Assembly: GCA_017469935.1 (NCBI GenBank)
Contig: JAFUFL010000062.1
Span: 1-41,815 of the forward strand
From: Lachnospiraceae bacterium
GTDB lineage: Bacteria > Bacillota > Clostridia > Lachnospirales > Lachnospiraceae
DNA: 41,815 nucleotides
Direction of reading: 5' to 3'
The translations under genes were made by a program, and so were the position numbers. The notes under the pieces were generated by a model. It worked only from the letters and a program-made list of their open reading frames with translations, was not told the DNA's origin and made no database searches. Shown here piece by piece: positions 1-41,815 of this stretch (the first letter of the stretch is position 1; every line of letters starts with the position of its first letter).

Positions 1-140
1 AGATATCCTGAGTGCGGGTCAGAGGAATCACAAAAGTAATCCCGGTGAAACGGGACAGCGGGCAAGTGTCTGCCCTGTGTCCGCGTAAGCGGCACGAAGC
101 CCCCGCCTCTTAGCGTATGCGTAGGCGGTGGGTAGTTCAC
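1..140 (+). mobile_element. Right end of an IS200/IS605-family (TnpB-type) insertion sequence
   Basis: The first 140 bases carry the end of a tnpB frame followed by a chain of hairpins finishing in GGGTAGTTCAC, the usual layout of IS605-group right ends. The terminal hairpin (100-132) pairs CCCCCGCCT with AGGCGGTGGG, with one bulged T, and the element probably ends at 138-140. Directly after it an open frame encodes the membrane half of FeoB, so the element is inserted in feoB. The left end, the target-adjacent motif and any tnpA lie outside the window. The family call rests on right-end architecture and the TnpB-like tail; the exact end base is inferred. Confidence 0.7.
2..88 (+). CDS. tnpB: TnpB C-terminal fragment (cut by the window edge)
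   Basis: An open frame enters from the left edge and stops with TAA at 86-88, giving 28 residues that begin DILSAGQ and end CPVSA. Short, basic, loosely structured tails after an AA/DILxxG-type stretch are typical of TnpB C-termini, which follow the RuvC and zinc-finger region. TnpB is an RNA-guided nuclease that uses an RNA made from the transposon right end. The stop codon sits in the loop of a CCGC/GCGG hairpin (81-92), so coding sequence and guide-RNA scaffold overlap, as expected. Only the tail is visible, so the assignment depends mainly on the adjoining right-end structure. Confidence 0.55.
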   Translation, partial: DILSAGQRNHKSNPGETGQRASVCPVSA

Positions 141-160
141 TCCGGCACTCCCGCTGATGG
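40..160 (+). ncRNA. Omega RNA (TnpB guide RNA), 3' part with adjoining guide
   Basis: Three hairpins lie in series: GGGCA/TGCCC at 60-75, CCGC/GCGG at 81-92, and the long terminal one at 100-132, followed by TAGTTCAC. This matches omega RNA of TnpB systems, where the scaffold covers the tnpB 3' end and right end and the guide is the flanking host DNA. The guide would begin near 141 and read TCCGGCACTCCCGCTGATGG, which is feoB sequence. The 5' start of the RNA is not determined. The folding was done by eye. Confidence 0.5.
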
Positions 161-1260
161 GATTCGGACAGGCCTTCGGAATGCTTAAGGAACCGGTTTC
201 CGCTGCGCTTTCGTCCGCGGGCTGTCCGGACTTCATTATTTCCATCATCAGCACGGTCTTCATTCAGTCGTTGTCGTACATCTTTCAGATGCTCGGTTTC
301 GTGTTCGGCGTGACGCTGGTATTCGGGCTGCTCGAAGAGGTGGGCGTTATGGCGAGGGTCTCCTATGTATTTGACAATACGATGGGGAAACTCGGGCTTC
401 AGGGAAAATCCGTCATGCCATTCCTTGTGAGCTTCGGCAGTACAATGGGCGGCGCGGCCGGTACGCGAGTTATTGACAACTGGGGACAAAAAGTCCTGAC
501 GATCGCGCTCGCGTGGGCGGTGCCCTGCGGTGCGGCATGGGCAGTCATCCCGATGCTGTCGTCCTTGTTCTTCGGACCGGGAGCGGTCCTTGTGATCGTA
601 GCGATCCTTCTGACAATGCTTCTGCACATGTGGATCACGGCGAAGATCTTCGGGCGCGGGCTTGTGAAAGAAGAGGACCGCTATGGCATGATCATGGAAC
701 TGCCGTCTTACCATAAACCGAAGTGGGGAGCCCTGCTGCGCTATGTGTTGGGGCGCACAAGGGACACATTTTTCCGTGTCACGAAAGTGGTCTTACTTGT
801 CTGCGCGATCTTCTGGCTGATCAGTTATTCTTTCTCAGCCGACAGCGTGCCGCTCCTGTACCGGATCGGCACCGCGATTGAACCGGTGACTAAGCTGTTT
901 GGCCTTAAATGGCAGCTGTTCGTTGCATTTATCGCCTCTTCGATTGGAAAGGAAGGAGCACTTGGCGTTATCAGCGCGCTCTTTACCGGCGGCAACTTTG
1001 CGGGAGCATTCAACGAGGCCATGAGCGGCGGCGGTGTGGCCTCCAATCTGAACGAGATCCTGCTGTCGAATGTCACAAAGCCTGAGGCGCTGGCCTTCAT
1101 CTTTGCGATCACATTCAATATGCCCTGCGTGGTGGCCCTGGCGGCGACTTATCAGGAGATCCATTCCGCGAAGTGGACGGCAAAGATCGCTGCGTATTAT
1201 ACACTGACAGCGCTGCTGCTGGCGGCGGTGGCTTATCGAATCGGACTGGTGATCTTCTAA
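157..1260 (+). CDS. feoB: Ferrous iron transporter FeoB, C-terminal membrane half, interrupted by the IS element
   Basis: FeoB imports Fe(II) across the cytoplasmic membrane using an N-terminal G domain and a C-terminal membrane domain with two Gate motifs. This frame encodes only the membrane part (367 residues from an internal ATG, with the same frame open from 136, across the insertion junction near 140). Several long hydrophobic helices are present, together with family stretches such as LLEEVGVMARVSYVFD and a late SSIGKEGALGVISALF region. The G domain is absent because the IS right end lies immediately upstream. A Gate region reads FGSTMGGAAGTR where most FeoB have a GCNVPA-type sequence with a cysteine. 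No clear ribosome binding site precedes position 157. The gene is probably non-functional unless the element is excised. FeoC follows, as usual in feo operons. Confidence 0.85.
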   Translation: MGFGQAFGMLKEPVSAALSSAGCPDFIISIISTVFIQSLSYIFQMLGFVFGVTLVFGLLEEVGVMARVSYVFDNTMGKLGLQGKSVMPFLVSFGSTMGGAAGTRVIDNWGQKVLTIALAWAVPCGAAWAVIPMLSSLFFGPGAVLVIVAILLTMLLHMWITAKIFGRGLVKEEDRYGMIMELPSYHKPKWGALLRYVLGRTRDTFFRVTKVVLLVCAIFWLISYSFSADSVPLLYRIGTAIEPVTKLFGLKWQLFVAFIASSIGKEGALGVISALFTGGNFAGAFNEAMSGGGVASNLNEILLSNVTKPEALAFIFAITFNMPCVVALAATYQEIHSAKWTAKIAAYYTLTALLLAAVAYRIGLVIF

Positions 1261-1331
1261 GAAACTCAGTATGAGACAAGGGGCAGTTTGAACCCCTCTG
1301 TCCCATTGCAGTCAGAACAAGGCAAGGTAAG

Positions 1332-1640
1332 ATGATGAATGAACTGCTTAATCTGTTAAAAGACGGACACGCCCGCACGACTCTCATGCTGGCACAGGAG
1401 CTTCACACGACGCCGGCTGATATACGCAGAAAGCTGGAGTTTCTGGAAAACGCTGGCATTATTAAAAGAATTTCCTTTACAGCTGCCTCCTGCGGAGGCG
1501 GCAGCTGCAGCAGCTGTACGGGCTGCAGCCCGAATACAGGGAACGACCCGAACCGCAAAAACGGGGAGGGCGGCTGCGCAGGCTGCATCCCCGGCGCGGA
1601 GCTTATGAATATGGGGGAAATGTGGGAAGTGGTACGCTAG
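1332..1640 (+). CDS. feoC: FeoC-like winged-helix protein with cysteine cluster
   Basis: This 102-residue protein starts with a small winged-helix domain (residues about 1-50, with TTPADIRRKLEFLENAGIIKR as the recognition-helix region). A cysteine-rich loop follows (CGGGSCSSCTGC, then CAGC) that could bind an Fe-S cluster or metal. FeoC proteins associate with FeoB and are thought to regulate its stability or act as Fe-S-dependent regulators. The gene lies 71 bases after feoB in the same direction, with a weak AAGGTAA upstream and a second possible ATG at 1335. A strong terminator follows at 1698. The family call is firm from size, fold pattern and context. Confidence 0.85.
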   Translation: MMNELLNLLKDGHARTTLMLAQELHTTPADIRRKLEFLENAGIIKRISFTAASCGGGSCSSCTGCSPNTGNDPNRKNGEGGCAGCIPGAELMNMGEMWEVVR

Positions 1641-1697
1641 CGTTTTTTTGGAATAATCTAAGAGAAATATCAGAACGGTGCCACTACAATGATCGGA

Positions 1698-1742
1698 GGC
1701 GGTTGTTTTTGCAGATATCTGCAGAAGCAGCCGTCTTTTTGT
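1698..1742 (+). terminator. Rho-independent terminator of the feo operon
   Basis: An 18-bp stem allowing G-U pairs is formed by 1698-1715 and 1718-1735, and is followed by TTTTTGTCTTG. It ends transcription after feoC and separates the feo genes from the lipoprotein gene. Confidence 0.85.
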
Positions 1743-1806
1743 CTTGTTTCGATTGGATGCATTTCGGCAAAATATTCTTATAATTCGGCGCCGGATGGCA
1801 TAAAAA

Positions 1807-1836
1807 CTTCAGAAAAGAGTCTGAAGGGAATATAAT
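1807..1836 (+). promoter_or_regulatory. Probable promoter -10 box with overlapping inverted repeat
   Basis: A perfect 7-bp inverted repeat, CTTCAGA-N6-TCTGAAG (1807-1826), lies just before a consensus TATAAT (1831-1836). The repeat occupies the spacer and -35 area, where a repressor or activator could bind; no good -35 hexamer is visible. The next gene starts about 150 bases downstream. Confidence 0.4.
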
Positions 1837-1983
1837 TAAAAAAGAGCTTTGGAGAACACAGAGGATATTTGTACTTGCTTAGTGGGGGACAGCTACTGAC
1901 TATTTTCTGACTTGAAGTATATTTTGGCGGAAACGCGGAAGAGTATAGAGAGGGATTATTACGATCTACGAGGAAAGAGCGCA

Positions 1984-3204
1984 ATGAAGATGAGAGAATT
2001 GTTTCTTGCTGTTTCGACGGCTGCCGTACTTGGCCTTACATCCATCCTGTCCGCTTGCGGCGGCCCGTCTGGTGATACCCCTAAGGATGCGGTGGAACTG
2101 TCGGAAGCATCTTTGGGGGATATCGTCGTATTCGGCGATATCAGGTGGTACGTGATTGCCAAAACAGAAACGGGCTGCACTCTTTTGACCGAAAAGCCTG
2201 TGATCAAGATGCCGTTTAACGAAGCAGGGTATCAAACGGTCGATACATGGGATAAATCTACCGTGCGGGCCTGGCTGAATGAAAAGTTCTACAACACATT
2301 CACGGATGAGGAAAAGGCGCTGATCGCAAAGACGCACAATATCAATTCCGATAACAGGGAATACGGTACTCCCGGCGGAAGCGATACAGATGATTATGTA
2401 TTTCTGCTAAGCGTGGATGAAGCGAACTCCCTTGACAGCAAGATATTAAAATGCGGTTACTGGTACGGTATGGATAACCAGTGGTGGTGGCTGAGGTCGC
2501 CGGGGATCAACAAAGACTATACGGCCTATGTAGGTAACAACAGTGACGGAAAGAACAGGATTGATTCAGGCGGAGACATTTCGGGTAATTCCTACGGTGC
2601 CGTCCGTCCTGCCTTGAATCTTCATTTTGCGGACCGAGCTGCCCCGACGACTATGAACAGAACTCCTTCGGAGGAGGCGGCCGAGCTGGCGGCGATCGCC
2701 GATTCAGAGGTCGAAGACGTGGTGACATTTGGCAGATATACCTGGTATGTAACACATAAGAGAGAAGGGATCTGCACACTGCTGTGTCAGGGATGCGTTA
2801 CAGAAAAGGCATACAATGACGAAAAAAAGGATATCACATGGGAGAACTGCACGCTGCGCAGATGGCTCAATGAGGATTTCTATAACAGCAAATTCTCTGC
2901 CGGAGAGAAAGCCGCGATCGTAACCGCCCATAACACATTCACGGAAGACGATTCTTCCTATGGGATGGACTGCGGAAATGACACAGATGATAAGGTATAT
3001 CTGTTCACATATTCTGAGTCTAAGGCCGTCAGCGACGATATAAAAGGATGCGGCAACGAATGGTGGCTGCGATCGCCCGGAAAGAGGCAGAATGAAGCGG
3101 TCTACATTCTCGGAAAATCAGCAAATCTGATAGGGAACGAGGTTGATAACTCCATGGGCGTCCGACCTGTGATGAAGGTCAGATACTCGGAACAGACGGA
3201 TTGA
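1984..3204 (+). CDS. Lipoprotein with two DUF6273 domains
   Basis: The 406-residue protein starts at ATG 1984, chosen because GAGGAAAG lies at the right distance and it yields a clean lipoprotein signal ending LSAC (cysteine about residue 25). Two homologous domains follow (about residues 40-200 and 225-400). Each has a GDIVVFG/DVVTFG...WYV opening, a WLNE(K/D)FYN segment, D-T-D-D-x-V-x-L/Y-L, and a WWLRSPG motif close to a VRP(A/V) ending. This is the DUF6273 pattern, common in Clostridia surface or lipoproteins, with no known catalytic role. The DUF1848 gene starts 8 bases after its stop, so the two may be co-transcribed. Function unknown. Confidence 0.75.
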   Translation: MKMRELFLAVSTAAVLGLTSILSACGGPSGDTPKDAVELSEASLGDIVVFGDIRWYVIAKTETGCTLLTEKPVIKMPFNEAGYQTVDTWDKSTVRAWLNEKFYNTFTDEEKALIAKTHNINSDNREYGTPGGSDTDDYVFLLSVDEANSLDSKILKCGYWYGMDNQWWWLRSPGINKDYTAYVGNNSDGKNRIDSGGDISGNSYGAVRPALNLHFADRAAPTTMNRTPSEEAAELAAIADSEVEDVVTFGRYTWYVTHKREGICTLLCQGCVTEKAYNDEKKDITWENCTLRRWLNEDFYNSKFSAGEKAAIVTAHNTFTEDDSSYGMDCGNDTDDKVYLFTYSESKAVSDDIKGCGNEWWLRSPGKRQNEAVYILGKSANLIGNEVDNSMGVRPVMKVRYSEQTD

Positions 3205-3212
3205 GAGGCCAT

Positions 3213-4145
3213 ATGATCATCAACACAGGACAGAGAACCGATATACCGGCGTTTTACGCAGAATGGTTTGCTAACAGGCTCAAAGAAGGCGTGGTCTGCG
3301 TTCGCAATCCATATGACCACAGCCAGGTCAGCCGGTACCGTCTCGACCCATCCATAGTGGACGTCATCGGATTCTGCAGCAAGAATCCTGCTCCAATGTT
3401 CCCTTACATGGACCTTCTGAAGGATTACGGCCAGTATTGGTATGTCTCAATAACGCCTTACGGAAGAGATATTGAGCCCAATGTCCCCGACAAGCATCGC
3501 CTTATTGAGGACTTTCAAAGGCTCTCCGATCTGGTTGGCATTCATTCTGTCGGATGGCGTTTCGACCCGATTTTTCTCTCTGAACGGTATACAATAGAGT
3601 ATCAGCTCCGTGCCTTTGAGCAGATTGCAGCTGCCCTGGACGGTTACACCCGTACGGTCGTGATCAGCTTCATTGACCTGTATCCAAAGGTCAGGCGGAA
3701 TTTCCCGGAAGCCAAGGAAGTCACAGAGAAGCAGCGCCTGACGCTGGGAAAAGAGATCGTGAAGATTGCTTCTGCCCACGGAATGACAGTAAGACCTTGT
3801 GCGGAAGGAGATGAACTGGCAGTCTTTGGCGCAGACTGCGGCGGCTGCATGCGGATCAGCGACTATGAGAAAGCGATCGGCAGGCATCTGAATGCGCCCA
3901 AAAAGAAAGCGGCCAGGGCAGAATGCGCCTGCTATCTGTCATGCGATATAGGCGCTTACAATACTTGCAGACACCTGTGTAAGTACTGTTATGCCAATGC
4001 GGAGCCGGAAATAGTGCTGGCGCAGAGCAGGCTTCATGATCCTGCGTCACCGTTTCTGATCGGAAACTACATGGATGGGGACAAAATCCACGACGTGCCA
4101 CAGAAGTCGTGGATTGATGACCAGATGCGGTTTGATCTGGAATGA
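3213..4145 (+). CDS. DUF1848 family protein with radical-SAM-like cysteine cluster
   Basis: The start at 3213 gives MIINTGQRTDIPAFYAEWF, the conserved N-terminus of DUF1848; a TTG at 3201 is less likely. The protein has 310 residues. The central part has the VGWRFDPIF block, and the C-terminal part carries CACYLSCDIGAYNTCRHLCKYCYAN, a dense cysteine cluster conserved in the family and resembling a radical SAM or Fe-S binding site. An internal CGGCM is also present. The reaction is not known to me. It follows the DUF6273 lipoprotein by 8 bases and precedes sfsA by about 75 bases in the same direction. Confidence 0.8.
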   Translation: MIINTGQRTDIPAFYAEWFANRLKEGVVCVRNPYDHSQVSRYRLDPSIVDVIGFCSKNPAPMFPYMDLLKDYGQYWYVSITPYGRDIEPNVPDKHRLIEDFQRLSDLVGIHSVGWRFDPIFLSERYTIEYQLRAFEQIAAALDGYTRTVVISFIDLYPKVRRNFPEAKEVTEKQRLTLGKEIVKIASAHGMTVRPCAEGDELAVFGADCGGCMRISDYEKAIGRHLNAPKKKAARAECACYLSCDIGAYNTCRHLCKYCYANAEPEIVLAQSRLHDPASPFLIGNYMDGDKIHDVPQKSWIDDQMRFDLE

Positions 4146-4220
4146 GCCTGGCGGCTTTTATCATCAAATGGATTCCGGAGAAGGATAGTGAAATCCCGGA
4201 ACAATAATAGGACATAGACA

Positions 4221-4892
4221 ATGCGTTATGAGAATATCAAACCGGCCAAGTTCATAGACCGTCCAAACCGTTTCACCGCCCATGTGGAGATCGCCGGACA
4301 GAAGGAGACAGTGCATGTGAAGAATACCGGGAGATGCAGAGAACTCCTGGTTCCCGGTGCGGAGGTCTATCTGACAGAGCCGGGCACTCCCGGAAGGAAG
4401 ACAAGGTATGACCTGATTGCTGTCAGAAAAGGGAACGGTATTCTGTTCAATATCGACAGCCAGGCACCCAATAAGGTCGTCAGGGAGTGGCTGGATACAC
4501 AGGGCTTTGACCTGGTGCAGCCGGAGCACACATACGGCAGTTCACGGATTGATTTCTATATGGAGCGGGGGGAAGACCGCTATCTGATGGAAGTAAAGGG
4601 CTGTACGCTGGAGGTGGACGGCATCGGCTACTTTCCGGATGCTCCGACAGAACGCGGCGTGAAACACTTGCGAGAGCTGATTCGCGCCGCGGAGGAGGGG
4701 TATCATGCGGTCGTTGCCTTTGTGATCCAGATGGACGGCGTGACAGAGGTCAGGCCTAATGTTCGGACACATCCGGAGTTTGGCGTAGTACTGAAAGAGG
4801 CGGTAAATGCGGGAGTCAGAGTACTGCCGATTCCATGCCATGTTGAGCCGGATGAACTGAAGATCCTGCCGGAATGGGTTCAGGAAAGGTGA
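4221..4892 (+). CDS. sfsA: DNA/RNA nuclease SfsA
   Basis: The 223-residue protein matches SfsA in length and order. An OB-fold-like N-terminal half contains VHVKNTGRCRELL; a nuclease-like half follows with SRIDFYM, EVKGCTLE and FPDAPTERGVKHL. The D and E-x-K residues fit a PD-(D/E)XK active site. SfsA was named as a sugar fermentation stimulation factor in E. coli and is now classed as a nucleic-acid binding nuclease. Its 3' end overlaps the convergent ABC ATPase gene by 13 bases, with no terminator between them. Confidence 0.9.
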   Translation: MRYENIKPAKFIDRPNRFTAHVEIAGQKETVHVKNTGRCRELLVPGAEVYLTEPGTPGRKTRYDLIAVRKGNGILFNIDSQAPNKVVREWLDTQGFDLVQPEHTYGSSRIDFYMERGEDRYLMEVKGCTLEVDGIGYFPDAPTERGVKHLRELIRAAEEGYHAVVAFVIQMDGVTEVRPNVRTHPEFGVVLKEAVNAGVRVLPIPCHVEPDELKILPEWVQER

Positions 4893-5461
4893 AAGGTCTT
4901 TCCGAAAGGAAGCTCTTCTCCCGGCAGGCAGGTAATTACCAGAGGTGTATTGGCCAGGACGGAACGGATATAGGCGATGGACTTTTCCTTTTCTTCTTTC
5001 GTCATGCCGGCAAAGGGCTCATCCATCAGACGGACATCGGAAGGAATGATGCAGGCTCTGACAATGCAGACCATGCGGCGCTGGGCAGGGGTCAGTTCTT
5101 CCACGGGGAGATCGGCAGTGCCTGAGGGAAGGAGTTTTTCCAGTTCCTCTCTGGCGACCCTGACAGAGAACCTCTTATTGACCATTGCTACGTTTTGGGC
5201 AGCGGTAAATCCGGGGCAGAGACGGTCATCCTGGAATACGGCACCGACATTGAACCGGTCATATTTATAGTCACCGAGTAGCGTGACCTTTCCGCCGTCA
5301 GCTTCTTCCAGGCCCATAATAATGCGCAGGAGAGCGGTCTTTCCGCTCTTTTTCGGGCCGATGACAGAGATGACAGAGCCGGAGGAGATATCCAGACTCG
5401 CGCTTTTCAGATAGGGCTTCCCCTCATAGTTTTTGCTTACATTCAGTACTTCGATGGTCAT
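4880..5461 (-). CDS. ABC transporter ATPase, nitrate/sulfonate-type, with degenerate motifs
   Basis: This 193-residue ATPase has Walker A GPKKSGKTA, a Q-loop at VFQDDRL and Walker B VRLMDEPF. Other sites have decayed: the LSGGQ signature is LTPAQ, the D-loop is AGMT in place of GALD, and the usual switch histidine region reads VITCLPGEE with no histidine. The family is SsuB/TauB-like (importers of sulfonates, nitrate or thiamine precursors). The start overlaps the permease stop (ATGA), so the two form one unit on the minus strand. No substrate-binding protein is present. It may be inactive, or a non-hydrolysing regulator. Confidence 0.75.
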   Translation of the reverse strand: MTIEVLNVSKNYEGKPYLKSASLDISSGSVISVIGPKKSGKTALLRIIMGLEEADGGKVTLLGDYKYDRFNVGAVFQDDRLCPGFTAAQNVAMVNKRFSVRVAREELEKLLPSGTADLPVEELTPAQRRMVCIVRACIIPSDVRLMDEPFAGMTKEEKEKSIAYIRSVLANTPLVITCLPGEELPFGKTFHLS

Positions 5462-5994
5462 GCCGCGCTGTCTCCTTTCCCGGGATTCTTTTTAAGAAGG
5501 GTCTTAGCCAAGACCGCGAGAACAAGAAGAATGATGGCTGCTGCGACCTGAAGGGGGATATTGGGAGCACTGCCTGCCGCAAAGAGTGCTGCTAAGCCGA
5601 CGATGGCGGACACAGGTCCGGCGATCATGGCAGAAAGGGCGATTTTGTCCCCGCAGGCGGGCAGGTCAATATAGGTAATGCGGGACATGGCAGGGACAAA
5701 AAAGACATAGGCCATTTCCAGAAGACCCTGATCCCTGTTCCCAAGACCCTTAGCGGTTCCCAGTCCTGTCAAGGTAAAGGCAGAAAAGAAAACGGACAGG
5801 ACCAGTTTCAGAATTCCCGGGGCTGCCAGGATGGCCAGGGCCATCAGAAAAAGGCCGGCACACAGGGGAAGGGCTCTCTTAAAAAAGGGAGCTGTTTTTG
5901 CTCTTTTGCCGGGGCGTCCGAGATAAAGGGAAAGAATGCAGCCCGCCGCACTGCCGGCGGCGGAGGACAGAACGGTTAAGACCATGGCCTGCAT
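5458..5994 (-). CDS. ABC permease, short SsuC/TauC-like membrane protein
   Basis: The protein has 178 residues with about five hydrophobic segments. The stretch EMAYVFFVPAMSRITYIDLPACGDKIALSAMIAGP resembles the EAA coupling loop and following helix of SsuC-type permeases (LPAALPYIxxGLRxAxxxA). The family normally has about 250 residues and six helices, so this one is short and diverged. A good AAGGAGG site precedes the ATG. It pairs with the degenerate ATPase downstream, and together they look like a reduced ABC importer. The family assignment is moderate. Confidence 0.55.
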   Translation of the reverse strand: MQAMVLTVLSSAAGSAAGCILSLYLGRPGKRAKTAPFFKRALPLCAGLFLMALAILAAPGILKLVLSVFFSAFTLTGLGTAKGLGNRDQGLLEMAYVFFVPAMSRITYIDLPACGDKIALSAMIAGPVSAIVGLAALFAAGSAPNIPLQVAAAIILLVLAVLAKTLLKKNPGKGDSAA

Positions 5995-6028
5995 GGATAT
6001 ACCTCCTTGTTAATTGGTCAACTTTACG

Positions 6029-6050
6029 TAGTCAAACGAATTATTGACTA
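6029..6050. promoter_or_regulatory. Candidate shared operator, 7-bp inverted repeat between divergent genes
   Basis: TAGTCAA at 6029-6035 and TTGACTA at 6044-6050 form a perfect inverted repeat with an 8-base spacer. It lies in the 150-base gap between the minus-strand ABC pair and the plus-strand SDR gene, and each half includes a TTGACT that could also act as a -35 box. A regulator bound here could control both directions. No regulator gene is adjacent. Confidence 0.4.
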
Positions 6051-6145
6051 TTCTTCGTTGTTTTGCAATAGTTATTACGCCGCCACATGCCGGAAGGCAT
6101 TTGAAACGAGAGCGGCGCACGAATTGAAATAGGGGAGTTGGTGTT

Positions 6146-6871
6146 ATGACTCGAAAGGAAGAATACAGCCCGAAGGTTGCCGTAGTGACCGGCGGGGCGA
6201 GCGGAATAGGGAAATGCATCGCAGAGGAATTCCGGAAGCAGGGCGTAAAAGTCTACGTGATCGACAAGGCCCCCGGCGACCATTACGTGGGTGATCTCTC
6301 CGACAAGGCCGTGCTTGAAGATTTTGCGACAGAAGTGATCCGTGAGAGCGGCGGCATCGATTTTTTGATCAATAATGCGCTGCCGCTGATGAAGGGAATT
6401 GATGAGTGCAGCTACGAAGAATTCCAATACGCGCTGGCGGTCGGCGTCACGGCGCCGTTTTACCTGTCCAAGTTGTTTGCGCCGCACTTTCGTAAAGGCG
6501 CCTGTATCATCAACATTTCCTCTTCGCGCGACAGGATGAGCCAGCCGCAGACGGAGAGCTATACGGCGGCAAAGGGCGGGATCGCGGCGCTGACGCACGC
6601 CCTGGCGGCAAGCTTTGCCGGAAAGGTGCGGGTGAATTCCATCTCTCCGGGATGGATCGATACGGCGTACACGGTTTATGAAGGAGCGGATGCCCTGCAG
6701 CAGCCCGCCGGACGGGTGGGCAACCCGATGGATATCGCCAATATGGTGCTGTTCCTCTGCTCTGAAAAGGCGGGGTTCATCACCGGAGAAAACATTTGCA
6801 TTGACGGCGGTATGACAAAACTGATGATCTACCATGACGACCATGGATGGACCTATACACCCGAACAATAG
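6146..6871 (+). CDS. SDR family NAD(P)-dependent oxidoreductase
   Basis: The protein has 241 residues with the classical short-chain dehydrogenase layout: TGGASGIG nucleotide-binding motif near the N-terminus, INNA in place of NNAG, a serine in NISSSRDR, catalytic YTAAK, and the C-terminal FITGENICIDGG. An acidic residue (VYVIDKAP) after the second strand suggests NAD preference. The substrate cannot be read from the sequence; sugar or hydroxy-acid oxidation is typical. AGGGGAG lies upstream of the ATG. The bcp gene follows after 17 bases in the same direction. Confidence 0.85.
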   Translation: MTRKEEYSPKVAVVTGGASGIGKCIAEEFRKQGVKVYVIDKAPGDHYVGDLSDKAVLEDFATEVIRESGGIDFLINNALPLMKGIDECSYEEFQYALAVGVTAPFYLSKLFAPHFRKGACIINISSSRDRMSQPQTESYTAAKGGIAALTHALAASFAGKVRVNSISPGWIDTAYTVYEGADALQQPAGRVGNPMDIANMVLFLCSEKAGFITGENICIDGGMTKLMIYHDDHGWTYTPEQ

Positions 6872-6888
6872 AAAAAGGAGGAACAGTT

Positions 6889-7338
6889 ATGCTTGAGATC
6901 GGAACAAAGGCACCGGAGTTTTCCCTGCAGGACCAGAACGGGGAAATGCATTCTCTCTCTGATTATAAGGGACAGAAGGTCATTCTCTATTTTTACCCCA
7001 AAGATATGACGGGAGGCTGCACCAGTCAGGCGTGCAATTTCCGCGATCTGTATCCCCAGCTGCGGGAGAAGGGCGCGGTGGTGCTCGGCGTGAGCAAGGA
7101 CAGTGTGGCGTCCCACAAGAAGTTTGAGGAGAAATACGGTCTGCCTTTTACTCTTTTGTCCGACGCGGATCTGTCCGTTATCACGGCTTACGATGTCCTT
7201 CGCCCGAACAAGGACGGCAAGCCGAGCAAGAGCCTGATCCGTTCCACTTATCTGATCGATGAGGAGGGCGTGATCGTGAAGGCGTTCGGCGGCGTAAAGC
7301 CCAAGGACAATGCGGCTCAGATGCTTGAGGAACTCTGA
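6889..7338 (+). CDS. bcp: Thioredoxin-dependent thiol peroxidase, Bcp-type peroxiredoxin
   Basis: The start at 6889 follows AAAAAGGAGG and gives 149 residues, normal for Bcp. The peroxidatic cysteine lies in KDMTGGCTSQACNFRD, and the second cysteine five residues later is the resolving cysteine of the atypical two-Cys Bcp/PrxQ group. FYPKDMT and the conserved arginine in SLIRSTYLID complete the active site. It reduces hydrogen peroxide and organic hydroperoxides in the cytoplasm using thioredoxin. The stop codon is followed without a gap, in the same frame, by the remains of a LysR-type gene. Confidence 0.92.
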   Translation: MLEIGTKAPEFSLQDQNGEMHSLSDYKGQKVILYFYPKDMTGGCTSQACNFRDLYPQLREKGAVVLGVSKDSVASHKKFEEKYGLPFTLLSDADLSVITAYDVLRPNKDGKPSKSLIRSTYLIDEEGVIVKAFGGVKPKDNAAQMLEEL

Positions 7339-7485
7339 TTTTTAGAGAAGGGATATCCATGCATTTCATTTGACCAGGAAGAAGAAGATCCGCTGGTAAT
7401 TGGATATATTATAAAAAAAGGAAGTAATCTATCGACCTATGGTCAGTTATACATCGAAGAACTATTAAAATATAAAGATCTCTGA
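7339..7485 (+). pseudogene. Remnant of a LysR-type transcriptional regulator (C-terminal end)
   Basis: Immediately after the bcp stop, in the same frame, 48 codons read through to TGA at 7483-7485. They contain DPLVIGYIIKKG and LSTYGQLYIEELLKYK, which look like the last strand and helix of a LysR substrate-binding domain. There is no start codon, no HTH domain and no room for the rest of the gene, so this is a deletion remnant. CysB-type LysR proteins commonly control sulfur genes, and the remnant sits directly upstream of the sulfate operon; that link is inference. Confidence 0.6.
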
Positions 7486-7493
7486 AACCGTCA

Positions 7494-7530
7494 AAAGCCT
7501 GCTTATCAGTGATAAGCAGGCTTTATCACT
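7494..7530 (+). terminator. Terminator-like hairpin before the sulfur operon
   Basis: A perfect 14-bp stem pairs AAAGCCTGCTTATC with GATAAGCAGGCTTT around an AGT loop (7494-7524). The flanks are A-rich on the left and T-rich on the right but the U-tract is short, so it may work in both directions. It isolates the sulfur operon from bcp. Confidence 0.7.
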
Positions 7531-7549
7531 GACAATAAAAAGGCCCGAA

Positions 7550-7578
7550 TTTACAATTTTTCACGCACAGGGTATAGT
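7550..7578 (+). promoter_or_regulatory. Promoter of the sulfur operon
   Basis: TTTACA (7550-7555), a 17-base spacer and TATAGT (7573-7578) form a near-consensus sigma-A promoter. Transcription would begin about 7585, giving a 24-base leader before the ATG of the cysteine-rich leader peptide. Confidence 0.65.
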
Positions 7579-7608
7579 CGAAGACGACAAAAAGAAGGAG
7601 GAAAAGAA

Positions 7609-7737
7609 ATGTTTTATTATGTGATGCGCAAAGTGAATACTATGATGTGTTGCCGAATGCTGCACTCCCAGGCATGTAATATGGCAGGTGCGTTCGGGTG
7701 TTGTCCGATTGCGCGTTTTAGCATGAAACAATCTTAG
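7609..7737 (+). CDS. Cysteine/methionine-rich leader peptide (42 residues)
   Basis: An AAGGAGGAAAAGAA sequence sits just before ATG 7609, and the frame stops with TAG at 7735. The peptide has 42 residues, of which 5 are Cys (14, 15, 23, 31, 32) and 7 are Met, so about 29 percent contain sulfur; two Cys-Cys pairs (TGTTGC and TGTTGT) stand out. There is no signal peptide. It lies between the operon promoter and a terminator and ahead of sulfate transport genes. This is the arrangement of a ribosome-stalling leader that senses charged tRNA-Cys. A metal-binding small protein is the alternative. The stop codon is in the loop of a hairpin (7729-7744). Confidence 0.65.
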   Translation: MFYYVMRKVNTMMCCRMLHSQACNMAGAFGCCPIARFSMKQS

Positions 7738-7752
7738 AAGATTGATCTGGAA

Positions 7753-7822
7753 ATGCCATTCTGTCCGGGAGCTGATCTGCAGGCCCCCGTTTTTTATTGG
7801 AAAGAACAGGGGACAATGGCAT
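7753..7822 (+). promoter_or_regulatory. Transcription attenuator with competing pairings
   Basis: A terminator hairpin pairs 7766-7773 (CGGGAGCT) with 7782-7789 (GGCCCCCG), with one mismatch and one G-U, followed by TTTTTTATT. Its left arm can instead pair with leader-peptide codons: 7665-7674 (CTCCCAGGCA) against 7762-7771 (TGTCCGGGAG), 9 of 10 positions. Its right arm and U-tract can pair with 7801-7812 (CCCCCGTTTTTT against AAAGAACAGGGG). A further helix joins 7753-7766 and 7811-7822. A ribosome stalled on the first Cys-Cys codons would leave 7665-7674 free and block the terminator. The mechanism is inferred from pairing by eye. Confidence 0.55.
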
Positions 7823-7872
7823 GAAACATAGAATACAGAATACAGAATCAAAAAAAGAAGAGGGAAAATGTC

Positions 7873-8949
7873 ATGATAAATAAGAAGATAAAAATCATTG
7901 CTGCTGCATTGGCCGCTGTGTTGGCGCTGGGTACATTGACAGCCTGCGGCTCCGGCTCCGACTCGAAATCCTCAGGCGGCACCATCGAACTGACGAACGT
8001 GTCTTATGATCCTACCCGCGAATTGTACGCGGCATACAACGAGATATTTGAGCAACATTATGAGGAGAGCACCGGAAAGAAGATCGAGGTTACACAGTCT
8101 CACGGTGGTTCCGGAAAGCAGGCACTTGAGGTGTCGAACGGCCTCGAAGCAGATGTGGTGACCCTGGCGCTGGAAGGTGACGTACAGGTGGTGGCAGATG
8201 CAGGTCTCATTGATGATGGCTTCGTGTCAGAATTTCCTCTGGACAGCTCGCCGTACACCTCGACCATAGTATTCCTTGTTCGCTCCGGGAACCCCAAGGG
8301 TATATACGACTGGGACGACTTGATCCGCGATGATGTGGGTGTTATTACCCCGAATCCCAAGACCTCCGGCGGTGCCATGTGGAACTACCTGGCAGCCTGG
8401 TACTTTTTCGAGCAGCAGGGTCAGTCGGACGAAGATATCTTAGATTCCATCCGCAAGCTTTATGGCAATGTGGTGGTTCTCGATTCCGGCGCACGCGGAT
8501 CAACTACCTCCTTTGTGGAAAACGGCCAGGGAGATGTTTTGCTGGCCTGGGAGAACGAGGCGTTCCTTTCGCTGAAGGAACACCCCGGTGAGTATGAGAT
8601 CGTGGTACCCAGTGTATCTATCCTCTGCCAGCCAACGGTGGCTGTGGTAGACGAGGTTACGCGGAAGCACGACACTGTTGATGCGGCGACGGAGTACTTG
8701 AACTATCTTTATTCGGACGAAGCACAGGTGATCGAGGCGGAGAACTTCTATCGTCCCAGTACCCCGGAAGTCTATGCGCAGTATGTGACTGAGATAGAGG
8801 GCAACACCATCACCGAGATTCCGGAAAACGGTAAATGGATCAATGACAAGGTTGTTCTGACCGATATCAATCATTTCGGTGGATGGACACAGGCGCGTGC
8901 CGTGCATTTTGCCGACGGCGCGAACTTTGATTCCATCTACGAGCAGTAA
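7873..8949 (+). CDS. Sulfate ABC transporter substrate-binding lipoprotein
   Basis: The 358-residue protein has a lipoprotein signal with LTAC (cysteine about residue 25). It belongs to the Sbp/CysP family: LTNVSYDPTRELYAAYNEIF near the start, QSHGGSGKQAL (anion contacts), GLEADVVTLAL, NPKTSGGAMWNYLAAW, and a GARGSTTSF region that lines the sulfate site. It captures sulfate or thiosulfate outside the membrane and delivers it to the CysTW permease. It is the first structural gene after the attenuator. A strong hairpin follows the gene. Confidence 0.92.
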   Translation: MINKKIKIIAAALAAVLALGTLTACGSGSDSKSSGGTIELTNVSYDPTRELYAAYNEIFEQHYEESTGKKIEVTQSHGGSGKQALEVSNGLEADVVTLALEGDVQVVADAGLIDDGFVSEFPLDSSPYTSTIVFLVRSGNPKGIYDWDDLIRDDVGVITPNPKTSGGAMWNYLAAWYFFEQQGQSDEDILDSIRKLYGNVVVLDSGARGSTTSFVENGQGDVLLAWENEAFLSLKEHPGEYEIVVPSVSILCQPTVAVVDEVTRKHDTVDAATEYLNYLYSDEAQVIEAENFYRPSTPEVYAQYVTEIEGNTITEIPENGKWINDKVVLTDINHFGGWTQARAVHFADGANFDSIYEQ

Positions 8950-8957
8950 ACAATAAT

Positions 8958-8994
8958 CCGTCCGGCGCGGTTTTCATATGACCGTGCCGGACGG
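8958..8994 (+). other. Intra-operon mRNA hairpin between the sulfate-binding protein and cysT
   Basis: CCGTCCGGC-G-CGGT pairs with ACCG-T-GCCGGACGG (13 bp, one mismatch, 9-base loop). No T-run follows, so it is unlikely to terminate fully. Hairpins at this place in ABC importer operons often protect the upstream mRNA and raise the level of the binding protein over the permeases. Confidence 0.6.
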
Positions 8995-9015
8995 GAGGCG
9001 AAAGGGTTTCATCTC

Positions 9016-9858
9016 ATGAATAGGATGAGAAAACACAAAAGCATTATTCCCGGCTTCGGGCTCAGCTTCGGTTTGACGATCACGATATTGAGCCTGGTCG
9101 TGCTGATCCCGTTGTGCTCGCTGGCAGTCTTTACGGCGAGACTGTCGTTTTCGGAGTTTATCTATACCATTACCCGGCCGAGGGTCCTGTCGGGATACTG
9201 GGTGAGCATATCCACAGCACTCATCGCGGCGCTCGTGAACGCGGTCATGGGCTTCATCATGGCCTGGGTGCTGGTGCGGTACGACTTTCCCGGTAAAAAG
9301 TTCATTGACGGCATCATCGAACTGCCCTTTGCGCTGCCTACCGCAGTCGCAGGCATTTCGCTTACACATCTTACGACCACCAACGGCTGGGTGGGGAAGC
9401 TCTTTTATGAGGCCTTCGGAATCCGCATCGCATATACGCGGCTCGGCATTACCATCGCGCTCATTTTCATTGGAATTCCGTTCGTGGTGCGCTCTGTGCA
9501 GCCCGTCCTGGAGAAGATGGATATCCAGTACGAGGAGGCAGCCATGATCTTGGGCGCGGACCGGAGAACGACCTTTTGGAAGGTGATCTTTCCCGAGCTT
9601 TTACCCGCGCTTATCTCAGGCTTTACACTGGCCTTTGCCAGAAGCATCGGGGAATACGGAAGTGTGGTATTCATCGCGGGCAACACGCCCTATGAAACGG
9701 AAATCGCACCGCTTCTCATTATGTCCGAGCTTCAGGAATTTGATTACGCCGCAGCTACGTCCATCGCCCTCGTCATGCTTGCCATCGCGTTTATCATCCT
9801 GTCGATAAACGCCGTAGCCCAGAGCATTGTGTCCCGCCGCGTGAGCGGTCTTGCATAA
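9016..9858 (+). CDS. cysT: Sulfate ABC transporter permease CysT (CysU)
   Basis: The protein has 280 residues with six predicted membrane helices and the sulfate permease signatures: LPFALPTAVAGISLT, a YEEAAMILGADRRTTFWKVIFPELLPALISG coupling loop (EAA motif) and ARSIGEYGSVVFIAGN. With CysW it forms the membrane channel for sulfate. It is followed by cysW after 14 bases and lies within the operon headed by the attenuator. Confidence 0.93.
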   Translation: MNRMRKHKSIIPGFGLSFGLTITILSLVVLIPLCSLAVFTARLSFSEFIYTITRPRVLSGYWVSISTALIAALVNAVMGFIMAWVLVRYDFPGKKFIDGIIELPFALPTAVAGISLTHLTTTNGWVGKLFYEAFGIRIAYTRLGITIALIFIGIPFVVRSVQPVLEKMDIQYEEAAMILGADRRTTFWKVIFPELLPALISGFTLAFARSIGEYGSVVFIAGNTPYETEIAPLLIMSELQEFDYAAATSIALVMLAIAFIILSINAVAQSIVSRRVSGLA

Positions 9859-9872
9859 GGAGGCGGTCTTTT

Positions 9873-10703
9873 ATGGAACTGAGAAAAAACAGCGGCCCTC
9901 TCAAGTGGTGCATGATCACACTGGTCGTGGTCTTCCTGACGATGTTCCTGCTGCTGCCGCTGGTCTACATTGTGATCACGGCGCTCTCGAAGGGAATCGA
10001 CACGTACATATCCTCGATCACGGATGTATACGCCGTCAAGGCGGCGTGGCTCACGATCCAGGCGACATTGTGGGCGGTGCTCGTCAATACGATCTTCGGC
10101 ATCGCAGCGGCCTGGTGCCTGACGAAATTTGCCTTCAAGGGGAAAAAGATCATATCCACCTTCATCGATCTGCCGGTGACGGTGTCGCCCATCATCGCAG
10201 GCCTCATCTATGTGCTTACCTTTGGGCGTCAGAGCTTTTTGTATCCCATTCTGGACGGCTGGGGCATCCAGATCATTTTTGCAGTGCCGGGTATCATCCT
10301 GGCGACGATCTTTGTTACGTTCCCGTTCATCTCCCGGGAACTCATTCCGGTGCTGACGGCACAGGGGACGGACGAGGAGGAAGCTGCGGCGCTCATGGGC
10401 GCAGGTACTTTTACAATCTTTCGCAAGGTGACACTGCCCCATATTAAATGGGCGCTTCTGTACGGAATCGTGCTCTGCACTGCCCGCGCCATGGGGGAAT
10501 TCGGTGCGGTGTCGGTGCTCTCCGGGCATCTGAGGGGCAAGACGAACACCCTGCCGCTGTACATTGAGCTCTTGTATCAGGGCTACGACTTTACAGGCGC
10601 CTTTGCCGCGTCCAGCATTCTTGTGATCCTGGCTGTCGTTGTTCTGGTACTCCGGCTGCTGCTGGAGCATCGGGGACAGAAGGAGCTGGATATCCATAAG
10701 TGA
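9873..10703 (+). CDS. cysW: Sulfate ABC transporter permease CysW
   Basis: The protein has 276 residues with six membrane helices. DLPVTVSPIIAGLIYVL, the EEEAAALMGAGTFTIFRKVTLPHIKWALLYG coupling loop, and ARAMGEFGAVSVLSGHLRGKTNTLPLYIE are CysW hallmarks. AAGGAGGCGG precedes the start. It is the second half of the sulfate channel; the cysA ATG comes 10 bases after the stop. Confidence 0.93.
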   Translation: MELRKNSGPLKWCMITLVVVFLTMFLLLPLVYIVITALSKGIDTYISSITDVYAVKAAWLTIQATLWAVLVNTIFGIAAAWCLTKFAFKGKKIISTFIDLPVTVSPIIAGLIYVLTFGRQSFLYPILDGWGIQIIFAVPGIILATIFVTFPFISRELIPVLTAQGTDEEEAAALMGAGTFTIFRKVTLPHIKWALLYGIVLCTARAMGEFGAVSVLSGHLRGKTNTLPLYIELLYQGYDFTGAFAASSILVILAVVVLVLRLLLEHRGQKELDIHK

Positions 10704-10713
10704 GGAACGAATC

Positions 10714-11787
10714 ATGAGTGAGAATACAAGCTATGTCGAACTGCGGCATATAAACAAGCATTACGGCGATTTTCACGCGTCAAAGGACATCAATATCCGA
10801 ATTCCCAAGGGAAAACTAGTGGCGCTGCTTGGCCCCTCCGGCTCCGGCAAGACTACGATCCTGCGTATGATCGCGGGACTGGAGCATCCCGACTCCGGCG
10901 AGATCCTCATTGACGGCAAGGTCGTCAATGACGTTCCGGGGAGTGACCGCGGGATCGGCTTCGTATTTCAGAGCTATGCGCTGTTCCGATATATGACGGT
11001 ATATGACAATATCGCCTTCGGACTGCGCGTCAAGAAAACGCCGGAGAGGGAGATCAAAGAGCGAGTGTCGGAGCTCATGAAGCTCATAGGCTGCGAAGGG
11101 CTGGAAAAGCGCTATCCCAGCCAGCTGTCCGGAGGGCAGCGCCAGCGTGTGGCTTTCGCCCGTGCACTGGCACCCAATCCGCAGATCCTGCTGCTGGACG
11201 AACCTTTTGCGGCTATCGATGCCAAAGTGCGCCTGGAGCTTCGCACCTGGCTGCGTGATATGATCACCAGGATCGGCATCACCAGTATTTTCGTGACGCA
11301 CGACCAGAATGAGGCTATTGAGGTGGCGGATGAAATCATCGTGACGAATCTCGGCCGGGTGGAGCAGACCGGTACGCCGTCCGAGCTTTACACTGATCCT
11401 GCCACGCCATTTGTCGTGCGCTTTATAGGGAACTCTATCCCCGTGAAAAACTATGACCGCTTTCAATATTTTGAGGAGAGAGGGAAGGAAAGTGCGGCAA
11501 TCCTGCGCCCCGAGTTCATCAGCATCTTTAAAAAGGGTGAAAACGTTCAGTATTCAAAATCAGCCGAGGAAGGCGTGGTGGAAGATATCATTTTCCGGGG
11601 CAGCAATCTGGAGATTCGGGTTCGCCTCCATGGGAATCTTCTTTCCGCCATACGCAGCATCAATGACCCGGATATTCAGGTGGGAGAGACCGTGGATGTG
11701 TTCATTCATCGTCTGTTCGTGATCGATGGAGAGAAAGTGACAATGAAATATAACCAGTCACTCCGGGAAGAGAGTGTCATTATTTAA
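10714..11787 (+). CDS. cysA: Sulfate ABC transporter ATPase CysA
   Basis: The start at 10714 follows GAGGAACG; 357 residues. Walker A is GPSGSGKTT, Q-loop FVFQSYALF, signature LSGGQRQRVAFARAL, Walker B ILLLDEPFAAID, and switch histidine VTHDQNEA. A TOBE-like regulatory domain follows after about residue 240, with the usual RPEFI segment. It powers sulfate uptake through CysTW. The C-terminus overlaps or abuts the aprA start. Confidence 0.92.
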   Translation: MSENTSYVELRHINKHYGDFHASKDINIRIPKGKLVALLGPSGSGKTTILRMIAGLEHPDSGEILIDGKVVNDVPGSDRGIGFVFQSYALFRYMTVYDNIAFGLRVKKTPEREIKERVSELMKLIGCEGLEKRYPSQLSGGQRQRVAFARALAPNPQILLLDEPFAAIDAKVRLELRTWLRDMITRIGITSIFVTHDQNEAIEVADEIIVTNLGRVEQTGTPSELYTDPATPFVVRFIGNSIPVKNYDRFQYFEERGKESAAILRPEFISIFKKGENVQYSKSAEEGVVEDIIFRGSNLEIRVRLHGNLLSAIRSINDPDIQVGETVDVFIHRLFVIDGEKVTMKYNQSLREESVII

Positions 11788-11791
11788 TCCT

Positions 11792-13477
11792 ATGGAAAGA
11801 AAGTATTTAACAACAGACCTCCTTATTATCGGAGGAGGTACGGCGGGCTGCTATGCCGCCATTACGGCGGCGCGGCAGGCTCGGGACTTGCGTATATTGA
11901 TCGCCGAGAAGGCAAATATCAAACGTTCCGGCTGTCTGGCGGCGGGCGTGAACGCGCTCAACGCATATATAACCGAGGGACAGACCGTTCGTGACTATCT
12001 CGAATTCGTCCGCTGGGACGCGGAGAAAATCATTCGGGACGATCTGGTGCTTTCCATGGCGGAAGGCTTCAACGAGACCGCAGCAGATCTGGAACGGATG
12101 GGTCTTGTGATCCTGAAGGATGAACGCGGAAAATATGTGACGCGGGGACGACAAAATATCAAGATCAACGGCGAGAACATCAAACCCCTTCTGGCCGCCG
12201 AAGTGGGGCGGTATGGGAATATCGAAGTGCTGAATCACGTAAATATTACGGATTATCTGACTGCGGAAGGGCGCGTTTTCGGCGCAGTCGGTTTTGGCGT
12301 GGAAGAGGAGATCGAATACGGGATATCCGCGCGGGCGGTGCTGATCGCCACCGGCGGGGCGGCGGGACTGTACCGGCCCAATAATCCCGGCTTTTCACGG
12401 CACAAAATGTGGTATCCGCCTTTTAATACCGGCGCGGGTTACGCCATGGGCATCCGGGCCGGCGCGGAGATGACCAGCTTCGAGATGCGGTTTGTTGCGC
12501 AGCGATGCAAAGACACGATCGCTCCCACGGGTACCATTGCCTTGGGCGTCGGTGCCCGGGAAGTAAACGCCCGCGGAGAGATCTATGAAAAGCAATATGG
12601 CCTGTCTACCTCCGGACGGGCTTACGGGACCACGAACGAGACCTATGAGGGACGCGGCCCCTGCTACCTCCGAACAAAGGGGATCACATCGGAGCAGGAT
12701 GAGGAGCTCCTGAGAGCCTATCTGAACATGGCGCCGGCGCAGACTCTGAAGTGGATTGAGAGCGGAAGACTCCCTTCGGAGCAGAACGTGGAGATCGAGG
12801 GGACGGAACCCTATATTGTGGGCGGACACACGGGCAGTGGATACTGGGTGGACACACGCAGACGCACGACGCTCGCAAACCTGTATGCAGCAGGGGATGT
12901 GTCCGGCGGAGCTCCGAAAAAATTTGTTACGGGAGCGCTGGCAGAAGGCGCAATTGCGGCGGAGACGATCCTGAGCGATATCAAAAATATACCTCCTGCG
13001 GAGGAGGCGGTCGTTCGCGCCAGGGCAGAGAAGGTGTTTCTTGACTATGAGCGCAGGCTGTCCGATGCTCCGCAGGAGCCGTATGATGTGTTTGCCATAG
13101 AGGAGGCCATGCAGAAGGTCATGGACGAGTACGCCGGAGGGATCAAAACCGCTTATCGTTACAATGCCGGGCAGCTGGCGCTGGCAGACAGCTCCATCGA
13201 TCGGCTGATCGTTCTTGCGGAGGGGCTGACCGGCCCCGACATGGATACGCTCGTTCATATTTATGAGCTGCGGGAACGGCTGACGGTGTGCAAGGTGCTC
13301 ATCGCCCATCTGTGCGCTCGCAAGGAGACCCGGTGGCCGGGTTTTGCAGTGCATACCGATCATCCGCAGCTGAGCGGGGACTACGAATGCTATGTGAATT
13401 CAAAATGGCTCGATGGGCATTTGGAAGTCTTTACCCGGCCTTTGGTGAGGGAGGGCGCATATGAGCATACATATTGA
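11792..13477 (+). CDS. aprA: Adenylylsulfate (APS) reductase alpha subunit, assimilatory-type AprA
   Basis: This 561-residue FAD protein has LLIIGGGTAGCYAA, the dinucleotide-binding motif, followed by SGCLAAGVNALN, and a later NLYAAGDVSGGAPKKFVTGALAEG FAD-binding segment; it belongs to the fumarate reductase/AprA flavoprotein family. Together with the two-cluster ferredoxin encoded next and CysDN, the context indicates reduction of APS to sulfite. ATG 11792 is chosen because it gives a natural MERKYLTTD start coupled to the cysA stop; a GTG at 11774 is possible. No PAPS reductase or APS kinase gene is present. AprA in dissimilatory sulfate reducers is somewhat longer. Confidence 0.85.
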   Translation: MERKYLTTDLLIIGGGTAGCYAAITAARQARDLRILIAEKANIKRSGCLAAGVNALNAYITEGQTVRDYLEFVRWDAEKIIRDDLVLSMAEGFNETAADLERMGLVILKDERGKYVTRGRQNIKINGENIKPLLAAEVGRYGNIEVLNHVNITDYLTAEGRVFGAVGFGVEEEIEYGISARAVLIATGGAAGLYRPNNPGFSRHKMWYPPFNTGAGYAMGIRAGAEMTSFEMRFVAQRCKDTIAPTGTIALGVGAREVNARGEIYEKQYGLSTSGRAYGTTNETYEGRGPCYLRTKGITSEQDEELLRAYLNMAPAQTLKWIESGRLPSEQNVEIEGTEPYIVGGHTGSGYWVDTRRRTTLANLYAAGDVSGGAPKKFVTGALAEGAIAAETILSDIKNIPPAEEAVVRARAEKVFLDYERRLSDAPQEPYDVFAIEEAMQKVMDEYAGGIKTAYRYNAGQLALADSSIDRLIVLAEGLTGPDMDTLVHIYELRERLTVCKVLIAHLCARKETRWPGFAVHTDHPQLSGDYECYVNSKWLDGHLEVFTRPLVREGAYEHTY

Positions 13478-13775
13478 CAGGGATAAATGCATCCGCTGCG
13501 GCGCGTGCAGGGAGATATGCCCCGGCAATCTGATCGGGCGTACGACGGACGGAACAGCGTATCTGAGGCACCCGGAAGAGTGCTGGGGCTGCGCCTCCTG
13601 CCTGAAGGAGTGCCGTCATGAGGCGATCTTCTATTTCTTGGGCGCGGATATCGGCGGTCAGGGAAGCCGGATGCAGACCAACCGGGAAGGAGATCTGACG
13701 CACTGGATCATCAGCAGTCCGGGAAGGGAACCCTTTACCATCACGGTGGATCGCCGGGAATCAAACAAGTATTAG
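13461..13775 (+). CDS. aprB: APS reductase beta subunit, ferredoxin-type AprB
   Basis: The 104-residue protein carries two [4Fe-4S] motifs: [12 protein letters not shown] and [11 protein letters not shown]. The C-terminal tail has [19 protein letters not shown], similar to the tail strand of AprB that contacts AprA. It passes electrons to the FAD of AprA. It overlaps aprA by 17 bases, which fits a fixed subunit ratio, and cysD follows after 10 bases with an AGGAGG site. Confidence 0.87.
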
Positions 13776-13785
13776 GAGGCTGAAC

Positions 13786-14688
13786 ATGCAGGAACTATCC
13801 CATCTGGACAAGCTGGAGGCGGAGGCAATCTATATCCTCCGGGAAGTGGCGGCGGAATGTGAAAAGCCGGTGATGCTCTATTCTATCGGCAAGGACAGTT
13901 CTGTACTGCTGCATCTGGCGCTGAAGGCTTTTTGGCCGGAAAAGCCGCCGTTTCCCTTCCTACATATCGACACCGGCTGGAAATTTCGCGAAATGATTGC
14001 GTTCCGGGACAAAACAGCGGAGAAATACGGGCTGGACATGCTGGTGTACAGGAATGAGGAAGGAATAAAGCAGGGCATCAATCCCTTTGACCACGGGTCG
14101 GTCTATACGGACATTATGAAGACACAGGCGCTTCGGCAGGCACTTGCAAAATACGGCTTTACGGCGGCGTTTGGAGGCGGCCGGCGGGATGAGGAGAAAT
14201 CCCGTGCCAAGGAGCGCATCTTTTCCTTCCGGAATCGTGAGCAGGCATGGGATCCGAAAAACCAGCGTCCCGAGATGTGGAAGCTTTATAACACCCGAAT
14301 CTATAAAGGGGAGAGTATACGTGTGTTTCCTATTTCCAACTGGACGGAAAAGGATATCTGGCAGTACATCCGAAGGGAAAACATCGAGATCGTCCCATTG
14401 TATTATGCCGCGCAGCGCCCGGTCGTGTACCGCGACGGTAATCTGATCATGGTAGACGACGACCGCTTACCCCTTTTGCCGGGCGAGAGGCCGGAGCCCA
14501 AAAGCATTCGCTTCCGAACTCTGGGCTGCTATCCGCTCACCGGCGGCGTGGAATCTACGGCGGACACGCTGGACGGCATTATCGATGAGACACTTTCTGC
14601 CGTGACCAGCGAACGCACCAGCCGTGTGATCGACCGGGATGGCGGAGAGGCCTCCATGGAAAAGCGCAAGCGGGAGGGGTATTTCTGA
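13786..14688 (+). CDS. cysD: Sulfate adenylyltransferase subunit 2, CysD
   Basis: The protein has 300 residues and the PP-loop SIGKDSS near residue 35, the [13 protein letters not shown] segment, [19 protein letters not shown], and [10 protein letters not shown], all conserved in CysD. It transfers AMP from ATP to sulfate to give APS, with CysN driving the reaction by GTP hydrolysis. The stop lies at the cysN start (1 base before its ATG), so the two are translationally coupled. Confidence 0.95.
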
Positions 14689-14689
14689 C

Positions 14690-16288
14690 ATGAACGGACT
14701 ACTGAAATTTATTACTTGCGGCAGCGTGGACGATGGAAAATCGACACTCATCGGCCACATCCTGTACGACACAAAGCTCCTGTATGCCGATCAGGAGAAG
14801 GCGCTGGAATTGGACAGCCGCGTGGGATCACGCGGAGGAGAGATCGATTACTCGCTCCTGCTTGACGGCCTCATGGCAGAACGGGAGCAGGGAATCACCA
14901 TCGACGTGGCGTATCGCTATTTTACCACTGACCGCCGCAGCTTCATCGTCGCAGATACGCCGGGCCATGAAGAATACACGCGGAACATGGCCGTCGGCGC
15001 GAGCTTTGCGGATCTTGCTGTGATCCTGGTCGATGCCACGAAAGGCATTCTGGTCCAGACCCGGCGCCATGCGTGGATCTGTGCGCTCATGGGCATTCAG
15101 TATTTTGTCTTTGCAGTCAACAAAATGGACCTGGCGGAGTATGCGAAAGAGCCCTTCGAGAGGATCTGTACGCATATCGATGAGCTGAAAAATAACCTGG
15201 GGCTTCAGAACGTAAAGATCATCCCTCTCTCCGCGACGGAGGGGGAAAATGTGACCCGAAAATCGGAACGCATGGGCTGGTATGACGGCGAACCGCTGCT
15301 CGACTATCTGGAGACGGTGGAAATCGATACGGTCAGCCGTGAAGAGGGCTTTTATATGCCGGTGCAGAGGGTCTGCCGACCGGATCACACGTTCCGGGGA
15401 TTCCAGGGACAGATAGAGGCGGGAGAGCTTCGGGAGGGTGATGAACTGACGTCGCTGCCCAGCGGCACCCGGGCAGCAGTAAAGGCAATCTATGTCGGTG
15501 AAGACCGGACTGCGTATGCTGTCCAGGGTCAGCCGGTCACGGTGGAACTCGATCAGGAGATCGACGTGTCCCGCGGCAGTGTTCTTGCAAAGGGCACGGC
15601 GCTCCGCACGGCCAGCCGGTTCGACGCCACACTGCTATGGATGGACGATGAGAGGTTCATCAACAGCCGCGCCATGTTCGTGAAGGTGGGCACACGCCTC
15701 ATCCCGGGGAAAATCACAGGGATTCGTTATATCATCGACGTGAACACCGGGGAGCATCGGAATGCCCAGAGCCTTCAGAAAAATGAGATTGCACTCTGCT
15801 CTGTAGAGCTTTCGTCTCCTGCGGTACTCGATACATTTTCCAATCACCGGACGCTGGGAGAACTGATCCTGATCGACCGGGTGACAAACGCAACCTCTGC
15901 CTGCGGCGTTATCGAGACGATCACTGACAGTCAGGGTCGTGGAGAGACCGAGGTCAGCCCCGAAGTCCGCGCGAAGTATATGGGGCAGACGCCCTATCTC
16001 ATATTCGCCGACGACGCCTGCAAGGCAGAAGAGATTGAGCTGAAACTTCTTTCTCAGGGAATGCATACCATGCGTCTGTGTGTAAGCGGCGAGCACCTTA
16101 TTTTCGCCGCGGATATCCTGCAGCGCGCAGGGCTTATCACAGTCATTTCCGGCGATCTTCTTGACATGGAAATAGAGGAGGGGCTGCGAAAGAAGCTGTA
16201 TTCAAAGCTAATTGTGGACTTGCGGGAGGGCGGACCTCAAAAGGACCGGCTTCTATACGAGAACATGGTAAACTACGTCTTTTCATGA
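14690..16288 (+). CDS. cysN: Sulfate adenylyltransferase subunit 1, CysN, with vestigial APS-kinase-like tail
   Basis: The 532-residue GTPase has GSVDDGKST (G1), DTPGHEEY (G3) and NKMD (G4), then EF-Tu-like domains up to about residue 430. The last 100 residues have no counterpart in the 475-residue E. coli enzyme. They contain FADDACKAEEIELKLLSQGMHT-like and DILQRAGLITVISGD-like stretches that resemble the ends of an APS kinase (CysC) domain, but no P-loop. PAPS is not needed in this pathway, since AprAB uses APS, so a lost kinase domain would make sense. The tail assignment is inference. Confidence 0.93.
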   Translation: MNGLLKFITCGSVDDGKSTLIGHILYDTKLLYADQEKALELDSRVGSRGGEIDYSLLLDGLMAEREQGITIDVAYRYFTTDRRSFIVADTPGHEEYTRNMAVGASFADLAVILVDATKGILVQTRRHAWICALMGIQYFVFAVNKMDLAEYAKEPFERICTHIDELKNNLGLQNVKIIPLSATEGENVTRKSERMGWYDGEPLLDYLETVEIDTVSREEGFYMPVQRVCRPDHTFRGFQGQIEAGELREGDELTSLPSGTRAAVKAIYVGEDRTAYAVQGQPVTVELDQEIDVSRGSVLAKGTALRTASRFDATLLWMDDERFINSRAMFVKVGTRLIPGKITGIRYIIDVNTGEHRNAQSLQKNEIALCSVELSSPAVLDTFSNHRTLGELILIDRVTNATSACGVIETITDSQGRGETEVSPEVRAKYMGQTPYLIFADDACKAEEIELKLLSQGMHTMRLCVSGEHLIFAADILQRAGLITVISGDLLDMEIEEGLRKKLYSKLIVDLREGGPQKDRLLYENMVNYVFS

Positions 16289-16371
16289 TGAAATTGCGGC
16301 TGTGGATAAAAAACAGACGCGGCGAGGCGGGAGAACAACAGGAAACATGAAGCAGGGAGGATGATGATCAA

Positions 16372-17646
16372 ATGGAATATGACTGTGGATTTAATACAAA
16401 GCTCTTGCATGGAAAAACATCTAAAGGTTTTCCAAACAGGGAGATCCTTCCACCGATCTCGCAGGTTACAGCATTTCGTTATGACAGTATGGAGGAACTG
16501 GAAAGAGTTTTTTTACACAAGAGTATGGGCTATGCATATTCTCGTATCGGCAATCCGACTATTACAGCATTTGAACAAAGAATTCAGGAACTGGAGGGAG
16601 GGGCCGGCGCTGTTTGCTGCAGCAGCGGAATGTCCGCGATCACAGCCGCCCTCCTGTCGATTTGTGAGAGCGGGGATGAAATCATTGCCGGAAACTGTCT
16701 GTATGGAGGAACCATTGGTCTTTTTCATGATCTTGAAAAATGGGGAATCCATATCGTATATGTCAAAGATCTGACAGAGGAAACGGTAAAGCCGCTGATC
16801 AATGCACATACGAAGGCGATTTTTGGAGAATTGATTTCTAATCCCTCCCTGAAGGTTATGAATGTTCCGAGTATATCCCGCCTGGCGCATGAAGCCGGAA
16901 TTCCACTGATCGTGGATTCTACGACCGCGACGCCGTTTATCGCACGTCCGCTGGAATTGGGTGCGGATATCGTGATCCATTCGACTTCCAAATATCTAAA
17001 CGGAGGAGGAAATTCGATTGGAGGGGTGATCGTAGATGGCGGGACATTTCGATGGAACTTTGAGAAGCATACTGCCCTGAGTGAGTTTAAAAAGTTTGGG
17101 AAACTGGCGCTTTCGGTAAGACTCAGGACGGATACCTGGGAGAATCTCGGAGGGTGTATGGCTCCCATGAATGCCTTCTTAAGCTATATCGGCACGGATA
17201 CGCTGGGATTGCGTATGCAGAGGATCTGTGAGAATGCCGACAGGCTTGCACATGCACTTGATCAGATGAAGGGAATACAGGTCAGTTACCTCACGCTGCC
17301 TTCACATCCTTGTTATGAAGAGGCAAAGGATCTTCTTGATGGGTATGGAGGCGGTATTTTGAGCTTCAGGGCAGGGTCGAAGGAGCGTGCTTTCCGTATT
17401 ATCAATTCTTTAAAGTATGCCTGTATCGCAAGCAATATCGGAGATGTAAGGACCCTGGTCATCCATCCGGCATCGACTTTGTACATCCAGGCAAGTAAAG
17501 AAGAAATGCAGGCAGCCGGAGTCTATGAGGATACCGTAAGGGTGAGTGTTGGAATAGAGAGCGCTGACGATCTGATCGCTGATTTTACAGAAGCGATAAA
17601 CAATTCTCGGGAGGGAAAAGAAGATGAAAATTGTAGTTTCAGGTGA
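16372..17646 (+). CDS. metY: O-acetylhomoserine sulfhydrylase-like PLP enzyme (MetY)
   Basis: The 424-residue protein of the Cys/Met metabolism PLP family has YSRIGNPT, the SSGMSAITAAL substrate pocket, VDSTTATPF, and the PLP lysine in STSKYLNGGGNSIGG (about residue 206). It makes homocysteine from O-acetylhomoserine and sulfide or a carrier thiocarboxylate. A GGGAGG site is 11 bases before ATG 16372. Its end overlaps the ThiS-like gene by 23 bases. G+C visibly drops here relative to cysN. In Wolinella succinogenes MetY takes sulfur from HcyS, and the same gene set follows here. Confidence 0.88.
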   Translation: MEYDCGFNTKLLHGKTSKGFPNREILPPISQVTAFRYDSMEELERVFLHKSMGYAYSRIGNPTITAFEQRIQELEGGAGAVCCSSGMSAITAALLSICESGDEIIAGNCLYGGTIGLFHDLEKWGIHIVYVKDLTEETVKPLINAHTKAIFGELISNPSLKVMNVPSISRLAHEAGIPLIVDSTTATPFIARPLELGADIVIHSTSKYLNGGGNSIGGVIVDGGTFRWNFEKHTALSEFKKFGKLALSVRLRTDTWENLGGCMAPMNAFLSYIGTDTLGLRMQRICENADRLAHALDQMKGIQVSYLTLPSHPCYEEAKDLLDGYGGGILSFRAGSKERAFRIINSLKYACIASNIGDVRTLVIHPASTLYIQASKEEMQAAGVYEDTVRVSVGIESADDLIADFTEAINNSREGKEDENCSFR

Positions 17647-17830
17647 AAAAAAGGAAGTTGCGGAAAATCTTACTGTCGCGGCACTGATCGAACAGGAGAA
17701 GGTGGAGACCCCGCAGTATGTGACAGTGTCCGTGAACGAGGAATTTATTGAGTCAGGGTCATTTGCAGACCGGATTCTTCATGAAGGTGATGAGGTGGAG
17801 TTCCTTTACTTTATGGGAGGAGGGAAGTAA
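17624..17830 (+). CDS. hcyS: ThiS-like sulfur carrier protein (HcyS type)
   Basis: The protein has 68 residues with a beta-grasp pattern (MKIVVSG, VTVSVNEEFI, VEFLYFM) and ends MGGGK. ThiS and MoaD end in Gly-Gly, where the thiocarboxylate forms; here extra residues follow GG, so the tail must be trimmed, and the JAMM protease encoded two genes later can do that. It overlaps metY and shares one base with the E1-like gene start. It could be a thiamin ThiS, but no thiGH or thiE is near, and the metY-JAMM context favours homocysteine synthesis. Confidence 0.8.
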   Translation: MKIVVSGEKKEVAENLTVAALIEQEKVETPQYVTVSVNEEFIESGSFADRILHEGDEVEFLYFMGGGK

Positions 17831-18639
17831 TGGCATTTACCAATGAACAGCTGGAGCGATATTCCAGGCATATTATCTTAAAAGAGATCGGCGTGAAAGG
17901 CCAGAAGAAGCTGACCGCCTCAAAAGTGCTGATCATCGGCGCCGGAGGTCTGGGGGCGCCTGCAGCCCTGTATCTGGCGGCTGCGGGGGTAGGGACGATC
18001 GGAATTGTGGACGCGGACGTCGTGGATCTTTCCAACCTCCAGCGGCAGGTGATACATACGACAGAGGATATTGGAAAGAAAAAGGTGGATTCGGCGGCCG
18101 AGACCATGCGGCAGATCAATCCGGATGTGACCGTTAACACCTATCATCAATTTGTTACCGGCGATAATATTTTAGATTTGATAGAAGGGTACGACTTCAT
18201 TCTGGACGGGACGGATAATTTCCCGGCGAAATTTTTGATCAATGATGCATGTGTCATGGCAGGGAAACCGTTCTCTCATGCGGGGATCATCCGCTTTAAG
18301 GGACAGCTCACAACTGTTATTCCGGGAGAAAGCCCCTGCTACCGCTGTATTTTTAAGGATCCGCCGCCGAAGGATGCAGTGCCCACATGCAAACAGGCAG
18401 GCGTGATCGGCGCCATGGGCGGTGTGATCGGCTCGCTCCAGGCAATGGAGGCGATCAAATACATTACCGGAGCAGGAGAATTGCTGACCGGATATTTGCT
18501 GACCTTTGATGCATTGTCCATGCAGTTTCGCAAGATCAAACTGCCTCCCCGCGGCAGCGGCTGCGCAGTATGCTCGGATCATCCGACGATCACGAAACTG
18601 ATTGATTATGAACAGGCGGCGTGTGAACTGAAGAAATGA
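17830..18639 (+). CDS. hcyF: ThiF/MoeB-type E1-like adenylyltransferase (HcyF type)
   Basis: The protein has 269 residues with GAGGLGAPAALYLA nucleotide motif, DADVVDLSNLQRQ, DGTDNFPAKFLIND, the catalytic cysteine in PTCKQAGVIG, and two CxxC pairs (CYRC, CAVC) for zinc. It adenylates the carrier's C-terminal glycine so that sulfur can be added. It starts one base after the carrier's stop begins. It would act on the HcyS-type carrier once the tail has been removed. Confidence 0.88.
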   Translation: MAFTNEQLERYSRHIILKEIGVKGQKKLTASKVLIIGAGGLGAPAALYLAAAGVGTIGIVDADVVDLSNLQRQVIHTTEDIGKKKVDSAAETMRQINPDVTVNTYHQFVTGDNILDLIEGYDFILDGTDNFPAKFLINDACVMAGKPFSHAGIIRFKGQLTTVIPGESPCYRCIFKDPPPKDAVPTCKQAGVIGAMGGVIGSLQAMEAIKYITGAGELLTGYLLTFDALSMQFRKIKLPPRGSGCAVCSDHPTITKLIDYEQAACELKK

Positions 18640-19109
18640 ACTCCCGCAAACGAGTCTTGAATATGAGAATAACAATACAAAAATCAGAATTTAAAAAAAT
18701 ATATAATTATGCATTGTTACAGCTCCCGGATGAGGCCTGCGGATTGATTGCAGGATATGATAAAGAGGATGGAAGCAGAGAAATCAGGAAGGTTTATCTT
18801 CTCACAAATACCGATCATACGAATGAACATTTTTCCATCGATCCAAGAGAGCAGCTGCAGGCAGTCCGGGAAATGCGGGCGGAAGGCCTTAAGCCGCTTG
18901 GAAACTGGCATTCTCACCCGGAAACGCCTTCCAGACCTTCCGAGGAAGACAAAAGGCTGGCTAATGACCCAAATGCGTCATATCTGATCCTTTCTCTGGA
19001 GGAGAAGGAAAGGCCGGTCCTGAATGCATTTCATGTGGAATCTGTAAATGGAGACAAAGTGGTACGAAAAGAAGAACTGGTGATTGTTCAGGAGGTTGAA
19101 AATGGCTGA
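18636..19109 (+). CDS. hcyD: JAMM/Mov34 metalloprotease (HcyD type)
   Basis: The protein shows the JAMM zinc site: glutamate in DEACGLI and H-S-H-P...S-x-x-D in NWHSHPETPSRPSEED. Two starts are possible: ATG 18636, which overlaps the E1 stop (ATGA), or ATG 18663, which gives MRITIQKSEF and looks like the natural N-terminus (148 residues). Its expected job is to cut residues after GG of the carrier protein, which here ends GGGK. In the characterised Wolinella system HcyD does this before HcyF acts. It overlaps the TusA-like gene by 8 bases. Confidence 0.85.
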   Translation: MNSRKRVLNMRITIQKSEFKKIYNYALLQLPDEACGLIAGYDKEDGSREIRKVYLLTNTDHTNEHFSIDPREQLQAVREMRAEGLKPLGNWHSHPETPSRPSEEDKRLANDPNASYLILSLEEKERPVLNAFHVESVNGDKVVRKEELVIVQEVENG

Positions 19110-19353
19110 TGCTGCGTATACGCCGACGGAAATAGTAGATATTACGGATGTGGTCTGCCCGGTCACATTTGTGAAGACGAAAGTGGCTCTGGAGGAGCTG
19201 GAGGACGGACAGATCCTGCAGGTGCATTTAAATGACGGAGAACCGGTGCAGAATGTACCCAGAAGCGTTAAAGATGAGGGCCATCAGGTCCTGAAGCTTA
19301 AGGACAATGAAGACGGAACCTATGAACTGTATATCCGGAAAGTGGGAGACTGA
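19102..19353 (+). CDS. TusA/SirA-like sulfurtransferase
   Basis: The start at 19102 has AGGAGG upstream and gives 83 residues. The conserved TusA core is VVCPVTFVKTKVALEELEDGQILQV; the usual CPxP motif reads CPVT, so the second proline is absent but the active cysteine is kept. TusA proteins carry a persulfide between sulfur donors and acceptors. Lying between the JAMM protease and sulfite reductase, it may hand reduced sulfur from the reductase to the carrier; that is inference. Confidence 0.82.
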   Translation: MADAAYTPTEIVDITDVVCPVTFVKTKVALEELEDGQILQVHLNDGEPVQNVPRSVKDEGHQVLKLKDNEDGTYELYIRKVGD

Positions 19354-19354
19354 T

Positions 19355-20218
19355 ATGGCAGTGGATTATGCAACATTGAAAAAGGGCGGTTTCATGCGCC
19401 AGAAACAGAAAAATCATTTTTCGCTCCGACTGTCGGTTGTCGGAGGACAGGTGAGCGCCAGTCAGCTAACAGCTATAACAAAAGTTGCGGAAAAATATGG
19501 CCGCGGATACATCCATCTCACCTCCAGGCAGGGGATAGAGATTCCTTTTATCCGGCTTGAAGACATTGATGAGGTGAAAGAGGCTCTGGCCGAAGGAGGC
19601 GCAAGTCCCGGTGTCTGCGGCCCCAGGGTGAGAACAATTACTGCCTGTCAGGGATCGGCGGTATGTCCGAACGGATGTATCGAGACAGAAGAACTGGCGC
19701 AGGAACTGAACAGGCGGTATTTCGGAAAAGAGCTGCCGCACAAATTTAAGTTCGGGATCACAGGCTGTCAGAATAACTGTCTGAAAGCAGAAGAAAACGA
19801 TCTGGGGATCAAGGGCGGCGTTCGTGTCAGCTGGGTACAGGAACGCTGTATTTCCTGCGGGGTCTGCGCAAAGGTGTGCAGGGAGAAGGCGATTCGTATC
19901 GAAGACGGCAGAATAGAAATAGATCGGGAAAAATGTAATTATTGCGGAAGATGTGCTTTCAGCTGCCCTACGGACGCGTACGAAACGGCTCCGGGTTATC
20001 TGCTGAGCTTCGGCGGTCTGTTCGGGAACAAGATCAGTAAGGGAGTGACAGTGCTTCCTTTTGTGGAAGATCAGGACACGTTATTTCGAATTTGCGACGC
20101 TGCCCTGGAATTCTTTAAAGAAAATGCAGTTCCCGGAGAACGCTTTAAATTTACGATCGATCGTGTAGGACGGGAGAAGCTGGATGAAACGTTATGGAGT
20201 GCTTTTGAGGGAAATTAG
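19355..20218 (+). CDS. Small siroheme sulfite reductase with inserted ferredoxin domain
   Basis: The start at 19355 gives 287 residues. The nitrite/sulfite reductase half has ACQGSAVCPNGC (C-x5-C) and GCQNNC (C-x3-C), the siroheme/[4Fe-4S] ligands, and TSRQGIEIPFI before it. A ferredoxin insert with two [4Fe-4S] motifs (CISCGVCAKVC, CNYCGRCAFSC) follows. This fits the small clostridial sulfite reductase type. It would reduce sulfite from AprAB to sulfide. Its last 35 bases overlap the ABC lipoprotein gene. Confidence 0.85.
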   Translation: MAVDYATLKKGGFMRQKQKNHFSLRLSVVGGQVSASQLTAITKVAEKYGRGYIHLTSRQGIEIPFIRLEDIDEVKEALAEGGASPGVCGPRVRTITACQGSAVCPNGCIETEELAQELNRRYFGKELPHKFKFGITGCQNNCLKAEENDLGIKGGVRVSWVQERCISCGVCAKVCREKAIRIEDGRIEIDREKCNYCGRCAFSCPTDAYETAPGYLLSFGGLFGNKISKGVTVLPFVEDQDTLFRICDAALEFFKENAVPGERFKFTIDRVGREKLDETLWSAFEGN

Positions 20219-21095
20219 CAGAAGAATTCTTTTTGTGCTGTTTTGTGCCGTGCTGCTTGGCGGATGCTCTGCTCCGAAAACGGAGGATACGAAGGCAGAG
20301 GGAGAATCCACTGCTGTACCCCAAAAAGTGATCGCATTGTCAAAATCCAATGCGGAGCTTTGGCTCCTTGCCGGTGGAAGCCTTATCGGAACGAGTGAGG
20401 ATGCCATGGCCCTTGCGGGCATATCACCGGAAACGGTCTCTCTGGGCGATATGGATCATGTCAGCCTGGAAGCAATCGCCGGACTGGAACCGGATCTGAT
20501 CATCCTTTTTTCAACCGATCCGGCGCAGAAAGCATTGGGAGAAGCAGCGGAAGAAATCGGCCTTCCGGTCTTCTATACGAATATTGACTCTTTTGAAGAC
20601 TACAGGGAAGTGATGCTCTCCTTTACACAGATGACCGGTCGGGAGGACCTGTACCGGAAAAACGTGGAGGAAGTTGATGCGCAGATTGAGGATATCCGTA
20701 CCATGGTGCCGGAAGACGGAGGCGGAACGTACCTGCTGCTGCATGTCTCCGCGACAAAAAGCAAGGTGGAAAAGAATGATTACTTTGCCAGCGAAATACT
20801 GAATGATCTTGGGCTTACCAATATCGCATCTGACACAGGCGATTTTGATGAACTGTCCATGGAACAGATTGTGGTGAGTGATCCGGACTACATTTTTGTT
20901 GTGCCAAGGGGAGAAGAAGAAAAAGCCAGTGCCGCATTCGATGAATTGTTTCGATCTCATCCTGCGTGGGAGTCTCTGAAGGCGGTCAAAAACGGGCGGT
21001 TTTATCTTCTTTCCAAAGAACTGTTCGGCCTGAAACCGAACGGAAGATGGGCAGAAAGCTACAGGCAGGCATATGAGCTGCTATATGGAGAATAA
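20184..21095 (+). CDS. FecB/BtuF-type ABC transporter substrate-binding lipoprotein
   Basis: The protein has 303 residues. A basic N-terminus and hydrophobic stretch end in LLGGC, a lipobox (cysteine about residue 28). The helical-backbone TroA/FepB fold is recognised from VIALSKSNAELWLLAGG, LGDMDHVSLEAIAGLEPDLIIL, and SDPDYIFVVPRG. It would bind an iron chelate, cobalamin or other tetrapyrrole outside the membrane. It overlaps the sulfite reductase gene and is followed directly by its permease and ATPase. The substrate is unknown; the setting suggests iron or siroheme supply. Confidence 0.85.
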   Translation: MKRYGVLLREISRRILFVLFCAVLLGGCSAPKTEDTKAEGESTAVPQKVIALSKSNAELWLLAGGSLIGTSEDAMALAGISPETVSLGDMDHVSLEAIAGLEPDLIILFSTDPAQKALGEAAEEIGLPVFYTNIDSFEDYREVMLSFTQMTGREDLYRKNVEEVDAQIEDIRTMVPEDGGGTYLLLHVSATKSKVEKNDYFASEILNDLGLTNIASDTGDFDELSMEQIVVSDPDYIFVVPRGEEEKASAAFDELFRSHPAWESLKAVKNGRFYLLSKELFGLKPNGRWAESYRQAYELLYGE

Positions 21096-22072
21096 TGCGC
21101 AAATACTTTTTTCCGATTGTTATATTGATCAGTTTAATTATGTTAGCGCTCCTGGCAGGAAACAGCGCTGTCAGGACAAAAGATTTTCTGGGAGTTCTCA
21201 GCGGTGGAGGGACAGACGGCCATAAGATGATCTTATATCAGGTAAGACTGCCAAGAATTGCAGCGGCAGTGTTCTCTGGAGCCGGTCTGTCCGTTTCCGG
21301 CTTTCTTCTGCAGGGCAGTCTGGATAACCGGATTGCTTCTCCGGGAATTTTGGGCATCAATAATGGTGCAGGTCTTTTTGTCCTGCTGTCTGCCTGCTTT
21401 TTTCCTTTTCAGGCTGCCATGAAATGCCTGATGGCTTTTTTGGGGGCACTCCTCGTCACATTTATGGCATATGGTCTGGCTGCAAAAACAGGAATGTCCA
21501 AAACATCAGTAGTACTTGCGGGAGTAGCAGTTTCCGCCCTGTGCGCGTCTATCATTGACATTATGATCTCCTGGAGACCGGAGATAGTCGCGGATAAGAC
21601 AGCTTTCCAGATCGGAGGGTTCGCGGCTGTATCTGCAATGATGGTTTCATTTGGTGCCCCGGTAATTGCGTTCGGACTGCTTGCCGCTTTCGTAACCGCA
21701 CCATCTATGGATATTCTCCGCCTGGGAGATGAAACTGCACATGGACTGGGCCTGAATACGAGAAGATACAGGGGGCTGTGTGTCTTTTGCTCGGCACTTC
21801 TTGCCGGAGCAGCCATCAGTATGGGAGGACTCATTGGATTTGTCGGACTAATCGTTCCAAACTGCGTCCGCAGCTTATGGAGAGGAAATGCAAGACCGGC
21901 CGTTTTTTTCTGCGCTGTTTACGGGGCCCTCTTATTATTGCTGTGCGATACACTTTCCCGCATGGTAGTCTTCCCGTACGAACTGCCATGCGGTCTTTTT
22001 TTGAGTATTGCCGGTGCCCCCTTTTTGATTTTGACTTTGATAAGAAAGAGAAAGAGGCTGGGAGCAGATTGA
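21095..22072 (+). CDS. FecCD-family ABC permease
   Basis: The protein has 325 residues with about nine or ten membrane helices. LYQVRLPRIAAAVFSGAGLSVSGFLLQG and ASPGILGINNGAGL are strong FecCD signatures, as is GGLIGFVGLIVPNCVRS near the coupling loop. It probably acts as a homodimer with the ATPase encoded next. The start overlaps the stop of the binding-protein gene by one base. Confidence 0.92.
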   Translation: MRKYFFPIVILISLIMLALLAGNSAVRTKDFLGVLSGGGTDGHKMILYQVRLPRIAAAVFSGAGLSVSGFLLQGSLDNRIASPGILGINNGAGLFVLLSACFFPFQAAMKCLMAFLGALLVTFMAYGLAAKTGMSKTSVVLAGVAVSALCASIIDIMISWRPEIVADKTAFQIGGFAAVSAMMVSFGAPVIAFGLLAAFVTAPSMDILRLGDETAHGLGLNTRRYRGLCVFCSALLAGAAISMGGLIGFVGLIVPNCVRSLWRGNARPAVFFCAVYGALLLLLCDTLSRMVVFPYELPCGLFLSIAGAPFLILTLIRKRKRLGAD

Positions 22073-22830
22073 TTACGATCAGGAATATGGAAACATCATA
22101 CCCCCAGGGGAAATCCTTTCGGATTGATGAAGCCTGTTTTGAGAAAGGCCGGATCACCTCCATCCTGGGCAGAAATGGTTGCGGAAAGACGACGCTGCTT
22201 CGGACGATGACCGGATTTCTCCCTTACCGGGGCAGTATAGAAATCGACGGAAAAGAGTGCAGAGATTATACAGGGCTTGAAAGAGCACAAAAAGTCGCGT
22301 ATCTTCCACAGATTATGAAAGCGGTAAAAATGGATGTGGAATCATTGGTGGAACATGGCAGGTTCCCATGGCACGGCAGTTTTCGCAGAATGTCCGTATC
22401 GGATAAAAATGTGATTGAGAATGCGCTGGAAATGACACATATGACTTCACTGAAGGCACGGGATCTGACTGAACTGTCAGGAGGAGAATTACGGCGGGCT
22501 TACCTGGCAATGGTAATTGCCCAGAATACCGAAATGATTTTGCTCGATGAGCCCACGACGTATATGGATATAGAAAGCCAGAAATTGTTCTTTGAGATTG
22601 TCCGCACGCTTGCGGACAGGGGGCGCGGTATTGTAATGACCTGTCACGATATTGCACAAAGCTTTTCGCTAAGTGACATCATCGTACTCATGGACCAGGG
22701 GGGTGTCAGGAAGACAGGTACTCCCGACAGTCTGGAAAAACACAGAGACGATCTTGTGCAATTGCTTGGAACTGCAGTGAAGCGGATAGACGATGAAAAG
22801 CTGATATATCCCTATGTATTGATAAGATGA
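22069..22830 (+). CDS. FecE/FepC-type ABC ATPase
   Basis: The protein has about 253 residues from a TTG at 22069 that overlaps the permease stop and yields a usual N-terminal strand (ITIRNMETSY); an ATG at 22087 is possible. Walker A GRNGCGKTT, Q-loop YLPQIM, signature LSGGELRRAYLAM, Walker B MILLDEPTTYMD and switch histidine TCHDIAQSF are all intact. It powers the FecBCD-type importer of this cluster. Confidence 0.9.
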   Translation: MITIRNMETSYPQGKSFRIDEACFEKGRITSILGRNGCGKTTLLRTMTGFLPYRGSIEIDGKECRDYTGLERAQKVAYLPQIMKAVKMDVESLVEHGRFPWHGSFRRMSVSDKNVIENALEMTHMTSLKARDLTELSGGELRRAYLAMVIAQNTEMILLDEPTTYMDIESQKLFFEIVRTLADRGRGIVMTCHDIAQSFSLSDIIVLMDQGGVRKTGTPDSLEKHRDDLVQLLGTAVKRIDDEKLIYPYVLIR

Positions 22831-22838
22831 GGTGCGGC

Positions 22839-22934
22839 ATGTCGTATTTTCCTATGATGGTAAACCTGGAAGGCGCCAGGGTCCTTGTGATCGGTGGCGG
22901 TGAGGAAGGAAGAAAAAAGGTTGGACTGATTTAA
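22839..22934 (+). pseudogene. Truncated siroheme synthase (precorrin-2 dehydrogenase, CysG-B/Met8-like), N-terminal stub
   Basis: A 31-codon frame starts at ATG 22839 and stops with TAA at 22932. It reads MSYFPMMVNLEGARVLVIGG and continues with a glycine-rich, basic end, matching the first strand and NAD motif of siroheme synthase N-terminal domains. The rest of the gene is missing, and LarE starts 34 bases later. The natural partner is the sulfite reductase, which needs siroheme. Truncation in this cluster suggests a deletion, with siroheme now made elsewhere or imported. Confidence 0.7.
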
Positions 22935-22968
22935 GAAAATAAAAAACATACGCATCAGGAGCAATACA

Positions 22969-23802
22969 ATGCCACAAAACAAAGAAATTTTATCAGAAGA
23001 ACTTCAACTGAAGCTCGAACACCTGAAACAATACATAGCCAATTTAGGTTCGCTGGCAGTGGGGTTTTCCGGCGGTGTGGACTCTTCACTTCTTACTGCC
23101 GTAGCTCATGAGGTGTTGGGTGACCGGCTTATCGCAGTGACTGGAGCGGATGCTTCCGTTCCGGAGCGGGAAGTGAATGAAGCTGCAGCTTTCTGTAAGG
23201 AAAGAGGCATCCGCCACATCATCTGCAGGGTAGATCCGTTAAAGGAAGAAGGTTACAGGCATAATAGCCGCGACCGATGTTACTTTTGTAAGCGCGGGAT
23301 ATTCACTGAGGTCAGGATAATTGCAGAAAAGAACGGTATCAAGCATATGGCGGAAGGCTCCAACATGGATGATATCGGAGACTATCGGCCTGGCCTTCGC
23401 GCTGCGGCTGAACTCTCCGTAAAGAGCCCGCTTCGGGAGGTGGGGCTTACAAAGTCGGAAATTCGGCTGATCTCCAGGGCTATGGGACTTCCTACATGGA
23501 GTAAGCCGGCATATGCCTGCCTTGCATCGAGATTTGTTTATGGCGAAGAGATCACAGAGGAAAAACTGCACATGATCGACCAGGCAGAGCAGTTCCTCAT
23601 TGAGCAGGGTTTTTTTGAAGAACGTGTGCGGCTTCATGGACAATTGGCGCGGATAGAGGTGCCTGCGGGAGATATCGAGAGACTTGCCTCCGGCAAAGTC
23701 AGAGAAGCTGTTTATAAGAAACTTAAGGAGATAGGATTTATGTTTGTGACGATAGACATGCAGGGCTACCGCCTGGGAAGTATGAATGCAACGATCAAAT
23801 AA
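22969..23802 (+). CDS. larE: LarE-type ATP-dependent sacrificial sulfur transferase
   Basis: The protein has 277 residues. The PP-loop is SGGVDSS, followed by TGADASVPEREVNEAAAF and the RCYFCKRGIF segment; the cysteine in ACLASRF is in the position of the LarE sulfur-donating cysteine. With CxxC plus this cysteine it may be of the three-cysteine [4Fe-4S] LarE kind. LarE normally makes the nickel-pincer cofactor of lactate racemase with LarB and LarC, but neither gene is here. A link with sulfur mobilisation is likely; the exact role is open. Confidence 0.82.
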   Translation: MPQNKEILSEELQLKLEHLKQYIANLGSLAVGFSGGVDSSLLTAVAHEVLGDRLIAVTGADASVPEREVNEAAAFCKERGIRHIICRVDPLKEEGYRHNSRDRCYFCKRGIFTEVRIIAEKNGIKHMAEGSNMDDIGDYRPGLRAAAELSVKSPLREVGLTKSEIRLISRAMGLPTWSKPAYACLASRFVYGEEITEEKLHMIDQAEQFLIEQGFFEERVRLHGQLARIEVPAGDIERLASGKVREAVYKKLKEIGFMFVTIDMQGYRLGSMNATIK

Positions 23803-23833
23803 ATCAGAAAATACTCCAGGAGACAAAACAAAA

Positions 23834-25030
23834 ATGGCAAAGAAAGAGAACAAGTATAAGGGATATGGTATCTCAACACAGGCGATTCATACGGGAACTG
23901 ATTACGATGAGGGAACCGGTGCTGTAAGGCGACCGCTTCATATGGCAAACAGTTACAAGCTGCCTGATGATCTATCTCAGGTGAACTACTCCTCGACGGA
24001 TCTTTTGATGTATTCCAGAAATGGAAATCCGAATCAGCACTGGCTTGAGGAGAAGATTGCAGCGTTGCATGACGCCGACGATGCAATTGTGCTGGCAAGC
24101 GGCGTGGCGGCTCTTCATGCGCTGTTCTGGACTCTTCTGAAATCAGGTGACCGTGTGATCTACCCTAAAGTCAGCTATATGGCGGTCTATCGTATGTTCC
24201 ATGAACTGTTTAATCGTAAGTTCGGCGTAGAAACAATCATGGTGGATATGACAGATTTGGAAGCTGTGAGGAAGGCCGTATCACCCGGAACAAGGCTTGT
24301 GCATATTGAAACACCGGATAATCCGACAAATGGAGTGACGGATATTGAAGCAATCGCAAAAATTGCTCATGAGAACGGTGCTGTTCTTTCTGTGGATAAT
24401 ACATTTGCCTCACCATTAAACCAAAAACCATTAGATCTTGGCGCAGATTTCGTTGTGGAAGCTCTCACAAAATTTATCAATGGTCATGGCGACGCACAGG
24501 GTGGTGCAATTATCTCCAATGATCTCACGACTATGGACCGAATCCGTTATGAAGCTCAGGTGAATGTTGGTTCTGTGATCAGTCCTTTCAACGCATGGCA
24601 GATATTCCGGGGATCTGTTACGTTTCCGCTCCGTATGAAGCGGATAAATGAGTCATCGCAGAAAATCGCGGAGTGGCTGGAGCAGAGAGACAATATTACA
24701 TTTGTATCCTACCCCGGACTTCATGGTAACTCCGGATATGAAATTGCAAAAAAGCAAATGAAAAATGGTTACGGTGGTGTTATCTCTTTTGGTGTGAACA
24801 CGGATGATAAAACAGTCGAGAAGTTCTGTGCGGCTCTTAAGATTGTGACCTTTGCAGTGTCGCTGGGGCATGATGAAAGTCTGATTTTTCCGCAGCCAAG
24901 CTATGATGAGCGAATCCATCTTTATCCCGAGAAATTCAGAAAAGGGTTTATCCGTTTCTCCGTTGGTCTGGAGGATGCGGATGATATCATTGCCGATCTG
25001 GATCAGGCACTTAGGAGTATTGATTTATGA
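23834..25030 (+). CDS. Cys/Met metabolism PLP enzyme (cystathionine gamma-synthase/gamma-lyase type)
   Basis: The protein has 398 residues; the start at 23834 has AGGAGA upstream. Family features are YSRNGNPNQHWLEEKIAALHD, LASGVAALHALFW, ETPDNPT, VDNTFASPL and the PLP lysine in ALTKFINGHGDAQGG. Sequence alone does not separate cystathionine gamma-synthase, methionine gamma-lyase and cysteine-forming enzymes. It is distinct from the MetY-like gene upstream, so the operon encodes two trans-sulfuration enzymes. Its 3' end overlaps the nitrilase start (ATGA). Confidence 0.82.
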   Translation: MAKKENKYKGYGISTQAIHTGTDYDEGTGAVRRPLHMANSYKLPDDLSQVNYSSTDLLMYSRNGNPNQHWLEEKIAALHDADDAIVLASGVAALHALFWTLLKSGDRVIYPKVSYMAVYRMFHELFNRKFGVETIMVDMTDLEAVRKAVSPGTRLVHIETPDNPTNGVTDIEAIAKIAHENGAVLSVDNTFASPLNQKPLDLGADFVVEALTKFINGHGDAQGGAIISNDLTTMDRIRYEAQVNVGSVISPFNAWQIFRGSVTFPLRMKRINESSQKIAEWLEQRDNITFVSYPGLHGNSGYEIAKKQMKNGYGGVISFGVNTDDKTVEKFCAALKIVTFAVSLGHDESLIFPQPSYDERIHLYPEKFRKGFIRFSVGLEDADDIIADLDQALRSIDL

Positions 25031-25824
25031 AGATAGCGCTTGCACAGATGAAAATGACTCCGGAGATGGAGATCAATTATCAGAAATCTATCAGTTTAAT
25101 AGAAGAAGCGGCACAAAAGGGCGCTTCATTGATCTTATTTCCGGAGATACAGCTGACACCATTCTTTCCACAGTTTAAAGATGAAAATGTATCGGATTAT
25201 GTGATGACGATTGACGATCCATATGTAGAGGGAATTTGCAGGGCGTGCCGGAAGAACAGAATCTTTGCTTCGCCAAATATTTATATCGAAGAGAATGGTA
25301 AGAAATATGACATGAGCCTGCTTATCAATGATGAAGGCAAGATTGTCGGAAGACAGAAGATGGTGCATATCGCGCAGTGTGAGAATTTTTATGAGCAGAC
25401 CTACTACGAGCCGTCAGAGGATGGTTTTCCGGTATTTGATACAAAGCTCGGCAGAATTGCGATTGTGGTCTGTTTTGACAGGCATTATCCGGAAAGTGTA
25501 AGAACGGAAGCGCTTCATGGAGCTGAGTTAATACTGATTCCGACAGCAAACACATCTGCGGAACCGTCTGAATTGTTCCAGTGGGAAATAAAAATACAGG
25601 CCTTCCAGAACAGTGTGAACATAGCTATGTGCAACCGTGTTGGAAAAGAGGGAGATATGGAGTTCTCCGGGGAATCTATTGTAAGTGACTATCAGGGAAA
25701 GACCGTTGCCATTGCCGGGAGGGATGAGGAACTTTTGATTACTGAGGTCAATCTTTCCGATGCAACAATTACCAGAAAAAAGAAACCCTACACATCACTT
25801 AGAAAGCCGGAACTATATTCTTAA
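25027..25824 (+). CDS. Nitrilase-family carbon-nitrogen hydrolase
   Basis: The protein has 265 residues with the Glu-Lys-Cys site: glutamate in LFPEIQ, lysine in GRQKMVHI, cysteine in VVCFDRHYPES. The sequence resembles N-carbamoylputrescine amidases and omega-amidases. Omega-amidases act on the 2-oxo acids of glutamine or methionine transamination, which would fit a sulfur amino acid operon, but the substrate cannot be fixed here. It is the last intact gene of the sulfur unit. Confidence 0.82.
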   Translation: MKIALAQMKMTPEMEINYQKSISLIEEAAQKGASLILFPEIQLTPFFPQFKDENVSDYVMTIDDPYVEGICRACRKNRIFASPNIYIEENGKKYDMSLLINDEGKIVGRQKMVHIAQCENFYEQTYYEPSEDGFPVFDTKLGRIAIVVCFDRHYPESVRTEALHGAELILIPTANTSAEPSELFQWEIKIQAFQNSVNIAMCNRVGKEGDMEFSGESIVSDYQGKTVAIAGRDEELLITEVNLSDATITRKKKPYTSLRKPELYS

Positions 25825-25849
25825 TGTTCGAGATATTTCAAATAAAAGC

Positions 25850-26098
25850 TCTGCGGACGAACAGCTGTCTGCAATCCATGAAGAGATCGGTCAGTGTGAG
25901 AGGTCCATGGCGGAACTGGAACACAGGCTACCGGAAGAAAAGGCCATGGAGCAGGAACTGGCAGACCGCTTCAAAGGACAGGAAGAACTGACAAACGAGA
26001 TGGCACTGGCATTTATTGATGCAGTGTATATCCTGCCCGGAAGCCAGGTCGAAATCAGGTGGAAGTTCAAAGATCCGCTTGCGGAAAACGAAGATTAA
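25850..26098 (+). pseudogene. C-terminal remnant of a large serine recombinase
   Basis: The frame that ends at 26098 reads a coiled-coil segment (EQLSAIHEEIGQCERSMAELEHR) and then LTNEMALAFIDAVYILPG and QVEIRWKFKDPL. This coiled coil followed by I-x-W-x-F-x-D is typical of the extreme C-terminus of large serine recombinases of clostridial transposons. The catalytic domain and most of the protein are absent, and there is no credible start. A terminator follows at 26108. Confidence 0.6.
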
Positions 26099-26107
26099 AA
26101 ATGGTAC

Positions 26108-26142
26108 AGCGCTTTGGTTTATGCCGGAGCGCTTATCTTTTT
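26108..26142 (+). terminator. Rho-independent terminator after the recombinase remnant
   Basis: AGCGCTTTGG (26108-26117) pairs with CCGGAGCGCT (26124-26133), including two G-U pairs, followed by TATCTTTTT. It probably belonged to the recombinase gene and would now end read-through from the sulfur operon. Confidence 0.75.
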
Positions 26143-26159
26143 GAAAAAAACTGAATTAA

Positions 26160-26603
26160 GAGGATGTCGTAGAGGAACTGAACAAGTCCGACTTCTACCA
26201 TCTGGCGGAGATCGTGAACGAGAGGGAGGACGAAGGCCTTCCTGATCGGCTTAAGATTTACTGCCGGGAGTTCCTTGGTGAGATCGAAAGAACAGGCATT
26301 GAGATCTGCAGGCAGTGGGTGAAAAACAACATTGCACCTGTGAACATGACGATCGGAGACAAGGAAACGACGAAGTACCGTTACGATTATGAAGCGATGC
26401 GCAGCATTCTGCAGGAAAGCGTAAGAAGAGCGGAGCTGAAGCCGGACACACCGGTGGATGATCTGGCACTCTTCATCAACGCGGAGCTTTATGGTTTGAT
26501 GATCGCCTGGTGCATGTCAGATGCATCGGTGATCGGCTCTGCGAAGACAGATCTTTTTTGTGAAACAGTGATTGAACCGGCACTCAAGCCGTACAGACAA
26601 TAA
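26160..26603 (+). pseudogene. TetR/AcrR-type regulator lacking its DNA-binding domain
   Basis: The open frame from 26160 (a stop lies just before it) reads VEELNKSDFYHLAEIV, then helical sequence including RLKIYCREFLGEIERTGIE and ELYGLMIAWCMSDASV, ending at TAA 26603. This matches a TetR ligand-binding domain. The 45-50 residue HTH domain that should precede it is missing, so it is a deletion remnant; the only possible start (GTG 26214) would encode the ligand domain alone. The aldo/keto reductase 22 bases downstream may have been its target. Confidence 0.6.
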
Positions 26604-26625
26604 TTCAAGCGAGGAGGACGTTACC

Positions 26626-27375
26626 ATGGAATTCGTAACACTGAACAATGAACTGAAGTGCCCTGTAGTCGGAATCGGAACCTTTATGCTGTCACCGGCA
26701 GATGCTGAAAATAGTGTCAGGGAAGCGCTGAAGATGGGCTATCGCCTGATCGACACAGCCAACGCATATGTGAATGAGAGAGCCGTAGGCCGCGGAATCA
26801 AGGAGAGCTGTGTGCCGAGAGAAGAAATCTTCCTTTCCACAAAGCTCTGGCCGAGTGAATATGAAAATGAGAATGCGGTAGATGAGACGCTGGAACGCCT
26901 TGGCGTAGAGTATGTGGATCTCCTCTACATCCATCAGCCTGCAGGAAACTGGCTTGCCGGTTACAGACAGCTGGAGAAAGCCTATAAGGAAGGCAAGGCG
27001 AAGAGCATCGGCATTTCCAACTTCGAAGGCAAATACATCGAGGAGCTTCAGGATAAATGGGAGATCGTTCCCCAGTTCATCCAGATGGAGGCTCATCCCT
27101 ATTTTGCACAGGACGAGCTTCGGAAGACGCTGGACAAGTATGGCATCAGGCTGATGAGCTGGTATCCGCTGGGACACGGCGACAAATCCCTTCTGAATGA
27201 GCCTGTGTTTGCGGAGCTCGGAAAGAAATACGGAAAGTCGTCCGCACAGGTCATTCTGCGCTGGCACACCCAGATGGGCTTCGTGGTGATCCCCGGAAGC
27301 AAGAATGTCGATCACACAGGGGATTGGGCGGATTTTAAGAAAACAGTGTATATGATCATGAGGAGAAGCCTGTAG
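26626..27375 (+). CDS. Aldo/keto reductase with shortened, altered C-terminus
   Basis: The start at 26626 follows GAGGAGG; 249 residues. The tetrad is visible: Asp and Tyr in DTANAY, Lys in STKLW, His in YIHQP; SIGISNFE and IPGSKN (NADPH binding) follow. It reduces aldehydes and ketones, substrate unknown. After PGSKNVDH the family normally continues with about 30 more residues (IRDNxDIxDFxLS...); here it reads TGDWADFKKTVYMIMRRSL and stops. A deletion or frameshift near 27315 is likely. The stop lies inside the terminator stem. Confidence 0.8.
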   Translation: MEFVTLNNELKCPVVGIGTFMLSPADAENSVREALKMGYRLIDTANAYVNERAVGRGIKESCVPREEIFLSTKLWPSEYENENAVDETLERLGVEYVDLLYIHQPAGNWLAGYRQLEKAYKEGKAKSIGISNFEGKYIEELQDKWEIVPQFIQMEAHPYFAQDELRKTLDKYGIRLMSWYPLGHGDKSLLNEPVFAELGKKYGKSSAQVILRWHTQMGFVVIPGSKNVDHTGDWADFKKTVYMIMRRSL

Positions 27376-27410
27376 GGGATGTGAGAATAACCCTGCAGGT
27401 TTTCTTTTTT
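27369..27410 (+). terminator. Terminator overlapping the aldo/keto reductase stop codon
   Basis: CCTGTAGGG (27369-27377) pairs with CCCTGCAGG (27391-27399), followed by TTTTCTTTTTT. The stop codon of the reductase (27373-27375) is inside the left arm, which is unusual and supports an altered gene end. Confidence 0.8.
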
Positions 27411-27420
27411 GCGCCGCTCG

Positions 27421-27574
27421 CGGAAATGCATTGCGGATCGGGGAATAAAGGAAAGTGCGCTGTCATCTTTCTCCGAAATGGCAGTGCGAATCCCGGAATC
27501 CAAGCAAGCGCACTGTCACCTTCCTCCGAAATGGCAGTGCGGATCCGGGAATAAAGGAAAGTGCACTGTCGCCG
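27421..27574. repeat. Three imperfect tandem repeats of 52-53 bp
   Basis: Copies begin at about 27421, 27473 and 27526. Each has the order CGAAATG, GCAGTGCG, a GGAATAAAGGAAAG-like middle and GTGC(A/G)CTGTC. Copies 2 and 3 contain an internal inverted repeat (GGCAGTGCG against CGCACTGTC), so each could form a hairpin. The first copy is most diverged. They lie in a 390-base gene-free gap. There are no unique spacers, so this is not a CRISPR. Confidence 0.65.
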
Positions 27575-27766
27575 CCCCTGAAAATACCGGTTAGCAGCTG
27601 ACATATTTTTTTATGGTGAATAAGCAGTTAATTAGGAATATAATGTAGAAGGTGACAGACATTAGAAGGCTATAGGAAATGTATAGAAGGAAATGTGTAT
27701 AGAGCCAATCCTGTAAGACGGATGCCTATCAAACAAAGGAAACTGACAACAGTAAGGAGGTACGGA

Positions 27767-28294
27767 ATGAACGGGTATGTAAAACGCATGGTAACAGTCA
27801 TCGCAGCAGTCTTTACGCTTGCCTTGGTTCTGGCGGCCTGCGGAGGGTCTGTGGATGAAGGACAGGTCATTTCTTTCAAAGGAAAGGATCTGAACGGAAA
27901 TGAAATAAACAGCGAGGAACTGTTTGGAAGTCATGATGTCACGATGGTCAATCTGTGGAGCAGCACCTGTCAGGGATGCGAGGACGAGCTGGGAGAGCTG
28001 TCTGACCTCAACGAGAGAGTGAAAGCTGTCGGCGGCTGCGTGATCGGGGTGATCATGGATACCGATATGGATGACGCAGTTGAAAAGTGCAGCGCGAAGC
28101 TGGAGCAGCACGGGGCTACGTACATCAACATACCCGCGACGGAACAGATGAGAAAGGATCTGGAAACCAGTATCTTTCCGCTCACTTACTTTGTGGATTC
28201 AGACGGCAAGGTGCTTGACAGCGTCACGGGAAATCAGGGCCTTTCGACCTACGAGAATAAATTTAAGGATCTTCTTGGGAAAGATTTTCAGTAA
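27767..28294 (+). CDS. TlpA/ResA-like thioredoxin-fold lipoprotein
   Basis: ATG 27767 follows AAGGAGG and gives 175 residues. The signal peptide ends LAAC (cysteine about residue 25). The thioredoxin-fold part has VNLWSSTCQGCEDEL, where CQGC is the redox pair, and a cis-proline near FPLTYFVDSDG. Membrane-anchored TlpA-like proteins reduce or protect thiols outside the membrane. No cytochrome c maturation or CcdA gene is adjacent. It appears to be a single-gene unit with a terminator after it. Confidence 0.85.
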   Translation: MNGYVKRMVTVIAAVFTLALVLAACGGSVDEGQVISFKGKDLNGNEINSEELFGSHDVTMVNLWSSTCQGCEDELGELSDLNERVKAVGGCVIGVIMDTDMDDAVEKCSAKLEQHGATYINIPATEQMRKDLETSIFPLTYFVDSDGKVLDSVTGNQGLSTYENKFKDLLGKDFQ

Positions 28295-28349
28295 CGGATT
28301 CATCTTTGCAACGGGAAAAAACAGAGGCAGGATTTTCAGAGCATATTGA

Positions 28350-28385
28350 GGGGCGCCGCATTTCAATTGCGACAGCCCTTTTTTT
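28350..28385 (+). terminator. Rho-independent terminator after the thioredoxin-like gene
   Basis: GGGC (28351-28354) pairs with GCCC (28375-28378), with an inner CGCA/TGCG stem, followed by seven T. Confidence 0.7.
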
Positions 28386-28394
28386 CGATAATTA

Positions 28395-28424
28395 TTGTTT
28401 TCACAGGAGCCAAAATAGTATAAA
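28395..28424 (+). promoter_or_regulatory. Probable promoter for the GH32 gene
   Basis: TTGTTT (28395-28400), an 18-base spacer and TATAAA (28419-28424) lie 35 bases before the GH32 ATG. Sigma-A-like match, moderate. Confidence 0.45.
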
Positions 28425-28458
28425 CTCTGTAGAAAACACTTTTGACAGGGAGGTAACT

Positions 28459-30048
28459 ATGTCCAGCCAGTCACTCAGAGACGCACGCAGATATGAAGAA
28501 GAAAATGAGCAGTATATTTTGCCCGAGGAAAGGCCCGCCTTTCATCTGTCCTCCCGCGTGGGATGGATGAACGACCCCAACGGGTTCTCGTGGTACAACG
28601 GACAGTGCCATCTCTTCTACCAGTATCACCCCTATGATTCTCATTGGGGCCCCATGCACTGGGGACACGCCGTGACCACGGATTTCCTGCACTGGAAGTA
28701 TCTGCCGGCAGCCCTTGCGCCGGATTCCTTCTACGACAGGGACGGCTGTTTTTCCGGCGGTGCACTGGCCATGAAGGACGGAAGGCACATGCTCATGTAT
28801 ACCGGCGTGCGCAAGGAGACGGCGCCGAATTACCGGACAAAGGAAGTGCAGACGCAGTGTGTGGCGTTCGGCGACGGAGAAAATTATGAAAAGTATCCCG
28901 GCAATCCCGTGATCTCATGGGAAGATCTTCCCCCGGAAAGCAGCAAATATGACTTCCGGGATCCCAGAATCTGGCAGGAAAAGGACGGCACTTACAAGGC
29001 GGCCACTGTCAGCTACTCCCTCAGAAAGTACAGAGAAGTAGTGCATGACAGGAATAAGAATAATTCAGACGGTCTTTTGGCCTCCACGCAGATCCACGAA
29101 GAGGAAGAGGGCGGCCAGGTCCTGCTGTTCTCCGCCCAGGATCCGCTGCACTGGAAGTTTGAGAGAAAGCTCGCCGTGAACGGCTATCGGATCGGAAGAA
29201 TGTGGGAGTGCCCGGATCTGTTCGAACTGGACGGCAAGCAGGTCCTTCTGGCGAGCGCCATGGATATGCTGCCGGACGGACTGGAGTACCACAACGGGAA
29301 CGGGACTTTCTGTCTGATCGGAAGCATCGATCCCGAGACCGGGCGCTTTGTCTCGGAGGCGGACCAGAGCGTGGATTACGGCATGGATTTCTATGCCGAG
29401 CAGACGGTCCTGACTCCGGACGGAAGAAGGGTCATGATCGCGTGGATGCAGAACTGGGATACCTGCAACCTGCACACGAAGAGCATTCCCTGGTTCGGAC
29501 AGATGACGCTTCCCAGGGAGCTGTCGATCCGAAACGGAAGACTGTACCAGTGGCCGGTCAGAGAGCTTCTGTCCCTTCGAAGAGACGAAGTGCGCCATGA
29601 AAACGTCCGCATCGAGGATGAGGAAGTAGAACTGGACGGCATAAAGGGACGTCTGGTGGACATGGAGCTGGAGCTCAAAGTGGGAGAGAAGGACAAAGAG
29701 GGACATTACGGTTTCCACAAGTTCGCCATCCACTTTGCCAAGGATGACCGCTACCACACCGGAATCAGTTACCGCCCCTCCGAATCGACCCTGAAGGTCG
29801 ACAGGAAGTTCTCCGGCTCGAGGCGCGCGATCATTCACCAGAGAAGAGCCTACACAAAGCCACAGGACGGCGTACTGCGCCTTCGCGTCATTATCGACCG
29901 CTTCAGCGTGGAAGTTTTTGTCAATGACGGAGAGAAGGTCATGACAATGACCTACTATACCGATATCCGTGCCGACCGCATTTCTTTCTTTGCGGACGGA
30001 GCCGCAGAGTTCAGCGTGACAAAATATCGCCTGGAGGAAGAGCAGTAA
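28459..30048 (+). CDS. Glycoside hydrolase family 32 beta-fructosidase (sucrose/fructan hydrolase)
   Basis: The start at 28459 follows GGGAGG and gives 529 residues. The three GH32 carboxylates are in WMNDPNG (nucleophile), RDPRIW (transition-state stabiliser) and WECPDLF (acid/base). HLFYQYHP and YTGV are also typical. The five-bladed propeller covers about residues 25-350, and a beta-sandwich domain (RFSVEVFVNDGE) ends the protein. No signal peptide is present, so it acts inside the cell on sucrose, sucrose-6-phosphate or short fructans. No sugar transporter or LacI regulator is next to it. Confidence 0.92.
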   Translation: MSSQSLRDARRYEEENEQYILPEERPAFHLSSRVGWMNDPNGFSWYNGQCHLFYQYHPYDSHWGPMHWGHAVTTDFLHWKYLPAALAPDSFYDRDGCFSGGALAMKDGRHMLMYTGVRKETAPNYRTKEVQTQCVAFGDGENYEKYPGNPVISWEDLPPESSKYDFRDPRIWQEKDGTYKAATVSYSLRKYREVVHDRNKNNSDGLLASTQIHEEEEGGQVLLFSAQDPLHWKFERKLAVNGYRIGRMWECPDLFELDGKQVLLASAMDMLPDGLEYHNGNGTFCLIGSIDPETGRFVSEADQSVDYGMDFYAEQTVLTPDGRRVMIAWMQNWDTCNLHTKSIPWFGQMTLPRELSIRNGRLYQWPVRELLSLRRDEVRHENVRIEDEEVELDGIKGRLVDMELELKVGEKDKEGHYGFHKFAIHFAKDDRYHTGISYRPSESTLKVDRKFSGSRRAIIHQRRAYTKPQDGVLRLRVIIDRFSVEVFVNDGEKVMTMTYYTDIRADRISFFADGAAEFSVTKYRLEEEQ

Positions 30049-30186
30049 ACACTGCCGAATGAAGGGCGGAATGGATCGCCCGGAGGAAGTGAAAAAGGAA
30101 TTTCACAAACAACATGGATTAGATCCCCTCACTGCGTAAATTAAGATGTGACGACCGGAAAACAACAGTAAAGCGGCCGGCACACC

Positions 30187-30254
30187 GGGCCCGCGAAGCG
30201 GGCCGCGGGCAACACAATCGACTGCGCAAAAGAAAACGGCGCGAGGAAACGCCG
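30187..30254 (+). other. Two hairpins in the leader of the DUF5684 gene
   Basis: GGCCCGC/GCGGGCC with a GAA loop (30188-30204) and CGGCG/CGCCG (30237-30254) lie between the GH32 stop and the next ribosome binding site GAGGAGG, which directly abuts the second hairpin. No T-run follows, so they are not clear terminators; they could shape translation of the following gene. Confidence 0.4.
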
Positions 30255-30268
30255 AGGAGGAAATAATC

Positions 30269-30772
30269 ATGTATGAAACAATAGCAGCAATGGGACTTCT
30301 GGGTCTTGTAATGAGTTTTATGATGGCAGGGGTGGCCTGGTACGTCCTGACACTCGTAGCCAGATGGAAAGTTTTTGACAAAGCAGGCATTGAAGGCTGG
30401 AAATCACTGATCCCGTTCTACAGCGATTTCTGCACCTACAGAATCGCATGGAATACAACGTATTACTGGATCCTGATGGCAGCCACGGTTATCTCCGGAT
30501 TCGTCAGCAGCCGGATGTCCGGTTACACGGAGAACGGTGAAGCGGTTCCGGCGATTCTGAGTATTCTGTCCACGGTTCTGGGACTTGCACTCATGGTCAT
30601 CAACCTGCTCATGAACATTAAATTGTCAGAGAAATTCGGTCACGGCATTCTGTTCGGCCTTGGCCTCACCTTCCTGACACCCGTCTTTACGATGATCCTC
30701 GGATTCGGTTCGAGCGACTATCTGGGAAATCCTGAGGAAGGACTTCCTTCCCGCGTGAGAGTGTATATGTGA
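30269..30772 (+). CDS. DUF5684-type small membrane protein
   Basis: The protein has 167 residues with four hydrophobic helices. After the first helix comes KVFDKAGIEGWKSLIPFYSDF, the conserved loop of the DUF5684 family (K-A-G-x-x-G-W-x-x-L-I-P-F-Y), and later KLSEKFGHGILFGLGL. Function unknown. The start is fixed by GAGGAGGAAATAATC. A similar four-helix domain is fused to the ABC ATPase at 33457, so this protein may be a companion of the downstream system, though a terminator separates them. Confidence 0.75.
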   Translation: MYETIAAMGLLGLVMSFMMAGVAWYVLTLVARWKVFDKAGIEGWKSLIPFYSDFCTYRIAWNTTYYWILMAATVISGFVSSRMSGYTENGEAVPAILSILSTVLGLALMVINLLMNIKLSEKFGHGILFGLGLTFLTPVFTMILGFGSSDYLGNPEEGLPSRVRVYM

Positions 30773-30786
30773 TCTAAATGACAACC

Positions 30787-30826
30787 CGGGGTGCTGCATC
30801 ACCTGATGCAGCACCCCGTATTTTTG
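30787..30826 (+). terminator. Strong Rho-independent terminator
   Basis: CGGGGTGCTGCATCA pairs with TGATGCAGCACCCCG around a CC centre (30787-30818), followed by TATTTTTGTC. It closes the DUF5684 unit. Confidence 0.9.
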
Positions 30827-30921
30827 TCTCGGGACAGGATAAAGAGATGGGTTTCTGCTGCAATATAAATCATTCCGGTTAAATCAAACTAAAAATAAGC
30901 GCACAAAAAAGCATATTGAAG

Positions 30922-30927
30922 TATAAT
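30922..30927 (+). promoter_or_regulatory. -10 box of the structured RNA/TerD operon
   Basis: A consensus TATAAT ends 6 bases before the G at 30934, where the first stem of the RNA begins, so the predicted start matches the fold. No -35 consensus is visible in the A-rich region upstream. Confidence 0.6.
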
Positions 30928-30933
30928 TAAAAA

Positions 30934-31046
30934 GGGCAGGCGGTTTGTGTGTACCCTATGATGACTTCCTTTTAATTCTGTCCCGAAAGGGACATTGGGT
31001 AATCGGATACATACAAGTATGTCATCAGATAGCCTGCCCTTTTTTT
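30934..31046 (+). ncRNA. Structured leader or small RNA with closing stem, pseudoknot potential and terminator
   Basis: P1 pairs GGGCAGGC (30934-30941) with GCCTGCCC (31032-31039), followed by seven T. P2 pairs GTGTGTA (30947-30953) with TACATAC (31008-31014), extended by CCC/GGG (30954-30956 with 30997-30999). P3 is TGTCCC-GAAA-GGGACA (30979-30994). TATGATGAC (30957-30965) can pair with GTCATC-AG-ATA (31021-31031), which with P2 makes a pseudoknot. An alternative hairpin ACATAC/GTATGT (31009-31022) competes with it. The terminator ends only a few bases before the GGAG of the next gene, so it could be a riboswitch-like leader or a separate small RNA. I do not recognise a known family. Confidence 0.65.
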
Positions 31047-31060
31047 ACGGAGATTTAAGA

Positions 31061-33376
31061 ATGAATGCAGCCCTCGAAAAGCTTTTGCTGAGCGAATTGA
31101 GAATAGTGGTCTATGAGCCGGCGGCCGCAGCCGATCTTAGCGGCGACCTCCGGGTAATCGAATCGCCCGCGCTTTCCGACGAACAGATCGCGAAGGCGAT
31201 GACGGTCAATGAAGAGCTGCGGAACCTGGGCTATACTTTGAAGCCTCAGGATATCCTGGCACTTGCGCCGAGCAGGTCCGTCAACGGATTTGCGGAGCAT
31301 TTCCGAAGCCTTCTGCCTAGTGTGGACGCCCCGCCCATGTATCCTGATTTTCCAAAACAGGTGATGGAGATGGACGAGGCGGAATTTCGCATGCACCAGA
31401 TGATCCACTATTTTTCCACCTATGGACTGGAGGATTTGTTCGGTGTGGAGATCAGGCGCGGCTGGCTTCCGAATGTCGAGGCGACGCCCAAGAGCGAGAG
31501 CGACCAGACGCTCCTTAAGGCCAAAGTGCTTGAGCTGCTGCCGGAACAAGCAGCTCCCCTTAAGGCAGTGCGGCGCATTCTCGCAAGGAGAGAGCGGATG
31601 AGCAAACCCGCGCGGGAGATCGTCGCGCTCGCGATCCCGCTCCTGAGACCGGAGGAGCTCGCCGGGATTTCAATCCCGTTCAAGGAGAATCTGGTCCTTC
31701 TGTTCGACGCGATCCTGAAAGGGACGGACGGGCCGGATCGAATTCGGTATCTGCGGCAGATCTGTCAGCACACCGGGGATGTCATGAAGTGTCTGCGGGG
31801 AATCCTGCCAAAACACGGCTATCATCTGCGCACCGGGCAAAAGAGAGCCGTCGTTAAGCTTCTGGAGACTTATCCGGCGGCGGATTTCAAGGCAAATCTG
31901 ATCCTGTCGCGGGCGGGGAGAGAGAAGAACCTGCGCTCCCTGCAGTATCTGGATTACAATATTTATTCGCGGAGCGAAGCGCACAGGGAAGCGGTTCGGG
32001 CACTCAGAAACGGCGAACTCCGGTCCTGGGAGGCGCAAGCCCGCCGCCTGGTCGAAAGCGAGACCTGGGAGGCGCTGGAAAGCGGAACCGGCGGAGCACT
32101 CGAAAGCAAGGCCGGAGGCGCACTCGACTTCATCGCCGCGCGGCCCGGGATGCTGCTGCGCATGATCCGCTGGCTCCTGCGCCGGGGCTATAAAGACAGT
32201 GAGATCCTGGAGCGGCTGACGGAGAAGGCGGATGTGCTGAGTATGTACACGATTGTGGATACTTTGAACGCACTGGAGGAAGCCGGCGAGAGAGAGCCCG
32301 TGGGCGAACTCTTCATGGAAGCCATGAGATGGCGGGAAGAGACGGCGGAAGCCCGCAGGGAGATTTACAAGGAACGGATCCGGTCTGCGGCCAATGACCC
32401 GGACACGGACCTTGAACTTCTGGGGCACAAGATTCGGAACAAACTGCACAAGGAAAAAAAAGAGAACGAAGCCTTTTTGCGAGGATTTGAGAAGGCGCGG
32501 GCCCTGTATGAAAAATCGGCGCCCTATGACGGGCGCGTCTGCGATATCCTGACGGCAGTGCTGTCGGAGCATCTTAAGAGAATGCGGACGGTCCTGTTTG
32601 GAAAGAAGGTGTATCTGCAAATGGACGCCTACGATCTGCCCCGCAGCAGGTTAAAAGGCGGAAAGGGCTCCGATGAGGGCGGCTATCTCCCGGCGGGAAT
32701 CGCCATCCGGATCCCGGACGAGATCCGGCGCCTGCGATTTTTTGTCTACTGGAACGACGCGGACAGGGTGGACCTGGACCTGCACGCGACGGGATATGAT
32801 ACAGACTTTAACAAGGTACATGTCGGTTGGAACGCGGATTTCAAGAAGGCGGGGATTGTCCACTCGGGGGACATCACGCACAGCAATGCCGCGGAGTATA
32901 TAGATGTTGACCTGGGGGCGCCGCTATTGCAGGCGCGGATGCAGATCGTGATCTACAGCGGAAAGCCGTCTTTTAAAAAGATTGACACCTGCTATGTGGG
33001 CATGATGGCGGTAAAGAAGCTGGGAGCGAAGGTGAAGCTCTATGATCCGAAGAACTGTTTCTTTACGCATGCACTGCAGTCGGACAGCAGCGCTCTCCAT
33101 TACGGTTATATAAATGTGCCGGAGAGAAGGCTCTATTTTGTCGGAAAAGAGATGAAAGAACTCCCGGAATACTACAGGCCTGCCGGGGCAGGAAAACGGG
33201 ACCCGAACAGCGGGAACCGGCTGACTTTGGAAAAGTATCTGTCCATGCTCTTTGAGGCGCAGGAGGCGGAGGTCGTCTCCTCTGCGGAGGAGGCGGACGT
33301 GATCCTGACAATGGAGAAGTCAGCGGAGAAAAACGCCGTCAGCCTGGTGGACAATAACTTCTTCCTTGAGAAGTGA
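31061..33376 (+). CDS. TerD-domain protein related to the MXAN_6230/SCO0854 family
   Basis: The start at 31061 follows GGAG and gives 771 residues. A long helical region (about 1-530) has arginine-rich repeats such as RIRYLRQICQHTGDVMKCLRGILP, in the style of MXAN_6230/SCO0854 proteins. The C-terminal third is TerD-like: RFFVYWNDADRVDLDLHATGYD, then HVGWN and HSGDITHSNAAEYIDVDL. TerD domains bind calcium and mark stress systems linked to tellurite, colicin and phage resistance. A short repeated stretch (ALESGTGGALESKAGGALDF) occurs about residue 345. No transmembrane helix. It heads the downstream membrane operon. Confidence 0.7.
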   Translation: MNAALEKLLLSELRIVVYEPAAAADLSGDLRVIESPALSDEQIAKAMTVNEELRNLGYTLKPQDILALAPSRSVNGFAEHFRSLLPSVDAPPMYPDFPKQVMEMDEAEFRMHQMIHYFSTYGLEDLFGVEIRRGWLPNVEATPKSESDQTLLKAKVLELLPEQAAPLKAVRRILARRERMSKPAREIVALAIPLLRPEELAGISIPFKENLVLLFDAILKGTDGPDRIRYLRQICQHTGDVMKCLRGILPKHGYHLRTGQKRAVVKLLETYPAADFKANLILSRAGREKNLRSLQYLDYNIYSRSEAHREAVRALRNGELRSWEAQARRLVESETWEALESGTGGALESKAGGALDFIAARPGMLLRMIRWLLRRGYKDSEILERLTEKADVLSMYTIVDTLNALEEAGEREPVGELFMEAMRWREETAEARREIYKERIRSAANDPDTDLELLGHKIRNKLHKEKKENEAFLRGFEKARALYEKSAPYDGRVCDILTAVLSEHLKRMRTVLFGKKVYLQMDAYDLPRSRLKGGKGSDEGGYLPAGIAIRIPDEIRRLRFFVYWNDADRVDLDLHATGYDTDFNKVHVGWNADFKKAGIVHSGDITHSNAAEYIDVDLGAPLLQARMQIVIYSGKPSFKKIDTCYVGMMAVKKLGAKVKLYDPKNCFFTHALQSDSSALHYGYINVPERRLYFVGKEMKELPEYYRPAGAGKRDPNSGNRLTLEKYLSMLFEAQEAEVVSSAEEADVILTMEKSAEKNAVSLVDNNFFLEK

Positions 33377-33456
33377 CAGGTAGGAAAATGACCGGCCGGT
33401 GAAGCGACCGGACGGAAAAGTGACCGGATAAACATCAAAAGCGGAGGAATAAGAAT

Positions 33457-34821
33457 ATGCAGTATCAATGGTTTGTTGCCGGAAGCGGGTTTTTTGACTG
33501 GGTCCTGTTGTCAATCGCTCTGTTTGCGATCTCGGGTAAGCTGGGCTGGAAAAAGAGGTGGATGGCCTGGATTCCGGGCCTGCGCATCTATTGCCTGGGC
33601 GATTCCGTGGGAATGAGCAGAGAAGGAATGTACTGCGGAATCATGGACTTTCTGTTCGTGGATTCCGTCATCGCGAACTTTTTGCTCAAAGGGGAAGCGA
33701 GGGTCGGTACACTTGGCTACCTGATTCATCTGGTCCTGTTCATTTTCCTGTTCATTTATCGGCTCAGAATCTACATGCAGATCCTCAAGCTGTTCAATCT
33801 GAGCAAGAGCTGGATCATTCTCTGGCTGATCGCCAACTGGCTGCCGCTCTTTATCATAGGAGTCGGCAAAAAGTACCAGCCGGACAAGGCGATGCTTTTG
33901 GAGGTGACAGGAAAAGCGGAGGGCGAAAAGGGGACGGAGCCGGCGCTGACGGCTTCCCTCAACGAATGCGTGCCCTATACGGACGAAGGCCTCAGCATCC
34001 ATCTGAAGGAGCGCAACGTAACGGACTTCGGGAAGACCCACACGCTTTTAAGGGATGTCGCCCTGAACATTCCTCCCAAATCGCTTGTTCTTCTGCTCGG
34101 CGGTTCCGGCGCAGGTAAGACGACACTGATCAACGCGGTGATCGGCTATGAACAGGCCGACGCGAAGATCCTGTTAAACGGCGTGGACGTCTATGAAGAC
34201 TATGAGAGCGTCAAGCACAAGATCGGCTTTGTCCCGCAGAAAAACCTGATCCGCGGACAGGACACCGTGATCAATACGGTGGGAGATGCCGCCGAGATGC
34301 GGCTTCCCACATCTGTCAGCAAAGAAAAGCGGGAGCAGATCATCAAAGAAGATATGGACCTTCTGGGCCTGACATCCGGTCAGGACGGCCTGGTCTCCAA
34401 GAAGTCGGGAGGCCAGCTGCGAAGAATCTGTATCGCCATGGAACTGGTGACGGACCCGGCCCTCTTTATTCTGGATGAGCCGGACTCCGGTCTGGACGGC
34501 GTAATCTCCAGGGAGATCTTCAGTAAGCTCCGCCAGATCGCCGATGAGGGCAGAATCGTGATCGTCATCACGCACACGCCGGACCGCGTGATCGACCTGT
34601 TCGACAAAGTCATCGTGCTCGCCAAGGATTCGGGCAAGACCGGGCGCCTCGCCTTCTACGGAAGCCCTGAGGAGGCTAAGGAGTTCTTCGGCAAGGGAAG
34701 CATGGAACAGATCGTCATGAGTGTAAACAGCAAGGAAGAAGGCGGCGAAGGCAGGGCCGATGAACTGGTAGAGAAGTACAGGGCCCTTGTCGCATCGAAG
34801 AAAGGAGGCCAGGCGTCATGA
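33457..34821 (+). CDS. DUF5684-like membrane domain fused to an ABCG-type ATPase
   Basis: The protein has 454 residues; GGAGG lies upstream. Residues 1-140 hold about four helices with KLGWKKRWMAWIPGLRIYCLGD, like the DUF5684 loop. The ATPase follows from about residue 185: Walker A GGSGAGKTT, Q-loop FVPQKNL, signature KKSGGQLRRICIAMEL, Walker B LFILDEPDSGLD, switch histidine VITHTPDRV. The ATPase is like the ABCG/ABC-2 exporters. The fusion of this membrane domain to an ATPase is unusual. It overlaps the permease gene by 4 bases. The role is probably export or membrane remodelling; substrate unknown. Confidence 0.8.
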   Translation: MQYQWFVAGSGFFDWVLLSIALFAISGKLGWKKRWMAWIPGLRIYCLGDSVGMSREGMYCGIMDFLFVDSVIANFLLKGEARVGTLGYLIHLVLFIFLFIYRLRIYMQILKLFNLSKSWIILWLIANWLPLFIIGVGKKYQPDKAMLLEVTGKAEGEKGTEPALTASLNECVPYTDEGLSIHLKERNVTDFGKTHTLLRDVALNIPPKSLVLLLGGSGAGKTTLINAVIGYEQADAKILLNGVDVYEDYESVKHKIGFVPQKNLIRGQDTVINTVGDAAEMRLPTSVSKEKREQIIKEDMDLLGLTSGQDGLVSKKSGGQLRRICIAMELVTDPALFILDEPDSGLDGVISREIFSKLRQIADEGRIVIVITHTPDRVIDLFDKVIVLAKDSGKTGRLAFYGSPEEAKEFFGKGSMEQIVMSVNSKEEGGEGRADELVEKYRALVASKKGGQAS

Positions 34822-35768
34822 CAGAGACTTCGAATGAAAAGCTGCAGTATACCGGAAGAATCTATCAGCTGGGAATTTATCTGAAGAAATTCCTGCGCAT
34901 GTTTGTCTATCAGAGCGACAGGGTCGTCCTTCCGATCGGCGCGGTCATTGCGGCGCTTGTGACATTTGTCGTGGGCAGCAACATGTTCGTGACCCAGGAG
35001 GGAACGACCATGGGCACTTTTGCCCTGACCTGCGTCTGCGTCTGGAACGGTTTCTTCAACTCCATCCAGGTCGTATGCCGCGAGCGCGATATTGTCAAAA
35101 AAGAGCACAGGGCAGGAATGCATATTTCCTCCTATATTTTGGCCCATATGATCTATCAGCTGATGCTGTGTTTCCTCCAGACGCTGATCACGCTCCTGAT
35201 CTGCTCCGTGGCGGGCGTCAAATTCCCGAAGCCGGGTGTCATCACCTCCAAGGGAATCATCGACTGCGGAATCACCATACTGCTCGTCACCTACGCGGCG
35301 GATATCATGGCTCTTATGGTTTCCTGCATTGTAAAGACCACGACCGCGGCCATGACGGTCATGCCCTTTTTGCTGATCTATCAGCTGCTCTTCTCGGGAA
35401 GCTTCTTTGAGCTCGGCGCGGCGGATTTCCTCAAGGTGACCACGATCTCCCATTGGGGAACGGATTGTCTGTGTGCCATCGGCCGCTACAACGAGCAGCC
35501 CATGGTGGCGCTGTGGAATACGCTGGTCCAGTTCAAGGACGCGGAATTTTACGGCGAGAAGCCGCTTCTGTACGTCCTTCAGAGCGTGGAGCAAAACGGC
35601 CTTCTGAATGATTTCCTGAAATGGTCGGGGCAGAACAATGTAAGAGCCGCCTACGCGAGCACTCCTGAGAACGTGCTGCCGGCATGGGGGGCGATCCTTC
35701 TTATGATCGCTATTTTTACCACCGTGGCGGTCATAACACTGAAGCTGATTGATAAAGACAAGAGATGA
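34818..35768 (+). CDS. ABC-2 type permease
   Basis: The protein has 316 residues with about six helices and a long cytoplasmic N-terminus. VCRERDIVKKEHRAGMHISSYILAHMIYQLMLCFLQTLITL is the connecting helix and start of the ABC-2 core, as in ABCG-type permeases; LLIYQLLFSGSFFEL lies in the later helices. It pairs with the upstream ATPase fusion (ATGA overlap) to make an exporter or lipid/peptide transporter. The cardiolipin synthase-like gene follows 14 bases after the stop. Confidence 0.8.
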   Translation: MTETSNEKLQYTGRIYQLGIYLKKFLRMFVYQSDRVVLPIGAVIAALVTFVVGSNMFVTQEGTTMGTFALTCVCVWNGFFNSIQVVCRERDIVKKEHRAGMHISSYILAHMIYQLMLCFLQTLITLLICSVAGVKFPKPGVITSKGIIDCGITILLVTYAADIMALMVSCIVKTTTAAMTVMPFLLIYQLLFSGSFFELGAADFLKVTTISHWGTDCLCAIGRYNEQPMVALWNTLVQFKDAEFYGEKPLLYVLQSVEQNGLLNDFLKWSGQNNVRAAYASTPENVLPAWGAILLMIAIFTTVAVITLKLIDKDKR

Positions 35769-35782
35769 AGGGAGACCGGCAG

Positions 35783-37480
35783 ATGGAAAACACATTGGAG
35801 AACAAGGCAGCAGTTAAGAACGGCGTCAGCAGAATGCTCTTTGCCGTACTATCTATGCTTTTGGAAGTGGCAGTAATTCTCTGGCTGATCTTCTTCGCGG
35901 GACAAAAGGCAGGGTGGATCTACACTATATTTCATATTCTGGCATCGGTCCTCGTCCTTGCCATTTACGGAAGCCACAAGACGGCTTCGATCCGCATGAC
36001 CTGGATGCTGGTCATCCTGATGTTTCCTATCTTCGGAACGGCCCTCTATTTCCTGATCGGCCTGAACGGCTACACGATGGCGATGCGCAAGCGCTACGAG
36101 GACATCGACAAGATCCTCATGCCCATGCTGCCGGCCAATGACGAGGTGGCCGAGGAGGCGCAGGCCAGAGACGGACGCCTGGGAGGAATCGTAAACTATA
36201 TCCGGCACCAGGCGAACTATCCGGTCTATAAAAATACAAAGATCGAATACTATGACGACGGCGAAAAAGGGTTCGAGGCGCAGAAGCGGGACTTGGCGAA
36301 AGCCGAGAAGTTCATCTTCATGGAGTACCACGCCATCGAGGATGCGGAGTGCTGGCACGAGATGCGCGACATCCTTGCGGAGAGAGCAAAAGCGGGCGTA
36401 GAAGTCCGGGTATTCTATGACGATATGGGAAGCCTTGGCTTTATCAACACGGATTTTGTCAAGCGCACGGAGAGTTACGGAATCCAGTGCCGCGTCTTCA
36501 ACCCGTTTGCTCCCGGGCTCAACCTGTTCCTGAATAACCGCGACCACCGCAAGATCACCGTGATCGACGGCAAGGTCGGATTTACCGGCGGCTACAACCT
36601 GGCAAACGAGTATTTCCACAGAACGGAACCCTTCGGATTCTGGAAGGACACGGGAATCCGCCTGGAAGGCGATGCGGTGCAGAGCCTTACGGTGACATTC
36701 CTGGAGATGTGGAATGCGGTCGCCGCCAATGACAACGATGACAGGGAGTTCAAAAAATACCTGGCATCGAGCAACACGGAATATGTCCTGGAGAAGAACA
36801 ACATCGAGATCGGCGAGGAGAAAGCGGCGCAGCTCGAGAAGGATGCCACGGAATATTTTGACAAGATGAAAGAGGAGATCGCACCGCAGGAGAGGTACCT
36901 GAAGGAGACAACGGCTGTCTCCGGCGATCATCTGGGATTCGTGCAGCCGTATGCGGACTCGCCGATGGACGAGGTCCAGGTCGGAGAAGATGTCTATATA
37001 AGCATGGCCGAGAGCGCACAGAAATACGCGTGGTTTGTCACGCCCTATCTGATCATCACGGATGAGATGTGCCACGCTTTCTCGCTGGCGGCGCGCCGCG
37101 GCGTGGATGTGCGCATTATCACGCCCGGAATCCCGGACAAGAAGATCGTCTACAGCGTGACGCGGTCCTATTATAACGGGCTGGCCAGGAACGGCGTCAG
37201 GATCTTTGAGTACACGCCCGGTTTCTGCCACTGCAAGATGGCCATCACGGACGATATCATGGCGATCTGCGGAACCATCAACCTGGATTATCGAAGCCTG
37301 TACCACCACTTTGAGAACGGCTGCCTGTATGCGGACTGCGGCGCCGTGATGGATACCAAGAAAGACTTCGAGGAAACCTTCGCACAGAGCAAAGAAGTGA
37401 CGGATTTCTACGCAAAAGGACGGGGTGCTTTCATGCGCTTCGGACAGATGCTCCTGAGACTGGCAGCGCCGCTGATGTAA
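35783..37480 (+). CDS. cls: Cardiolipin synthase-type phospholipase D protein
   Basis: The protein has about 565 residues from ATG 35783, chosen for the AAGGGAG 8 bases before it (ATG 35765 overlaps the previous stop). Two N-terminal helices anchor it in the membrane. Two HKD motifs are complete: HRKITVIDGKVGFTGG and HCKMAITDDIMAICGTINLD. It would join two phosphatidylglycerols to cardiolipin, or transfer a phosphatidyl group to another alcohol. A separate insert of about 60 charged residues lies between the two halves (EIGEEKAAQLEKD...). Placement beside an ABC-2 exporter and MscS channel points to membrane adaptation. Confidence 0.87.
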   Translation: MENTLENKAAVKNGVSRMLFAVLSMLLEVAVILWLIFFAGQKAGWIYTIFHILASVLVLAIYGSHKTASIRMTWMLVILMFPIFGTALYFLIGLNGYTMAMRKRYEDIDKILMPMLPANDEVAEEAQARDGRLGGIVNYIRHQANYPVYKNTKIEYYDDGEKGFEAQKRDLAKAEKFIFMEYHAIEDAECWHEMRDILAERAKAGVEVRVFYDDMGSLGFINTDFVKRTESYGIQCRVFNPFAPGLNLFLNNRDHRKITVIDGKVGFTGGYNLANEYFHRTEPFGFWKDTGIRLEGDAVQSLTVTFLEMWNAVAANDNDDREFKKYLASSNTEYVLEKNNIEIGEEKAAQLEKDATEYFDKMKEEIAPQERYLKETTAVSGDHLGFVQPYADSPMDEVQVGEDVYISMAESAQKYAWFVTPYLIITDEMCHAFSLAARRGVDVRIITPGIPDKKIVYSVTRSYYNGLARNGVRIFEYTPGFCHCKMAITDDIMAICGTINLDYRSLYHHFENGCLYADCGAVMDTKKDFEETFAQSKEVTDFYAKGRGAFMRFGQMLLRLAAPLM

Positions 37481-37531
37481 GAAAGAGCGGATTCGCGATA
37501 GAACTGATGTCGGAAAGCGTGTTGGAAATTT

Positions 37532-40528
37532 ATGAAAAATCCGGTTAAACGGCTGATCGGGACGATAGCGGTCGCACTCGTATCTCTGGTCGTATATACG
37601 GCGCTGCTGCTCAATATAGAGCAGCGGCACAACAGCGAACTGATCATGTCGGACAGCATTAATAAGACGGATTCCGTCCGAGGCATGATCGAGGGATACG
37701 GGCGGACAGCGGACGAGATCGGAAAGGGTTTTTGCGAGGACGAGAACGCCCGGGTAAAGCTCGAGACGATCCGCTTGCTGCCGCAGGTCGCAGGCGGCGA
37801 GTATACGGGAGAGCGTCTGTGGAATAACGGCATGGTGGTCCGCGTTCAAGGCGGGAAGACAGAGCTTCCGACAGGAGCGGAAGCTCTTGCTTCTGTGCTC
37901 ACGGCGGAAATGATAACTAATGAATACGTGCAGACCCGGACAGAAATGCCGGCGGGCGCGGGCGCTGCGGCGCAGGGGCAGGTACTTGTGACCAGCGGAA
38001 AAATTTCTGGCGGCTGGTATTACGTCAGATGGACGCCGGCGTCGGAATATGACGACTATATCAGGTCCCGCATTTCGGTGGAGAATCTGACGGAGGCGAT
38101 GGAGAATGTAAATGACATCGAACTCCTCGTTGTCCCGTCTCCGGACAGCGCTGAAGGGGAAAGTGAGCCGACGATCCTTCATGCGACAAAAGGGTTTGCA
38201 AAATACAGCGGGCTCGGGGACCTCGGAATCACCGGAGAACACCTGAAAAAGGAGTCGTTCACGCTCAGAACAGGCGAAGGAAAGGAGTATATCTGCTTCC
38301 CCATCGCAATCGAGAATCTGGGGTACACGGCTCTTTGCTGCAATTCTGTGGAAAATGAGAAGATGGCGGTGATCGGAGATATCATCGGCCAGACCCTGTT
38401 TGCGGCAGTTATGCTGGCCAGCCTGATCACCTGGTGTTTCAGCGTGCAGTGGCTTGTCAGAAGGGAAAAGCTCACCGAAAAGAAAAGGGAGAGATATACG
38501 CCCACAGTGGTGAAGCGGCGCACGACGAGGCTTACGATCATGGCGACGCTCGTGGTAACCCTGTTCGGCTTTATAACGGTCATGGTGCAGTATATGTACC
38601 AGGAGAACAGGATCGGCACGAATGTGCTCAACATGCTTGAGACACAGCTCAGGGACGGCGGAAGGATTGAAAACGAGCTCAGCGCGATGGGCACGGAGAA
38701 ATATACCCGCCTGGGAGAAACGGTCTCGGACATGCTCTCCGAAGACCCTTCTCTTCTCGCGAAAGATAAGATGGCAGAGATCTCGAAAGCGATTTCCGCC
38801 GATTATATGATCCTGTATGATGAAAACGGGGCGGAGATCGCATGCAGCAGGGATTACAAAGGATTTGCGCTGCCGACGGATAAATCAGACCCTTTCAGTG
38901 ACTTCCAAAAGCTTCTCAAGGGAGTTCCCGTTATCATACACGAAGCGGAGAAAGATATGATCACAGGGGAGAGATATTCCTTTGTCGGACTCCGCTATGA
39001 CATACCGGGCAAGGAGGACACTTACGGCGCCCTTTTGCTGGCCGTGGCTCCCTCAGCCGGTGCCTCGGCGCAGGGTACGATCGAAGACCAGGTCAAACAG
39101 CAGGTTTACCAAAGGCTCCAGTCCAAAGACCGCGTAATCATGGAGATCGATCCGCAGACGAAAAAGATCGTGCTCAGCAGCAGGGACGCCTATGTCGGAG
39201 CCGATATCGAGACGCTCGGAATGGATGAGAAGATGCTCCGAGACCGCTACATGAACTTCTTCTTCCTGGACGAAGAGTGGTACTTCGGCATTGTGGGCAA
39301 GGTGGGAGATAACATGTACTTCTACTTAAGAGACAGCACCGATATGTCCAGGATCGGCCTTCTTCTGGCACTCGTTTCCGGCGGTCTCTTTATGATCGGC
39401 TATGTGATCACGGCCAAATTCGGGTTCGCCGAGTACACCGACGAGAACTATGAGCGCTATGCGCCGCAGGTATTAAAGACGTCGGAGGAGTACCGGGACA
39501 AGATCAGGGAGAAAGCGCCCTACATGGAGTCCCTGGCCGACAAATGGACGGCAATGCTGCCGGAGAATAAGGCGAAAGCGGTCATGCAGATCCTGATCGG
39601 GGTCCTCCTGGTGGCCCTGATCCTGGTCTCATACAGCAATTCACCGCTGGCAAGGCACTCGGTCCTGTCTTTTGTCATACGAGGCAACTGGACCAAAGGC
39701 ATCAACCTGTTCTCGGGGATTGCGGTAGTCGTAACATTCTGCATCGAGTACCTGGCGTATCTGACGCTGAAAGTGATCACTCTGATACTGGTGAGTCTCA
39801 CGGATACGAAGGGAGAGACGATATTCAAACTGGTGCGGAGCTTTCTCAATTACGCGATGTTTATCGGTGCAGTCTGTGTCTCGCTCAGTTTTCTGGGTGT
39901 CGACACGACAACGCTCCTGGCCTCGATCGGCCTTCTGTCACTGGCCATATCACTTGGCGCCAAAGATATTGTGGCGGACATCCTGGCCGGCCTGAGCATT
40001 GTCTTTGAGAGAAACTACTATGTCGGTGATATCGTCCGGATCGGAGATTTTAAGGGAAAAGTGAAAGAGATCGGCGTCCGCTCCACGAAGGTCACGGGCG
40101 GCTCCAATGAAGTCAAGATCATCAGCAATCATGAGATCGGGAGCGTCATCAATTACAGCAAGCAGACCTCCGTCTGTTCGGTCAGGCTCAACCTGCCCGT
40201 CACGGTATCCATTGATGAGATCCGCAAGCTCTTTGACGAAGAGCTCCCCAAGGTTAGAGATATGAACCCGCATATCGTTAAAGGACCCAATTTCGACGGG
40301 ATTCAGGAACTTGTCGATGACAGAATGATCATCTCTGTCTCCGCGGAGGGACCGGAAGAGCAGATCGGCAGCATTCAGCTCGACCTGAACCGGGTGCTCC
40401 AGTCCATGGTGAACCGCGGTCTTCTGGAGCATCCGAAGACGAATGTGACGATCAATATGGGGAGAGGTTCCGTCAGTTTAGGAGAGGATTCCATTACATT
40501 CAAACATCATGGAGGGGGAGATAAATGA
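37532..40528 (+). CDS. Large MscS-family mechanosensitive channel with two extracytoplasmic sensor regions
   Basis: The protein has 998 residues. An N-terminal helix (about 10-30) and an outer region to about 285 are followed by two helices (about 290-310 and 335-355). A second outer region runs from about 360 to 615, and then several helices lead to the MscS core (about 720-985). The pore helix is LLASIGLLSLAISLGAKDIVADILAG, and the beta domain reads YYVGDIVRIGDFKGKVKEIGVRSTKV. Ordinary MscS has about 290 residues. The two outer regions look like paired ligand-sensing modules. The next gene overlaps it by 4 bases. Confidence 0.85.
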   Translation: MKNPVKRLIGTIAVALVSLVVYTALLLNIEQRHNSELIMSDSINKTDSVRGMIEGYGRTADEIGKGFCEDENARVKLETIRLLPQVAGGEYTGERLWNNGMVVRVQGGKTELPTGAEALASVLTAEMITNEYVQTRTEMPAGAGAAAQGQVLVTSGKISGGWYYVRWTPASEYDDYIRSRISVENLTEAMENVNDIELLVVPSPDSAEGESEPTILHATKGFAKYSGLGDLGITGEHLKKESFTLRTGEGKEYICFPIAIENLGYTALCCNSVENEKMAVIGDIIGQTLFAAVMLASLITWCFSVQWLVRREKLTEKKRERYTPTVVKRRTTRLTIMATLVVTLFGFITVMVQYMYQENRIGTNVLNMLETQLRDGGRIENELSAMGTEKYTRLGETVSDMLSEDPSLLAKDKMAEISKAISADYMILYDENGAEIACSRDYKGFALPTDKSDPFSDFQKLLKGVPVIIHEAEKDMITGERYSFVGLRYDIPGKEDTYGALLLAVAPSAGASAQGTIEDQVKQQVYQRLQSKDRVIMEIDPQTKKIVLSSRDAYVGADIETLGMDEKMLRDRYMNFFFLDEEWYFGIVGKVGDNMYFYLRDSTDMSRIGLLLALVSGGLFMIGYVITAKFGFAEYTDENYERYAPQVLKTSEEYRDKIREKAPYMESLADKWTAMLPENKAKAVMQILIGVLLVALILVSYSNSPLARHSVLSFVIRGNWTKGINLFSGIAVVVTFCIEYLAYLTLKVITLILVSLTDTKGETIFKLVRSFLNYAMFIGAVCVSLSFLGVDTTTLLASIGLLSLAISLGAKDIVADILAGLSIVFERNYYVGDIVRIGDFKGKVKEIGVRSTKVTGGSNEVKIISNHEIGSVINYSKQTSVCSVRLNLPVTVSIDEIRKLFDEELPKVRDMNPHIVKGPNFDGIQELVDDRMIISVSAEGPEEQIGSIQLDLNRVLQSMVNRGLLEHPKTNVTINMGRGSVSLGEDSITFKHHGGGDK

Positions 40529-41643
40529 CAGAGAACGAAATGACATTATCGGCCAAAAAGGCGGACAGGAAGGCTGTCAGGGACAAGATCCTGGCCTGCC
40601 TTTACGGCGGCGCGCTCGGAGACGCGCTCGGCTATGTGATCGAGTTTGACTCCTGGGACAGAATCAGGCGAATGTACGGAGAAAACGGTATTCAGGAGCT
40701 TGTAATAACAGGAGAAAAAGCGATCATTTCCGACGACACGCAGATGACGCTTTTCACGGCCGAGGGACTCGGATACGGGTTCTTCCGCGCGAATGAAAGA
40801 GGAACGGGGGCTGCGGCCGAGTATTACATTCATCAGGCCTATCTGTGCTGGCTTAAAACGCAGGGCTGCGAGGCAAAATCCCTCTGGGAGCCTGTAAGCG
40901 AGCTTCTTGTCAGGCCGGAGATGAACCACCGCCGCGCGCCCGGAAACACCTGCCTTTCCGCACTCATGAGCGGGGAGATGGGGACGCCCGAGCAGCCGAT
41001 CAACAACAGCAAAGGATGCGGCGGCGTCATGAGAACGGCGCCTTGCGGCTTTATGAGAACCAGATTCAGCGGCAGGCCGGCTTTCGGACGTTCCGCAATG
41101 GAAATCGGCGCCCGGGCGGCTGCGATCACACATGGTCACTCCATGGGATGGATTCCCGCCGGCATGCTCTCGGATATTGTTGACCGGTGCCTGTACGGAA
41201 ATTACACATCCCTGCAGGAGATCATCGAGGATTCTCTGGGTGCCGCGGAGGCGCTGTACGGTCGTTTTCAGAGTTTTGCCCCGTTTAAGGACATGATCCT
41301 CAGAGCGATGAACCTGGCGGCGGACAACAAAGCCAAGGGTCTTGACGACGCTGCAGCAGATGAAGCGGCGATTTACTCGCTCGGCGAGGGCTGGGTAGGA
41401 GATGAGGCGCTGGCAATCGCCGTCTACGCCGTACTGCGCTGGGACAGCGATATGAAGAAATGCCTGCGGGCAGCGGTCAACCACAGAGGGGACAGCGATT
41501 CGACCGGCGCGGTCGCGGGCAACATTCTGGGTGCATTTCTCGGTCTTGAGGCAATCCCGAAGGACTGGCTGGCAAAGCTGGAGCTGACGGACGCCATGGA
41601 AGAGCTGGCAGATATGATGAAGAGAGCGATCGAGCTCTATTGA
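40525..41643 (+). CDS. ADP-ribosylglycohydrolase (DraG/ARH-type)
   Basis: The protein has 372 residues. The opening LACLYGGALGDALGYVIEFD, SDDTQMTLFTAEGL (magnesium ligands), NNSKGCGGVMRTAP, THGH and a late NHRGDSDSTGAVAGNILGA follow the ADP-ribosylglycohydrolase order with all metal-binding aspartates visible. It removes ADP-ribose from protein or nucleic-acid targets, or hydrolyses ADP-ribose derivatives. GGAGGGGGAG precedes the start, which overlaps the MscS stop, so it belongs to the TerD/ABC/Cls/MscS operon. No ADP-ribosyltransferase gene is in the window. Confidence 0.88.
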   Translation: MTENEMTLSAKKADRKAVRDKILACLYGGALGDALGYVIEFDSWDRIRRMYGENGIQELVITGEKAIISDDTQMTLFTAEGLGYGFFRANERGTGAAAEYYIHQAYLCWLKTQGCEAKSLWEPVSELLVRPEMNHRRAPGNTCLSALMSGEMGTPEQPINNSKGCGGVMRTAPCGFMRTRFSGRPAFGRSAMEIGARAAAITHGHSMGWIPAGMLSDIVDRCLYGNYTSLQEIIEDSLGAAEALYGRFQSFAPFKDMILRAMNLAADNKAKGLDDAAADEAAIYSLGEGWVGDEALAIAVYAVLRWDSDMKKCLRAAVNHRGDSDSTGAVAGNILGAFLGLEAIPKDWLAKLELTDAMEELADMMKRAIELY

Positions 41644-41815
41644 TGACGGAGACAGGGGCTGTCGCCCTAAGCGGGATAATCCTACGCTTGTGCGTCATGC
41701 CCCTTCTAAACTGCATTGAATTCGCAGGGATTCACACAGATCCTTCCCTCGCTCCGGAGGGAACCGCTTTTCCGAACTCGCCGTCCGCTCTGATGACCGG
41801 ACGTCTCAGACATAT
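41644..41815. other. Short end segment with no recognised gene
   Basis: The last 172 bases contain no convincing frame. An AGGGGC/GCCCCT pairing (41654-41705) and a CCCTCGCTCCGGAGGG hairpin could be structural, but there is no clear T-tract terminator. Confidence 0.3.

Follow-up and report, generated by a model that had tools for sequence, protein, structure and literature searches.

The window, the whole stretch of 41,815 nucleotides from a Lachnospiraceae bacterium that was analysed, carries an 18-kb operon for sulfate uptake and reduction and for cysteine and homocysteine synthesis (Table 1), with all genes on one strand. The operon starts with a sulfate-binding protein, CysT, CysW, CysA, AprA, an AprB-like protein, CysD, CysN and a sulfhydrylase, and its products include an APS reductase. 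Its other genes encode ThiS, ThiF, a JAB protein, sulfite reductase, a FecCD-type ABC system, LarE, a second PLP enzyme and a nitrilase-like protein, and a terminator-like site follows the operon at 26108-26133. The ThiS-like, ThiF/MoeB-like and JAB genes (17624-19106) adjoin the sulfhydrylase and sulfite reductase genes, a neighbourhood which suggests sulfur delivery by a protein thiocarboxylate.

A preliminary description had placed a 42-codon frame with a strong Shine-Dalgarno sequence, 5 Cys and 7 Met upstream of this operon, behind a near-consensus promoter and ahead of a terminator with a U6 tract. All of these features are present. The promoter-like site agrees with the consensus at 10 of 12 positions, and the frame encodes MFYYVMRKVNTMMCCRMLHSQACNMAGAFGCCPIARFSMKQS, with cysteines at residues 14, 15, 23, 31 and 32. 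Among 100 shuffles of the DNA upstream of the window operon, none contained a Shine-Dalgarno-led short frame with at least five Cys; because of this, and because the element recurs in many genomes, the frame is not a product of chance. The terminator consists of CGGGAGCUGAUCUGCAGGCCCCCG (7766-7789) followed by the U6 tract (7790-7795), with a folding energy of -10.6 kcal/mol on its own, and was not reported by a simple terminator scan of the window.

Table 1. Positions and basis of the features discussed, in window coordinates unless another locus is named
Feature	Position	Strand	Basis
Promoter-like site TTTACA-17-TATAGT	7550..7578	+	10/12 consensus matches
Shine-Dalgarno sequence AAGGAGG	7595..7601	+	sequence
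Leader peptide frame, 42 codons	7609..7737	+	sequence, family comparison
Putative control codons UGU UGC (Cys14-Cys15)	7648..7653	+	Cys codons near CGAAUG anchor across family
CCGAAUGC, 5' arm of possible protector hairpin P0, holds CGAAUG	7653..7660	+	8-bp stem possible
Segment 1, predicted antiterminator 5' arm, CUCCCAGGCA	7665..7674	+	pairing with segment 2, covariation
AUGGCA, 5' arm of second antiterminator helix	7681..7686	+	covariation, fold
Predicted apical hairpin P2 inside antiterminator	7688..7714	+	constrained fold
GCGUUCGG, 3' arm of possible protector hairpin P0	7690..7697	+	present in family subset
UGCCAU, 3' arm of second antiterminator helix	7754..7759	+	covariation, fold
Segment 2, predicted antiterminator 3' arm, UGUCCGGGAG	7762..7771	+	pairing with segment 1, covariation
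Predicted intrinsic terminator with U6 tract	7766..7795	+	fold, family pairing
Sulfate/thiosulfate-binding protein, first gene of operon	7873..8949	+	NF008022, 1.9e-116
Sulfate uptake/reduction and cysteine/homocysteine synthesis operon	7873..25824	+	protein family matches
Other Cys-rich short frames	L031 about 5673-5777; L033 and L038 about 5448-5553; L040 about 5891-5935		

It had also been proposed that codons 19-22 pair with the left arm of the terminator. Segment 1 and segment 2 do pair at 9 of 10 positions, one of the pairs being G-U, and the CGGGAG of segment 2 is also part of the terminator 5' arm. The helix originally proposed for the antiterminator is retained, but a second one, AUGGC:GCCAU, has to be added to it. 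When this structure is enforced, the window antiterminator forms an imperfect hairpin of 107 nt with a predicted energy of -34.9 kcal/mol. Within the family described below, both window structures are among the weaker ones, with 9/10 pairs and a duplex energy of -18.9 compared to a family median of -24.9 kcal/mol for the antiterminator, and -10.6 compared to -15.3 kcal/mol for the terminator. Taken as a whole, the 296-nt leader does not stand out by its folding energy (z -0.76). The apical hairpin P2 in the window alone was equalled by 15 of 50 shuffles, while P2 stems summed over 67 elements were better than shuffles. An inverted repeat, ATGCCATT/AATGGCAT at 7753-7760 and 7815-7822, flanks the terminator; since it spans the terminator, segment 2 has an additional possible downstream partner. 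The right arm of this repeat (7815-7822) is not conserved in L037.

A family of leaders with a common RNA core

When the peptide was searched against 397 genomes from its own family, short frames with the pattern M-C-C-R-M-x-x-S-R-A were found; visual inspection of the first residues of the next proteins places 12 of the 16 aligned matches before O-acetylhomoserine sulfhydrylase-like genes. Further members came from 392 genomes of the order, searched with a profile, and two of these are additional copies in the genome of the window. At the DNA level the consensus consists of AUG-UGU-UGU-CGA-AUG, CUCCCGGGCA, AUGGCYGG, a spacer, GCCAUUUGCCCGGGAG and a terminator. A number of weak peptide matches (for example L014, L016-L019, L021, L022 and L024-L030) showed no element on inspection and were not counted.

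From 49 candidates of peptide-similarity origin, chosen with no RNA criterion, L067 (which has no segment 2), L081, L087, L055 and L058 were removed to give an alignment of 44 rows, A2, and a covariance model, R1, was built from these 44 leaders. R1 finds three copies in the genome of the window. It matches 49 of 397 Lachnospiraceae genomes, representing 45 of 334 genera (E <= 0.001), 13 of 391 genomes of the class (E <= 0.01) and 5 of 398 genomes of the phylum; each of these counts takes in the genome of the window itself, and in searches over more than 40 genomes stricter filters applied, by which weak matches are lost. A second alignment, A3, which was fitted to R1, holds 67 of 68 matches, an antisense match in L004 being left out. 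In all, 105 distinct copies of the element were collected, 3 of them in the genome of the window. Neither the window nor 20 homologous loci gave a match at the element in Rfam 15, which reported at these loci only one tRNA and three sub-threshold matches, all away from the element. The window peptide and 16 members had no match in Pfam-A or NCBIfam 20. A scan of viral contigs for the exact core motif gave no hit.

The pairing between segments 1 and 2 is conserved throughout this large family and covaries. In the 44 leaders, CUCCCGGGCA:UGCCCGGGAG together with AUGGC:GCCAU was paired in 94.2% of cells, compared to 28-45% when the arms were slid against each other. There were 15 double-change cells compared to 3.2 in shuffles, a value reached by 0 of 500 shuffles, and RNAalifold, unaided, chose the first antiterminator helix. 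In 57 further elements outside the training set of R1, the antiterminator was 92.1% paired, and 13 of its 15 pairs showed double changes, in 67 cells compared to 12.7 in shuffles (0/500). Since these elements were found with R1, which includes the antiterminator, selection contributes to the percentage of paired cells; the training set did not, however, dictate which letters compensate each other.

For the terminator, the same 44 leaders gave 81.7% pairing and 6 double-change cells compared to 1.5 in shuffles (0/500). Its covariation score of 0.144 is no better than that obtained with the 3' arm slid by one column (0.152), because the 3' arm is placed variably. RNAalifold on A3 returned no P2 and the terminator only as a fragment, as R1 holds the antiterminator only. 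A hairpin around the stop codon, P3, was weak (669.5 compared to 616.2 +- 17.3 in shuffles). In L159, L160 and L166 the antiterminator stands before metY-like genes with no clear U tract in the stretch inspected, and control may act there at another step.

The frame accompanies the RNA. In 95 of the 105 elements the best Shine-Dalgarno-ATG pair shares the reading frame of the Cys codons, where about 35 would be expected. A script found a Cys codon at most four codons before the CGAAUG anchor in 104/105 elements, with at least two Cys in 82; the lone exception, L165, has CCC by eye. Segment 1 begins 11 nt after the first base of CGAAUG in 101/105, and the median distance from the stop codon to segment 2 is 28 nt. 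Not all of the peptide highlighted in the preliminary description is kept. The first of the two Cys-Cys pairs (codons 14-15) recurs in the family, but the later one has not been preserved as such, its place often being taken by a single Cys in the 16 aligned members. Similarly, of the seven Met codons, the one after Arg is nearly invariant (103/105), but the others vary. Ahead of the Cys pair the peptide varies freely, and neither its N terminus nor its C terminus aligns among the aligned members. Past segment 1 the frame is often shifted while the RNA pairing is kept. A variable N terminus and shifted frames are what one would expect if nothing but the Cys codons and the RNA counted. In L096 the frame (ending CCRMR) reaches no further than the edge of segment 1, and yet segments 1 and 2 still pair. 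Taken together, the variable peptide, the shifted frames and L096 indicate that the conserved part is a Cys codon at a nearly fixed distance from segment 1, plus the RNA pairs. The leader frame ends in Arg-Cys-stop in 22/105 elements; stalling at this terminal position would not obviously help read-through. In several of these frames the CGATGTT at that place can pair with AACAT(C) just downstream.

The CGAATG sequence is found in 96/105 elements, a conservation that is more than the attenuation model needs. It could form the 5' arm of a protector hairpin, P0 (CGAAUGC:GCGUUCG), for which the best-stem score on 67 elements was 852 compared to 607.6 +- 16.9 in shuffles. In fixed register, covariation of P0 over 101 elements (16 compared to 14.3 +- 3.0) was not above shuffles, and covariation therefore does not support P0 as a universal protector. 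The minimum-energy fold of window positions 7651-7712 has another hairpin, UGCCG:UGGCA, instead of the 8-bp P0, and this hairpin would also hide AUGGCA. A full six-base complement of CGAAUG lies in the P0 stretch in 36/105 elements, and another lies in the link of segment 2 in 31/105.

Genes behind the element

A next gene could be assigned for 88 of the 105 elements; the other 17 have none, mostly since the locus ends early. Among the best 25 of 28 downstream families, which may overlap, the next genes of these 88 were 51 Cys/Met PLP enzymes (metY/metB-type), 11 family-3 solute-binding proteins, 7 NlpA/MetQ proteins, 4 permeases, 3 cysteine synthases, 2 SBP_bac_11 proteins (the type of the window's sulfate-binding protein) and 2 ABC ATPases, and cysS was absent. 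Among the rarer next genes are those for a sulfopropanediol dehydratase-like enzyme, a JAB protein, a peptidase and a short-chain dehydrogenase with no evident sulfur link. Two family-3 proteins, those of L080 and L148, were compared with known families, and both match binding proteins for amino acids and cystine with scores under the curated cut-offs. Apart from the sulfate operon, the genome of the window carries one copy (L079) heading metY, with cysK adjoining, and one (L080) heading an ABC transporter for amino acids, possibly cystine. In L133 the element stands before a gene at 1737 that resembles (2S)-3-sulfopropanediol dehydratase over the first 330 residues, which were compared; in that organism the use of sulfonates would thereby be linked to cysteine supply.

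Covariation in relatives had been put forward as a check on the window leader. The pairing does covary, but the element is present in only 1 of 10 relatives of the window's sulfate-binding gene in named genomes, namely L037, the closest of them (98% over the best segment). L037 keeps the RNA of the element and is without about 98 nt that hold the promoter, Shine-Dalgarno sequence and start in the window. The element is not tied to sulfate operons as such; it marks a sulfur regulon mostly headed by metY-type genes. L031, L033 and L038 have no element at this place but other Cys-rich, Shine-Dalgarno-led short frames with 9, 6 and 6 Cys, respectively, each reached by 0 of 100 shuffles. L036 has a frame very similar to that of L033, which lies at the end of a short contig where the Shine-Dalgarno sequence is beyond scoring. 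The frame in L040, MKLSSVVIRMRCCL, was reached by 11 of 100 shuffles, and a scan for Shine-Dalgarno-led frames against shuffles gave no convincing Cys-rich short frame before the sulfate operon in L032, L034, L035 and L039. Cysteine leaders before sulfate operons may have arisen repeatedly. The contig of L039 is labelled as an uncultured planctomycete, and its cysP is 72% identical to that of the window; it is possibly misbinned.

Attenuation model, alternatives and known systems

The arrangement has the features of a leader-peptide attenuator: a frame that looks translated, control codons for the end product, a predicted terminator before the gene and an antiterminator that begins directly behind the control codons and would exclude it. 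The preliminary reading of the locus as a translation-coupled attenuation design is supported by this comparison, and its dependence on cysteine supply is what we infer from the codons and the genes downstream. We consider it highly probable that the element is a cysteine-responsive, ribosome-mediated transcription attenuator sensing charged tRNA-Cys. Comparison across the family shows the structural parts of such a device, namely the Shine-Dalgarno-led frame with its Cys codons, both the antiterminator and the terminator, and the sulfur genes downstream; the model adds to these the stalling at the Cys codons, the masking of segment 1, the direction of control and P0. RNA polymerase would transcribe the leader, which codes for the short peptide. 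On a shortage of Cys-tRNA, the translating ribosome would halt at the Cys codons with its leading edge ending just before segment 1. Segment 1, left free, would pair with segment 2, with AUGGC:GCCAU and hairpin P2 stacked inside the antiterminator, and the terminator would not form, so the operon would be read. When cysteine is ample, the ribosome would run over segment 1 to the stop codon, segment 1 would be masked or refolded, perhaps into P0, and segment 2 would pair with segment 3, so transcription would stop before the gene.

A possible but rather doubtful extension is that the element represents a regulon-wide class of clostridial RNA switches, in which one conserved, apparently spreading module ties stalling at Cys codons to termination in many sulfur operons that are otherwise unrelated (those for PLP enzymes, for cystine-like transport, for the transport of methionine and sulfate, and for the use of sulfonates). 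The CGAAUG sequence would then have a role beyond classical attenuation, for example as a site of programmed polymerase pausing or as a competitor for pairing, which would fix the default state.

Met codons flank the Cys pair (M-C-C-R-M), and this raises the question of whether a shortage of methionine could act too, which would make the leader a dual sensor of cysteine and methionine. Of the 420 codons that make up the four positions before the anchor, 211 are Cys and 130 are Met, with Met at -3 in 61/105 and at -4 in 48/105, and MetQ and MetY/MetB-type genes are found downstream. At -3, however, Cys replaces Met in 33/105, cysK and sulfate-uptake genes would be controlled too, and a stall on the nearly invariant AUG after CGA would, we infer, partly cover segment 1 and favor termination. 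We consider a dual sensor unlikely. The conservation of C-C-R-M-x-x-S-R-A as protein in most members could also point to an arrest peptide, whose nascent CCRM.. would stop the ribosome on segment 1 in response to a metabolite and promote termination. Yet R-M and S-R-A coincide with CGAAUG and segment 1, where it is the RNA that is conserved, the peptide shows no conservation ahead of the Cys pair, frame shifts after S-R-A are frequent although the RNA is kept, and L096 ends at CCRMR, all of which makes this explanation improbable.

The high sequence conservation for an attenuator, above all that of CGAATG, would fit an RNA of the riboswitch type, to which a ligand or a protein binds (for example via CGAAUG and CCCGGG) and in which the frame is incidental. 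The frame does not behave as incidental, since in almost every element its Shine-Dalgarno sequence and its Cys codons are in phase and these codons lie near the anchor. No compact consensus fold was found before segment 2 in an alignment fitted only to the antiterminator, and the lack of an Rfam match at the element in the window and in 20 homologous loci likewise speaks against such an RNA, which we regard as very improbable. Finally, hardly any credence can be given to a functional small protein, metal-binding or RiPP-like, that precedes a terminator by chance. Its being Cys-rich and conserved would suit this idea, but there was no protein family match for the window peptide or the 16 members, the termini do not align, frameshifts are tolerated and the antiterminator covaries. 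If cysteine-responsive attenuation is the true explanation, about 1 in 8 of the sampled family genomes (49/397) would sense Cys by translation, and the genes so controlled would often form a dispersed regulon. The motif would predict cysteine-responsive genes in uncultured species, in one case for a sulfonate-degrading enzyme, and R1 is a ready annotation model for a family that has no Rfam, Pfam or NCBIfam match.

Control of sulfur amino acid genes in Firmicutes is usually ascribed to T-boxes, S-boxes and CymR. The physiological role proposed here is the same, but the sensor here would be a translated codon pair. No T-box or SAM riboswitch match reached the Rfam gathering score in the window, and five T-box matches in the genome of the window were all under the cut-off and on other contigs. 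The trp/his-type leader-peptide attenuators have control codons and mutually exclusive antiterminator and terminator structures. The element resembles them in both respects but responds, according to the model, to another amino acid, and differs in that one conserved RNA sequence is common to many unrelated operons. For bacilli, a his leader peptide has been described (PMC2965389).

The uORFC-8-2 motif upstream of cysS in Rhodobacterales is described by Brewer et al. 2021 (PMC8632094) as an AUG-started frame with two tandem Cys codons, usually at 14-15, and a U run consistent with an intrinsic terminator, and it has been proposed to be a sensor of charged tRNA-Cys. The window shares with that description the tandem Cys codons at 14-15 and the intrinsic terminator. 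Its setting is different, as the window operon starts with sulfate uptake; compared by description, uORFC-8-2 is a motif of Alphaproteobacteria that precedes cysS only, whereas the present element forms a dispersed clostridial regulon of many sulfur genes. Cysteine-responsive control by polycysteine leaderless short ORFs of mycobacteria has reportedly been treated by Canestrari et al. in 2020. In the mycobacterial cys leader peptides the Cys run lies close to the stop codon, and a terminator hairpin is not conserved (PMC1262725). The likeness is that Cys codons lie in an upstream frame of sulfur operons, but here the frame is led by a Shine-Dalgarno sequence, the Cys codons are in mid-frame, and both a terminator and an antiterminator are conserved. 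A clostridial form of the Cys-codon leader was not found among the matches listed from open-licence PMC papers. The principle of attenuation at Cys codons is known, and it is the clostridial RNA and its multigene regulon that appear to be new.
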